Assembly (NCBI GenBank): GCA_017481925.1
Contig: JAFUOK010000049.1
Location: 1 to 48,748, forward strand
Length of the DNA stretch: 48,748 bases
Direction: 5' to 3'
Source of the DNA: Alistipes sp.
Lineage (GTDB): Bacteria > Bacteroidota > Bacteroidia > Bacteroidales > Rikenellaceae
Within the stretch, counting starts at the first letter, position 1. Each line of letters starts with the position of its first letter. The translations under genes and the position numbers were made by a program. Below the pieces are notes generated by a model. That model had not been told where the DNA came from. It saw nothing but the letters and a program-made list of their open reading frames with translations, and searched no databases. Shown piece after piece: positions 1-48,748 of this stretch.

Positions 1-491
1 ACAGTCGCAAACGTCGGTGTAACACGGAAATAGGTGCTGATCTTAAGATGATCGACAGGGTTCACCGTAATCGAAGGACCAAACTGCATACCCGCATCCA
101 GCTGATAGAGCGTCTCGTGATAATCGCCATCGAAGATGCTGTACATATCCTGCTCAAAGCAGGCGCCGTTAAGGTCGAGCCACGTCCAGTCCAAGCCGAA
201 CTTCAACACGCGACCGATAGGCTTGCGATGAAGATAGAAGGTCTTACCCCAACTAATCGATGCACCCCACTCGCTATTGAGCTCCGACAACTCGTCAATG
301 TTGGTCTCGACGTTCTGCACGACAAAAGCCAGATTCAGGTAGTCCGAGCGTTTGCGCCAAATACGATTCAGTTCCGACTTATCCTGCTCCTGCGCACGCT
401 CAATGCGGCGCTCCCACTTGGCCTTACGCTGAGCCGCAACATCGCCCGCACAAAAGAGCAACAGCAACGATAGCAATACAACTCTTCTCAT
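1..491 (-). CDS. Secreted, probably outer-membrane protein (3' end outside the window)
   Basis: The reading frame opens with an ATG at 491 and runs off the left edge, so the C-terminal part is missing. The first 20 or so residues are a clear signal peptide (MRRVV, a Leu-rich core, then an AxA-type cleavage near DVAAQ). The mature part begins with a charged stretch and a motif ending NRIWRKRSDY, followed by alternating aromatic and polar segments such as FYLHRKPIG, FGLDWTWLD and YQLDAGMQFGPS, which look like the amphipathic strands of an outer-membrane beta-barrel. I do not recognise a named family. It lies upstream of nothing else on this strand and follows upp by 15 bases, so it may be cotranscribed with upp. 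Secretion is well supported; the barrel assignment is inference. Confidence 0.7.
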   Translation of the reverse strand, partial: MRRVVLLSLLLLFCAGDVAAQRKAKWERRIERAQEQDKSELNRIWRKRSDYLNLAFVVQNVETNIDELSELNSEWGASISWGKTFYLHRKPIGRVLKFGLDWTWLDLNGACFEQDMYSIFDGDYHETLYQLDAGMQFGPSITVNPVDHLKISTYFRVTPTFAT

Positions 492-506
492 AACCCAACC
501 GTTTGA

Positions 507-1157
507 TTACTTCTCGCCAAAAGCCAGATCACCCGCATCACCAATGCCCGGCACAATATATGAGCGTGAGGTGAGCTCGGCATCTACAGCACCGAGCCAC
601 AAGGTTGTCTTGCGCGAAGGCAGATGGCGCGAAGCATAATCTATGCCCTGCTCACTGGCAATGATAGAGGCAACGTGTGTATGAGCGGGCTCACCACCCT
701 TGGCAATAAGAGCCTCATAAGCCAGCACGAGCGAGGTGCCCGTAGCCAGCATAGGATCTGCCAAAATAAGAGTCTTGCCCTCAAGATCACACGACGAGAT
801 ATACTCCACCTTAACCTTAAACGATCCATCCTTCGAGCTCTTGCGATAGGCCGACACAAAGGCGCTCTCGGCATCGTCGAAGTAGTTGAGAAAACCTTGA
901 TGCATAGGCAATCCCGCACGCAGGATGGTGGCCAGGACAATCTTGTCGCTGATCATCTCCACCGACGCCTCGCCCAGCGGAGTCTCCACAATGCGGCTTA
1001 CGTAGTTGAGCGAACGAGAAATTTCGTAGCCCATAACCTCGCCGATACGCTCCAGATTACGACGGAAACGCATCGAGTCGCGCTGAATCTCGCGGTCGCG
1101 GATCTCGGCGATAAACTTGTTGAAGATAGAGTTTTCTTTACTTAAAATGTGGATCAT
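507..1157 (-). CDS. upp: Uracil phosphoribosyltransferase
   Basis: Joins uracil to PRPP to give UMP in pyrimidine salvage, in the cytosol. The 216-residue length fits the family. The PRPP-binding loop is seen as LILADPMLATGTS, and the uracil-contacting C-terminal motif as GIGDAGD, with the protein ending shortly after, as in other Upp proteins. The start ATG at 1157 lies 20 bases downstream of the hflX stop, so the two are probably cotranscribed. The N-terminus (MIHILSKENS) resembles the usual beginning of bacterial Upp. No anomalies were seen; identification is firm. Confidence 0.95.
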   Translation of the reverse strand: MIHILSKENSIFNKFIAEIRDREIQRDSMRFRRNLERIGEVMGYEISRSLNYVSRIVETPLGEASVEMISDKIVLATILRAGLPMHQGFLNYFDDAESAFVSAYRKSSKDGSFKVKVEYISSCDLEGKTLILADPMLATGTSLVLAYEALIAKGGEPAHTHVASIIASEQGIDYASRHLPSRKTTLWLGAVDAELTSRSYIVPGIGDAGDLAFGEK

Positions 1158-1177
1158 AGCGCTCTTCTTTCAAATGG

Positions 1178-2392
1178 TTAATAAAGGAAATTATTGAACG
1201 GGTATCGTCCTGCGTGTATCTCACGAACCATACCATAAAGGTCGGTACGGAGTTTCTCGATATTCAACTTCTCGACAGCCGAGATGAAGATGCAGGGGGT
1301 ATTGGCCTTCGCAATCCAACTCTTCTTCAAATCCTCCAACGAGAGGTTTCGTCGAGTAGCAGGCGTCAGGTCATCCTCATCCTTTTTAATATATGTATAT
1401 GCGTCAATCTTGTTGAAGACCAGATATACGGGCTTATCGCCTGCGCCGATATCCTGCAGGGTCTGCTTCACAACGGCTATCTGCTCCTCGAAGTTGGGGT
1501 GCGAGATATCCACCACGTGAATCAACAGATCGGCCTCGCGCACCTCGTCCAACGTCGATTTGAACGACTCGATAAGTTCGGTAGGCAACTTACGGATAAA
1601 ACCTACGGTGTCCGATAACAGGAAAGGCAGATTATCGAAGACCACCTTACGCACCGTCGTGTCCAACGTAGCGAAGAGTTTATTCTCGGCAAAGACCTCG
1701 CTTTTCGAGACAAGGTTCATAAGCGTAGATTTTCCCACGTTGGTATATCCCACCAACGCCACACGCACCATTGAGCCACGATTCGAGCGCTGCACCGCCA
1801 TCTGACGGTCAATTTTTGAGAGCTCCTCCTTGAGTTTCGATATGCGGTTGCGGACAATACGGCGGTCGGTCTCGATCTCACGCTCACCCGCACCACCACG
1901 TGTTCCCGTACCTCCTCGCTGACGCTCAAGGTGCGTCCACATACCTGCCAGACGAGGCAGCATATACTCATACTGCGCCAACTGCACCTGCGTCTTGGCA
2001 TAGGCCGTGCGGGCACGCGACATAAAGATGTCGAGGATCAGACGTGTACGGTCCAGGATGCGACAGGGCATCACCTTCTCGATATTGCGGGTCTGCGAGG
2101 GCGAGAGCTCGTCGTCGAAGATGACAACGTCAATCTCATTCTCGGCGCAGTAGGCTGCAATCTCGTCCAACTTGCCCGGACCAACGTATATGCGAGATGA
2201 GGGTTGTGGCAGGCGCTGCGTAAAACGACGCACGGTGACAATATCGGCTGTCTCGGCCAAAAACTCCAACTCGCCCAAAAACTCCTCGGCCTGCTCGATG
2301 GGTTGTGAGTCACGAATCACGGCAACCACCACAGCACGCTCGCGCAGATCCTGGGGCTCCTCGATAGGGGTATTATCTTTGTTCTTTGCCAT
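1178..2392 (-). CDS. hflX: Ribosome-associated GTPase HflX
   Basis: A GTPase that binds the 50S subunit and splits stalled ribosomes under stress. The 404-residue protein has the HflX N-terminal domain (YVGPGKLDE near residue 69; DDELSPSQTRN near 93), a helical linker with a glycine-rich segment (RGGTGTRGGAGE near 159-170), then the G domain with G1 GYTNVGKS at 215-222, G3 DTVGF and G4 NKID. A C-terminal segment follows. The start at 2392 is only about 10 bases past the U-run of a strong terminator that ends the tonB transcript, which leaves little room for a separate promoter. upp follows on the same strand. Confidence 0.95.
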   Translation of the reverse strand: MAKNKDNTPIEEPQDLRERAVVVAVIRDSQPIEQAEEFLGELEFLAETADIVTVRRFTQRLPQPSSRIYVGPGKLDEIAAYCAENEIDVVIFDDELSPSQTRNIEKVMPCRILDRTRLILDIFMSRARTAYAKTQVQLAQYEYMLPRLAGMWTHLERQRGGTGTRGGAGEREIETDRRIVRNRISKLKEELSKIDRQMAVQRSNRGSMVRVALVGYTNVGKSTLMNLVSKSEVFAENKLFATLDTTVRKVVFDNLPFLLSDTVGFIRKLPTELIESFKSTLDEVREADLLIHVVDISHPNFEEQIAVVKQTLQDIGAGDKPVYLVFNKIDAYTYIKKDEDDLTPATRRNLSLEDLKKSWIAKANTPCIFISAVEKLNIEKLRTDLYGMVREIHAGRYPFNNFLY

Positions 2393-2402
2393 CCTTGGGG
2401 AT

Positions 2403-2440
2403 AAAAAAAAGCATCCCGAAACAATATAGTCGCGGGATAC
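2403..2440 (-). terminator. Intrinsic terminator of tonB
   Basis: On the minus strand the arms GTATCCCG and CGGGATGC (2433-2440 with 2411-2418) form an 8-bp stem with one G-U pair, followed by a run of eight T at 2410-2403. It sits 21 bases past the tonB stop and ends about 10 bases before the hflX start codon. Confidence 0.8.
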
Positions 2441-2460
2441 CTTATATTAGATACTAAATA

Positions 2461-3153
2461 TTAGTTGTTCTGAATCTGGAATACAACGGGCAAGGTGTAC
2501 TTTACACGTACGGGCTTGTTGCTCTGCATACCGGGCTCCCACTTGGGTGAGTTGCCTACTACGCGAGTAGCCTCATCTGCCAATGACTTATCAGGAGCCT
2601 GAAGAACCTGAATGTTAGATACGGTACCGTCACGCTCAACCACGAATGATACAACTACACGACCAGAGATACCGTTCTCCTGAGCGATCTGGGGGTAACG
2701 AAGACGGCCCTGAACCCAGTTACGGAACTGGTTAAGGTCACCACCACGGAATGTAGGCATCTTTTCTACCTTGATGAAGGGCTGATCCTCCTCGATCTCC
2801 TCCTCCTCAACCTCAACTACAGTGGTCTCGATCTCCATACCCTCCTCGAACTCATCGAAGGTCATAACCTCGGTGGTGATCTTAGAGTCGTTGGTCACGA
2901 TGTCCAAGATGTCGTTGAAGACCTTAATCTCAACCTTCTTGGGAGCCTCAGGTGGCTTCTGCTCGTTACGAGTAATCTCGGTAATCTCCTCCTCAATGGG
3001 AGCATAATTCAAATCGACCTGCTCGATACGATACTCCTTCGGAGCATACAAGAATGCACCAATGGTGATCAACAAAGAAACGATCAAGCCAATCTCAAGA
3101 AACAGACCCTTCATATTCTGAAGATCTGCCTTAGGTGATTTTTTAATCTGCAT
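2461..3153 (-). CDS. tonB: Energy transducer TonB
   Basis: Couples the proton-motive force of ExbB-ExbD to TonB-dependent outer-membrane receptors. The 230-residue protein has a short basic N-terminus (MQIKKSPKADLQ), one membrane anchor at about 17-36, a long periplasmic linker that is unusually acidic (Glu-rich around EVEEEEIEEDQ) rather than only Pro-rich, and a C-terminal TonB domain from about 130: PTFRGGDLNQFRNW, RLRYPQIAQENGISGRV, VSFVVERDG and WEPGMQ. These are typical of Bacteroidetes TonB proteins. No exbB or exbD lies beside it. A candidate -7 box lies at 3337-3344 and a terminator at 2403-2440, so it is probably monocistronic. Confidence 0.9.
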   Translation of the reverse strand: MQIKKSPKADLQNMKGLFLEIGLIVSLLITIGAFLYAPKEYRIEQVDLNYAPIEEEITEITRNEQKPPEAPKKVEIKVFNDILDIVTNDSKITTEVMTFDEFEEGMEIETTVVEVEEEEIEEDQPFIKVEKMPTFRGGDLNQFRNWVQGRLRYPQIAQENGISGRVVVSFVVERDGTVSNIQVLQAPDKSLADEATRVVGNSPKWEPGMQSNKPVRVKYTLPVVFQIQNN

Positions 3154-3336
3154 AACGTTTACTTTTATTTTTTCAATTTAATTTGTTCGTTCGTCTTAAG
3201 TTGGCGGATCAGCACGATTCACATCGCCCCAACCCCTTATCACACAATCCATTAGCTCAGTCACCTCAACTCGTCATAAGGTCTAAACCCAACGACAAGG
3301 CACCCTCGCTGATGAATATATGCGCGGTTCTTTGGG

Positions 3337-3344
3337 CAAATATA
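3337..3344 (-). promoter_or_regulatory. Candidate -7 box for tonB
   Basis: The minus strand reads TATATTTG, an exact match to the Bacteroidetes -7 consensus TAnnTTTG. The implied leader to the tonB ATG is about 175 bases, which is long. No clear -33 TTTG was seen at the expected spacing. Confidence 0.5.
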
Positions 3345-3398
3345 ATGATAAAATTTCAAAAAATCACGCATAGCGAAGAAAAATCTTCATTTTTTTTT

Positions 3399-3406
3399 TA
3401 CTTTTG
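3399..3406 (+). promoter_or_regulatory. Candidate -7 box for rlmN-rsmG
   Basis: TACTTTTG matches TAnnTTTG and lies 22 bases upstream of the rlmN ATG, after a T-rich stretch. It is divergent from the tonB box 55 bases away. Apart from these two boxes I see nothing in the 274-base tonB-rlmN gap. Confidence 0.65.
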
Positions 3407-3427
3407 TTGCCGTAGCAAGATTTTACT

Positions 3428-4459
3428 ATGTCAGGAAAAGCGAAAAATAGCCTTTACGGACTCACCTTGGAGCAGTTGCAAGCGATATGCGAGCAGCACT
3501 CTCTGCCCCGCTTTGCAGCCAAGCAGATAGCACGCTGGCTCTATGTCCGCCGAGTGCAGGATATTGACCAGATGACCGACCTATCGAAGGCTGCCCGTGC
3601 CGTACTCAAAGAGAGTTACGATATGGGGCTGTCAGCACCGCTGAAAGAGAGTGTATCGAGCGACGGCACGAAGAAATATCTGTTCCGCACCTCGCAGGGC
3701 GAGTATATCGAGTCGGCATACATCCCCGATGGCGATCGTGCCACATTATGCGTGTCATCGCAGGCTGGTTGCCGTATGGGTTGCCGATTCTGTGCCACAG
3801 CACGACAGGGATTGCAGCACTCACTATCGACGGCCGAGATAATCAATCAGATTGTGTCCATACCTGAGAGCGAGCGCCTTACCAATCTGGTATTTATGGG
3901 TATGGGCGAGCCTCTGGACAATATAGACAATGTGCTGGCGGCACTGCAGATCATCACCTCGTCGTGGGGTATGGCGTGGTCGCCCACGCGCGTGACGTTA
4001 TCCACTGCCGGCGTAGCTCGTGAACTGGATCGTTTTCTCACGGAGTCGAAGGTGCACCTGGCCGTGAGCCTGCACAACCCATTCCATGAGGAGCGCAAGG
4101 AGATTATGCCCATCGAGAATGCCTACCCCATTCGTGAGGTGTGCGACATCCTGCGCCGCTACGACTTTACGGGGCAGAGACGAGTATCGTTCGAGTATAT
4201 CGTAATGGAGGGGTTGAACGACTCGCCCGCGCATATTAAGGAGTTGTGCCGACTGCTGGATGGCATAAAGTGTCGCATGAACCTGATCCGCTTCCACCGC
4301 ATACCCGACTCACCCTACTACTCACCCTCGCAGGAGAAGATGATAGCCTTCCGTGACACGCTCACAGCCAAAGGAATACAGACTACGATTCGTGCCTCAC
4401 GCGGAGAGGATATCAAGGCCGCCTGCGGTCTGCTATCGACAGCCGAAAAACGAAAATAA
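3428..4459 (+). CDS. rlmN: Dual-specificity 23S rRNA/tRNA adenine-C2 methyltransferase RlmN
   Basis: Radical-SAM enzyme that methylates C2 of A2503 in 23S rRNA and of A37 in some tRNAs. The 343 residues carry the family's CxxxCxxC iron-sulfur motif (C115, C119, C122, within GCRMGCRFCATA), the following FMGMGEPLDN, and a C-terminal conserved Cys at about 333 (KAACGLL), which is the methyl-carrying cysteine of this family. The chosen ATG lies 22 bases after a -7 box. It is followed after 8 bases by rsmG, so the pair forms an rRNA-modification operon. Identification is firm. Confidence 0.96.
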   Translation: MSGKAKNSLYGLTLEQLQAICEQHSLPRFAAKQIARWLYVRRVQDIDQMTDLSKAARAVLKESYDMGLSAPLKESVSSDGTKKYLFRTSQGEYIESAYIPDGDRATLCVSSQAGCRMGCRFCATARQGLQHSLSTAEIINQIVSIPESERLTNLVFMGMGEPLDNIDNVLAALQIITSSWGMAWSPTRVTLSTAGVARELDRFLTESKVHLAVSLHNPFHEERKEIMPIENAYPIREVCDILRRYDFTGQRRVSFEYIVMEGLNDSPAHIKELCRLLDGIKCRMNLIRFHRIPDSPYYSPSQEKMIAFRDTLTAKGIQTTIRASRGEDIKAACGLLSTAEKRK

Positions 4460-4467
4460 CAGAGACA

Positions 4468-5091
4468 ATGATTGCAATTATAGAAAAATATTTCCCCTCA
4501 CTCACGGAACATCAGAAGGAGCAGTACCGCGCTTTGTTCGACCTCTATGCCGATTGGAATGCGAAGATAAATGTCGTATCACGCAAGGACTTCGAGCAGT
4601 TGTATCTGCGTCACGTGCTGCACTCACTCGCCATAGCGAAGGTCTGCCAGTTTGAGGCGGGCGCCAGGGTGCTGGATGTGGGCTGCGGAGGCGGTTTTCC
4701 GAGTGTACCGCTGGCCATAATGTTTCCCGACGTGAAGTTCATCTCGGCCGACTCGATAGGCAAGAAGATTACCGTAGTGAAGGGTGTCTGCGAAGGTGCA
4801 GGCATTACCAATATAGACGCGCGTCACACGCGCGTAGAGCAGATACCCGAGCGATTTGATTATGTCGTGTCACGTGCCGTGACGGAGATGCCGCAATTTG
4901 TGAAGTGGATATGGTCAAAGATTGACCGCGGACAGCGAGGTACGCTCCCCAACGGAATACTCTACCTTAAAGGAGGCGACCTTCAGGAGGAGCTGGCCGC
5001 AACACGGATGAAGTGGCGGGAGTATCAGATAGCCGACTTCTTTGAGGAGGAGTTTTTTGAGACGAAGAAGGTGGTATATACCTCTAAATAA
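4468..5091 (+). CDS. rsmG: 16S rRNA (guanine527-N7)-methyltransferase RsmG (GidB)
   Basis: Methylates N7 of G527 of 16S rRNA using S-adenosylmethionine. The 207-residue protein has the usual N-terminal helix segment (YADWNAKINVVSRKD), the conserved LRHVLHSL, and the SAM-binding loop VLDVGCGGGFPSVPLA near residues 67-82, followed by the second strand FISADSIGKK and the catalytic-domain VVSRAVTEMP. It is the second gene of the rlmN operon, and a strong bidirectional terminator begins at its stop codon. Confidence 0.95.
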   Translation: MIAIIEKYFPSLTEHQKEQYRALFDLYADWNAKINVVSRKDFEQLYLRHVLHSLAIAKVCQFEAGARVLDVGCGGGFPSVPLAIMFPDVKFISADSIGKKITVVKGVCEGAGITNIDARHTRVEQIPERFDYVVSRAVTEMPQFVKWIWSKIDRGQRGTLPNGILYLKGGDLQEELAATRMKWREYQIADFFEEEFFETKKVVYTSK

Positions 5092-5130
5092 AATAAAAGG
5101 TTGTCCTGTGCAGGGCAACCTTATTTTATT
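5092..5130 (+). terminator. Intrinsic terminator of rlmN-rsmG
   Basis: AGGTTGTCCT (5098-5107) pairs with AGGGCAACCT (5112-5121) around a GTGC loop. The stem is extended by an A-rich 5' arm and a T-rich 3' arm, so it could terminate transcription from both sides. Confidence 0.9.
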
Positions 5131-5132
5131 AC

Positions 5133-5255
5133 AAAAGTTGTATAACAAGAGTGGTTTTTAGGCTCGCGAAGCCAGAGAAACCGCAGTTTACTGAAGTGTA
5201 AATGAGGATTTCGAGGGCAAGTGTAACGACAAAAGCACCTTGTTAGGCAACTTTT
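5133..5255 (-). repeat. 123-nt structured element A, 3' of the cytidylyltransferase gene
   Basis: Outer arms AAAAGTTG (5133-5140) and CAACTTTT (5248-5255) pair over 8 bp. A TA/GG internal loop follows, then TAACAAG with CTTGTTA (5143-5149 with 5239-5245), a bulged A at 5150, and GTG with CAC. A central hairpin pairs TTTAC (5187-5191) with GTAAA (5198-5202). A GGCT-CGCGA-AGCC hairpin lies at 5161-5173. The outer stem overlaps the TAA of the minus-strand gene. Element B at 18357-18479 has the same layout with compensatory changes. Both ends carry T-runs, so it may act as a terminator on either strand. Confidence 0.65.
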
Positions 5256-5904
5256 ATTTATTCAATCCAGCCGCCACAATAGCCTCCGCCAGGAGAAAAT
5301 CATCGGGATTATCAATATCCATACTCTCAATACGGTCCGTTACGGCCATATACGCCCGCTCGCCTATGCGGCGATGCTTCTCGCGCCACACATCCTCGCG
5401 AAAGACAAAGAACGCCGAGGTCTCGACATATACGGGCTCCAGATCCTGCGTGCGGGGCACACGCTCCAGCGAGTAGTTCAGTGGCTTGCCCTGCCACCAC
5501 GCAAAGGTTTGCACACGCTCGGCACTGAATGCCGAGTCATACTCGCCACTCTCGACCTGCGCCACAGCATTGGCAATGGTTGCGGGGCGAATGAAGGGCG
5601 ATGTGGCGTGCGCTAGGATATATATATCGGCCTCTACCTCACGCGTGAAGGCATCGTAGATCTCTGCGCCAAGTGTGGTGTTCTGATCCAAACGCTCATC
5701 ACGCTGCAAAAACTTTACCCCTTCGGGCAAGTAAGGTTTTACGGCAGGGTTGCTGCAATATACATATACCTCATCTATATTATCCACGCGCGTGAGCGTT
5801 TCCAGAAGGTAGGTCATCAGCGGACGACCACCCAGCTCGCGCAGGTTCTTACCCTCGACACGCTGGCTATTCAAACGCACAGGAACAAATGCTACTCTTT
5901 TCAT
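5254..5904 (-). CDS. Acylneuraminate/KDO-type cytidylyltransferase family protein
   Basis: Members of this family activate an acidic sugar (sialic acid, KDO, legionaminic acid) with CTP to give the CMP-sugar. The N-terminus has the nucleotide-binding pattern VPVRLNSQRVEGKNL, followed by GGRPLMTYLLETL, VYVYCSN-type strands and the family's HATSPFIRP. Length is 216 residues from the ATG at 5904, close to NeuA and KdsB. A GTG at 5910 would overlap the upstream stop; I prefer the ATG, 2 bases after that stop. The partner gene is a LuxE-like protein. The actual sugar cannot be read from the sequence. Confidence 0.8.
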   Translation of the reverse strand: MKRVAFVPVRLNSQRVEGKNLRELGGRPLMTYLLETLTRVDNIDEVYVYCSNPAVKPYLPEGVKFLQRDERLDQNTTLGAEIYDAFTREVEADIYILAHATSPFIRPATIANAVAQVESGEYDSAFSAERVQTFAWWQGKPLNYSLERVPRTQDLEPVYVETSAFFVFREDVWREKHRRIGERAYMAVTDRIESMDIDNPDDFLLAEAIVAAGLNK

Positions 5905-5906
5905 AA

Positions 5907-6872
5907 TCACTGCACTAATAGATTACATCCTCTCACTTCGGCACCCGACAGGCGGCCATCAATCATAAACGCCCCATCCTCGTACACTCGGCCCACATCC
6001 TGGGTGGCGATGAATGCACACGATGAGAGGTTGGCCAAATCAACAATATTCAGCGCCCCACGGCTCCCTGCATGCAACACCTTCAGCGGATTATTCACAT
6101 CACGCACCATAACTCGCATCCAGCGCGGCGCATAAAACACCCCATCGCCCAACGAGTAGGCCTGCGAGGTGAGTTCCGCCATACCATACTCCGAGTGAAT
6201 CTTCTCCACGCCAAAGGCCGAAGTGAGAATCTTGTGAAACTCCGCCTTGGGCAGCTCCTCACGGCGACCCTTCATGCCACCCGTCTCCATAACGACAGTA
6301 TTTTCCAATTTGGGGGCATACTGCTCAGCCAGATCCCACAGGGCATAGCTTACGCCGAGCAGGATCTTCGGCTTCGTATCGGCCTCCATGTCGGCAATGA
6401 GTTTTTCGTACTCGTTCAGATAAAATCCTCCCGAACCACAGCGTGCGATAAGTCTATCGACCATATACACAAGCGAAGAGCCTTCGCGTTGCAGGTAATT
6501 GGGCAAGAGTCCATATATACTCCAGCCCTCCACCTTGCCATAGAACTGCTCGAAAGCACGGGTAAATGCCTGCTCGTAGAGCGCAAGGCTCTGCATCAGA
6601 TGCCGTGATGGTGTTTGCCCCGTGGTGCTGCTCGACGTAAAGACCTTCTCGGGCTCCGCGGCGCCACAATATACATCCATCGCCTTGAAGAGTTCGATAG
6701 GCAGAAAAGGAATATCCTCGACACGGCTCACACGGCTCGGCTCAACGCCCAGCAACTCTATATATTGCTTGTAAGGGGCACACCGCACGGCCTGAAAGCG
6801 GAACACCTCCAGTGCCAGCGAAGAAAACTCCGCCTCGGTTGAGATAGAGAATATTTTATCTGAAAAATTCAT
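5907..6872 (-). CDS. LuxE-like acyl-protein synthetase / ANL-related adenylating enzyme
   Basis: About 321 residues from the ATG at 6872. The adenylate-forming signature is FTSSSTTGQTPS near residues 78-89, with MVDRL, GGMKGRREELPK and a SEYGMAELTSQAY segment, all matching the LuxE family (PF04443), which activates fatty acids as acyl-AMP. A longer frame opens at 6938, but its first 22 codons run through the infC terminator, so I chose the downstream ATG. The start lies about 8 bases past the terminator U-run. It is followed after 2 bases by a cytidylyltransferase gene, which suggests work in surface polysaccharide or acylated sugar synthesis rather than bioluminescence. Substrate unknown. 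Confidence 0.75.
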   Translation of the reverse strand: MNFSDKIFSISTEAEFSSLALEVFRFQAVRCAPYKQYIELLGVEPSRVSRVEDIPFLPIELFKAMDVYCGAAEPEKVFTSSSTTGQTPSRHLMQSLALYEQAFTRAFEQFYGKVEGWSIYGLLPNYLQREGSSLVYMVDRLIARCGSGGFYLNEYEKLIADMEADTKPKILLGVSYALWDLAEQYAPKLENTVVMETGGMKGRREELPKAEFHKILTSAFGVEKIHSEYGMAELTSQAYSLGDGVFYAPRWMRVMVRDVNNPLKVLHAGSRGALNIVDLANLSSCAFIATQDVGRVYEDGAFMIDGRLSGAEVRGCNLLVQ

Positions 6873-6880
6873 ATATAAGC

Positions 6881-6928
6881 AAAAAATCCGATTCGGAGGT
6901 CGGCGCGCCAACCCCCGAAAACGGATAT
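6881..6928 (-). terminator. Intrinsic terminator of thrS-infC
   Basis: On the minus strand ATCCG (6926-6922) pairs with CGGAT (6890-6886), and TTCGGGGGT with ACCTCCGAA (6919-6911 with 6900-6892, one mismatch), followed by a T-run. It starts 16 bases after the infC stop and closes just before the LuxE-like start codon. Confidence 0.9.
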
Positions 6929-6943
6929 TATCAATCATCAGCC

Positions 6944-7549
6944 CTACTTCTTGCTCTTGGGGGCGAGGATCATATTCATCTTCTTACCGTCCAGCTTGGG
7001 CATCATCTCCACCTTGGCGATCTCCTCCAAATCGGTGGCGAAGCGCAGAAGCAGAATCTCACCCTGCTCCTTGAAGACGATCGAACGACCACGGAAGAAT
7101 ACCGAAGCCTTGACCTTGGCGCCCTCCTTGATGAAGTTCTCAGCGTGCTTGAGTTTGAAGTTGTAGTCGTGGTCGTCGGTCTGCGGGCCGAAACGAATCT
7201 CCTTGATCACAACCTTCACCTGCTTGGCCTTGATCTCCTTGGCCTTACGCTTCTGCTGGTAGAGGAACTTCTGATAGTCGGCAATGCGGCATACGGGCGG
7301 CTCGGCATTGGGAGAGATTTCAATCAGATCCAACTCCATCTCATCAGCCATAGCGAGTGCCTGCTTGATGGGCACCACCAGATTGGGCTCTACGTTCTCA
7401 CCAACGATACGCACCATGGGTGCCGTGATCTCGTTGTTGATACGGTTGGGATTCTCTTTCTCTACTCGACGGCCTCGCATTCCCTGCTGCTGAGGCTTGT
7501 TACCGCCGTTCATCGGACGTGGCGGAAACGGTTTTTGTGTAATTGCCAA
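6944..7549 (-). CDS. infC: Translation initiation factor IF-3
   Basis: Prevents subunit joining and proofreads the start codon on the 30S subunit. The N-domain is visible as [21 protein letters not shown], the linker as a Lys-rich helix ([16 protein letters not shown]), and the C-domain as [20 protein letters not shown] through FRGRSIVF. A non-ATG start is likely. The frame is open after a TAA and offers TTG at 7549, an ATT two codons later, and no ATG until 7513. The 20-odd residues before RINNE are a poorly conserved extension. It lies 42 bases after thrS. rpmI and rplT, which normally follow infC, are absent; a terminator follows instead. Confidence 0.93.
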
Positions 7550-7591
7550 ATTAGTTACTTGTTCGTTTAACTTAAAATATAATTGCGGAGA

Positions 7592-9538
7592 TTACTCCAT
7601 CTTGTTTGCTTCGATCTCGGCATCAACCAACGATGTGATGTGTGCTGCAAACTCCTCAACACTCATCGCACCCTTATCGCCCTCGCCCTGAACGCGAACC
7701 GACACCTTGCCCTCTGCAGCCTCCTTCTCGCCTACGATCAGCAGGAAGGGGATACGCTTGAGCTCGTTGTCACGAATCTTGCGGCCGATCTTCTCATTGC
7801 GCTCATCCACCTGCACACGCACGTCAGCCTTTGCCAGACGCTTTGCCACGTCGTTAGCATAGTCGTTGAACTTCTCCGAGATAGGCAGGATAACAGCCTG
7901 ATCGGGAGTAAGCCACAAGGGGAACTTACCCGCCGTGTGCTCCAACAACACGGCCACGAAGCGCTCCATAGAGCCAAACGGTGCACGGTGAATCATAATC
8001 GGGCGGTGCAACTTATCGTCGTTGCCCTTATATGTAAGGTCGAAACGCTCGGGCAGGTTGTAATCCACCTGAATGGTACCCAGCTGCCAGCTGCGACCCA
8101 GAGCATCCTTAACCATGAAGTCCAACTTGGGACCATAGAATGCAGCCTCACCCAACTCAACGGTAGTGTTCAAGCCCTTCTCCTTACAAGCCTGGATGAT
8201 TGCACCCTCGGCCTTCTCCCAATTCTCGTCCGAGCCGATATACTTCTCGGTGTTGTTGGGATCACGCAATGAGATCTGTGCTGTGTAGTTATCAAACTTC
8301 AACGTGCGGAAGATGTAGAGCACGATGTCGATAACCTTCTCGAACTCCTCCAGCAACTGGTCGGGACGCACGAAGAGGTGAGCATCATCCTGCGTAAAAC
8401 TACGCACACGCGTAAGACCGTGCAACTCACCCGACTGCTCATAGCGATATACCGTACCGAACTCTGCTAAACGCACGGGCAGATCCTTGTATGAACGGGG
8501 CTTCGAGCGGTAGATCTCGCAGTGGTGGGGGCAGTTCATGGGCTTCAATAGATACTCCTCGCCCTCGAACGGCGTGTGGATAGGCTGGAATGAATCCTTA
8601 CCATACTTTGCATAATGACCCGATGTAACATACAAATCCTTGTTACCGATGTGCGGAGTGATAACCTGCATATAACCGTAATCCTTCTGAATCTGACGCA
8701 GGAAGCGCTCCAGGCGGTCACGCAACTCGGCACCCTTCGGCAACCACATCGGCAGACCCTGACCTACGCGCTGTGAGAACATAAAGAGCTCGAGATCCTT
8801 GCCCAGCTTACGGTGGTCACGCTTCTTGGCCTCCTCGATCATCACGAGGTACTCGTCGAGCATAGACTTCTTGGGGAACGACACACCATAGATACGGGTA
8901 AGCATCTTGTTCTTCTCGTTGCCACGCCAGTAAGCACCAGCCACAGAGGTAAGTTTAACGGCCTTGATAAAGCCTGTGTTGGGGATATGCGGGCCACGGC
9001 AAAGATCCGTGAACTCGCCATTGGTATAGAATGAGATGGTGCCATCCTCAAGGTCCTGAATCAGTTCAACCTTGTACTGATCACCCTTCTCGGTAAAGGT
9101 CTTCAATGCGTCAGCCTTCGACACCTCGGTACGCACCAGCTCCTCCTTCTGACGAGCCAGCTCCTGCATCTTCTTCTCGATGGTTGCAAGGTCGCCCTCG
9201 GTGATGGGGGTGGGAGAATCTACGTCGTAGTAGAAGCCGTTGTCAATAGCGGGGCCGATACCGAACTTAATGCCCGGGTAAAGCGACTGCAAAGCCTCAG
9301 CCAAAAGGTGTGATGAGGTGTGCCAGAAGGCGTGCTTGCCCTCAGCGTCGTCCCACTTGTAGAATTTGATTGTAGAGTCAGCGTCGATAGAGTGGCTCAT
9401 ATCGACAGTCTGATCATTTACCGAAGCGGCCAAACAGTCGGCAGCGAGACGAGGGCTGATGCTCTCGGCTACTTGGTAAGCGGTTGTTCCTGCGGCAAAC
9501 TCCTTGACGTTGCCATCAGGAAAAGTGATTTTAATCAT
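7592..9538 (-). CDS. thrS: Threonyl-tRNA synthetase
   Basis: Charges tRNA-Thr with threonine. The 648 residues show the full bacterial architecture: an N-terminal TGS domain ([21 protein letters not shown]), the editing domain with its second conserved His region, the class II catalytic core with [10 protein letters not shown] (the zinc-binding Cys), motif 2 [20 protein letters not shown] and [10 protein letters not shown], and the C-terminal anticodon-binding domain ([22 protein letters not shown]). The start ATG at 9538 gives the usual N-terminus. infC follows in the classical order. I see no T-box or other leader in the 160 bases upstream. Confidence 0.97.
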
Positions 9539-9652
9539 AGCGTTTATTTAAGTTTTATGTTTTGAGCCTTGCCGATGCTTCCACAATTACGAGACGGAAT
9601 ACATCTTCGGACTCGGTTAATTCAAAATCTTTTGCGAACTCCTCAATACGTC

Positions 9653-9689
9653 ATTCCCCGACACAAGCGTAGCGAATGGCGATGGGAAT
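9653..9689. repeat. Small inverted repeat in the thrS upstream gap
   Basis: ATTCCC (9653-9658) and GGGAAT (9684-9689) flank a spacer that contains GCGTAGCGAATGGCG. It resembles the short palindromic intergenic repeats of many Bacteroidales. No second copy was found in the window, so the repeat status is tentative. Confidence 0.3.
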
Positions 9690-9698
9690 CTCTGTTTA

Positions 9699-9905
9699 CT
9701 ACTCTTCCTTTTTCTTCTCGCGGCGATACACAATCATCCATATCACGGCGCTAAACGAGGAGCAAATGAACAAAAATATTGGCAAGCCCTCTACATCGCC
9801 TGTGGTAAAGTACTTTTTCAGCCACAGGGCTATACCTACCACCGATGCCACGAGCACCACGCACCACAGCACGATACTCAACTTCCACACCTTTGCGTTT
9901 TTCAT
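9699..9905 (-). CDS. Small two-helix membrane protein of unknown function
   Basis: Sixty-eight residues: a short basic start (MKNAKVWK), a first hydrophobic helix at about 9-28, a Lys-containing loop (LKKYFTTGDVEG), a second helix at about 42-60 and a strongly charged end (RREKKKEE). The positive-inside pattern suggests both ends are cytoplasmic. It follows another small membrane protein by 12 bases, and the two probably form one unit upstream of thrS. I do not recognise a family. Codon use looks coding. Confidence 0.6.
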   Translation of the reverse strand: MKNAKVWKLSIVLWCVVLVASVVGIALWLKKYFTTGDVEGLPIFLFICSSFSAVIWMIVYRREKKKEE

Positions 9906-9917
9906 GCTATCGAATGT

Positions 9918-10139
9918 TTACTGTTCTTTACCCTCTTTGCGCTTGCGGAAGTATGTGTAGATCCACCAAAGGGCAATTATCAGCGTGCACGCTTCGCAAA
10001 CGATCGGCATCCACTGCGGCTCTTCGCCCGTGTTGGCTTTATACACATTAAGTCCCAAGCCAAGCATAGCAATTGCGGCAACCGCTACGCACAGCAGCAT
10101 ATTACCCTTCGAATAACGTGTAAAGCCCTGATCCAACAT
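9918..10139 (-). CDS. Small two-helix membrane protein of unknown function
   Basis: Seventy-three residues from the ATG at 10139 (MLDQGFTRYSKGN). An alternative start at 10169 would add ten residues without hydrophobic character. Two membrane helices span about 13-31 and 49-65, and the tail is basic (FRKRKEGKEQ). The layout matches the next gene downstream, so the two may be a paralogous or interacting pair. No recognisable family. A low-complexity repeat lies just upstream. Confidence 0.6.
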   Translation of the reverse strand: MLDQGFTRYSKGNMLLCVAVAAIAMLGLGLNVYKANTGEEPQWMPIVCEACTLIIALWWIYTYFRKRKEGKEQ

Positions 10140-10182
10140 ATTTATTCCGTTTATTACTCTCCTACTCACTCAAAATACTTCC

Positions 10183-10224
10183 TTCAATTTTGAATTTTGA
10201 ATTTTGCATTTTGAATTTTGCATT
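10183..10224. repeat. Tandem TTTTGAATT/TTTTGCATT intergenic repeat
   Basis: Four to five near-identical 9-10-base units built on ATTTTGAATT and TTTTGCATT lie directly 3' of pdxA. A shorter version with the same units occurs at 21379-21406, 3' of the nucleoside kinase gene. Confidence 0.6.
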
Positions 10225-10231
10225 GTCTCAA

Positions 10232-11326
10232 CTACTCCTCACCCTGCTCGGGCAGCTTCAAATCCTTCACCGAAACATCACGTCCCTTCTCGCGCTCGAA
10301 GCGCTGCAACGGGCGAGCCGTCCAGTCAGCCCACTCCTCACGACAACGCACGATGTCGATAGCGGCATAGATGGCGTTACGCATCGACTGCGCATCTGCC
10401 ACACCCTTGCCTGCAATATCATACGCCGTGCCGTGGTCGGGCGAGGTGCGAACAGCCGAGAGACCTGCTGTAAAGTTCACGCCATCGGGCGAGAGGGTCT
10501 TGAAGGGTGTCAGGCCCTGATCGTGGTACATAGCCAGCACAGCATCGTACTTGGCATAGCCACCTCCTGCAAACAAGCCATCTGCAGGGAAGGGGCCAAA
10601 GGCCAGCGTACCCTGCTCGAAAGCCTCGACGATGGCGGGCTTGATGATCGCCTGCTCCTCCGTGCCGAGCATGCCGCCCTCACCTGCATGGGGGTTGAGT
10701 GCCAAAACGGCGATGCGAGGCTCAACAACGCCGAAGTCCTCCTTGAGCGACTGACGAAGTGTCGCAAGCGACGAGAGAATCTTCTCCTTGGTGATACTTT
10801 GGCTGACCTCTGCCACGGGGATATGGATCGTAACCAAACCCACACGCAGACGGTCGCTGCACATAATCATCATAGGCTCGCCCTCGAGGTGTGCGGCCAC
10901 GAACTCGGTGTGTCCCGTATATGAGAACCTGTCGCTCTGCGCCGACTCCTTGTCAATCGGTGCGGTGACCATAGCGTCGATAGCGCCCTCCTTCAAATCG
11001 GCAACGGCAGCCTCCAACGCCTCAACAGCGGCCTTGCCACCCTCCTTGGAGGCTACACCCGGCTGGGGGTCGGCATCGCCCGTATCGACAAGGTTGATCT
11101 TGCCACGGCGTGCATCGTCAGCCGATTTTACAACGTTGAACTGAACACCATAATCCTCCTTATCGAGGATCGACATATAATACTTGGCGGCTTTGAGTGA
11201 GCCGTAGATGACGGGAGTAAAAAGTTCAGCGATGCGCTGATCGGCAAAGGTGCGGAGGATAACCTCCCAGCCTACGCCATTCACATCGCCCTGTGTAATT
11301 CCTATCTTAAGTCTTGAATCCGACAT
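10232..11326 (-). CDS. pdxA: 4-hydroxythreonine-4-phosphate dehydrogenase
   Basis: NAD-dependent enzyme of the DXP-dependent pyridoxal phosphate pathway; it makes the substrate that PdxJ joins with DXP. The 364 residues start with KIGITQGDVNGVGWEVIL, and further on have APIDKES, TGHTEFVAAHL, HIPVAEVS, the metal-site region LNPHAGEGG and GPFPADGLF, and the C-terminal MYHDQGLTPFKTL. The ATG at 11326 is preferred to that at 11338 because of the homologous N-terminus and the -7 box 26 bases upstream. A terminator separates it from the preceding methyltransferase gene. Confidence 0.95.
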   Translation of the reverse strand: MSDSRLKIGITQGDVNGVGWEVILRTFADQRIAELFTPVIYGSLKAAKYYMSILDKEDYGVQFNVVKSADDARRGKINLVDTGDADPQPGVASKEGGKAAVEALEAAVADLKEGAIDAMVTAPIDKESAQSDRFSYTGHTEFVAAHLEGEPMMIMCSDRLRVGLVTIHIPVAEVSQSITKEKILSSLATLRQSLKEDFGVVEPRIAVLALNPHAGEGGMLGTEEQAIIKPAIVEAFEQGTLAFGPFPADGLFAGGGYAKYDAVLAMYHDQGLTPFKTLSPDGVNFTAGLSAVRTSPDHGTAYDIAGKGVADAQSMRNAIYAAIDIVRCREEWADWTARPLQRFEREKGRDVSVKDLKLPEQGEE

Positions 11327-11352
11327 AATTAAATCCATACTATTTCAAACAG

Positions 11353-11360
11353 CAAATATA
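11353..11360 (-). promoter_or_regulatory. Candidate -7 box for pdxA
   Basis: The minus strand reads TATATTTG, matching TAnnTTTG, 26 bases upstream of the preferred pdxA ATG and downstream of a terminator, so pdxA starts its own transcript. Confidence 0.65.
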
Positions 11361-11412
11361 CTAATAATTTTCAATTATTAACCGTTTCTGCCGATTTTGA
11401 TCACTCGAGCAT

Positions 11413-11442
11413 AAAAAAAACGGCCCAAAAGAGCCGTTTTTC
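11413..11442 (-). terminator. Intrinsic terminator after the trxB-rnz-methyltransferase run
   Basis: AACGGC and GCCGTT form a stem around an eight-base loop, flanked by an A-run and a T-run on either side, so it would work on both strands. It lies 31 bases beyond the methyltransferase stop. Confidence 0.85.
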
Positions 11443-11472
11443 CATATTTTTCGCCTTACGGAGTGAAATCCG

Positions 11473-12210
11473 TTATCTCATCCGGCGCCTGAACTCGGCA
11501 CAGACAATTCCTGTAGCCATAGCCACATTGAGCGACTCGGAGCCCTGACCTGCAACAGAATAGGCGGGAATAAGCAGTCGCTGCGAGAACGATGCGGCGC
11601 ACTCACGGCTTACACCTCGACCCTCGTTGCCCATTACAATTACACCTGTGGGAGCCAACTCCACATCGTAGATATTCTGCCCATCGAGCATCGTGCCATA
11701 GACCTCCACCCCACTCTCGCGGGTGCGACGCAGAAAATCTGCCAGCGGCAGGTAGTGTACCCTCACACGCAGAATAGCGCCCATCGTAGCCTGCACGACC
11801 TTGGGGTTGAAGCAGTCGGCGGTATCCTCCGAGCAAAATATATCCTCCACGCCAAACCAATCGGCAAGGCGGATGATAGTACCCAGATTACCCGGATTCT
11901 GCACCCCATCCAGTGCAAGCGACAAAGCCGTAGCCGGAGCACTCTTCGCGGCCATATGACGAGGCTGCTCAACAACGGCAAGCGACGTGGAGGCAGTCTT
12001 GAGTTGAGAGATGCGCTCCATCTCCTTCTCGCTCACCCGCTCGGCACGGCCATCGAAATGACCTTCAAGGGCATATAGATTTCGCACTCGCCACCCCGAC
12101 TGCAGGATCTCGCCGATGAGTTTATCCCCCTCGGCGATGAACAATCGCTCCGCGTCGCGCACTCGTTTATCCGAGAGCGAACGCACAAACTGTATCTCGG
12201 CCTTTGTCAT
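11473..12210 (-). CDS. SpoU/TrmH-family RNA 2'-O-methyltransferase
   Basis: A SAM-dependent knotted (SPOUT) methyltransferase of 245 residues. The N-terminus is an rRNA-binding L30-like segment (FVRSLSDKRVRDAERLFIAEGDKLI). The catalytic domain carries the three SpoU motifs: LALDGVQNPGNLGTIIRLADW near 99, GVIVMGNEGRGVS near 189, and LLIPAYSVAGQGSESLNVAMATGI near 212. This fits the RlmB/TrmH-like group, and many Bacteroidetes carry it as a 23S rRNA methyltransferase, but the exact target cannot be fixed. Its ATG overlaps the TGA of rnz by 4 bases, so translation is probably coupled. Confidence 0.88.
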   Translation of the reverse strand: MTKAEIQFVRSLSDKRVRDAERLFIAEGDKLIGEILQSGWRVRNLYALEGHFDGRAERVSEKEMERISQLKTASTSLAVVEQPRHMAAKSAPATALSLALDGVQNPGNLGTIIRLADWFGVEDIFCSEDTADCFNPKVVQATMGAILRVRVHYLPLADFLRRTRESGVEVYGTMLDGQNIYDVELAPTGVIVMGNEGRGVSRECAASFSQRLLIPAYSVAGQGSESLNVAMATGIVCAEFRRRMR

Positions 12211-13139
12211 TCTTTATGCGGTTTAGGTTCAATCAAAAAGGTCTCGCCCTCACGGGCAATATCGGTTGCGGGGAACGTCGCACGAGCCTCATCTAACAGC
12301 AGCGACAAATCCTTATATCGTGACGAAAAGTGTCCGATAAGCAGTCGCCCGACACCCGCCATCTTTGCCACCTTGGCGGCATCTTCGGTGGTTGAGTGGC
12401 CTCGCTCCTTGGCTGTCTTTCGCATATCGGCGGCATAGGTTGCCTCGTGGTAGAGCACATCCACACCCTCGACCATGCGGGCAAGCCGAGCCGAGTAGTT
12501 GGTATCGGAACAGTAGGCATACGAGAGCGTAGCATAAGGGCGATAGGTTATCACATCATTTGATAGCACCTCGCCGCTCTCCAGCACTATATCCTCACCT
12601 CGCTTGGCATCGACAATCTGCTTCACGGAGAGATCATAACGCTCTATGGCATATTTCTTTACGTTGAGCGCAGGCTCTTTCTGTCGGAACAGGTAGCCCG
12701 CCGTAGGTATGCGGTGACGCAGTGGCAGTGACCACACCTCGGTGCTATCGTTCTCGAATATTATCTGGTGCTTGGTGGTATCCACCTCCACCCACTCGGG
12801 CGTATATGGCAGATTCGTCTCGCACAGGCGCAGAAAACACTCCAGCATCTCCCCGAAAGGTCGTGGAGCATAGATACGCAGTGGCGTGCGACGTCCATAC
12901 AGACCCAACGTCGAGAGCAACGGAAACAGGCCATACATATGGTCGCCGTGCAGATGCGAAATAAATACGGCACGCAGTTTCAGTGCCGAGATGCCACGGC
13001 GTGCCATCTGACGCTGCACGCCCTCGCCCGCATCGACCAGAAAATATTGTTCGTTCACGTTGACCACCTGCGCCGAGGGGTGCCCCGACGCGGTTGGCTT
13101 GGCAGACGAATTACCGAGTATGGTGACCGCAATAGACAT
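12207..13139 (-). CDS. rnz: Ribonuclease Z
   Basis: Metallo-beta-lactamase-fold endonuclease that removes the 3' trailer of tRNA precursors. The 310-residue protein has the zinc-binding motif SHLHGDHMYG (H62, H64, D66, H67), then the substrate-arm region, a conserved SDTNYS, LYHEATY, the GHSTTEDAA motif and the final LLIGHFSSRY. It overlaps trxB by one base (stop and start share an A) and the methyltransferase by four, so the three genes trxB-rnz-methyltransferase form a tight unit. Confidence 0.94.
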   Translation of the reverse strand: MSIAVTILGNSSAKPTASGHPSAQVVNVNEQYFLVDAGEGVQRQMARRGISALKLRAVFISHLHGDHMYGLFPLLSTLGLYGRRTPLRIYAPRPFGEMLECFLRLCETNLPYTPEWVEVDTTKHQIIFENDSTEVWSLPLRHRIPTAGYLFRQKEPALNVKKYAIERYDLSVKQIVDAKRGEDIVLESGEVLSNDVITYRPYATLSYAYCSDTNYSARLARMVEGVDVLYHEATYAADMRKTAKERGHSTTEDAAKVAKMAGVGRLLIGHFSSRYKDLSLLLDEARATFPATDIAREGETFLIEPKPHKE

Positions 13140-14062
13140 TACTTGCTCAACAGATAACGCTCACAGTCCAGAGCCGCAATACAGCCCGAGCCCGCAGCCG
13201 TAATAGCCTGACGGTAATGGGGATCCTTCACGTCGCCAGCGGCAAACACTCCCTCGATATTGGTCTTCGATGTGCCGGGGATGGTCTTGATATAACCCTC
13301 CTCGTCCAGCTCCAGCTTACCCTTGAAGAGCTCGGTGTTGGGGTGGTGACCAATAGCAAGGAAGAAGCCCATAATATCGATCGTAGTCTCCTCGCCTGAC
13401 GTATGGCGCAGACGGGCACCCGTAACGCCATCCTCATCGCCCAAGATCTCGACCGTATTATACTCGAACATAACCTTGATGTTGGGCGTATTGAATACTC
13501 GCTCCTGCATAGCCTTCGATGCGCGCAGGAAGGGTTTTCTTACGATCAGGTAAACCTGCTTACAGATCGAAGCCAGGTAGGTTGCCTCCTCGCAAGCGGT
13601 ATCGCCACCGCCCACAACGGCTACATCCTGCTTACGGTAGAAGAAGCCGTCACACGTAGCACAGGCACTAACGCCCTGACCTCTATACTTCATCTCCGAC
13701 TCCAGACCCAGATACTTTGCCGAAGCACCCGTAGCCACGATCAAAGCCTCGGCCTCGATCTTCTTCTCGCCGTCGATGGTAACAACGAAGGGGCGGACGT
13801 CGAAGTCAACGTCGGTCACGATACCGAAGCGCACATCAGCACCAAAACGCTGTGCCTGCTGCTTGAGCTGCGCCATCATCTCCGTACCGCTGATACCCTC
13901 GGGATAGCCGGGGAAGTTCTCAATCTCGGTGGTCGTAGTGAGCTGACCACCAGGCTCGATGCCCTCATAAACGATGGGCGAAAGGTTTGCGCGTGAAGCG
14001 TAAATTGCGGCCGTATAACCCGCCGGGCCACTACCAATAATAAGGCATTTAGTTTGTTCCAT
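13139..14062 (-). CDS. trxB: Thioredoxin-disulfide reductase
   Basis: FAD enzyme that reduces thioredoxin with NADPH. The 307 residues show the FAD-binding IIGSGPAGYTAAIYA at 8-22, the redox-active CATC at 134-137 followed by DGFF, the NADPH site GGGDTACEEA at 151-160, and the C-terminal FAD segment FAAGDVKDPHYRQAITAAGSGCIAALD. It is the low-molecular-weight bacterial type. It lies 20 bases after the lipoprotein gene and overlaps rnz by one base. Confidence 0.97.
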   Translation of the reverse strand: MEQTKCLIIGSGPAGYTAAIYASRANLSPIVYEGIEPGGQLTTTTEIENFPGYPEGISGTEMMAQLKQQAQRFGADVRFGIVTDVDFDVRPFVVTIDGEKKIEAEALIVATGASAKYLGLESEMKYRGQGVSACATCDGFFYRKQDVAVVGGGDTACEEATYLASICKQVYLIVRKPFLRASKAMQERVFNTPNIKVMFEYNTVEILGDEDGVTGARLRHTSGEETTIDIMGFFLAIGHHPNTELFKGKLELDEEGYIKTIPGTSKTNIEGVFAAGDVKDPHYRQAITAAGSGCIAALDCERYLLSK

Positions 14063-14082
14063 AGTTTTATAGTTTTATATTT

Positions 14083-14481
14083 TTATTCCTTTATCTTCAT
14101 ATCGGGCACAAGGGCAACGCCATCGATGAGTTGCAAATCCTTTACCATATGCAGCGTACCCTGCTTATAGCGCTGGAAGTGCGACGAGGCGATATGCTTC
14201 TGGTAAGCCTCCTGCGAGGCGTAGATCTCAAGAATGGTGATGCGACAGGGATTCTCCTTCTCCTGCACGCTGAAAAGGGTTATCACGCCCTCCTCCTTCT
14301 CGACCGATTCGCGACCTACCTCTCCCACAAAGGTAAGATATTCTTCCAAATACTCCTCATGAATCTCCAACTTTGACAGGCGCACCAGGCGCGATGAATA
14401 TTTATCCTGCATATTTTCCGATGTTTTCTCTGAGCACGCCACCATAAGGCAGGCGCACACAAAAATAATTATCTTTTTCAC
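14083..14481 (-). CDS. Lipoprotein with antibiotic-biosynthesis-monooxygenase (ABM) fold
   Basis: One hundred and thirty-two residues with a lipoprotein signal (MKKIIIFVCACLMVAC; lipobox MVAC, Cys near 16). The rest matches the ABM ferredoxin-like fold (YgiN and quinol-monooxygenase-like): VRLSKLEIHEEYLEEYLTF, EEGVITLFSVQEKENPCRI, ILEIYASQEAYQKHIASSHFQRYK. Family members act as small oxygenases or as heme or quinone binders. A lipid-anchored form is less usual. The start codon appears to be GTG at 14481; no better ATG fits the signal peptide. It sits between the kinase/vWA cassette and trxB, 27 and 20 bases from its neighbours. Confidence 0.8.
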   Translation of the reverse strand: MKKIIIFVCACLMVACSEKTSENMQDKYSSRLVRLSKLEIHEEYLEEYLTFVGEVGRESVEKEEGVITLFSVQEKENPCRITILEIYASQEAYQKHIASSHFQRYKQGTLHMVKDLQLIDGVALVPDMKIKE

Positions 14482-14484
14482 CGT

Positions 14485-14497
14485 ATAGTATTACTAT
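14485..14497. promoter_or_regulatory. Perfect palindrome ATAGTA-T-TACTAT upstream of the lipoprotein gene
   Basis: A 13-base perfect palindrome lies in the 27-base gap, 3 bases before the GTG start of the lipoprotein gene. It could be an operator, or it could be chance. No second copy was seen. Confidence 0.25.
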
Positions 14498-14508
14498 GTT
14501 GTTATATC

Positions 14509-15498
14509 TCAGCACATTTCCACTTCGCGTGGGGGGGGGTCGCAGGCGCTCTCCAACGCACCAACTCTTTTGCCCTCGTAATCAAACAGCAGACACTCCT
14601 CACCTATCCACGCACGTGTGCAACCGCTATGATAGTCGTACTCAACACTATCATATATGGGCAGAATAACAAACTCGCCCTCGCGGTTAATCAGCCCCAT
14701 ACCCGACTCGCTCTCAACCTCGGCACGACCCTCATAAAAGTCGCCGACCCAGCGGAAGAGGGGTTCTATAACTACTTGATTTTCACTATCGACAAAGCCC
14801 CAACCCGAAGGCTCCTCAACAGCTGCCAGACCTTCGTGCAGCGACCTCACATAGAGATGATTATCGAGCGCAGGCGCCACATTGTATGGCATTGCCTCCA
14901 CATCTCGCACTGCGGCATTGGCCTTCAATAGAATCTTCTCGCGCAGAGCATCAAACGCCTCATCGTCGCCGCCTGCGCCCTCGGTGGCATAGTACCACCG
15001 CACAAGGCGTGCCTCACCCCTATCAGTGAGGATGATATTCTCCTCACGCACAGCATTATGCGAGAGGTTGGCACAGAGCAATGCCCCTTGTAATTCGTTT
15101 ATAGCCTCGACCAATCTCTGCGCATCATTCGAATCTGCCACGGCTGCCAGCGCATCCGAGAACGGCTCGCCCACGGGGAGTGGCTCACGCAGTATATCGC
15201 ACTCGGCCTCACGGCCAGCGCTATCGGCATAGTGCATCTCCGATCGCAGAATCTCCAGGCGAGGAACGTAAGAGGTAATGAGATGACGATGCAGAGGAAC
15301 GAGTCGCTCGACACGTCTTAAAGAAGAGAGCGTCAGAGGCATATAGACCAGATAATGCTCAGCACCATACTCCACCTCAGCCTCGGCAAAGTAGGTCGAA
15401 CGGCGAACACTCTCGCCCACCCAACGCAGATGCGCCATACGAGTAAAGCCCTTCTGTGGGGCACTCAAAGCCTCCCGAAACGATGATATTGCAACCAT
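14509..15498 (-). CDS. Pseudokinase-like protein with C-terminal WG repeats
   Basis: A 329-residue protein. The middle segment aligns by position with a kinase catalytic loop, but the key residues are gone. HGDLKPENI of the sister protein reads HNAVREENI here (147-155), so the catalytic Asp is Ala and the Lys is Arg, while the Asn is kept; the DFG equivalent reads VRW. No Gly-rich loop or beta-3 Lys is evident near EHYLVYMPL. Residues 231-310 hold two WG-type repeats (GWGFVDSENQVVIEPLF and GMGLINREGEFVILPIYD). It follows the vWA gene by one base (TAG, T, ATG). Assignment as a pseudokinase rests on the alignment with the neighbouring kinase and is inference; the WG repeats are clear. Confidence 0.65.
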   Translation of the reverse strand: MVAISSFREALSAPQKGFTRMAHLRWVGESVRRSTYFAEAEVEYGAEHYLVYMPLTLSSLRRVERLVPLHRHLITSYVPRLEILRSEMHYADSAGREAECDILREPLPVGEPFSDALAAVADSNDAQRLVEAINELQGALLCANLSHNAVREENIILTDRGEARLVRWYYATEGAGGDDEAFDALREKILLKANAAVRDVEAMPYNVAPALDNHLYVRSLHEGLAAVEEPSGWGFVDSENQVVIEPLFRWVGDFYEGRAEVESESGMGLINREGEFVILPIYDSVEYDYHSGCTRAWIGEECLLFDYEGKRVGALESACDPPPREVEMC

Positions 15499-15499
15499 A

Positions 15500-16354
15500 C
15501 TACTCCATGCGTGTTATGCTTCGAGAGCCTATGTTTATAATCGAGAGCAACTCCACAATAGTGGCGTTATAGCCCATACCATAATATGGTGGCACAGCAC
15601 CAGCACCCTTCAATGAGTGGATAGCCTCCGTAAATGCCTCGGGCATAATGCTCGAACACTCCGCCAACGTGCGTGCGTGACGCGACGCTGCGAGAAGTTC
15701 ATCGGCCATAGGGAAGATTATCGAGGGTAAAGCGTCAGACGATGTGATGTGTATATTCAGCAGAAGCACCTGCCCATCCTCGGTAGCCACGGCCCGCAGC
15801 TGCGAGCAGATGTCGAGCAACTCGGCGTCGGTACAGTCCGAAGCCTCGCCATCGGTGATATTTATTACTATGGGCGGGAAACTCGCCCTATTCTCTTCGC
15901 GAGCGCACCACTCCTGCAACATATCGCGAACACGGAGCATCGCCTCATACATAGGCGTAGTGCCTTCGGCTTTGGGTTCTATCCACTGCTCTACGCTATG
16001 CTCCACCATAGCGGCCGTGCCGTCGGGCATCATCTCCTCAAAGGCCACTCGGCTCAATCGAGGAGCACGACGAGACAACCGACTAATGGAAGAAAAACCA
16101 TCCTCCGAGGTGAGCATCTCCACCCCATCGCCACCATAGCCTACGATGGCAACGTCGTAGTAGTCGCGTACGCCATCCGTGCGACGTGAGCGGTCCACCA
16201 ACTCGGTCACAAGAGCATTGGCCGTGAAGGCCACAGCCTCGGCCTTGGTCATCACCATACGACCAAAGCGCACTCGGCCCTGCATCGACGCCGAGCGATC
16301 GAGCATCAGGACAAAGGCGGTACGGTGACGGCGTGTAATCTCTTGTGTGTACAT
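15500..16354 (-). CDS. vWA-domain protein with intact MIDAS (TerY-like)
   Basis: A 284-residue von Willebrand A domain protein. The metal-ion site is complete: DRSAS (D19, S21, S23), the Thr in GTTPMYEA (132-133), and the Asp in INITDGEASD (168). The fold begins directly after a ten-residue basic start, with no signal peptide, so it is cytosolic. The short, nearly single-domain form and its linkage to a kinase match the TerY class. A TATCTTTG box lies 20 bases upstream, giving this gene and its downstream pseudokinase their own start inside the cassette. The C-terminus has a Gly-rich segment (GAGAVPPYYGMGYN). Confidence 0.85.
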   Translation of the reverse strand: MYTQEITRRHRTAFVLMLDRSASMQGRVRFGRMVMTKAEAVAFTANALVTELVDRSRRTDGVRDYYDVAIVGYGGDGVEMLTSEDGFSSISRLSRRAPRLSRVAFEEMMPDGTAAMVEHSVEQWIEPKAEGTTPMYEAMLRVRDMLQEWCAREENRASFPPIVINITDGEASDCTDAELLDICSQLRAVATEDGQVLLLNIHITSSDALPSIIFPMADELLAASRHARTLAECSSIMPEAFTEAIHSLKGAGAVPPYYGMGYNATIVELLSIINIGSRSITRME

Positions 16355-16373
16355 TGCGTGGAAGTTTGTTCTA

Positions 16374-16381
16374 CAAAGATA
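16374..16381 (-). promoter_or_regulatory. Candidate internal -7 box for the vWA gene
   Basis: The minus strand reads TATCTTTG, an exact TAnnTTTG match, in the 42-base gap between the kinase gene and the vWA gene. The implied leader is short, about 13 bases. Confidence 0.65.
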
Positions 16382-16396
16382 ATTTTTTTCTCAAAA

Positions 16397-17536
16397 TTAT
16401 TCAACAACAACCCTGATTATTCGCTCCTCGCCATCCGCTGTGCGCACCCGTGTGCATCCATCACGCAGCGGGCCTACATTCTCCCCTCGGCTAAATGAGC
16501 GCAGAACCACGCCATCCTGCAAGCGCACAAAATGGCGATAAGCACCCAGCTCCATCAGCGCTACGCCCTCCGAGAGACCTATACCCGAAGTGTATAGCGG
16601 TGGCAAAATCCACTTCTCACCAAGCAGCACACCCCAACGGCCTTTATCATTCATCTCCAGCTCGGCACCCTCCAAGTCGGTCATAGTCATAGCCTTGCAG
16701 GAAAATACTTCTGCCAAATCATACAGCCGCACATACTGCGAGCCGAGCATCATTGCCACCTGATACTCGCGTGCCATACCTCGGCGTGCAAACTCCTCGA
16801 CAATCGTGTGCAGAGCAACCGTCAGCGCACGACCGTCACTGATTAGTGATGCAGGCATAAACGGTGGTTCACGATGCTGGCGATAGTGCTCCATCACATC
16901 GGGACGTAGAGCCGCGAGGTGCAACAAAGTGGAGATAAATGCAACGGAATAGTCGTCCAAATGCTTATCGTAGAAGGCCGTATCTCGCCGAGGATGCTGA
17001 TATGCCGCCGTGCCGATCTCAACAGCCCGCATACCCTTGAACATAGGCACAAACGCCGCATCCCAATCTATGGCCACCATCGAACCATCCTCGCGAACGA
17101 TGATATTCTCGGGTTTCAGGTCGCCGTGCGCCCGCTCCGAGCGAAGAATCTCACCTGCCATACGGTCAAACTCCCGTGCCAGAGAAGAAAACTCCTCCTC
17201 CGTTGTGACCTCGCACAGCACCTCGTCGAGCGAACGCCCCTCAACATACTCCGCCAGCAGGCAATCGACCCAATGGTAGCGACCCGCAAAATCGACCACA
17301 CACAACTCCTTCGGGCGGAACGCCTCGCCGTAGATTGCAGGGAGACGGTCACTTGGTCGGGTGTAGCATTTGAGCATATAGCGGCGGCCCTGATACCTCA
17401 CGGGTAGCGACACGGCGGCATTGCCCGTGACGTAACGGGGTCGGCCATCCTGCATCTCGGGCTCAATGCCCTGCAGGGTGCGCCACACGGTGTAGGGGAA
17501 GGCTACGGCATCGATAATATTGGCAATGGTAAGCAT
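16397..17536 (-). CDS. Serine/threonine-type protein kinase with C-terminal WG-like repeat
   Basis: A 379-residue protein kinase-like enzyme, probably active. The ATP-site Lys is seen in YMLKCY (K56), the catalytic loop as HGDLKPENI (D139, N144), and the metal-binding DFG equivalent as DWD (157-159). The activation region and a helical lobe follow. The last 90 residues hold a WG-type repeat (GRWGVLLGEKWILPPLY) like that of the pseudokinase two genes downstream. The ATG at 17536 is chosen over an in-frame TTG at 17554 that lies inside the slyD terminator. Homologues in this group phosphorylate vWA or partner proteins; the substrate here is unknown. Confidence 0.8.
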   Translation of the reverse strand: MLTIANIIDAVAFPYTVWRTLQGIEPEMQDGRPRYVTGNAAVSLPVRYQGRRYMLKCYTRPSDRLPAIYGEAFRPKELCVVDFAGRYHWVDCLLAEYVEGRSLDEVLCEVTTEEEFSSLAREFDRMAGEILRSERAHGDLKPENIIVREDGSMVAIDWDAAFVPMFKGMRAVEIGTAAYQHPRRDTAFYDKHLDDYSVAFISTLLHLAALRPDVMEHYRQHREPPFMPASLISDGRALTVALHTIVEEFARRGMAREYQVAMMLGSQYVRLYDLAEVFSCKAMTMTDLEGAELEMNDKGRWGVLLGEKWILPPLYTSGIGLSEGVALMELGAYRHFVRLQDGVVLRSFSRGENVGPLRDGCTRVRTADGEERIIRVVVE

Positions 17537-17552
17537 ATCTGCAATGACTATC

Positions 17553-17588
17553 AAAAAAGACCCGCCAAACGGATGTCAGGCGGGCCTA
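17553..17588 (-). terminator. Intrinsic terminator of slyD
   Basis: On the minus strand GGCCCGCC and GGCGGGTC form an 8-bp GC-rich stem (one wobble) around a 12-base loop, followed by six T. It begins 20 bases past the slyD stop and ends 16 bases before the kinase ATG. Confidence 0.9.
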
Positions 17589-17606
17589 CGCGGATATAAG
17601 TTTGAA

Positions 17607-18170
17607 TTAATTGTAGCAGTCGCAGCCACCCTCGTGGTTGTCACCGCACTTGCCACCCTCGCAACCGCTCTCGCAGTCGCCGTGGCAACCGCAGTTGCAA
17701 CCGCCCTGTGCGGCCAGATCCTCGGGTGTAACGTCGCGTACCTCAACAACCTCAACGTCGAAGTTCAAGGTCTTGCCAGCCATCGGGTGGTTGAAGTCCA
17801 TCTTCACGGTCTCCTCGGCCACCTCCTTCACAACGCCAAGCATACGGTTGCCCTGTGCGTCGCTCATAGGAATCTGGTTGCCGATAGTGAGCAACTCCTC
17901 GGCTACCTTGCCGTCGATCATAAAGATATTCTTAGGCAGATCAACCACAGCCTCGGGGATAATCTCACCGTAACCATCAGCGGGAGCGAGTGTGAACGAC
18001 ACCTTCTCACCTGCCTCCTTGCCCATAATAGCACCCTCGAACTTGGGCAGAAGCATACCTGTGCCACAGATAAACTGCAAGGGCTGACCCTCGCGTGACT
18101 GGTCTGCAACTACGCCATCAACGGTCAGCGTATAGTGCACTGACACCATCTTTGAATTTTCTACTTTCAT
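17607..18170 (-). CDS. slyD: FKBP-type peptidyl-prolyl isomerase, SlyD-like, with Cys-rich tail
   Basis: Prolyl isomerase and chaperone that in other bacteria also handles nickel. The FKBP domain is interrupted by the insert-in-flap domain, as in SlyD: VSVHYTLTVDGVVADQS, FICGTGMLLPKFEGAIMGKEAGEKVSF, DGYGE, GNQIPM and MDFNHPMAGKTLNFDVEVVEV. After about residue 150 comes a tail with about ten Cys plus His residues (CNCGCHGDC, then further Cys to the end), a likely metal-binding module like the His/Cys tail of E. coli SlyD. It has its own -7 box and terminator. A urease operon lies elsewhere in the window, so a nickel role is tempting but unproven. Confidence 0.88.
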   Translation of the reverse strand: MKVENSKMVSVHYTLTVDGVVADQSREGQPLQFICGTGMLLPKFEGAIMGKEAGEKVSFTLAPADGYGEIIPEAVVDLPKNIFMIDGKVAEELLTIGNQIPMSDAQGNRMLGVVKEVAEETVKMDFNHPMAGKTLNFDVEVVEVRDVTPEDLAAQGGCNCGCHGDCESGCEGGKCGDNHEGGCDCYN

Positions 18171-18213
18171 ATTTTTTGTGTTTTAGATTTCTCGCTTTTT
18201 CATTTGAAGCACA

Positions 18214-18221
18214 CAAAGATA
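18214..18221 (-). promoter_or_regulatory. Candidate -7 box for slyD
   Basis: The minus strand reads TATCTTTG, 44 bases upstream of the slyD ATG; it matches TAnnTTTG exactly. Confidence 0.7.
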
Positions 18222-18306
18222 TACACTTCGGGGGGAGTTACCAAATTACGAAGAAGAAAAATTTATTTTTCCACCTATTTTCAAAAGTTTTCTCACCCCT
18301 CACAAC

Positions 18307-18336
18307 AACAGCCTGCCCCCAAAGGAGCAGGCTGTT
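18307..18336. terminator. Perfect 10-bp hairpin between slyD and gcvP
   Basis: AACAGCCTGC (18307-18316) and GCAGGCTGTT (18327-18336) pair perfectly around CCCCAAAGGA. There is no strong T-run on either strand, so termination is possible but may be incomplete. Together with element B and the slyD promoter it fills the 308-base gap. Confidence 0.55.
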
Positions 18337-18356
18337 AATATTATGTAATATCGTCT

Positions 18357-18479
18357 AAAATTTGTTTGACGAGGCTATTTTGAGGCTGGTCGCAGTGACG
18401 CAAAGCGGAGCATACTATGTGCGTATGTGAGCATTTGCGACGCAAGCCAGACGCCAAAAGAGCCCGTCAGGCAAATTTT
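18357..18479 (-). repeat. 123-nt structured element B, 3' of gcvP
   Basis: Outer arms AAAATTTG (18357-18364) and CAAATTTT (18472-18479) pair over 8 bp. A TT/GG internal loop follows, then TGACG with CGTCA (18367-18371 with 18465-18469), a bulged A at 18372, and GGCT with AGCC. A central hairpin pairs CATAC (18411-18415) with GTATG (18423-18427), starting 54 bases from the left end exactly as in element A. The sequence differs from A at most paired positions but keeps pairing. The outer stem reaches the TAA of gcvP. Confidence 0.65.
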
Positions 18480-21310
18480 TAATCTACGTTGCAGCAAACG
18501 AGGTTACGATCACCGTAACCATTGTCAATCTTGGTTACGTAGGGGAAGAACTTCGCACACTTAACCCACTCCAAGGGGAAGGCAGCCTCCATACGAGAGT
18601 AGGGGTGTGACCACTCGCCCGCCAACTCTACGGCCGTATGGGGAGCATTTACCACTACATTATCCTTCTCGCCCGAAGCGGCGGCAGCCTCGCACTCGCG
18701 CTTGATCTGCACCAACGCCTCCATAAAGCGATCCATCTCGGCCTTGGGCTCCGACTCGGTAGGCTCAACCATCAAGGTCTCGTGCACGGGGAACGAGAGT
18801 GTAGGAGCGTGGAAGCCATAATCCATCAGTCGGTGTGCAATATCGCCACAGTCGATGCCGTAATCCTTCTTGAAGTTCGTAAGGTCGAGAATCATCTCGT
18901 GACCCACACGGCCCGTCTCGCCCGAATAGTAGGTGCGATACTCGCTCTTCAAGGCTGACGACATATAGTTAGCATTGACGATAGCCATCTCGGTTGAGTG
19001 ACGCAAGCCCTCCTCGCCCAGCATCTTGATATAGCCGTAGGTGATGGGCAGCAGCATAGCCGAGCCCCAAGGAGATGACGATACAGCCGTGATACCATCC
19101 TCGCCGCCCGTAGTCATCACAGAGTGTGAGGGGAGGAACGGCGTCAAGTGCTCCGCAACGCAGATAGGACCTACACCCGGACCACCACCGCCGTGAGGCA
19201 TCGCGAAGGTCTTGTGAAGGTTCAGGTGGCATACGTCAGCACCAATATAGCCGGGGTTGGTGAGACCAACCTGTGCGTTCATATTGGCACCATCCATATA
19301 TACCTGACCACCAGCGTCGTGTACAGCATCTACGATCTCACGGATACGGCTCTCGAAGACGCCGTGTGTCGATGGGTAAGTAACCATCAAGCCGCACAAC
19401 TCCGATGAGTGCTCCTCGGCCTTTGCCTTGAGATCATCGACGTCGATGTTTCCGTTCTCGTCGCACTTCACCGTTACGATCTTCATACCTGCCATAGCAG
19501 CCGATGCGGGGTTAGTACCGTGAGCCGATGCGGGGATAAGGATGATGTTACGGTAACCCTGACCACGGCTCTGATGATAAGCACGGATAACCATAAGGCC
19601 CGTATATTCGCCCGCAGCACCCGAATTAGGCTGGAGTGAGCAGCCCGCAAAGCCTGTGATGGTGGCAAGGTCGCTCTCGAGCTCCGAGATAAGTTCGGTG
19701 TAGCCCTCGGTCTGGTCTGCAGGGGCAAAGGGGTGCATATTCTGGAAGCCCGACAATGAGAGGGGCTGCATAATAGCCGCAGCGTTGAGTTTCATCGTAC
19801 AAGAGCCGAGCGAAATCATAGAGTTCGCAAGTGAGATGTCACGCAACTCCAACTGCTTGATATAGCGCATCATATCGCTCTCCGAGTGATACTTGTTAAA
19901 TACGGGCTCGGCAAGGATTGCCGACTCACGCAGAAGCGCAGCGGGGAGTTTAGCCTCCGCACCAATCTTCACAGCCTTAGCCTTCTTGCCCTTTGCCTCG
20001 GCAAAGATTGCGACTACGGTCTCTACCTCAGCATCGGTAGTCACCTCGTCGGTCGAGAGGCGCACCAAACCTTCAGAGGGGTAGTAGAAGTTGATGCCCG
20101 CCGCGAGAGCGATATCCTGCACCACGGCAGCCTCGGCCTCAACCTCAACGGTATCGAAGATTGTCTTATTGGTAGTCTTGTAGCCCATAGCCTCCAAAGC
20201 CTCCTTGATGGCTACGGCCGCGGTGTGAGCCGTCATAGCGGCACGGCGCAAGCCCTCGGCACCGTTGTAGATACAGTAGAAACCAGCCATCGAAGCCATC
20301 AGAGCCGATGCGGTACAGATGTTTGAGGTAGCCTTCTCGCGCTTGATGTGCTGCTCACGCATCTGCAAAGACATACGCAGAGCCTTATTGCCCAAACGAT
20401 CCACCGATACACCGATGATACGACCGGGGATATTACGCTTGTAAGCCTCGCGGCAAGCCATATAGCCTGCGCTCGGACCACCGAAGCCCATCGGACAGCC
20501 CAGACGCTGGGTAGAGCCTACGGCAATATCGGCACCCCACTCTGCGGGAGGGGTAAGGATAGCGAGTGAGAGGATATCGGCAACAGCCGTTACCAATGCG
20601 CCAGCCGCGTGAGCCTTCTCGGCAAAGGCAGCGTAGTTGCGCACCTCGCCCGTAGCCGAGGGGTACTGCACCAGAGCACCGAACTCCATACCTGTGAACT
20701 CGTATGTAGAGTAGTCATCGACAATAAGCTCAATGCCGAAGGGCTCGCTACGAGTGAGTAGAACGTCGAGCGTCTGCGGGAAGATATCCTTATCGACAAA
20801 TATCTGATTGCGACCCTGCTTTACGGCCTCGCGTGAGCGCAGAGCATACATCATAAGCATAGCCTCGGCAGCCGAGGTAGCCTCGTCGAGAAGCGAGCAG
20901 TTGGCAATCTGCATACCCGTGAGCGAGAGGATGGCGGTCTGGAAGTTCAGAAGAGCCTCCAAACGACCCTGCGAAATCTCGGCCTGATAGGGGGTGTATG
21001 AGGTGTACCATGCGGGGTTCTCGAACACGTTGCGACTAACTACGGCAGGCACAGCCGTGGGATAGTAACCCATACCGATGAATGAACGCAGCTGGCGGTT
21101 CTTTGCAGCAAGCGATGCAACGTGCGATGCGAACTCATACTCGCTCATGCCCGTGGTGGGCAGTGCAAGGGGTTTCTTCAAACGGATAGAGGCGGGGATA
21201 ACCTGCGAAATAAGCTCCTCAACCGACTCTACGCCGATAACCTTCAGCATAGCGCCAAGGTCGTCAGCATTTGTAACGCCAATATGGCGATCCATAAATT
21301 TGTCTAACAT
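18479..21310 (-). CDS. gcvP: Glycine dehydrogenase (decarboxylating), full-length P-protein
   Basis: PLP enzyme of the glycine cleavage system; decarboxylates glycine and passes the aminomethyl group to the H-protein lipoamide. At 943 residues it is the single-chain form with both halves. Seen: an N-terminal RHIGVTNAD start, IGMGYYPTAVPAVV, the first-half YTPYQAEISQGRLEALLNFQ, and in the second half the PLP-lysine motif HLNLHKTFAMPHGGGGPGVGPI with ANMNAQVGLTNPG before it. gcvT and gcvH are not adjacent. No promoter box was evident in the 94 bases upstream. A conserved-looking RNA element directly follows the stop. Confidence 0.97.
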   Translation of the reverse strand: MLDKFMDRHIGVTNADDLGAMLKVIGVESVEELISQVIPASIRLKKPLALPTTGMSEYEFASHVASLAAKNRQLRSFIGMGYYPTAVPAVVSRNVFENPAWYTSYTPYQAEISQGRLEALLNFQTAILSLTGMQIANCSLLDEATSAAEAMLMMYALRSREAVKQGRNQIFVDKDIFPQTLDVLLTRSEPFGIELIVDDYSTYEFTGMEFGALVQYPSATGEVRNYAAFAEKAHAAGALVTAVADILSLAILTPPAEWGADIAVGSTQRLGCPMGFGGPSAGYMACREAYKRNIPGRIIGVSVDRLGNKALRMSLQMREQHIKREKATSNICTASALMASMAGFYCIYNGAEGLRRAAMTAHTAAVAIKEALEAMGYKTTNKTIFDTVEVEAEAAVVQDIALAAGINFYYPSEGLVRLSTDEVTTDAEVETVVAIFAEAKGKKAKAVKIGAEAKLPAALLRESAILAEPVFNKYHSESDMMRYIKQLELRDISLANSMISLGSCTMKLNAAAIMQPLSLSGFQNMHPFAPADQTEGYTELISELESDLATITGFAGCSLQPNSGAAGEYTGLMVIRAYHQSRGQGYRNIILIPASAHGTNPASAAMAGMKIVTVKCDENGNIDVDDLKAKAEEHSSELCGLMVTYPSTHGVFESRIREIVDAVHDAGGQVYMDGANMNAQVGLTNPGYIGADVCHLNLHKTFAMPHGGGGPGVGPICVAEHLTPFLPSHSVMTTGGEDGITAVSSSPWGSAMLLPITYGYIKMLGEEGLRHSTEMAIVNANYMSSALKSEYRTYYSGETGRVGHEMILDLTNFKKDYGIDCGDIAHRLMDYGFHAPTLSFPVHETLMVEPTESEPKAEMDRFMEALVQIKRECEAAAASGEKDNVVVNAPHTAVELAGEWSHPYSRMEAAFPLEWVKCAKFFPYVTKIDNGYGDRNLVCCNVD

Positions 21311-21378
21311 TTTTCTCTATTTTTTTATTTAATAATCGTTTCTTTTTTCTTTCACAATCTCGCTTACGCTTCTACACA

Positions 21379-21406
21379 TTCAATTTTGAATTCTGCATTT
21401 TGAATT
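21379..21406. repeat. Second copy of the TTTTGAATT/TTTTGCATT repeat
   Basis: The units CAATTTTGAATT, CTGCATTTTGAATT overlap the stop of the nucleoside kinase gene and match the longer array at 10183-10224, which also lies directly 3' of a minus-strand gene. Confidence 0.55.
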
Positions 21407-23075
21407 AATACTTAAACGTACTTCCGCCGACAAACTCGCGCAGGATTGACGTGGGCGGAATCTCGTCCGTGTAGAGCGGGGTGAAGTTATCCAGGAACTT
21501 CAACAGGCGGCGTGCCTCGCCATACTCGGGTTCGGTGTCGGGCACCTCTCGCAGGATAGGCTCGATCTTGGGACGCAGAACCATAATCTCGTAGAAGAGC
21601 GAGGTGTTGAAGATCACATCGGCATTCTCCTGATAGGGAAAGATATGCTTCTCCTCGCCTCGGCGCACGCTCGGCCAACGACGCAGTGTTGCCAGCGCAT
21701 CGGCGCCACGTGTTGCGTAGTCGCGTGTAATACGGCGCAGCAGACGGTTATCGGTAGTCTGGATGCGGGTAAGGTTATCCATCGCAACCGAGGTAAGGCA
21801 CGATGCGTAGATGCCAAACTTATGCTCGCGCGGAATGCTGGGCGTAAGGCGTGGATTCAGGGCGTGGATACCCTCCATGATAATCACCGAACGCTCGCCC
21901 AACTTCAAGGGGTTCTCGTGCCACTTGCGTGAGCCCGTGATAAAGTCATAGCGTGGCACCTCGACGCTCTCGCCCGCCATCAGACGGGTTAGATCCTTGT
22001 TGAGCAGCTCCAGATCGATAGCCTCCAAAGCCTCGAAGTCGTACTCGCCCGATTCATCCTTTGGCGTACGATCACGATCCACGAAGTAGTCATCGAGCGA
22101 GATCAGCACGGGGTCAAGACCCAGGATGCGCAACTGAATACCCAGACGCTTCGATGTGGTGGTCTTGCCACTTGACGAGGGACCCGAGATGAGCACTACA
22201 CGAGTGCCGTGCTCCTTGTTGGCAGCATGTATCTGATCGGCCATAGCAGCAATCTTCTTCTCGTGGAAAGCCTCGGCAATCTTGATGAGCTCGCTCATAT
22301 CGCCATCGATGAGTTTCTTATTGAGGTGACCCACCGTCGGCACACCCATAATCTGCACCCAGTCGTGGTACTCCGAGAAGACATCGAGCATCTTGTCCCA
22401 ATGCACATTCAGATCCAGCTTCGAGGGGTCGAGACGTGTAGGCAGAGCCACATAGAAGCCTTCGTGGTAGCGGCGCATATCGAACAGATGGATATATCCC
22501 GAATCGGGCGCCAGAGCACCGTAGAAGTAACCAACCATATCATCCATACGGTAAATATCGCTATAAAGACGTGGACGGGTATTGAGCAGCGCCATCTTAT
22601 CGTCATAGCCGAAGCGCTTGTAGATGCCGTTTATCTCGGATGTGAGCATGCGGTGGCGCAGAATGGGATAGCGGGCGTCGATAATGGCCTGCATACGCTC
22701 ACGCAGTGCCTCAATACCGGCATCGGTGAGCTGCTCGCCATCAGCAAACTCGCAGTAGAGACCACGGCCCAACGAGTGGCGAATATAGAACTTGCGGCCA
22801 CGATAGATATCCCACACGGCCTTCTGCAGGATGAATGATATGGTGCGCTGATAGACACGATAGCCCTCATAGTGAGTGATATCGACAAAACGCACCGTCA
22901 TAGGCTTGAATATACGGTAATTCAACTCCTTGAGGCGGTTGTTTACATAAGCCGCAAGGATGGGATATTCGCCCTGCGAGGGTAACTGTCCAAGCAGCTC
23001 CAAAAGTGATGTGCCCATTTCGACCTCCAGCTGCGTAGAGGTATTCTGGCAAATAACTGTTACTTTATCCTGCAT
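21405..23075 (-). CDS. Nucleoside (uridine-type) kinase with ThrRS-like N-terminal domain
   Basis: Predicted to phosphorylate a nucleoside, by homology uridine or cytidine. The 556-residue protein has three parts: a TGS-like domain (1-70), a region resembling the second domain of threonyl-tRNA and alanyl-tRNA synthetases (about 71-280, HYEGYRVYQRTISF onward), and a P-loop kinase domain with GPSSSGKT at 298-305, LDDYFVDRDRTP and IIMEGIHALNP. This combination is common in Bacteroidetes and Firmicutes. The true substrate is not established by the sequence. A weak -7 box precedes it. Confidence 0.88.
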   Translation of the reverse strand: MQDKVTVICQNTSTQLEVEMGTSLLELLGQLPSQGEYPILAAYVNNRLKELNYRIFKPMTVRFVDITHYEGYRVYQRTISFILQKAVWDIYRGRKFYIRHSLGRGLYCEFADGEQLTDAGIEALRERMQAIIDARYPILRHRMLTSEINGIYKRFGYDDKMALLNTRPRLYSDIYRMDDMVGYFYGALAPDSGYIHLFDMRRYHEGFYVALPTRLDPSKLDLNVHWDKMLDVFSEYHDWVQIMGVPTVGHLNKKLIDGDMSELIKIAEAFHEKKIAAMADQIHAANKEHGTRVVLISGPSSSGKTTTSKRLGIQLRILGLDPVLISLDDYFVDRDRTPKDESGEYDFEALEAIDLELLNKDLTRLMAGESVEVPRYDFITGSRKWHENPLKLGERSVIIMEGIHALNPRLTPSIPREHKFGIYASCLTSVAMDNLTRIQTTDNRLLRRITRDYATRGADALATLRRWPSVRRGEEKHIFPYQENADVIFNTSLFYEIMVLRPKIEPILREVPDTEPEYGEARRLLKFLDNFTPLYTDEIPPTSILREFVGGSTFKY

Positions 23076-23095
23076 ATTGCTTTATTTTAGGTGTG

Positions 23096-23103
23096 TAAAG
23101 ATA
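23096..23103 (-). promoter_or_regulatory. Weak candidate -7 box for the nucleoside kinase gene
   Basis: The minus strand reads TATCTTTA, one mismatch from TAnnTTTG, 21 bases upstream of the ATG. Confidence 0.35.
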
Positions 23104-23269
23104 CACATTTTATTCGGAAGTATCATCATCGGCAAAAAATAATTTCACGCAGACGAAATCTTGCCCAGAAACGGCACACAAAGTGCAATAAAAAAGCCTT
23201 CCGCACCCAATCTCTCGCCCGAAAAATGATTTCCCACCCTACGGGTGATTCGTTTTTATAGAAAATTAT

Positions 23270-23277
23270 TATATTTG
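23270..23277 (+). promoter_or_regulatory. Candidate -7 box for the SDR-phosphoesterase-ALDH unit
   Basis: TATATTTG matches TAnnTTTG and lies 32 bases upstream of the first ATG of a three-gene run that ends in a strong terminator. Confidence 0.7.
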
Positions 23278-23308
23278 CGCCCGACGTTATAAATTTAATC
23301 AGCACACA

Positions 23309-24118
23309 ATGACAAAGATAAAAGATAATTGCATACTCATCACGGGCGGAGCCTCAGGCATAGGTCGCATTATGGGACGTATGGCCCTGGAGAAGGGCGC
23401 CCGCCAATTAGTGATTTGGGATATCAACGAGCAGAACATAGCCGCGACGGAGGCTGCACTCTCTCCGCTTGGCAAGGTGAAGGGATACAAGGTAAACGTT
23501 GCCGACCACGCTGCCGTCGAGCAGGCTTTCCGCACCACCACCGAGGAGTGTGGCGACGTAGATATTCTGATCAACTGCGCCGGCATTGTCACCAGCAACA
23601 AGACCTTCGACGAGCAGTCGCTCAGCGACATCGAGCGCACGATGGCCATCAATGCCACAGCCCCGATGGTGGTGGCTCTGCAGGCTCTGCCGCCGATGAT
23701 AAAGCGCGACAAGGGCCACATCTGCAACATAGCCTCGGCCGCAGGTATGATATCGAACCCCCGCATGTCGGTCTATGCCGCCAGCAAGTGGGCCGTAATC
23801 GGCTGGTCGGACTCGGTACGCATTGAGTTGCAGGAGCGCAAGAGCAATGTACACTTTACAACCGTTGCACCCTACTACATCAACACTGGTATGTTTGACG
23901 GTGTGCGTTCACGTTTCTTCCCCATCCTCGACCCCGAGCGCACGGCGCGCAAGATACTACGCGCCATCGAGCGCAACACAGACTTCAGGGGTATTCCGTG
24001 GGGTTACCACTTCTTCCGTCTGTGCCAGGGTCTGCTGCCCGTATCGTGGTTTGATACCATCGTGGGTCGCTGGCTGGGCATCTACTCGACGATGGATCAT
24101 TTTACAGGTCGCAAATAA
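23309..24118 (+). CDS. Short-chain dehydrogenase/reductase, SDR16C-like
   Basis: NAD(P)-dependent oxidoreductase of 269 residues with the classical SDR layout: cofactor loop TGGASGIG at 12-19, DI in the second strand (WDIN) suggesting NAD preference, NCAGIV at 89-94, and the catalytic triad S143, Y156 and K160 (YAASK). The long C-terminal part (TVAPYYINTGMF, PERTARKILRAI, GIPWGYHFFR) resembles SDR16C enzymes, which act on retinol, sterols or long-chain alcohols. Its TAATG junction overlaps the next gene by one base. The co-located aldehyde dehydrogenase suggests alcohol-to-acid oxidation of a lipid; this is inference. Confidence 0.88.
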   Translation: MTKIKDNCILITGGASGIGRIMGRMALEKGARQLVIWDINEQNIAATEAALSPLGKVKGYKVNVADHAAVEQAFRTTTEECGDVDILINCAGIVTSNKTFDEQSLSDIERTMAINATAPMVVALQALPPMIKRDKGHICNIASAAGMISNPRMSVYAASKWAVIGWSDSVRIELQERKSNVHFTTVAPYYINTGMFDGVRSRFFPILDPERTARKILRAIERNTDFRGIPWGYHFFRLCQGLLPVSWFDTIVGRWLGIYSTMDHFTGRK

Positions 24119-25101
24119 TGAAACTCAGATATATGGACTGGATTTTTAACCTCTCGGCACTTGCCATCATATCACTCGCCATTGGCGTGGTGGTGCTTAT
24201 TGTGGCGTTGGTGTCGATGCTTTTTGGAGCTTCGTTCAAGATAGTATTCCTGCGTGGACTATGGTTTATGCTCTTCCCTTGGCTGGCGTGGATATATGGC
24301 ACCGTGGTGGAGCGCAACCGCTTCCGCACCGAAAAGGTCGAAATAGCAAGCGAGAGCGTGCCCGCAGCGTTTGACGGCTACCGCATCGTACATATTTCGG
24401 ATATGCACCTAATGTCGTTCGCCGGTCGCGAGGGAGCATTGCAGCGTGCCGTGGATAAGATCAACGCCCTGGAGCCCGATATGATTGCCTTTACGGGCGA
24501 CTTGGTGACGATGGGTCCCGAGGAGCTCGACGGCCTGCAGGATATTCTCGCCACCTTGCGGGCAAAGGATGGAGTATATTCGATTCTGGGCAACCACGAT
24601 TACAGCGAGTATCGTCGTCACGAATCACAGCAGGCCAAGCGCGAGGCTTTAGAGACCTTGAAGCGTCGCGAGGGTGAGATGGGCTGGCGACTGCTCATAA
24701 ATGAGAATGAGGCCATTGTGCGTGGCGAGAATAAACTCTCGGTGATTGGTGTAGAAAACATTTCGGGCAACCGCTCATTCCGCACCTACGGCGATTTGCA
24801 AAAGGCACTGAAGGGTGCCGATGGCGAATACAAGGTTCTGCTCAGCCACGACCCCACACATTGGCGTGCCGAGGTGGTGGGCAAGAGCGATATAGACCTC
24901 ACGCTGTCGGGCCATACGCACGCTATGCAGATCTCGCTGCTCGGGTGGTCGCCCGCATCGCTGATGTATGATGAGTACAGAGGACTTTACAGTGAGGGCA
25001 AACAACACCTCTACGTGAACGTAGGCCTTGGTCAGACAGCCGTAAATGCACGCTTTGGCGCGGCTCCCGAAATCACACTCATAACTCTTAAACACAAGTA
25101 A
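24118..25101 (+). CDS. Membrane-anchored calcineurin-like metallophosphoesterase
   Basis: Three hundred and twenty-seven residues: two N-terminal membrane helices (about 11-37 and 42-62), then a cytosolic-facing phosphoesterase domain with every metal motif: HISDMHL (D95, H97), FTGDLV (127-130), GNHDY (158-162), SHDPTHW and SGHTHAMQ. It resembles the YkuE/YaeI-like group, some of which act on lipid-linked phosphates. The gene overlaps the SDR gene by one base and precedes the ALDH gene by 3 bases, so the three are translated from one message. Confidence 0.87.
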   Translation: MKLRYMDWIFNLSALAIISLAIGVVVLIVALVSMLFGASFKIVFLRGLWFMLFPWLAWIYGTVVERNRFRTEKVEIASESVPAAFDGYRIVHISDMHLMSFAGREGALQRAVDKINALEPDMIAFTGDLVTMGPEELDGLQDILATLRAKDGVYSILGNHDYSEYRRHESQQAKREALETLKRREGEMGWRLLINENEAIVRGENKLSVIGVENISGNRSFRTYGDLQKALKGADGEYKVLLSHDPTHWRAEVVGKSDIDLTLSGHTHAMQISLLGWSPASLMYDEYRGLYSEGKQHLYVNVGLGQTAVNARFGAAPEITLITLKHK

Positions 25102-25104
25102 AAA

Positions 25105-26487
25105 ATGGCAATCGAGAATACTTCAGCCGAGCGCATCGAGGCAATCGTCAAGGCTCAACGCGAATATTTCCTTACGGGCAAGACACGCAAGCACGACTTC
25201 CGCCGTGAGCAGTTACAACGTCTGCAACGAGCTCTGAAGGAGTGGTCACGCCCGCTCTGCGAGGCTCTGTGGCAGGATCTGCACAAGTCGGAGCAGGAGG
25301 CGATACTCACCGAGTTGAGCATCGTCGAGGGCGAAGTGAAAAACCATCTGCGCCACCTCAAGCGCTGGATGCGCCCCATGCGCAAATCAACGCCGCTGAA
25401 GATGATGCCCTCACGCTCGCGTATCGTAAGCGAGCCCTTGGGCACAGCCCTTATCATATCGCCGTGGAACTACCCCGTGCAACTGTTGCTCAACCCCCTG
25501 GTGGGTGCCATATCGGCAGGTTGTACGGCTGTATTGAAGCCATCACCCTACACCCCCAACGTGGCTCGTGTGGTGGAGCAGATGATCTGCTCGACGTTCG
25601 AGGAGCGTTATGTGGCCGTAGTGCAGGGTAATAGAGATGTTAATACGGTGCTCTTGGAGCAGCGCTACGATATAATCTTCTTTACGGGTAGCCCGTCGCT
25701 CGGACGCATCGTTATGCAGGCTGCCGCCAAGCATCTCACACCCGTAGTGCTGGAGCTCGGAGGCAAGAGCCCCTGCATAGTGGATAAGGGGGCCAACGTA
25801 AAGATTGCCGCACAGCGCATAGCGTGGGGTAAGACACTCAACGCCGGTCAAACGTGCATTGCACCCGACTATCTGCTTATTCACCGTTCGTTGCAGGAGC
25901 CTTTTATTGAGGAGTTCAAGCGTGCCGTGGAGCGTCTGCACGGCAAGGATCCCCACACGAGCGAGCACTATGTGCGACTGGTGAGCAACCGCGCCTTTGA
26001 GCGTGTGGCCTCATATCTGAACGATGGCGAGGTAGTGTGTGGCGGGGAGACCATCGCCCAGGAGCGATACATCGCCCCCACGTTATTGAAGAACGTCAAG
26101 CCATCGGCACCCGTTATGCAGGAGGAGATTTTTGGCCCCGTGCTGCCGATGATTACATTCGACGAGCGAGAGGAGGTTGTGCGCTTTGTCACGGAGCGAG
26201 AGAAGCCCCTGGCGTTCTACTACTTCGGCAAGGAGGAGAAGGGCTGGAAGATGCTGCGTCACACCACCTCGGGTGGAGCCTGTATCAACGACACAATTAT
26301 GCATATCGCCAACGAGAATCTGCCTTTCGGCGGTGTAGGTAATTCGGGCATGGGGTCGTATCACGGCAAGTTGAGCTACGACGCCTTCTCGCACTACCGC
26401 TCGGTGGTCATAACACCCACGTGGCTGGATCTGCCGTTCAGGTATATGCCCTACAAGATGTTTTCGCTGGTAAAGAAACTCTTATAA
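25105..26487 (+). CDS. Aldehyde dehydrogenase, class-3 (fatty aldehyde) type
   Basis: Oxidises aldehydes to acids with NAD(P). The 460-residue length, shorter than the usual 490, and the C-terminal pattern (FGGVGNSGMGSYHGKLSYDAFSHYRSVV) are typical of class-3 or fatty aldehyde dehydrogenases. The general base E217 (LELGGKS) and nucleophile C251 (NAGQTC) are present, as is SPWNYPVQL. The C-terminal hydrophobic tail (FRYMPYKMFSLVKKLL) could associate with the membrane, as in fatty aldehyde dehydrogenases. It is the last gene of the unit and a terminator follows the stop. Confidence 0.92.
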   Translation: MAIENTSAERIEAIVKAQREYFLTGKTRKHDFRREQLQRLQRALKEWSRPLCEALWQDLHKSEQEAILTELSIVEGEVKNHLRHLKRWMRPMRKSTPLKMMPSRSRIVSEPLGTALIISPWNYPVQLLLNPLVGAISAGCTAVLKPSPYTPNVARVVEQMICSTFEERYVAVVQGNRDVNTVLLEQRYDIIFFTGSPSLGRIVMQAAAKHLTPVVLELGGKSPCIVDKGANVKIAAQRIAWGKTLNAGQTCIAPDYLLIHRSLQEPFIEEFKRAVERLHGKDPHTSEHYVRLVSNRAFERVASYLNDGEVVCGGETIAQERYIAPTLLKNVKPSAPVMQEEIFGPVLPMITFDEREEVVRFVTEREKPLAFYYFGKEEKGWKMLRHTTSGGACINDTIMHIANENLPFGGVGNSGMGSYHGKLSYDAFSHYRSVVITPTWLDLPFRYMPYKMFSLVKKLL

Positions 26488-26494
26488 TACAAAC

Positions 26495-26528
26495 GAGGAT
26501 GCACCGTATTAAGTGCATCCTTTTTTTG
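26495..26528 (+). terminator. Intrinsic terminator of the SDR-phosphoesterase-ALDH unit
   Basis: GGATGCAC (26497-26504) and GTGCATCC (26513-26520) form a perfect 8-bp stem with an eight-base loop, followed by seven T. Confidence 0.95.
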
Positions 26529-26569
26529 TTATGGCGCACTTATTGTTTTCCATACAGAAAACAGATATT

Positions 26570-28522
26570 ATGGAAAACTATTTTCAAATAAAAACTCTGC
26601 GTGACCACATCCTCTCACGCATCAGCACCGCCACCTCACGCATACATCCCTTTACGATATTTATCTCCTGCATAGGCATACTTCTGGCCTACCTGACGGG
26701 TATATATGCCTCGGGCTCCATACACTCCGCCTCACGATGGATGGGTGCTATGCTCTCCTGCACATCGGTAATCACGGTGTTGCAAATGCCCTCCTACGAG
26801 GAGTCCATACGTCCGAGCATTATGCGGGTCGTAGGTACGTTTTTGGGTGCTGTGATAGCGTATATCTATCTGCGGCTGTTGCCCTTCTCGGTAGTGGGTA
26901 TGCTCTGCGCGGTGTTTGCACTCGAAGCGTTGTGTATGCTGCTCGATATATACAAATATGGGCGCATAGCCACCATAACGATGGTCATCATCCTGCTGGT
27001 CAAGCAGATGTCGCCCGACAGCGACCCAATAACCAACTGCTCGCTGCGTTTCTTCGAGTCGGCCGTGGGTGTGGGTGTCGGCTTGGGAGTAAGGTGGACA
27101 ATAGAGAAGTGGAACGCCTGGCGACACAAACTCCTGCACATGGGGCAGGAGGGCAACCAGAACGTCGATATGGATACTATGCCACTGAGGTGGGGACATC
27201 TGCGAGTGGTCATAGTCGCCTCGCTCGGACAACTCACGGGCGGAGCACTCTCCACATTGGTGGGTGTGGTGCTGCCGCTGATGCAGATTTTCGAGAAGAG
27301 CCATCTCTCCTCGCTTACGCAGGGCGTGCTGGCTTCAATGAGCCTTGTGGGAATTATGGTCGGCTCGATCGTTATCGGACGCCGAAGTGACGAGCGGGGC
27401 TATCTGCACTACTTCCGTCTATCGCCTCTACTCATCTTGGCAGGCGCTGTGGTGGCGCTGTTCTCATCATCTATCGTGGGGCTTGCCGTGGGGTTGTTCG
27501 TAATGGGATTTGGAGTTGGTGGAGGATATAGTCTCGACTCGGACTACATATCGGAGATTATGCCACGTCGCTGGCGACTGTTTATGGTTGGCGTGGCGAA
27601 GGCCTCATCGGCTGTGGGCAATGTTGTGATGGCATTTGTCTGCTTCTATATACTCCGCCATTGGAGCACGGCATATCACTCGAACGGGTTGTTCCTGCTC
27701 GTAGCCATACTCGCCGTGATAATGATCCTGAGCAGCATCCGCTTTGCCGAGAGCCCCGTATGGCTCACGGTGCACAATAGACAGGAGGAGGCTGCCCGCG
27801 CCGTGCGCTACTTCCTGGGAGGTGATGTAAAATTAGGAGATGTAGCGACCAGAACAAGCAGCAAGACCGCCACCAACGATATGCTGCGTGGCGAGAATCT
27901 GCGACGAGTAATACTGAGCGGTGTGCCGTGGGCGTGCGAGGGCTTCGGAGTATATGGCGTGGGGGTGTTTATGCCTACGCTTATCATGGCTATGGGACTT
28001 GGCAAGACAACATCGGGCGTAGAGCAGATAGCCACATCGGTGGAGTTATCGGCCTATGTAAATATCTTCGTTGCCGCAGGCTTTGTGCTTGGTCTTGCGC
28101 TGGTGCGTCGCTGGTATCATGTTCGACAGCAGGCGTGGGGATTTATCGGTGCAAGCATAGGGTTGGCACTGCTCATTGCAGCGCATACGATGCATTGGCC
28201 CGCCTGGGTGATGATTGTGGGGCTTATCGTATTCGAATTACTCCTTAACTGCGGGCCACACCTTGTGACATTCATCCTCCCAGCGCAGATATACCCCGTA
28301 GCCGACCGTGGCGCAGGGGCAGGCATAGCGGCAGCGTGCGGCAAGGCGGGAGCAGTGATAGGTGTATTCATTATGCCGCTACTCATAAAATGGGGAGGCA
28401 TCACCCTTGCCCTCGGAGTGACAGCCTCACTACAAATCGTAGGTGCTGCAATAACACTTCGCTATGGACATCGGATAATGCCTCCGCAGGGAATGGAGAG
28501 TGAGTGGCGTCACGATCGGTGA
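26570..28522 (+). CDS. Fusion of a FUSC-like membrane domain with an MFS transporter
   Basis: About 650 residues from the ATG at 26570 (MENYFQIK). Residues 1-190 look like a FUSC/aromatic-acid-exporter membrane unit: paired helices, RPSIMRVVGTFLGAVIA, GRIATITMVIILL and a final RFFESAVGVGVGLGVRWTIE. Residues 215 to the end are a twelve-helix major facilitator with a motif-A-like GRRSDERG, the sugar-porter-like AESPVWLTVHNRQEEA loop and PAQIYPVADRGAGAGIAAACGK. The two parts are in one open frame with no stop. An ATG at 26534 is a possible alternative start. It lies just past a terminator and converges with the urea transporter gene, overlapping it by 13 bases. Substrate unknown. Confidence 0.8.
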   Translation: MENYFQIKTLRDHILSRISTATSRIHPFTIFISCIGILLAYLTGIYASGSIHSASRWMGAMLSCTSVITVLQMPSYEESIRPSIMRVVGTFLGAVIAYIYLRLLPFSVVGMLCAVFALEALCMLLDIYKYGRIATITMVIILLVKQMSPDSDPITNCSLRFFESAVGVGVGLGVRWTIEKWNAWRHKLLHMGQEGNQNVDMDTMPLRWGHLRVVIVASLGQLTGGALSTLVGVVLPLMQIFEKSHLSSLTQGVLASMSLVGIMVGSIVIGRRSDERGYLHYFRLSPLLILAGAVVALFSSSIVGLAVGLFVMGFGVGGGYSLDSDYISEIMPRRWRLFMVGVAKASSAVGNVVMAFVCFYILRHWSTAYHSNGLFLLVAILAVIMILSSIRFAESPVWLTVHNRQEEAARAVRYFLGGDVKLGDVATRTSSKTATNDMLRGENLRRVILSGVPWACEGFGVYGVGVFMPTLIMAMGLGKTTSGVEQIATSVELSAYVNIFVAAGFVLGLALVRRWYHVRQQAWGFIGASIGLALLIAAHTMHWPAWVMIVGLIVFELLLNCGPHLVTFILPAQIYPVADRGAGAGIAAACGKAGAVIGVFIMPLLIKWGGITLALGVTASLQIVGAAITLRYGHRIMPPQGMESEWRHDR

Positions 28523-29514
28523 TGCCACGCCGTGTGATCGGGGTGCTTATCGTCAAATCGGAACATAGGTAACAGGAATAACCACGTAGTGATGCAGAAG
28601 GGCGCCGTAAGCGATGCTATACCGAAAGGTTGCACCCACACGTTCATTGCCGCCTGCACTACAACGGTCACCATAATGCCGAGCGCAGCCCACGCCGCCG
28701 AACGCCACGACGGCTCATAGAAGGTCACGGCAAGGGCTATGGCCGTAAGCACGGCACTAAACGAATAGAGTCCCTCGTTGATATGCTCCACCGGCAGGCC
28801 CATAACAATAGCCATACCCATCGACAAGGCAGAGCCTATAACGGCCCACAATGCCGCCCACCGGTTGCTTGCACACAGGCCAAGAAAGAAGAGCAAGCCC
28901 GTAACCCAAGAGTCAATCAGAAAGACTTGCGAGAGGCCTCGCAACCACACCTTCACAACCTCCCAAGCCCCATCAAGGCCCAAATGAAAATGTATGCCGT
29001 GCAGGGTAGACAGCACGTGCGACGAGGTATTGAGCGGAGGTATTGAGTGCATCGTATGCGAGGCCAGCAGGAAGAACCATACGCACAGCACGAAGGGGAA
29101 GGTAAAGGAGTTGATGCCCCACCCTCGCATCAGGTTGTTAAGTCCCGTGCGCACCCACGTAGTAAAGGCAGCACACAGCGCCAGGGCAAACCACATCCAG
29201 ACCGTATTACCAAGAAAGGTCGGGAAGGCGCACCCTACGAGTATGCCGTTGAAGCCCCACAGCCCTTCGAAGCCCTCCTCCTGCTGAAGGTTGAGGATAA
29301 ATCCCGTAGCCGTGGAGACCATAACACCTAACAGTGCGCCCCACCCCACCTCGGGCATACCCGAGGAGTAGGCTCCCCAAAAGATGCCGACGATGAATAA
29401 AAGGCCGCACCAGGCGTTGCATTGAAACATCACTTGCGCTGCACCGCGCAGCAGAATTTTAATAAAACCAAAGATCCCAACATCGAAGATCCTGGAGTGT
29501 GTAGAAGTTGTCAT
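28510..29514 (-). CDS. Urea transporter (UT/SLC14 family)
   Basis: Passive urea channel of 334 residues. It has about ten membrane helices arranged as two homologous halves, and each half contains the family signature: QEEGFEGLWGFNGILVGCAFP in the first half, and NEGLYSFSAVLTAIAL in the second. The segment NSFTFPFVLCVWFFLLA matches the conserved T/P helices. It is the last gene of the urease operon, 19 bases after ureD, so it would supply urea to the enzyme. Its 3' end overlaps the converging MFS-fusion gene by 13 bases, with no terminator between them. Confidence 0.9.
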   Translation of the reverse strand: MTTSTHSRIFDVGIFGFIKILLRGAAQVMFQCNAWCGLLFIVGIFWGAYSSGMPEVGWGALLGVMVSTATGFILNLQQEEGFEGLWGFNGILVGCAFPTFLGNTVWMWFALALCAAFTTWVRTGLNNLMRGWGINSFTFPFVLCVWFFLLASHTMHSIPPLNTSSHVLSTLHGIHFHLGLDGAWEVVKVWLRGLSQVFLIDSWVTGLLFFLGLCASNRWAALWAVIGSALSMGMAIVMGLPVEHINEGLYSFSAVLTAIALAVTFYEPSWRSAAWAALGIMVTVVVQAAMNVWVQPFGIASLTAPFCITTWLFLLPMFRFDDKHPDHTAWHHRS

Positions 29515-29533
29515 TGTATTATGTTTTTAAGGT

Positions 29534-30421
29534 TTATCGCCAAGGGAAATCATCCGCCATCGCCCGCCCCTTAACCGTCAGGCGCACCACCGAGCAAAAC
29601 CTTCTCACGTGGCGTTTAACGGTCTGACTATCGTGGCCCAGCACCCGATAGATAAGTCCACAGTCATTAGGCAAAAAAGTCGCTGCGGCAACCAAATCGG
29701 CACCAATCATAGGCTCACAAGCGGAGTATATATGCATAAAGTTGCGTTCCGAGGTGAGCACCAGCACATTTGCTATCACCTCATACTCGGACATGCGACC
29801 AAGCCGCGAGGGGTGATCCTTATCGGGGCGTACGATCATCTTATCTGCAAAGAGTCTGCGACCATCCTCCCGCCGAGCACTCACGCCTATGGACAGAATA
29901 TCGTAATCGAATCTCTCACCCGAGTGGCGACGACCGCAGAGGAAAGTCTCGGCATAGAGCAGTGTGGCAGTTGGAGATATGGTGATGGAGGTCTGCGACA
30001 GAAAACGTGAGCCACGACACGGGATGACGGGTTCGGGCAGATACTCAAGATATGCGCCAGCCTCCAAACGAAAAGTCTGTTGCAGAGCCGAGTAGTTGTA
30101 CCGCATAGGTGCTATCTTCGTAGCTGCACCCGTGGAGATATGAGCAAAAGCATCCACTCCGAGCGTAAAATGTTGTTCGTAGCGATCGCCATCGACATTG
30201 GGCCCGCCCGAGGAGAGGATATAGACGCAGGGCAACTCCGCCCACTCGGGATCGAAGTAGAGGGCCTGCTGAACGATGAGAGGTGTGCGACGTTCCAGGT
30301 GGCGCAGAATGCTGCGCTCGCCATCTCGCTCAAAGCATAGCCGCACAAGGCCCTGCTTGCCAACAGTGCCTACGCCCATACGAGGTTCACGGGTGTAGGG
30401 TTGTATCTCCCGTCGCATCAT
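29534..30421 (-). CDS. ureD: Urease accessory protein UreD
   Basis: Scaffold that binds apo-urease with UreF and UreG during nickel insertion. The protein has 295 residues from an ATG at 30421 that overlaps the ureG TGA by four bases (ATGA). A frame opening farther upstream at 30487 would overlap ureG by 70 bases and is less likely. Family features are [39 protein letters not shown], the [12 protein letters not shown] strand and [14 protein letters not shown]. Beta-strand-rich throughout. In the operon it follows ureG, as in other ureEFGD groups. Confidence 0.92.
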
Positions 30422-31035
30422 CTCTCGAAGAGCGCCATACGGCAGATCATATCGACCAACGAATCGATACCCTCGCCCGTGAAACAATTTGTAAAGATGA
30501 AGGGTTTATCGCCCCGCATCGATAGCGAATCACGTCGCATAACCTCCAGGTCGGCGTGAACATAGGGCGCCAGGTCGGTCTTGTTGATGACTAAAATATC
30601 GGAGTGCGAGATGCCGGGGCCATCCTTGCGGGGAATCTTGTCGCCCGCGGCGACATCTATCACATAGATAAAAAAATCAACCAGCGCAGGGCTGAACGTA
30701 AGGGTGAGGTTATCGCCTCCCGACTCAATCAGCACCACATCGCCATCGGGGAAACGAGCCTCCATCTCCTCCACCGCCGCAAGATTCATCGAAGGATCCT
30801 CCCTGACGGCCGTATGGGGACAAGCTCCCGTCTCAACGCCTATGATACGCTCCTCGACCAACACGCCACGCAACATACGGCGCACGTGCTCGGCATCCTC
30901 GGTGGTGACTACGTCGTTGGTGATGATAAGCACCTTGTGTCCACGCTCAAGCAACCGTGGCGTGATAGCCTCTATAATGGCAGTCTTACCCGAACCTACG
31001 GGCCCGCCAATACCTATTCTACAACTATTTTCCAT
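30418..31035 (-). CDS. ureG: Urease accessory GTPase UreG
   Basis: GTPase that delivers nickel to urease. At 205 residues it matches the family. It has the P-loop GGPVGSGKT at 10-18, the Cys-Pro-His metal motif ([11 protein letters not shown]), the invariant IESGGDNL, the switch segment and the guanine motif VINKTDLAP. Starts 3 bases after the ureF stop. No anomalies. Confidence 0.96.
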
Positions 31036-31038
31036 CCG

Positions 31039-31731
31039 TTAATTCATAAACATTCTACTGCGACCCCTCTCGTGCAATGCCGAGAGCAGGTCAATCTGCG
31101 GCGCAAAGCCATACATATCCTCCAGGTCAAGTCCCGAGGAGTGCTCATACAACGGCTCCACATCCTCCCAAAGACGATAGAGAATCTGCTGCGTGGAGTG
31201 GTGCGTCAGGCGCATAAGGCGCAGGGCGGCATTGAGCATCATCGAGGCCGTACCATAGAGCATCGAGGAGAACAACTCCCTATGCCCTACCCCACTCGCC
31301 GCAAAGACCACACCCTGCGTCACAGCATACGTACCCGACGCCTCGCCCGAGCGGATCATGGCGAGCCATCGCACAAGCAACTCTCCTCCAATCACGCCTT
31401 CGGCTAACTCGGTCAGTTTACGCCCCATACGAAGCGACATCTGCCGTTGTTCGGCATTGAGTTTTCGCAGGAGCAGCTCCTCATCAGCCCTCACCGCCAT
31501 ATCCAGCCGTCCCATAAGGCTCGCCTCATAGGCTACGCGTGCCGCCACGCAATCGGATGTCGAGGCCACCCGCAAAGCCGCACAAACATACTCCTCGAGC
31601 GATGAAGCATCCCTCACAACGCCACACGCCACGGCACTCTCCAACGTATTGGAGAACGAGAAGCCTCCCACGGGCAGAGCCGAGTCGGAGAGTTGCAGCA
31701 GATGCAGGAGTGAGCACAGGGTGTTAGCCAT
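31039..31731 (-). CDS. ureF: Urease accessory protein UreF
   Basis: Helical protein of 230 residues that works with UreD and UreG in nickel loading. The conserved N-terminus is seen as LQLSDSALPVGGFSFSNTLESAVACGVV, and the C-terminal half has SMLYGTASMMLNAALRLMRLTH. The 5' end overlaps ureE by 8 bases. Length and motifs agree with the family. Confidence 0.93.
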   Translation of the reverse strand: MANTLCSLLHLLQLSDSALPVGGFSFSNTLESAVACGVVRDASSLEEYVCAALRVASTSDCVAARVAYEASLMGRLDMAVRADEELLLRKLNAEQRQMSLRMGRKLTELAEGVIGGELLVRWLAMIRSGEASGTYAVTQGVVFAASGVGHRELFSSMLYGTASMMLNAALRLMRLTHHSTQQILYRLWEDVEPLYEHSSGLDLEDMYGFAPQIDLLSALHERGRSRMFMN

Positions 31732-32275
31732 GTGTATGGTGATGATCGTGAGCGCCTCCCATCAGACGGCGCACCTCGTGTGGCGAGAGGTAGGGAATAA
31801 TCTGGTCGGCCGAACGAAACGAGTAGGCGATATGTTCAATATGGTGTGTACGCATAACACTTGCCATAACCTTACGATCGACCGTCAAGGGGACATACAC
31901 TCTGCTCTCCTGCACCACCGCTGGCCAATGCTGGTTGCCCAGGGCGTGCCCTAGCTCGACGGCTATATGCACGGCCGTCTGCACGGGTTGTTGCAGGAGT
32001 GCGCCAAGGTCGATGACCATAACGTCGCTCATACGCAGTCGCACGACAACCATCTCGCCCTCGTCGGCACGGTAGCAGATAATATCGCCATCCGAGAGGC
32101 GCGAGTGACGGCGTAACGAAACCGCATACTCGCGACCTCGGTCGCTACGCGCCACAAAGCGTGATTTCTGCGCCGTCCACTGGTCCAGGTCGATATACTC
32201 AACCGTTGAGAGTGCCACTCGCTCACGCCAACGCTCATCGGCGATGTTTCCCAATATTTCGTTATATACTTTCAT
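31724..32275 (-). CDS. ureE: Urease accessory nickel chaperone UreE
   Basis: Delivers nickel to UreG and urease. The 183 residues contain the peptide-binding N-domain and the metallochaperone C-domain, with ELGHALGNQHWPAVV near residue 108-122 holding the conserved Gly-Asn-Xaa-His motif. The extreme C-terminus is a His tail (HDHHHTHG) that would bind several nickel ions. It abuts ureC at 32275/32276 and overlaps ureF by 8 bases. Confidence 0.94.
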   Translation of the reverse strand: MKVYNEILGNIADERWRERVALSTVEYIDLDQWTAQKSRFVARSDRGREYAVSLRRHSRLSDGDIICYRADEGEMVVVRLRMSDVMVIDLGALLQQPVQTAVHIAVELGHALGNQHWPAVVQESRVYVPLTVDRKVMASVMRTHHIEHIAYSFRSADQIIPYLSPHEVRRLMGGAHDHHHTHG

Positions 32276-33994
32276 CTAACTGAACCAATATAGTTGTCCC
32301 AAAGCAAAACTCTCCGCAGGGCGAATATCTATGCGCTCGCCATCGATGGCCACGTCGAACGTTTCGGGATTGACGTCGATATGTGGCGTGGCCGAGTTAA
32401 GCACCATATCGGCCTTGGTTATCTGCCGTGTGCGGCTTACGGCGCGCACCTCACGCTCCAGACCTAAACGACACTTGATATCATTCTGCAAGGCAGCCTG
32501 CGAGACAAACGAGATGCAGCTCTTAGGCAAGGCTGTGCCATACGCCCCGAACATCGGACGGTAATAGCAGGGTTGCGGCGTAGCAAGCGAGGCGTTGGGA
32601 TCGCCCATATTGGCCCAGCTGACCATACCTCCCTTGATGACCATCTTGGGTTTGGCGCCGAAGAACTGCGGCTCCCACAGCACCAGATCGGCAAGTTTGC
32701 CCCGTTCGACAGAGCCGATGCAGTCGGCCATACCGAAAGCTATGGCGGGGTTGATGGTAATCTTGGCAAGGTAGCGGAGTACACGATAGTTGTCGTTCTC
32801 GGTGCTATCTTCGTTAAGGCGACCGCACGCACGCTTCATATAGGATGCCATCTGCACCATACGCATAAACGACTCGCCCACGCGTCCCATAGCCTGCGAA
32901 TCGGAGGTGATGATAGACAAGACGCCCAAATCGTGCAGGATATTCTCCGCCGCCTGCGTTTCGGGGCGTACACGGCTCTCGGCAAAGGCTACATCGGAGG
33001 GTATCTGCGGATTGAGGTTATGGCACACCATAATCATATCGAACAGTTCGGCCTGCGAGTTCACACCAAAAGGCAGTGTAGGATTGGTCGAAGAGGGCAA
33101 TACGAAGGGCATAGAGGCCATCTTCAGCAGGTCGGGAGCGTGACCTCCGCCGGCACCCTCGGTATGATAGGTGTGGATCGTACGGCCATCTATGGCGGCG
33201 ATAGTATCCTCAACATAGCCACCCTCGTTGAGCGTGTCGGTGTGGATAGCCACCTGCACATCCATACGCTCAGCGACATCGAGTGCTGAACGTATAGCGG
33301 CGGGCGTGGAGCCCCAATCCTCGTGCACCTTCAGTCCACAAGCACCTGCTACGATCTGCTCCTCGACAGGCTCTGCAACCGAACAGTTTCCCTTGCCCAA
33401 AAAACCGATATTTATCGGCAATGACTCCGCTGCTCGGAGCATCATCTCCACATTCCAACGACCCGACGTAATGGTTGTGCCATTAGTGCCGTCCGTTGGG
33501 CCGACACCACCTCCGACAAACGTGGTGATACCGTTGCTCAATGCGGCGTAGGCCTGCTGTGGAGCTATATAATGGACGTGGCTGTCAATTCCGCCCGCCG
33601 TGAGGATAAGGTGTTCGCCCGAGATAGCATCGGTAGCAGCTCCCGTAACGAGTGCAGAATCTACGCCCGCCTGAGTATTGGGGTTACCCGACTGTCCTAT
33701 GCCTGCAATGCGGCCATCCTTGATGCCCACATCGGCCTTAACCACACCCAATATGGGGTCGAGGATAGTCACATTGGTGATAACCAGATCGAGAGCCCCG
33801 GCTGTGGATGTTATGGTATTGGCCAACGCCATGCCGTCACGCAGGGTCTTGCCACCGCCATAGACCACCTCGTCGCCATAGTGACGCAGGTCGCGTTCGA
33901 TCTCCACGTAGAGATCGCTATCGCCCAAGCGGATACGGTCGCCAACGGTAGGGCCAAAAAGGTCATTATTCTGCTGTCTTGATATTTTTACCAT
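32276..33994 (-). CDS. ureC: Urease alpha subunit
   Basis: Catalytic subunit with the two-nickel centre. The 572 residues run from the ATG at 33994 ([24 protein letters not shown]); longer upstream frames lie inside ureB and are rejected. Metal ligands are present: HVH at 139-141, the carbamylated Lys at 222 (GLKVHEDWG), His at about 250 ([11 protein letters not shown]), His at about 276 (TYHTEGAGG) and the Asp in TSDSQAMGR. The flap motif reads Cys-His-Asn (323-325) rather than the common Cys-His-His; the catalytic His is kept. Its start overlaps the ureB end by 29 bases. Confidence 0.97.
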
Positions 33995-34487
33995 CACTCT
34001 TTCGTTTTGCGTTACTACTCTTTGTTTTGCTCTGTGGAGTCTGCTCGCACAAGCACTTAAACCCCGCCTTATGTACTCGTCGCAGGGCCCGCTCGTACGT
34101 AGGCAGATAGGTCGGGGCATCCTCCCCGCCCGTGTAACCATCTGTAAGGTTATTAAAGCCTATGATGCGCTGCTTGCCACCATATTCTACAATCTCCACC
34201 TCGCGGCTATCGCCCGGCTCGAAGCGGATGGCGGTGGTTGCAGGGATGTTAAGATGCATGCCGAATGCGGCTGCGCGGTCAAACTCCAGATAGCGGTTCA
34301 CCTCGAAGAGATGAAAATGCGATCCCACCTGGATAGGACGATCGCCCGTATTGCGGATGGTGACGGTGGCGGTGCGACGCCCCACGTTATACTCTATATC
34401 CTGCTGCGATAGAATCACACCCCCGACTGCAGGTGCCTTCTTGGGGGTAAACCCTCGATGCGAGGGGTATAGTCTGCTCTCTGCCAT
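33966..34487 (-). CDS. ureB: Urease beta subunit with C-terminal basic extension
   Basis: Structural subunit of urease. The 173 residues are clearly longer than the typical 100-136. The core motifs are [37 protein letters not shown] and [24 protein letters not shown]. About 18 extra residues precede the usual start, and about 55 follow the conserved core. The last 30 are Lys/Ser/Thr-rich ([19 protein letters not shown]). The 3' end overlaps ureC by 29 bases. The tail could be a genuine extension or a product of the overlap having shifted a stop. Confidence 0.93.
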
Positions 34488-34491
34488 AGCG

Positions 34492-34794
34492 TTATCGTAT
34501 TGGATGGTGAATACTTACAAGGCGCGAGCCATCCGAAAAGACAGCCTCGACCTGCAACAATGAAATCATATCGGCAACGCCCTCCATCACATCCTTGCGA
34601 CGCAGAACAGAGGCGGCCTCCTTCATCACCTGCTCGACGGTCTTGCCCTCGCGGGCGCCCTCCAAAGCCGTGGAGGTGATGTAGGCCACAGCCTCGGGGT
34701 AATTGAGCTTAAGCCCCTTGTTGAGTCGGCGCTCGGCAATCAGTCCAAGCGACAGCAACATCAACTTGTCAATCTCTCGTGGTGTTAAATGCAT
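34492..34794 (-). CDS. ureA: Urease gamma subunit
   Basis: Structural subunit of 100 residues, the usual length, from the ATG at 34794 ([14 protein letters not shown]). The frame upstream to 34875 is not coding in type and would run through the crcB promoter region. Conserved features are the [20 protein letters not shown] segment, [15 protein letters not shown] and [27 protein letters not shown]. First gene of the operon. I could not find a convincing -7 box on this strand in the divergent 101-base gap. Confidence 0.95.
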
Positions 34795-34862
34795 AATCGT
34801 TGATTTTTGTTTCACACCCTGCGTGTCAAATTGTGTGCCACGACAATACCCCACTTCGGCAC

Positions 34863-34870
34863 TATCTTTG
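34863..34870 (+). promoter_or_regulatory. Candidate -7 box for crcB
   Basis: TATCTTTG matches TAnnTTTG and lies 25 bases before the crcB ATG, in the gap divergent from ureA. No fluoride riboswitch-like sequence was recognised here. Confidence 0.6.
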
Positions 34871-34895
34871 CCCATATAGCCACAAAACGAATATT

Positions 34896-35270
34896 ATGCT
34901 GAAGACAATGTTAATAGCAGGTCTGGGTGGCTTTGTCGGCACCTGCCTGCGATATCTTACGGGCAAACTATGCCACACCATAGCCCTCGGAGAGTTTCCG
35001 CTGGGGACATTTATGGTAAATATCATCGGCAGTTTTATAATCGGTCTGCTCTTTGGTATGGCCGAACGAACGCACGCCATCTCGCCCACGATGAGCGCCC
35101 TGCTAATTACGGGTTTCTGCGGAGGATTTACGACCTTCTCGTCGTTTGCAGATGATACATATCTGCTGCTCGGCAGCCGTCACTACCTTACACTCGCACT
35201 ATATGTAGGGCTGACGATTGTGCTGGGCGTGGTGCTGGTATGGGCAGGTCGAGCGCTGATAAAAGGGTGA
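34896..35270 (+). CDS. crcB: Fluoride channel CrcB/Fluc
   Basis: Exports fluoride ions. The protein has 124 residues from the ATG at 34896. Earlier in-frame starts would place coding sequence over the promoter box, so they are rejected. Four membrane helices and the family's motifs are present: [13 protein letters not shown] near 10, [16 protein letters not shown] near 42, and [12 protein letters not shown] near 75 with the Phe-box residues and the central Na+ site. It stands alone between the urease operon and the catalase gene. Confidence 0.93.
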
Positions 35271-35344
35271 TTGCGAAGAATAACAAATGTTGGAATCTGG
35301 CACAATATTGGGAATGGAGGTGTAAATCACTTAAAAATTCCGAT

Positions 35345-36847
35345 ATGAAACAGACCGATAAAAAACATCTGACAGCCGAGAATGGGCGACCCATAGCCGA
35401 TAATGAGAATACGCAGACCGCAGGCATGCGAGGCCCTGTGACGATGCAAGATCCGTGGCTCATAGAAAAGTTGGCCCACTTCGACCGCGAGGTGATTCCC
35501 GAACGTCGTATGCACGCCAAGGGTGCGGGGGCGTACGGCACCTTCACCGTAACGCACGACATCACGGCCTACACCCGTGCCTCGATATTCGCCGAGGTGG
35601 GTAAGACGACCGACTGTTTTGTGCGCTTCTCAACCGTGGCGGGTGAGCGTGGTGCTGCCGACGCCGAACGAGATATCCGAGGCTTTGCAATGAAGTTCTA
35701 CACCGACACGGGCAATTGGGACCTGGTGGGTAACAATACGCCCGTATTCTTCCTGCGCGACCCATTGAAGTTCCCCGACCTCAACCACGCCATAAAGCGT
35801 GATCCTCGCACGGGTATGCGTTCGGCAAACAGCAACTGGGATTTCTGGACTCTGCTGCCCGAAGCGCTACATCAGGTGACAATCACTATGTCGCCACGCG
35901 GCATACCCCTATCGTTCCGCCATATGCACGGCTTTGGCAGCCACACATATAGCTTTATCGATGCCAACAATCGCCGCACGTGGGTAAAATTTCACCTGCG
36001 CACCCTGCAGGGCATTAAGAATATGACTGACGCCGAGGCAGAGGCCATCATTGCCAAGGACAGGGAGTCGCATCAGCGCGATCTGTTCGAGGCTATCGAG
36101 CGCAAGGAGTATCCGCGCTGGCTGATGCAGGTGCAGCTGATGAGCGAGGAACAGGCGAGGGAGTATCATATCAATCCGTTCGATCTGACGAAGGTGTGGT
36201 ATCACGGCGACTTCCCGCTGCACGACGTGGGTGTGCTGGAACTTAACCGCAACCCCGAAAACTTCTTTGCCGAGACCGAGCAGGCGGCATTCAACCCTAT
36301 GAACATCATCGACGGCATAGGCTTTTCGCCCGACAAGATGTTGCAGGGACGGCTGTTCTCATACGGCGATGCGCAGCGCTACCGTCTGGGGGTGAATCAT
36401 CATCTGATACCTATAAACAAGCCTCGCTGCCCTTATCATTCGTATCATCGTGACGGGCAAATGCGAACGGACGATAACGTCGGGCGCATGATTGCCTACG
36501 AGCCGAATAGTTATGGCCAGTGGCAGGATCAGCCCTCGCTGAAAGAGCCACCCTTGCAGACAAGTGGCGAGGTATATAACTATGATGAACGGGAGTTAGA
36601 CAGCGACTATTTTACGCAACCAGGCAAGTTATGGCGACTGATGTCGGCCGAGGATCAGAAGGCCACCTGCGAGAATACGGCCCGCGCAATGGGCGATGCG
36701 GAGCTATTCATCAAGCAACGTCATATACGCAACTGCCACCGTGCCGACCCCACATACGGCGAAGGTATAGCCAAGGCTTTGGGGATCTCTCTTGCCGAGG
36801 CTCTCACGGCCGAGGACCCTGCTCATCCTGCGTGGGATTGTAGATAA
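35345..36847 (+). CDS. katA: Heme catalase, small-subunit type
   Basis: Breaks down hydrogen peroxide. The protein has 500 residues from the ATG at 35345, and the conserved core starts at once ([28 protein letters not shown]). The distal His is H57 ([11 protein letters not shown]), the distal Asn N130 ([10 protein letters not shown]), and the heme-ligating Tyr lies in [14 protein letters not shown]. The short length and the NADPH-region sequence fit the small-subunit clade of Bacteroides KatA. A strong terminator follows. I could not see a -7 box in the 74 bases upstream. Confidence 0.95.
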
Positions 36848-36871
36848 ACAAGGGTGTGACACTATAAACTT

Positions 36872-36919
36872 CCCCCAAAAGTCGGTTATCCAAACTTTTG
36901 GGGGATATTTGATTTTTAC
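36872..36919. terminator. Bidirectional terminator between katA and pncB
   Basis: CCCCCAAAAG (36872-36881) and CTTTTGGGGG (36895-36904) pair perfectly over 10 bp around a 13-base loop, followed by ATATTTGATTTTT on plus. On minus the flanking T-run is weaker. Confidence 0.9.
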
Positions 36920-36941
36920 ATTGTCTTTCAGGAGGCGGAGG

Positions 36942-38126
36942 CTACTTTATTCCAAGCTGATATTTATAATTTTCTATATCCTCCCGTGTGCCGATAGCCT
37001 TGCCCGTAACATCGCTCAACTTGACACACCCATACACGGGCTGGCGGGAGTTGATGCGGCACTCCTTAAGTTTCATAACGATATTCATCGGGCGAACATC
37101 GGGCAGATCGCACGTAAGGTTTGTGCCAATACCGAAGGTCACCTTGATGCGCCCTGCGAAGTACTCCTTAATGTCGGCTGCCGTTTCGAAGTCGAGGCCA
37201 TCCGAGAAGACTATCGTCTTGCTCAGAGGGTCGATGCCGTAGGACTCATATTTCTGGATGATTCTATCGCCAAATAGTTTTGGATCGCCGCTGTCGTGAC
37301 GCACTCCATCGTATAGTTTGGCAAGTTTCATCGAGAAGTTGCGAAGGAAGGCATCAACGGTGTAGGTATCAGTGAGCACCGTGCCCAGATTGCCATCGTA
37401 AACATCCACCCAGCGCTCCATCACCTCATAGTTGGCCTCCTTGGGGGTGTGCACAGCCGCCTGGAACATAAAACACTCGTGCGCCATAGTGCCGATTGGA
37501 CGGATGTTGTACTTCATCGCGAGAGCCACGGTAGAGGTGCCCGTAAAGGTGGGGCAATGCTCCTTCATATACTCGATTACAATCTCCTCGGCAAGGGTAT
37601 TGAAACGTCGGCGCATACCGAAATCGGCAAAGTAGAGGTTATGCTTGGCTGCAAGTGCCGCCTTATGCTCCAAGCGTGGGATCATCACCTCGGCAAGTTC
37701 CGAGCGACTCTGGTAGCCATCGCCGATGTGGCGGTGGTAGAGTTCCGACACTATCGCCAGAATAGGTATCTCATAGAAAGTAACCTTATACATCGCCTCG
37801 GCAACCTCGATGTGCAGGTGTCGCTCCTCGTCCAGCCATACATTGATCTTCTCGGGCTCAAAGCGGAACTGCGAAAGCCACTCCCAATAACATCGGGGGA
37901 TGTAGTTAATCGTCTTCACCGCCCACGCAAACTCCGCCGCCTGCAACGAGAGAGCGGCGAGAAAAGCGAACTCCTCTTTCAATGCAGCCACAAACTCCTC
38001 GGTATATTGGGTGTTGTTGCGGTCGTGGAAGGTAAATGCGCCCCACGCATTGGGATAATGCACCTGGTAGTAGTATGACATCGAAAATTTATAAAGGTCA
38101 TTTTCGAGAATTGAGCGAATTATCAT
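36942..38126 (-). CDS. pncB: Nicotinate phosphoribosyltransferase
   Basis: Makes nicotinate mononucleotide from nicotinate and PRPP in NAD salvage. The 394 residues open with SILENDLYKFSMSYYYQVHYPNA, carry FRRF-like MRRRFNTLAEE, the MAHECFMFQAAVHT segment that houses the phosphorylated-His region, LTDTYTVDAFLRNF and the C-terminal VRHDSGDP and FSDGLDF motifs of the type-II fold. Convergent with katA across a terminator. Probably monocistronic. Confidence 0.94.
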   Translation of the reverse strand: MIIRSILENDLYKFSMSYYYQVHYPNAWGAFTFHDRNNTQYTEEFVAALKEEFAFLAALSLQAAEFAWAVKTINYIPRCYWEWLSQFRFEPEKINVWLDEERHLHIEVAEAMYKVTFYEIPILAIVSELYHRHIGDGYQSRSELAEVMIPRLEHKAALAAKHNLYFADFGMRRRFNTLAEEIVIEYMKEHCPTFTGTSTVALAMKYNIRPIGTMAHECFMFQAAVHTPKEANYEVMERWVDVYDGNLGTVLTDTYTVDAFLRNFSMKLAKLYDGVRHDSGDPKLFGDRIIQKYESYGIDPLSKTIVFSDGLDFETAADIKEYFAGRIKVTFGIGTNLTCDLPDVRPMNIVMKLKECRINSRQPVYGCVKLSDVTGKAIGTREDIENYKYQLGIK

Positions 38127-38170
38127 ATTTCTGTTTTTATCAAAATCTATGTATTAATTGTATATAATAT

Positions 38171-39118
38171 TTAGAGTGACTCTAATTTGAAAAACTCCAA
38201 ATATCTATTAAAAAACTTCTCAAAGACAGTCTTGTATTCAGCAGGGCTATGAGTAATGAGTTTGCGAACAAACTCTTCTAACGGTATATGTTGCAACTTG
38301 TATTTATGCTCCGATCGAAGTTTATCAACTATTGATTCCAATTCACGCGATGTAGATGGATGCCCTGCTGGAGCCATAATCAGCGAATAGGATTTGGTCG
38401 ATGTATGGCGACCATATACTTCGCTGAGTAAGAAGTTGCGGTATATCTGCGTTAGTTTTATCTGCGACTTTGAGATCAGAGTCTCGGCATCTTGGCTAAA
38501 ACATCCGAGTTGTTTGACTAGTTCCTTCGATCTTTCCCTATTTGACTCCGATGCTTCATTTGCACCAAGGTTTTCCGAATATTTGGTTTCTATGGCGACA
38601 AAACTATCTCGTCCATCCTTATCCACAAAACGAATAATGGCATCCATAGCACTCCTATCGCCCGTAAGTTGTGTATAGTTTTCGGGGATGAATTCCAAAT
38701 CCACATCCGTCACTCGTGCTATTGAATAGTTAGGGAGAGCCGATTGTATCACCCTTGTTGCTGTTTCGGGCGACTCACAAAGCATCTTACGCAATGGGCA
38801 AAAGAGATTAAAAGCCATTGGCTGACTAGACAATAGATTATTGAATAGACGATCGGAGTTTATAGTTTCAAAGGGCTTTTTGTAAGCCACCCTATATTTA
38901 GCGTATACAAAAATATAATCTTCCAGGAAGTTGGCTCCCGTTGTCTCTCCGTGCTCAATGTAGTTGCCAAAATAATAGGCCCTATCTTTACCTATATAAG
39001 GCCGTATAGCCTCCCCAATCGCAACTCTATATACTGATTGCAAAGCTCGACATTTGGCCACAAACTTTGAATCGCCCGAGTATGGCTCGCCATATTTATT
39101 TGGTATTATATTATTCAT
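38171..39118 (-). CDS. PD-(D/E)XK-type putative restriction endonuclease (PGN_0703-like)
   Basis: A 315-residue protein that I assign to the PGN_0703 family of putative restriction nucleases. The nuclease core reads DRSAMDAIIRFVDKDGRDSFVAIETKYSE near residues 153-181, giving the D...ExK pattern (MDAI with IETK). Flanks are helical. There is no methyltransferase or specificity subunit beside it. The coding sequence is AT-rich compared with pncB and the DUF169 gene on either side, which suggests acquisition. It could be a lone homing-like or defence nuclease; cleavage activity is not shown by the sequence. Confidence 0.7.
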   Translation of the reverse strand: MNNIIPNKYGEPYSGDSKFVAKCRALQSVYRVAIGEAIRPYIGKDRAYYFGNYIEHGETTGANFLEDYIFVYAKYRVAYKKPFETINSDRLFNNLLSSQPMAFNLFCPLRKMLCESPETATRVIQSALPNYSIARVTDVDLEFIPENYTQLTGDRSAMDAIIRFVDKDGRDSFVAIETKYSENLGANEASESNRERSKELVKQLGCFSQDAETLISKSQIKLTQIYRNFLLSEVYGRHTSTKSYSLIMAPAGHPSTSRELESIVDKLRSEHKYKLQHIPLEEFVRKLITHSPAEYKTVFEKFFNRYLEFFKLESL

Positions 39119-39166
39119 TTATATTAGAGTTCCATTATCCAAACGATCCATTTACCCTTTGATTAA

Positions 39167-39886
39167 TCATTTACCTATCTCTCCATTTATTCTTCGGCGA
39201 ACCACCGAGAAGGCCTTCTGATACAGAGCCGAGTCGGGCATCGTACGAAGCATCTCCGTAAAACGGCTCATCGGAATAGCAAATGACAGTTCATTCTTCG
39301 GAACGAGGGGGCGTGCCGAGGGATCGAACATCCCGAGAAAACAGCTGCGACCACCCTTGCGGTTCTCTACCGTGGCGAACGTAACAACTGCCGCACAGCC
39401 CGATGCAAACTTCGTGACAACAGCATCGTCGGCATCATTGTCGAAGAAGGTCCACGTACATAGGCCCGACACGATATCGGGCGTAGCGAAGAATACCACC
39501 GCCTCAACGCCCTCCCAACTTGTCAGCTGATCGACACTCACAAAGTTGAGATAGGGTTTGTCGGTAATCTCTATTCCGAGGCTCTCGACATAGGCACGCA
39601 CCTGCTCGGGCGTCTGCTTGTAACGCTCCGTCGCCGAGACAAAATAAGGCACCCCCTCAAACATAGGGCGGAAAGCTGTGTAGAGTCCGCCACCTCCGCA
39701 CTGCACATTCTCGGAGGTGAGTGTCAGCGTGCTGCCATTGCAAACCTTGCGAATGGCTCCAATCATACAGCGAGGCACACGGCTCTCTGGATTGACGGCT
39801 GTGTCGCCATACCAAAACGCAATCGGCAACGGCGCCACCTCACCAAACGCCTCACGAAATTTGAGGATAAACTCTTGCGGTGTCAT
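39167..39886 (-). CDS. DUF169-family protein
   Basis: A 239-residue protein matching DUF169, a family of unknown function often found in anaerobes: PLPIAFWYGDTAV near 18, a Cys-containing segment with a Gly run (NVQCGGGGLY), FFATPDIVSGLCTWTFFDNDADDAVVTKFASGCA and the NRKGGRSCFLGMFDPSAR motif with FAIPMSRF. Conserved Cys residues suggest metal or cofactor binding. The GC content is that of core genes, unlike the AT-rich neighbour. A good -7 box lies 26 bases upstream. Confidence 0.85.
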   Translation of the reverse strand: MTPQEFILKFREAFGEVAPLPIAFWYGDTAVNPESRVPRCMIGAIRKVCNGSTLTLTSENVQCGGGGLYTAFRPMFEGVPYFVSATERYKQTPEQVRAYVESLGIEITDKPYLNFVSVDQLTSWEGVEAVVFFATPDIVSGLCTWTFFDNDADDAVVTKFASGCAAVVTFATVENRKGGRSCFLGMFDPSARPLVPKNELSFAIPMSRFTEMLRTMPDSALYQKAFSVVRRRINGEIGK

Positions 39887-39911
39887 ACTATTGTAGTATT
39901 AGTTATTTACA

Positions 39912-39919
39912 CAAAGTTA
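39912..39919 (-). promoter_or_regulatory. Candidate -7 box for the DUF169 gene
   Basis: The minus strand reads TAACTTTG, matching TAnnTTTG, 26 bases upstream of the ATG at 39886. Between here and the terminator near 40186 (about 270 bases) I see nothing else. Confidence 0.6.
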
Positions 39920-40185
39920 TGTATTTTTTTGGACTTATAAACCGCAGAAAAGTATATTGATGTGAAAAAACGGATTATTCACATCACATTTTGACACAAA
40001 TCATTACAACGGATGCGTGTAGCCCATTTTGTTTGCACGGCTACCGGGCTACAAATCAGCCACAAATGGATGATTGTTTTTATTATATTGAGATTGCGGC
40101 TATGTTCATTATGTCGCTCCGTTGATAAAACAAAAACCTGCCACAGGTGCATAAGGAGCCTTTTTCGAGTCTGAAATCTTGAAAA

Positions 40186-40215
40186 CAAAAAAGGCTTAGA
40201 TTTCTCTAAGCCTTT
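40186..40215 (-). terminator. Intrinsic terminator next to the tRNA 3'-end copy
   Basis: AAGGCTTAG (40191-40199) and CTAAGCCTT (40206-40214) form a 9-bp stem; on minus it is followed by a T-run. It sits directly 3' of the tRNA-Gly 3'-end fragment at 40221-40236, mirroring the real tRNA, which also has a terminator directly 3'. Confidence 0.8.
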
Positions 40216-40220
40216 CGATT

Positions 40221-40236
40221 TTGAGCGGAAAACGAG
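40221..40236 (-). repeat. 16-base copy of the tRNA-Gly 3' end (direct repeat)
   Basis: The sequence TTGAGCGGAAAACGAG is identical at 40221-40236 and 40456-40471, where it forms the acceptor and T-stem 3' part of tRNA-Gly and its flank. The spacing is 235 bases. Such duplications are typical attachment-site traces or segmental copies. Confidence 0.75.
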
Positions 40237-40345
40237 CCACGAGCCCGCATTCGCGGGCATTTCTCGCGAACTTTTATTTACACCCCCTAACCCCCTGACA
40301 GGGGGGCAACTTGGGATCGCTCGTGGCAAGTCTCGTTTTTCGCTC
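40223..40345. repeat. Inverted-repeat element built from tRNA-Gly 3'-end copies
   Basis: Left arm 40223-40244 reads GAGCGGAAAACGAG then CCACGAGC. The right arm reads GCTCGTGG (40319-40326) and, after a five-base insert, CTCGTTTTTCGCTC (40332-40345), the inverse of the left with one substitution. The interior has a CCCGC/GCGGG hairpin and a C-run/G-run pair (CCCCCT with AGGGGGG). It looks like a small non-coding mobile or palindromic element; no gene lies within it. Confidence 0.6.
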
Positions 40346-40354
40346 CAAGCGAAG

Positions 40355-40374
40355 CCTCCCTTATCAAAGGGAGG
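40355..40374. repeat. Palindrome CCTCCCTT-ATCA-AAGGGAGG
   Basis: A perfect 8-bp hairpin in the tRNA-adjacent non-coding region. Similar palindromes are common between Bacteroidetes genes. Its role is unknown. Confidence 0.5.
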
Positions 40375-40421
40375 TTTGGAGGGATTGTCTATATGGTCGC
40401 GGACTCTTCCGCGAAACGCAC

Positions 40422-40449
40422 AAAAAAAGGATAGCTTTCTGCTATCCTT
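40422..40449 (-). terminator. Intrinsic terminator of tRNA-Gly
   Basis: AAGGATAGC and GCTATCCTT pair on the minus strand around a short loop and are followed by a run of seven T, about 10 bases past the tRNA 3' end. Confidence 0.9.
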
Positions 40450-40458
40450 CTTGTGTTG

Positions 40459-40531
40459 AGCGGAAAACGAGACTCGAACTCGCGACCCCAACCTTGGCAA
40501 GGTTGTGCTCTACCAACTGAGCTATTTCCGC
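40459..40531 (-). tRNA. tRNA-Gly (anticodon GCC)
   Basis: The minus strand folds as a 73-base cloverleaf: acceptor GCGGAAA with TTTCCGC, D-arm containing AGCTCAGTTGGTAGAGC, anticodon loop CTTGCCAAG giving anticodon GCC, variable loop, and T-arm GCGAG-TTCGAGT-CTCGT. The discriminator base is T (U73), as usual for glycine. The CCA end is not encoded. It has its own -7 box upstream at 40589-40596 and a terminator downstream at 40422-40449. Confidence 0.97.
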
Positions 40532-40588
40532 ATTATGTTTTGAACCAGATAGTTATACCCATTTTCCCTATGCTTAAAATTGGCTAGT

Positions 40589-40596
40589 CAAACATA
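40589..40596 (-). promoter_or_regulatory. Candidate promoter of tRNA-Gly
   Basis: The minus strand reads TATGTTTG (TAnnTTTG), with a TTG 17 bases farther upstream that may serve as a -33 element. It lies about 58 bases before the tRNA 5' end. The rest of the 369-base gap to 40900 is AT-rich and otherwise empty, apart from the terminator at its right end. Confidence 0.6.
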
Positions 40597-40841
40597 TTGT
40601 AAAACACTCACATCAATTTGCGGGTTAAACTTATGTTACACTTTATATGCAAATTTACCTAAAATTCATTTCAAAACCAATACTGACAATCAATATATTC
40701 CACATTTTCGGATACAATAATCCTCTATATAAAGAAAGAGTCTATTTCATCATCAAAAAATATGGAAAGGGTTATCGCACTGATTGTTAGATAGTAAAAT
40801 GGTTTGTAATATTTTCGTAAGAGTGAGAGAATTTGCGCCTT

Positions 40842-40897
40842 AAAAACCAACGGCAAAAGGAATATATCGCTATACTCCTCTTGCCTGATGGTTGGTT
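40842..40897 (-). terminator. Long hairpin terminator of the ATPase-DUF3871 unit
   Basis: On minus, AACCAAC pairs with GTTGGTT at the base, and GGCAAGAGGAGTATA pairs with TATATTCCTTTTGCC inside, then a T-run follows. It begins a few bases beyond the stop at 40901. Confidence 0.8.
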
Positions 40898-40900
40898 GGG

Positions 40901-41944
40901 TTACTCAATAAACCAAGCGTATTCGCTATCACCCTCTAAGGCTCTGCCGATACCTGTAACAAGGTTAGTGGCATTTAGTGAACGGTCGAGGAAGGTGTCG
41001 ATGTAACTCGATTTATTTGCTCCCGTAAAGAGGTTATATACTCGCCAAAGGTCAATATCACTTGCCGTTCCCTCTCTCGCAAAATTCTCATCCGAGTAGT
41101 AGGCTCTGGCTATGGCATTGATGTGGCTATCGGTAAACTCCATAGCTGGGAGTGCCTTGCGCTCCTTTGGTGGCAGGAACTGATACAATCTCGTCTTGCC
41201 AATGAGTTGAGCGAACTGATGCTCCGTTAGCGATTGATGTTGCAGTTGGCTCATTAGCGATAGGTGTTTCTGCGTGTCGTATTGCTGAAACAATCCCAAA
41301 GACTGCTCGAACAACTCCTGCACACTCATTACTCTCATATCGCTTTTCAATCCATCTGTCGAAACACATAGATTGCAACACACAAGGTTCTTAAAGCCGA
41401 TAAACACCTTGAATCGCTCCATAGTCTTACGAGAGTATAGATTCTCGTGGTTGTAGGCTCTCACACCTCCAATCGAAAGATTAAGTCGATTGCCCGCTAT
41501 ATCCTCATAGATCGTAGGTATCTCAAAGCAGAACGCCATACGCTCATAGTAGATGGTCTTGTCGCTCTCTAATAATTGCGATACGGGTTTATGTATCGCT
41601 TCGGGTATTCTGCCCTTAATGATATGTGACACGACTATATCGGGAGCGTCTATTGCCTCATTAGGGAATATACGATATGCCGCACCTAATACGGTCTCAA
41701 TAAACATCTGATGTGAGATTGTTAGTTCGTTGTCCTTTGAGAACACGGGCACGATACAATCCTCGCGCAAATGCTCTATATCTACGGCTTTGGTGTTAGC
41801 CTCGATAAAGTGGCGAGAGTGAATCGCACGATTAGCAGAGAGAGGGATAACTCTACTCTCTGTTGTCGGTTGTTGTGCTATGTCATTCCATACGGTTAGA
41901 CCCGTAGAGAAACTATCATTAGGCTGCAGAGCTGTGCTGTACAT
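40901..41944 (-). CDS. DUF3871-like protein
   Basis: A 347-residue protein from the ATG at 41944 (MYSTALQPNDSF). It resembles DUF3871, a Bacteroidetes family of unknown function: SRVIPLSANRAIHSRHFIEANT near 30, IEHLREDCIVPVFSKDNELTISH, GRIPEAIHKP, AFCFEIPTIYEDIAGNRLNLSIGGVRAYNHENLY and the C-terminal TGANKSSYIDTFLDR with EYAWF at the end. In the families I know it accompanies a small ATPase on mobile elements, which matches here: it overlaps the ATPase gene by 26 bases. Assignment is from recognition of the pattern, not a search. Confidence 0.7.
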   Translation of the reverse strand: MYSTALQPNDSFSTGLTVWNDIAQQPTTESRVIPLSANRAIHSRHFIEANTKAVDIEHLREDCIVPVFSKDNELTISHQMFIETVLGAAYRIFPNEAIDAPDIVVSHIIKGRIPEAIHKPVSQLLESDKTIYYERMAFCFEIPTIYEDIAGNRLNLSIGGVRAYNHENLYSRKTMERFKVFIGFKNLVCCNLCVSTDGLKSDMRVMSVQELFEQSLGLFQQYDTQKHLSLMSQLQHQSLTEHQFAQLIGKTRLYQFLPPKERKALPAMEFTDSHINAIARAYYSDENFAREGTASDIDLWRVYNLFTGANKSSYIDTFLDRSLNATNLVTGIGRALEGDSEYAWFIE

Positions 41945-42638
41945 AAGGCATCGAGTTTTGAGGTTGAACATTGGTTGAGAGATTACACCAACGCAGAATG
42001 GCTTGTCCCACTTGCGGAGTAATCATAAACTCGGGCTTACCAGTAAATAGTCCTGTGCGATCCTTTGAGGTTGTAGCCTTGTGATTCATCGCAATGTCGA
42101 GAACTGCTGTAAACTCATAATCTACATTGTCACGCTGTACGGCTTTGAGACCTACTTTCTCTGGTACCATCTTGCCGTTTTTGTCCGAGAGAACATAATC
42201 CTGCTTCGAACGCATCGTGCAGATGATATGAGCAGAGGAGGTGAGGATACGCTGAATAAAGGCATTTTGACGAGGAGTAACCTTCGCCCAATTAGCGAAT
42301 GAGTTGCCTTGTAGGTTAGCGTGGAAATCGAGCAGATAATCCCAACAATGAGAGATGCTGTCGATGATGATTACCTCGGCACCTGCCTGCTCACAAATAG
42401 AGATAGCCTCGATGTAGGTTTCGGGAGCATAGTTGTCGAGCGTGAGGACTTGATAACCGCCCAAGTGGGCATAGAGGTCGGCGGAGCAATTCTCTGAGTC
42501 GATAACTGCGATTTTAGACCAGTCGCCCGTCATACCGTAGGCGATAAGAAGTGATGAGTAAGTTTTGCCGCTGCCACTCGCTCCAGCCAAAGCCAAGCGC
42601 ATCTTCGCTGCTCGGCGCATTGATTGTCGTAACTGCAT
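41919..42638 (-). CDS. RecA-like AAA ATPase (phage/mobile-element type, Sak4-like)
   Basis: A 239-residue P-loop ATPase. Walker A is GASGSGKTYSS near residue 19. The Walker B-like strand is VIIIDSISHCWDYLLDF near 92, followed by a sensor-like HIICTMRSKQDYVL and a C-terminal DVDYEFTAVLDIAMNHKATTSKDRTGLF. This fits the AAA_24/RecA-like ATPases carried by phages and conjugative elements, some of which support single-strand annealing (Sak4). The ATG at 42638 is chosen. The DUF3871-like gene overlaps its 3' end. Confidence 0.75.
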   Translation of the reverse strand: MQLRQSMRRAAKMRLALAGASGSGKTYSSLLIAYGMTGDWSKIAVIDSENCSADLYAHLGGYQVLTLDNYAPETYIEAISICEQAGAEVIIIDSISHCWDYLLDFHANLQGNSFANWAKVTPRQNAFIQRILTSSAHIICTMRSKQDYVLSDKNGKMVPEKVGLKAVQRDNVDYEFTAVLDIAMNHKATTSKDRTGLFTGKPEFMITPQVGQAILRWCNLSTNVQPQNSMPYVQHSSAA

Positions 42639-42779
42639 AATACAAAATAATTAAATGGTTAAACATAATACAACTAACAACCAATGTTATGTCTTAGTGA
42701 GTTGAGAGGTTTTATAGTCAGTGGCAATCATCTCGGAAAAATCTATGGCAAAATCTCGGCAGAAAACCGCAACAGAAAA

Positions 42780-42814
42780 CCCCTTCCCAATGAAACTATG
42801 GGGAGGGGCTTTTT
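42780..42814. terminator. Bidirectional terminator between ATPase and the coiled-coil gene
   Basis: CCCCTTCCC (42780-42788) and GGGGAGGGG (42800-42808) pair with one G-U. The plus side is followed by CTTTTT and the minus side by GGTTTTC. Confidence 0.8.
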
Positions 42815-42857
42815 AGTGAGTGGTTGAGTGTGCGGAGGACATACTCATCTTCAGCTG

Positions 42858-43036
42858 TTAGGCCTTGTCTGATTCAGCCTCCAACTTGGCAATTAGTTTC
42901 TTAATATCATTCAACTTGCTGTGCAAGGTATCCGAAAGATTTTGAATCGATTTTTAGTCTTCGTGTCACCCTGTCTTAATTCAATTTTTGCAAGTTTTTC
43001 TTTAATGCCGTCCAATTCTTCAGTGGCTGAAGCCAT
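42858..43036 (-). pseudogene. Short coiled-coil gene broken by a frameshift
   Basis: The minus strand starts with ATG at 43036 (MASATEELDGIKEKLAKIELRQ). After a run of five A (plus-strand TTTTT, 42951-42955) the frame closes early. The neighbouring frame continues the same heptad-like helix to a TAA at 42858 (SDTLHSKLNDIKKLIAKLEAESDKA). One extra A in that run would join the two into a single 59-residue protein. Either a recent frameshift, phase variation by slippage, or programmed frameshifting would fit. The family is unknown. Confidence 0.55.
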
Positions 43037-43125
43037 TGATATATTGTTTCGCTTTGATTAATGTTTGGTCATAGTTGTTGTATTTGTTATAGCAGAAGAT
43101 TCTGTATCGTTTGAATTTTGTTAAA

Positions 43126-45312
43126 TTACCAACTTTGTTTCTCTGCGTGGTAGTCAATGAGGTTATCACACTTTCCCCATACCACTTTTGCCATTTGGGT
43201 GTCGTAGTATTTGGTTGCGACCTCTCGGAAGTTGCAAAGGTCGTATTGAATCATTGCAGCCACTTCACGGTCGGTTACGATACTGCAAGCTGTTGTTATC
43301 AACTCATCAACTCGTTTGTATGCCGCCTGCATTTCTGGGCCATTATGCCAACGCTTAAATTCTTTACTGCCGTAATGACCTCCCCCGCTAAAGTACTGAG
43401 TCAATGACCAGCTCCATCCAAAAGAGCTTCGCAGACCAATAGCAAATCGTACCATAGTTTGAGCCCTCTCATCTGGGTTAGCTGTACTTGCGATCTTGCA
43501 CTCAAGAGCATTCATCTCTTTGGCAAATTGGTATCTGAAATCCGCATCATTATAGTCGTAATTATATCTTATCTCAAATGGGTTACGTTCCTGATAAACA
43601 TTCAAATGCCCGTAAAACGAAGGGGTGATTGCCCCAAGATACCTCTCGGCATCAGCATAACGCATATTACGCAGACATTGCGTGCCGACAATATCCAATA
43701 GATAATCTCTATCTACGTAACCTCGTGTATTGAGGAAACGATCGAAATCCGACTTTGGAGACCTTACTCGCCCATAGTATGCAATTACATTATCGACCCC
43801 TATACTATCTGTAAGGATGAAAAAGTCATTGCGATAATCAAGGTGATTAAAATGTTTTGTGCTTCGGCGAAATTCGTTAAGCGGAATAGTTTTTTCAACC
43901 ATGGTCTTTTTTTCATTAGAATAATAATCGTCGCGGATATAGTTCACCAACCCAAGCAATCTATTATCAGCCATATTTGCCAATTGTAATGCTCGCACTT
44001 GCTTCCCCTGCTCAATCATCCGAGGACATACGACCGACAACAATACACGACGCATCATATCGTTCCAATAGTAGTACGATTTGTTGATGGACAAGTAACT
44101 ATAATAGTTTTTGATGGCCTTTTCTTGCGCTTCGGGTGTAATATTCGATTTAATCTTATTGTCAAGCCATTGCAATTGAGCAAACAACCTTTGCTCGTAT
44201 GCATTATCATAGGGCAGAGCCTTTGCATCAAGATAGATTCGCAGTACCTTGATAGATTCTTTGACATAATCAGTTCCCTTGGCTTTCTCGGCGAGCGACA
44301 GTAGTTGTGTTGCCTGTTGCGTGTTGCCTTGGAAATCTGCCAAAAACGATGCCGTATAATACCACATCGCAGGGTTTGAGGTTTTGCCCTCATTGATGAT
44401 GCGGAGAGACAATTGGTATAGTGCAGAAGACTGACTCTTCATCAGATCGGTACAATCTCTGTAACCATTATAACCACCATTATCATTCCAAATCTCAACC
44501 TCTCTTACTGCGTTTTGGACAAGCCGTTCGAGTTCGCTGCTATTAGGAGCATATTTGTGTACCAATTCAATTAGTTCAATGGTGGTAAGTTCTTTTCCCA
44601 TTTGTTTGGCACAATAGGCAATGGATTCCGAATCGCCAAGTTCGGCATAATACTGGAATGCCGTATCGCTATGCCCCAAACGAAACTCTGCTCCAGCAAT
44701 ATATGGCTGAGCTAACTTACGCATAGCGTTATACTGCGGAAACTTCGACATCTCATCGTTCCACAACTTGATACACTCTTCGTAATTGCCAAGTGAAAAC
44801 AACGCACGTATCGCCTGCAAAAGGTATCTATCTCGCAAACGAGTTGAAGTGTTCGACAAGGCCTTCTCTACCACCTCCTCAATTGTCATTCGCGCATCAA
44901 TTCGCATAGTAGGGTAATACCAGCGCGAACTGCGTTTCTGACGTATATATTCATTGGTTTTGGCAAGCAAAAGGAAATCCATAATATCCCGACCATACTC
45001 CGAAATCCATCCAGTAAAGAAATTGTGTAAATATGTACCTGTGCCATCGTAAAATGCCTCATACTCCTTGAGAGGCATCGTGTAAACGACATAACGAATA
45101 TCCTCTATTGGGATGGTCATTGAGGTCAGTCGCTGCCACGCTAAGCAGTTCTCTTGAACAGCATCGGCAGTATTGATATTCCCATCGGGATCATACGCAC
45201 GAAACATCATATAACCACTTGGCTGGAAGTATGGCCCGAAGCAAGCATAGCCATCTGCCACCCCCACGAGTAGCAGAAGGCTAATTGTTAGAAAATATCT
45301 TAGCGATGTCAT
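43126..45312 (-). CDS. Secreted repeat-rich protein of unknown function
   Basis: Seven hundred and twenty-eight residues with a signal peptide (SLRYFLTISLLLLVGVADGYAC) and no further membrane helix. Much of the rest is helical and TPR-like: SLGNYEECIKLWNDEMSKF, RLGHSDTAFQYYAELGD, NTQQATQLLSLAEKA. The region DRDYLLDIVGTQCLRNMRYADAERYL has the same pairing. It probably acts in the periplasm or outside. Its start lies 32 bases inside the upstream lipoprotein gene, so translation is likely coupled. I do not recognise a named family; homologues are familiar among Bacteroides hypothetical proteins. Confidence 0.7.
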   Translation of the reverse strand: MTSLRYFLTISLLLLVGVADGYACFGPYFQPSGYMMFRAYDPDGNINTADAVQENCLAWQRLTSMTIPIEDIRYVVYTMPLKEYEAFYDGTGTYLHNFFTGWISEYGRDIMDFLLLAKTNEYIRQKRSSRWYYPTMRIDARMTIEEVVEKALSNTSTRLRDRYLLQAIRALFSLGNYEECIKLWNDEMSKFPQYNAMRKLAQPYIAGAEFRLGHSDTAFQYYAELGDSESIAYCAKQMGKELTTIELIELVHKYAPNSSELERLVQNAVREVEIWNDNGGYNGYRDCTDLMKSQSSALYQLSLRIINEGKTSNPAMWYYTASFLADFQGNTQQATQLLSLAEKAKGTDYVKESIKVLRIYLDAKALPYDNAYEQRLFAQLQWLDNKIKSNITPEAQEKAIKNYYSYLSINKSYYYWNDMMRRVLLSVVCPRMIEQGKQVRALQLANMADNRLLGLVNYIRDDYYSNEKKTMVEKTIPLNEFRRSTKHFNHLDYRNDFFILTDSIGVDNVIAYYGRVRSPKSDFDRFLNTRGYVDRDYLLDIVGTQCLRNMRYADAERYLGAITPSFYGHLNVYQERNPFEIRYNYDYNDADFRYQFAKEMNALECKIASTANPDERAQTMVRFAIGLRSSFGWSWSLTQYFSGGGHYGSKEFKRWHNGPEMQAAYKRVDELITTACSIVTDREVAAMIQYDLCNFREVATKYYDTQMAKVVWGKCDNLIDYHAEKQSW

Positions 45313-46297
45313 CGTCTGTATAGTGGTTTAGTTGTTCCTTGTCAAAATGGTAAATAATGTTCCCGATAGAGGGCTTGCCGAGTTGTTTCTCTACGAGTTT
45401 TTTTACCTCTAATATTTCCTCGACTGTGGGGCGTTCATTACGCATTGTTTCCCCCTTTTCAAGCGTTTCTGTTGCAGGATTAGAGACAATTGCATTAAAA
45501 TTACCTCCCCTATAAAATTTCACACCCCAACCATATGTCGGATAGACATAATCCAACGGGATGGGATACTTTATCTCTTGTTTGAGGTATGGTTCAACAT
45601 CCTTAATATCAAGAATAGAGTTCTTGGTTTCTACACTTTTCAGATTGCCCGTATTGTAGAGCATCAGTACGCCTCGATCCACAGGCGGAGCATCCTGCGA
45701 AAGTTGATGCAGTCGGATTGTAGCACTCAGAGCGATAGAGTCCTCTCGCATAAGGTTACGCGCAGCATCACATAGTGCGAAATAACTATCGCGGGTAGAT
45801 TTGGTCCAATCGCAATCGAATTGTATCTCTTGAGTTTTACCAAGTTTGTTGTATCTCGCCATCGCACGCAGGCGCTCTACCAATAGCTCGGCATACTCTT
45901 GCTCCTTGCCCTTCATCTCTCGTAGAGCCTCGACGGTGATGTATGCAGTCGGGATAATCTCGATGTTTTTGATATTCTCGGGGGCGATCTGTCCAAACTT
46001 TGTTGTGGCGATGGGGACAATATCCCATCTGCCGGATTCATAATTTCGCTCGGTCACAACATCAAACATATGGATATACAATCGTGTGATATTGTGCCGA
46101 TGCAGAAATTCCCACTCCTTGTAGTCGGGAGCAAAGGTCGTCTTCCAATGATAAATCGCATTGGTTGTTTCGGTTGACTTGTATGCGGTGGTTATTACCT
46201 GTTGCATAGATTGATCTACTTGGGTAGTCTCATCTACCGCTTGACGGCAACCGATAAGTGTAATTGCCAGTAATAGTATGAGTGTGTAGTTTTTCAT
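45281..46297 (-). CDS. Lipoprotein with possible TIM-barrel (glycosidase-like) domain
   Basis: Three hundred and thirty-eight residues with a lipobox (LIGC, Cys at 17). The mature part looks like a barrel of repeating strand-helix units: RLYIHMFDVV, IEIIPTAYITVEAL, EIQFDCDWTKSTRDSYF, ALSATIRLHQL, DRGVLMLYNTG and LDYVYPTYGWGVKF. This succession recalls glycoside-hydrolase-like TIM barrels such as DUF3142, but I am not sure of the family. It overlaps the secreted repeat protein by 32 bases, so the two products likely work together at the cell surface or in the periplasm. Confidence 0.7.
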   Translation of the reverse strand: MKNYTLILLLAITLIGCRQAVDETTQVDQSMQQVITTAYKSTETTNAIYHWKTTFAPDYKEWEFLHRHNITRLYIHMFDVVTERNYESGRWDIVPIATTKFGQIAPENIKNIEIIPTAYITVEALREMKGKEQEYAELLVERLRAMARYNKLGKTQEIQFDCDWTKSTRDSYFALCDAARNLMREDSIALSATIRLHQLSQDAPPVDRGVLMLYNTGNLKSVETKNSILDIKDVEPYLKQEIKYPIPLDYVYPTYGWGVKFYRGGNFNAIVSNPATETLEKGETMRNERPTVEEILEVKKLVEKQLGKPSIGNIIYHFDKEQLNHYTDDDIAKIFSNN

Positions 46298-46334
46298 TTG
46301 TTTCCAATTTGCAGTTTCTTGACTCTCTTTTATC

Positions 46335-46523
46335 TTATATCATATCAGTAACAATCGGGGACGCTGCGGTGTGCAGTGTTTTGTATCTTTTCCAGCCTTC
46401 GTGACAGTCAAATACGATATATTTATCTTCAACCTCGCAATATATTCTCTCGGCTTGCATCCCTGAGTAATATTTGCTATGAGGACATCGTAGGCACATC
46501 TCTTGTTTCTCCTCACCTATCAT
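46335..46523 (-). CDS. Small Cys-containing protein of unknown function
   Basis: Sixty-two residues. A CxxC (MCLRCPHS) early on, then YC and DCHEGWKRY, give four Cys and two His that could bind a zinc ion. No signal peptide. It lies between the surface pair and a TPR-like lipoprotein on the same strand. It is short, so a chance frame cannot be excluded, but the Cys pattern and spacing to its neighbours favour a gene. Confidence 0.45.
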   Translation of the reverse strand: MIGEEKQEMCLRCPHSKYYSGMQAERIYCEVEDKYIVFDCHEGWKRYKTLHTAASPIVTDMI

Positions 46524-46542
46524 AGTTACTTCTACTTAATTA

Positions 46543-47310
46543 TTAGTTGTCGCCTAATATAGTTGTCACATCAAAATACGTTAATTCTTCCATCCGCTTA
46601 AAAACTGCGAGGTCACTAATAGCTTGTTGATCGGTACCGTTAGTTGAATCTATATATTTCGAAATATCCTCAATAGCCCTATCATACATCCCAATACGTG
46701 CATACCATTTAGCCATTTTGTAGTCGATATCATAGGTGGTACCATCTTTTTGGGCGTAGTAGCGTTTGTATAATTCAATCGACTGCTCGTCATCATACTG
46801 AAGTGCTTTGCCAAATAGTTCACCGAGTACTCCCCTTAAATAAATAGGGTCGTGTTTCTCTTTTGATGTATCATCATCATCGAATGATTGAATCAACTGA
46901 ATTATCTGAGTCATCGAATAGTTTACATCTTCTGCAAAAATCTTTTGGATTGTATCTACATAAAATATGACATCTGCCATACTGCAATACTTTATAGCAT
47001 CATCAATAGCCTTATGTGTCTCTCCTAATGAATGGTGAACAAGCAAACGATACTGATATAAGGGCTCATAAGAGTCATCAACCAGCTCATATGTGTTTAA
47101 TATTTCAAGGGCTAATTGATACTCTTCTTGTTCAATCAATTTTGGCACAGACTGCATAACAGCTGTTTGATCATCATAACCGTGCTTATTCTGTAATAAT
47201 CTCATTGCTCGTTTATAGCGATAGTTAGATACAATGTTATCGCTATGAGTGCAACTCACTTGCACTCCCACCACCAGCAGGAGTGCAATAAGGGTTAGTA
47301 GATTTTTCAT
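46543..47310 (-). CDS. TPR-like lipoprotein
   Basis: Two hundred and fifty-five residues with a lipobox (VQVSC, Cys at about 20) after a hydrophobic signal. The mature protein is all helical and TPR-like: YQLALEILNTYELVDDSYEPLYQYRLLVHHSLGETHKAIDDAIKYC, then QSIELYKRYYAQ and KMAKWYARIGMYDRAIEDISKYI. It probably acts as an adaptor in the periplasm or at the outer membrane. AT-rich compared with the core genes. No family name can be given. Confidence 0.7.
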   Translation of the reverse strand: MKNLLTLIALLLVVGVQVSCTHSDNIVSNYRYKRAMRLLQNKHGYDDQTAVMQSVPKLIEQEEYQLALEILNTYELVDDSYEPLYQYRLLVHHSLGETHKAIDDAIKYCSMADVIFYVDTIQKIFAEDVNYSMTQIIQLIQSFDDDDTSKEKHDPIYLRGVLGELFGKALQYDDEQSIELYKRYYAQKDGTTYDIDYKMAKWYARIGMYDRAIEDISKYIDSTNGTDQQAISDLAVFKRMEELTYFDVTTILGDN

Positions 47311-47336
47311 AAGTATTTGTGGTTTAATTTATTTCA

Positions 47337-47642
47337 TCACGCGGAATGGAAGTCTATAAGTTCGTTCATATCACAAATATTCTTCATTAGTTTTTCATTT
47401 GCAGTTAATCCTCTTCGAATTCCGTCACGATGTTGCTGATGGAATATGTAATAAGAAAAATTTCGATTGTTAACTTCCTCAAAATACCCCATCTCATCAT
47501 TATTCATTCGTATATACACTTTGTTATCAATGGGCATAACATCAACTTTGACCATTCCATATTGCATAGAAATATATGTGCCACCCACTCCTTTTTCCTT
47601 AATTCTATCGAAAAGGCTATTTACAAATTCATATAATGTCAT
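47337..47642 (-). CDS. Hypothetical cytosolic protein
   Basis: One hundred and one residues (MTLYEFVNSLFDRIKEKGVGG), mixed strand-helix, with a beta meander (SMQYGMVKVDVMPIDNKVYIRMNN) and no signal or membrane segment. AT-rich, as are its neighbours. The start is supported by the position 27 bases after the zinc-ribbon gene. Family unknown. Confidence 0.6.
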   Translation of the reverse strand: MTLYEFVNSLFDRIKEKGVGGTYISMQYGMVKVDVMPIDNKVYIRMNNDEMGYFEEVNNRNFSYYIFHQQHRDGIRRGLTANEKLMKNICDMNELIDFHSA

Positions 47643-47669
47643 ACTATTATGTGCGTTATATAGGTCTTA

Positions 47670-48602
47670 TTATTTTTTCGCTTGTATTGTTTTAATATAC
47701 TCGTAACGAGAATAAGTCCGAAAGATCCACCTCCACCATCCGAGATAGACTATATCTACCGAGAAAATTACCCATAAGTTGGAACATAATCCGATGATAA
47801 GGAAAATAATGTTTATGGAGATAAAAAAATATATAAATCCTTTATGTGTAAATTTTCCTTTATCTGCAATCACTTTCCCATTCTCCAATATAAAATATGG
47901 GAGGTCTTTAATTTGCACTTTTGCCGTTAATATGTCGCTTTGCTTACTAGTATCATCCGTGAAATAGGCAAATGATGTTGCTCTATCAAAAATACAATCA
48001 AACTTCCAAAAGACTTTTGTCCCGTTGGAATAAACATATCCGTATTTACTCCCAAGTTTAACAACGGAAAAATTATGGTGGAAATCCTCAATAGCATCAA
48101 ACCATTCCGCAACATCCTGAATGAGTTTTTTCTCTACTCCAGCATATCTTAAATAGGTTTTTTTGCCATCACTTATTCTGGTAACTATAAACACATTGCC
48201 AATGCTACTCTGAACAACACTCTTAAGTCTATCAGTAATTGGACACTTGTCGACAAAGTAACACGCGGTATCATTATTGGAATACTTTACCGTTTCGAGT
48301 ATCAGTTCACCTCCAAAGAAGGTGTTTCGCCCGATGCACGATTGACTATCCCCACAATCCATACAATCAATTGGATTTGTTCTGCAATCATCTAACAGAC
48401 AATTTGAAGTTATTTCTTGTGCCCCAAATTGTTGTATTTGATCAATGGTAGTATTGTCTATATTGGGTATATCGATATTTATCGCCAAACCTTCAACTTG
48501 TTTGTCAATGGGTTGTTTGGAGGTGAACTGTATCGCACACCCACATCTGCTGCAGAATTTTGCGTTATTCGGCAACTCTTGGCCGCATTCTATACAAAAC
48601 AT
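47670..48602 (-). CDS. Zinc-ribbon membrane protein with WG-like segment
   Basis: Three hundred and ten residues. The N-terminus is a zinc ribbon (C3, C6, C17, C20; CIECGQELPNNAKFCSRCG). The middle is hydrophilic and includes a Cys-rich patch (DCRTNPIDCMDCGDSQSC) and a WG-like segment (LGSKYGYVYSNGTKVFWKFDCIFDRATSF). Near the C-terminus are two close membrane helices (FIYFFISINIIFLIIG and LWVIFSVDIVYL). The likely topology has the ribbon in the cytosol. Function unknown; the WG-like unit recalls the cassette at 14.5-17.5 kb. Confidence 0.65.
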   Translation of the reverse strand: MFCIECGQELPNNAKFCSRCGCAIQFTSKQPIDKQVEGLAINIDIPNIDNTTIDQIQQFGAQEITSNCLLDDCRTNPIDCMDCGDSQSCIGRNTFFGGELILETVKYSNNDTACYFVDKCPITDRLKSVVQSSIGNVFIVTRISDGKKTYLRYAGVEKKLIQDVAEWFDAIEDFHHNFSVVKLGSKYGYVYSNGTKVFWKFDCIFDRATSFAYFTDDTSKQSDILTAKVQIKDLPYFILENGKVIADKGKFTHKGFIYFFISINIIFLIIGLCSNLWVIFSVDIVYLGWWRWIFRTYSRYEYIKTIQAKK

Positions 48603-48613
48603 ATAGTAAATCC

Positions 48614-48748
48614 TTATTTGACATTACGCTCATCCCATAAAGAGTTTATTTGCTCTTTCAATACTAGCATCTCGTTGTAGTTATATTTGTGTTTCTGCAA
48701 CGACTGAAATAGCAACTCGGCTCGTTTTGATTGCTCAATATCAGTATA
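48614..48748 (-). CDS. C-terminal end of a hypothetical protein (5' end outside the window)
   Basis: Forty-four residues run from the right edge to a TAA at 48614. The sequence (SKRAELLFQSLQKHKYNYNEM, ending DERNVK) is helical and charged, like the end of a coiled-coil or helical protein. It lies 11 bases upstream of the zinc-ribbon gene and shares its strand, so the two may be cotranscribed. Confidence 0.5.
   Translation of the reverse strand, partial: YTDIEQSKRAELLFQSLQKHKYNYNEMLVLKEQINSLWDERNVK

Follow-up and report, generated by a model that had tools for sequence, protein, structure and literature searches.

The window analysed here is a stretch of 48,748 nt from an Alistipes-like MAG (GCA_017481925.1, contig JAFUOK010000049.1), in which three genes form a tight minus-strand trio, with all ORFs confirmed at their coordinates. 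K (16397..17536, minus strand) encodes a 379-aa Ser/Thr-type kinase whose catalytic residues are intact and whose tail is of a degenerate WG type, Y (15500..16354, minus strand) a 284-aa TerY-type vWA protein with a complete MIDAS, and PK (14509..15498, minus strand) a 329-aa pseudokinase with C-terminal WG repeats; 42 nt separate K from Y and 1 nt separates Y from PK. The initial annotation had described an active-looking kinase, a vWA protein with a complete metal site and a third protein that has lost the catalytic Asp and the DFG motif while keeping the Asn, and each description is borne out by the residues given below. Of the WG tails that it assigned to both kinase-like proteins, that of PK is recognised by Pfam, whereas that of K fails as a Pfam match and stands as a degenerate tail.

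K carries K56, D139, N144 and D157-W-D159. In an alignment of 35 K relatives D139, N144 and D157 are conserved in 35/35, and the position of K56 is Lys in 30 and Arg in 5. Pfam Pkinase matches K with E 1.2e-5, which lies under Pfam's cut-off, and the PADLOC model STK_OB matches residues 97–212 (E 3.4e-19), covering the kinase region and stopping short of the tail. Judged by its residues, K is an active-looking Ser/Thr kinase of the TerY-P type. TerY-P triads join a TerY vWA protein and a PP2C phosphatase to a Ser/Thr kinase that ends in a zinc ribbon or an OB-fold (Anantharaman 2012 and Gao 2020, as relayed in PMC11090510); the C-terminus of K shows neither and is WG-type by profile. Although the K of the window does not match Pfam WG (PF14903) even at E up to 1, 22/35 K relatives do so at E up to 0.1 and the K-tail profile matches the PK-tail profile (E 1.2e-18), so we read the tail as degenerate WG. 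Conservation is higher in the kinase part of K (0.40) than in its tail (0.30).

Y is matched by the PADLOC TerY model (E 3.5e-50) which, together with the STK_OB match of K, upholds the suggested kinship with TerY-P systems. Its MIDAS (DxSxS...T...D) is near-invariant over 71 sequences, the D, S and S each being present in 71/71, the T in 70/71 (S in 1) and the final D in 70/71 (N in 1). Relatives of Y occur in 164/180 same-genus genomes and in 227/250 genomes of the host-family sample. In the K–Y gap, 27 nt ahead of the Y start, lies TATCTTTG (16374..16381, minus strand), which we take to be a Bacteroidetes -7-like promoter element. The sequence TANNTTTG is found no more than 90 nt upstream of Y in 16/17 loci (L045-L058, L062, L064 and the window) and, over all usable loci, upstream of Y in 18/61 against 1.8 expected; it precedes PK in 1/48 and K in 3/48. 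In the loci near the window Y-PK thus seems to have a promoter of its own.

The kinase-like part of PK (residues 1-196; 14911..15498, minus strand) has A149 in place of the HRD Asp, R167 in place of the DFG Asp and Y52 in place of the beta3 Lys, and keeps N154. The PK profile nevertheless finds solved kinases (2phk, E 4.4e-8), and the kinase parts of PK and K align on their own with an hhalign E of 2.1e-42; N-terminal and tail segments are also common to the two proteins. By these profile comparisons PK has a kinase fold, with the kinase-like lobe that had been proposed for the third protein, and is a paralogue of K. The same matches to kinases and to K led us to reject the reading of PK as a divergent PP2C. 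PF14903 matches PK with E 9.3e-16 (58 bits against a cut-off of 25.6) and is matched by 40/40 PK relatives at E up to 0.1. That PK is a chance WG protein was rejected after a phylum-wide search in which its profile matched 219/395 genomes; outside its own genome and among the matches listed, only a kinase of G710 extends into the kinase-like part, the rest being WG-only. Spread on mobile DNA was likewise considered and rejected: a PK search of phages gave two WG-only matches and a Y search of plasmids two cyanobacterial matches of 27-30% identity. PK forms one clade across the host family (SH-aLRT 100) in a quick tree, made with no bootstraps, which gives no fork order among PK, the K proteins of the family and the L107 and L180 kinases; the alignments (A1-A3) exclude PK members whose ORFs are over-extended or broken.

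The gene order was compared in 67 host-family loci, namely the window and 66 loci hand-picked from the matches listed so as to spread identity and genera, a non-random set that retains loci truncated at contig ends. PK lies directly behind Y in 63/67, so that the genes are anything but rarely co-located; in 2 of these loci, L045 and L064, which are two of the window's nearest relatives, its frame is interrupted. Among the nine Y-bearing genomes of the genus-wide count below that show no clear PK, the contig ends at that point in one (L203) and the PK frame is broken in another (L204). K is upstream of Y in 49/67 loci and absent from the stretch read upstream in 18/67. Since this conservation runs family-wide, a chance origin of the trio is excluded. 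Conservation of the trio, the point that the initial annotation wanted surveyed, holds family-wide, but its tightest unit is Y-PK, K being missing from the upstream position as counted above and undetectable in 12/164 Y-bearing genomes of the host genus.

Co-occurrence was counted in 180 genomes of the genus. The PK profile matches 167/180 at E up to 1e-5, a number that is inflated because this profile also gives K ORFs of the genus as much as 109 bits, and the counts were corrected for that reason. In stretches read from five doubtful genomes, what the profile had matched in G245 and G358, and probably also in G241, was K itself, and the G258 match is a true PK adjoining Y; G358 has Y, and more than 3 kb read behind it hold no PK. 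The strict count treats as PK-less the 13 genomes without a match, eight with weak matches (G221, G246, G268, G270, G334, G361, G364 and G371), G241, G245, G358 and the unsettled G297. It yields 155 genomes with both Y and PK, 9 with Y only, 0 with PK only and 16 with neither, compared with 144, 13, 11 and 12 for K and PK, in tests that ignore shared ancestry and incomplete assemblies. Counting only the eight weak matches as absent leaves PK in 159 genomes and changes the Y/PK table to 158/6/1/15 (both, Y only, PK only, neither); counting all matches as present changes it to 162/2/5/11.

These counts bear on the possibility that PK activates K allosterically or serves as its scaffold, as STRAD does for LKB1 and HER3 for HER2, with K-PK as the active pair and Y as substrate or adaptor. 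Such a pairing would be in keeping with the paralogy of the two proteins, with the N-terminal and tail segments that they share and with the frequent position of K upstream of Y. However, PK tracks Y more tightly than it tracks K, and PK and Y are retained in 11 genomes with no K detectable by single-sequence or full-length profile match; in four of these (G222, G249, G267 and G366) PK is counted from an unread, unplaced match, on the ground that the genome shows no K. The K-less genomes include G228, which is 98% complete in about 10 contigs and has eight weak kinase-part matches, so that another kinase may serve there. Taken together, we consider it unlikely that PK acts chiefly through K.

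If the cassette were an ordinary reversible TerY-P switch, its phosphatase would have been moved, or replaced by an unrelated one, with PK as an accessory. Of nine TerY loci outside the host family, eight have by model a PP2C next to Y, the ninth stretch being incomplete. Inside the family a TerY-P-type PP2C profile matched 0/101 genomes, the window's own included, and none of the ORFs of the 67 loci; as a control this profile found three held-out members, the 101-genome search having had no positive genome alongside. This comparison of gene order agrees with the earlier proposal that a pseudokinase takes the place of the PP2C, and it shows PK in the slot of the PP2C, in whatever order the events came. 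In favour of a moved phosphatase, PF13672 (PP2C_2) is found in 34/180 genus genomes, some of them in other kinase/vWA sets. It is absent from 146/180, own genome included, although the model is weak for the TerY-P PP2C type (it misses those of L180 and L107 and is under its cut-off for those of L108 and L109), and in all 32 genomes that have both PP2C_2 and Y the two are on different contigs. For nine genomes in which PP2C_2 matches strongly, a canonical TerY-PP2C system was considered and rejected, as Y and the PP2C are on different contigs; in the four of these that were read PP2C_2 sits in another vWA/kinase gene set. We regard an ordinary switch with a moved or replaced phosphatase as improbable.

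Pseudokinase folds can also acquire new activities, as in SelO (AMPylation) and SidJ (glutamylation) (both as described in PMC12599244). A new catalysis by PK would fit the retention, among 40 PK relatives, of the catalytic-loop Asn in 35 and of an aC-like Glu and an aF-like Asp in 39 each, the structural labels being inferred. Against it, the beta3 Lys is kept in 10/40, the DFG Asp in 1/40 and the HRD Asp in 0/40, and the activation segment is deleted, the distance from DFG to aF being 10-21 residues as against 34-50, a cut from about 36. Furthermore, conservation is lower in the kinase-like part (0.25) than in the WG part (0.38), the WG region (residues 230-310; 14569..14811, minus strand) being the most conserved stretch of PK. 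A new enzymatic role for PK thus appears quite improbable. That PK is a functionless, decaying by-product of duplication is very improbable indeed, for despite the interrupted frames in two close relatives and a PK identity below that of Y in 12/12 pairs compared, PK is kept in 155/180 genomes by the strict count and also where it has been relocated away from Y, five WG residues (F254, E256, R258, V261 and G274) are invariant in 40/40, and dN/dS is 0.06-0.60 in the 11 computable of 12 pairs, many with dS near saturation and some including over-extended ORFs (L067, L070, L072, L101 and L110).

Because of the paralogy of PK and K, the PP2C comparison and the co-occurrence, we favour a TerY-P-derived cassette with Y-PK, and not K, as its core: the pseudokinase holds the phosphatase's place and would form with Y a non-catalytic pair, a switch run by binding, a reading about which we are evenly divided. 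The ancestor would have been a TerY-P phosphorylation switch of kinase, TerY vWA protein and PP2C. No later than the base of the host family a kinase of K's type would have been duplicated. Of the two copies, K would have kept the look of an active kinase, and PK, stripped of catalytic residues and activation segment, would have come to sit directly behind Y, the slot of PP2C in outside relatives. In the likeliest mechanism PK would be a partner of Y that lacks catalysis: its kinase-like part would dock on Y, perhaps at the site of K given the N-terminal segment common to both, and the conserved WG repeats would bind a signal or target. K, where present, would phosphorylate Y or a target held by Y, and PK would hold, shield or present Y in place of a reset by phosphatase, so that the switch would run by binding competition with no dedicated eraser. 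The working idea of the initial annotation, in which PK or its WG repeats would read out Y while it is modified by K, is likewise a conjecture. More tentatively, and with rather more doubt than conviction, we suggest that the family ancestor swapped PP2C for a degenerate kinase copy and so turned a write/erase system into one that writes and holds by binding, some species being left without a recognisable TerY-P kinase. The interrupted PK of L045 and L064, the PK-less Y genomes and a possible unrelated resetting phosphatase count against the proposal.

TerY-P modules are linked to stress response and phage defence (PMC11090510, PMC7699616). By PADLOC model similarity the present cassette is a candidate for TerY-P-like anti-phage defence. 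In one lineage a single-clade pseudokinase occupies the position that the phosphatase gene has in others, and species provide a natural series (K adjacent, K elsewhere, K undetected, PK relocated), so the role of a bacterial pseudokinase and the question of which TerY partner is indispensable become testable in gut commensals. The cassette is a ready case for studying the roles of dead enzymes.

Compared with known systems, the cassette resembles the TerY-P triad in having a MIDAS-bearing TerY-type vWA protein, an adjoining kinase that falls in the same model family, and a third gene directly behind Y. It differs in that no TerY-P PP2C was detected and a pseudokinase paralogous to the kinase stands there, in its WG tails in place of a zinc ribbon or OB-fold, and in its presence in most sampled genomes of the host family. 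The G710/L180 locus, from another family of the same class, also has a WG-repeat kinase (9 stretches) near TerY, but this kinase keeps HGD and DYD and lies on the opposite strand, a PP2C is present, and the 18 kb read contain no pseudokinase. To our knowledge EssB/YukC of type VII secretion has neither a WG tail nor a TerY partner. Like PK it is degraded in all three motifs and has a reduced activation loop, and it is a non-catalytic scaffold, as PK may be, whereas unlike PK it is a transmembrane part of a secretion system (both as described in PMC12599244). The main text of that source makes no mention of Bacteroid-, von Willebrand, vWA, WG repeat, TerY or Rikenell-; the ActPs1-3, GLW, CP1, DYD and DLHK families that it describes are, compared by those descriptions, bacterial Ser/Thr-type pseudokinases like PK.

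The cassette lies on contig C42 of a 1.9-Mb assembly that is 84% complete, and comprises three minus-strand genes: the kinase K (16397-17536), the TerY-type vWA protein Y (15500-16354) and the pseudokinase PK (14509-15498), with gaps of 42 nt between K and Y and 1 nt between Y and PK. ORF translations and family alignments bear out the residues that the initial annotation had listed for the three genes. Y matches the PADLOC TerY model (E 3.5e-50) and K the PADLOC STK_OB model (E 3.4e-19, the match being confined to the kinase region), while PK yields WG repeats as its sole Pfam match and no match to NCBIfam or PADLOC models at E up to 1. A profile built from 40 PK relatives matches solved kinases, the best being 2phk (E 4.4e-8), and by this profile PK is kinase-like at the family level. 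Compared with each other, the PK and K profiles match over their whole length (E 1.1e-62), in the kinase parts alone (E 2.1e-42) and in the tails alone (E 1.2e-18), as opposed to E 0.37 for the mismatched control of PK kinase part against K tail, and the two consensus lines have an N-terminal segment in common, marked by TI, P and (F)RTL.

The catalytic motifs are intact in K, where D139, N144 and D157 are present in 35/35 relatives. Among the 40 PK relatives the place of the HRD Asp never holds Asp (N in 29, A in 6, R in 2, also H, S and F), and that of the DFG Asp holds R in 23, N in 11, H in 3, and D, G and L once each. The beta3 Lys is retained in 10 of these relatives, the catalytic-loop Asn in 35, and E87 and D178 in 39 each. 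The DFG place and the conserved aF Asp are 10-21 residues apart in PK versus 34-50 in K (34-36 in 32/35), so PK has lost its activation segment; the labels aC, aF and beta3 are inferred from the alignment. Mean pairwise identity is 0.25 in the kinase-like part and 0.38 in the WG part of PK, versus 0.40 and 0.30 in the kinase part and tail of K; relative to K, constraint in PK is shifted from the kinase part to the WG part.

In a quick-method tree of the kinase parts (77 sequences: 40 PK, 33 K of the family Rikenellaceae and 4 outside kinases; 218 columns), all PK fall on one side of a single branch (SH-aLRT 100) and another branch separates all family K (SH-aLRT 89). The earliest branches among K are those of three loci (L095, L099 and L103), whose PK form, with that of L104, one of the deepest PK branches, the order there not being settled by the tree. 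The simplest reading is that one duplication, at the base of the family or earlier, was followed by mostly vertical descent. PK may derive from K itself or from a kinase closer to the outside kinases L107 and L180, two origins that the tree does not separate.

Outside the family, models identify the gene adjoining Y as a PP2C in 8 of the nine TerY loci drawn from the order and class samples. A seven-row profile identifies it in L106-L109, three of these four having been among its rows, and the PADLOC PP2C model in L107, L108, L109, L180, L182, L183 and L185; in the ninth locus (L184), whose stretch ends within the gene, the start of a similar gene was recognised by eye. Inside the family the same profile found no TerY-P-type PP2C in 101 genomes, the window's own included, nor among the ORFs of 67 family loci; when three PP2C members were withheld one at a time as a control, the profile picked them up at 2.5e-37, 3.6e-31 and 4.4e-25. 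The broader PP2C_2 model, which is weak for this PP2C type, matches in 34/180 genomes of the genus and not in the window's own; in 32/32 Y-bearing genomes of those 34, the match and Y are on different contigs (places compared by hand). Comparison shows the ancestry of the cassette, the loss of catalytic motifs in PK and the lack of a TerY-P PP2C in the genomes searched; descent from TerY-P, with PK derived from a duplicated kinase, is very probable.

Y occurs in 164/180 genus genomes, 227/250 of the family sample, 6/198 of the order sample (two of them from the family, the window's own included) and 6/295 of the class sample (again including its own). In the 67 family loci (66 hand-chosen plus the window) PK directly follows Y as an intact ORF in 61 and interrupted in 2 (L045, L064); in 2 others it precedes Y, and in the remaining 2 the stretch contains no PK. 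In one of these last two (L075) PK sits on a different contig (L191) of that genome. K immediately precedes Y in 38 loci and stands at a greater upstream distance in 11; in 2 it is on the opposite strand, and 16 stretches contain no K. In L061 K and Y are separated by a DUF4954/DUF6819 gene (5382-7115). A gap of comparable length is seen in several further loci whose K sits about 3 kb upstream of Y, the gene having been identified in L061 alone. Of 16 PK genes away from Y (L186-L201), judged by eye, 15 have N and one has R at the HRD place, and 15 have R and one has K at the DFG place. Across the 180 genomes, with weak or K-derived profile matches scored absent and shared ancestry ignored, Y and PK occur together in 155, Y only in 9, PK only in 0 and neither in 16; for K and PK the counts are 144 both, 13 K only, 11 PK only and 12 neither. 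No K was detectable in eleven genomes that carry Y and PK, and the K profile gave partial matches only, in 7, of all 23 K-negative genomes. The comparison shows linkage and co-occurrence of Y and PK, and the existence of species without detectable K.

The motif TANNTTTG, which we take to be the -7 element of Bacteroidetes promoters, occurs in the 90 nt preceding Y in 16/17 loci (L045-L058, L062, L064 and the window). Overall it precedes Y in 18/61 loci (1.8 expected from shuffles), PK in 1/48 and K in 3/48. Since it is enriched before Y and rare before PK and K, Y-PK, at any rate in loci close to the window, resembles a two-gene unit that has a separate promoter downstream of K.

Several results count against the proposed reading of the cassette. 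The PK frame is interrupted among the window's nearest relatives, in L045 (G247) and L064 (G303), by one TAG in the kinase-like part, K and Y being open as far as read. Nine Y-bearing genomes have no clear PK in the strict count, G297 being an ambiguous case; in L203 (G364) the contig ends where PK is expected behind Y, L204 (G371) has a broken PK frame, and the G358 sequence behind Y, read for over 3 kb, contains no PK. In ten loci of the same genus (L118-L122, L124-L128), neither PK nor K is present within about 1.5 kb of Y; three of the genomes concerned (G328, G263, G277) have PK at another place. PK dN/dS is 0.06-0.60 in the 11 computable of 12 pairs, many with dS near saturation.

If the cassette works as proposed, the kinase-like part of PK would bind Y, its WG repeats would bind a signal or target, K would phosphorylate Y or a target held by Y, and the hold of PK on Y would replace the reset by a phosphatase. 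We give this mechanism an even chance.

Four genomes with Y but no adjoining PK (L130-L133; G366, G263, G249, G221) carry elsewhere a set that may be a second vWA/PP2C/kinase system: a 234-236 aa vWA protein, a 475-496 aa protein matching PP2C_2 (E 5e-33 to 8e-31) and a kinase-like protein of 833-849 aa; PADLOC was run on the three proteins of L130. In L134, L135 and L136 (G290, G351, G230) PP2C_2 matches lie near FHA-like and kinase-like genes, the FHA-like genes and the kinase-like gene of L136 being assigned by eye. The kinase near TerY and PP2C in L107 (3566-6691) has a BspA-type leucine-rich repeat tail in place of WG repeats, so the tail could be a binding module that is swapped between kinases. 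Elsewhere in the window, 38000-48000 may be an acquired region, as GC drops from about 0.53 to 0.43 and 0.36 and the region holds a tRNA-Gly (40458-40531) and genes for a PD-(D/E)XK nuclease, DUF3871 and AAA_24.

TerY-P is described, in the portions consulted, as TerY vWA, PP2C and an STK with a zinc ribbon, with an OB-fold variant in stand-alone defence systems (PMC11090510), and the same three genes, TerY vWA, PP2C and STK, in Helicobacter (PMC4978471). Passages of two further papers mention the triad without a pseudokinase (PMC7699616, PMC6471051), and a review of bacterial pseudokinases (PMC12599244), in the text searched, makes no mention of vWA, TerY, WG repeat or Bacteroid-. Searches on TerY pseudokinases, WG-repeat kinases, Bacteroid- TerY-P and Alistipes or von Willebrand pseudokinases gave nothing on this arrangement among the matches listed, judged by titles and abstract starts. 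As the arrangement was not met in the literature searched, we regard the cassette as a new variant and not as a member of the TerY-P triad.
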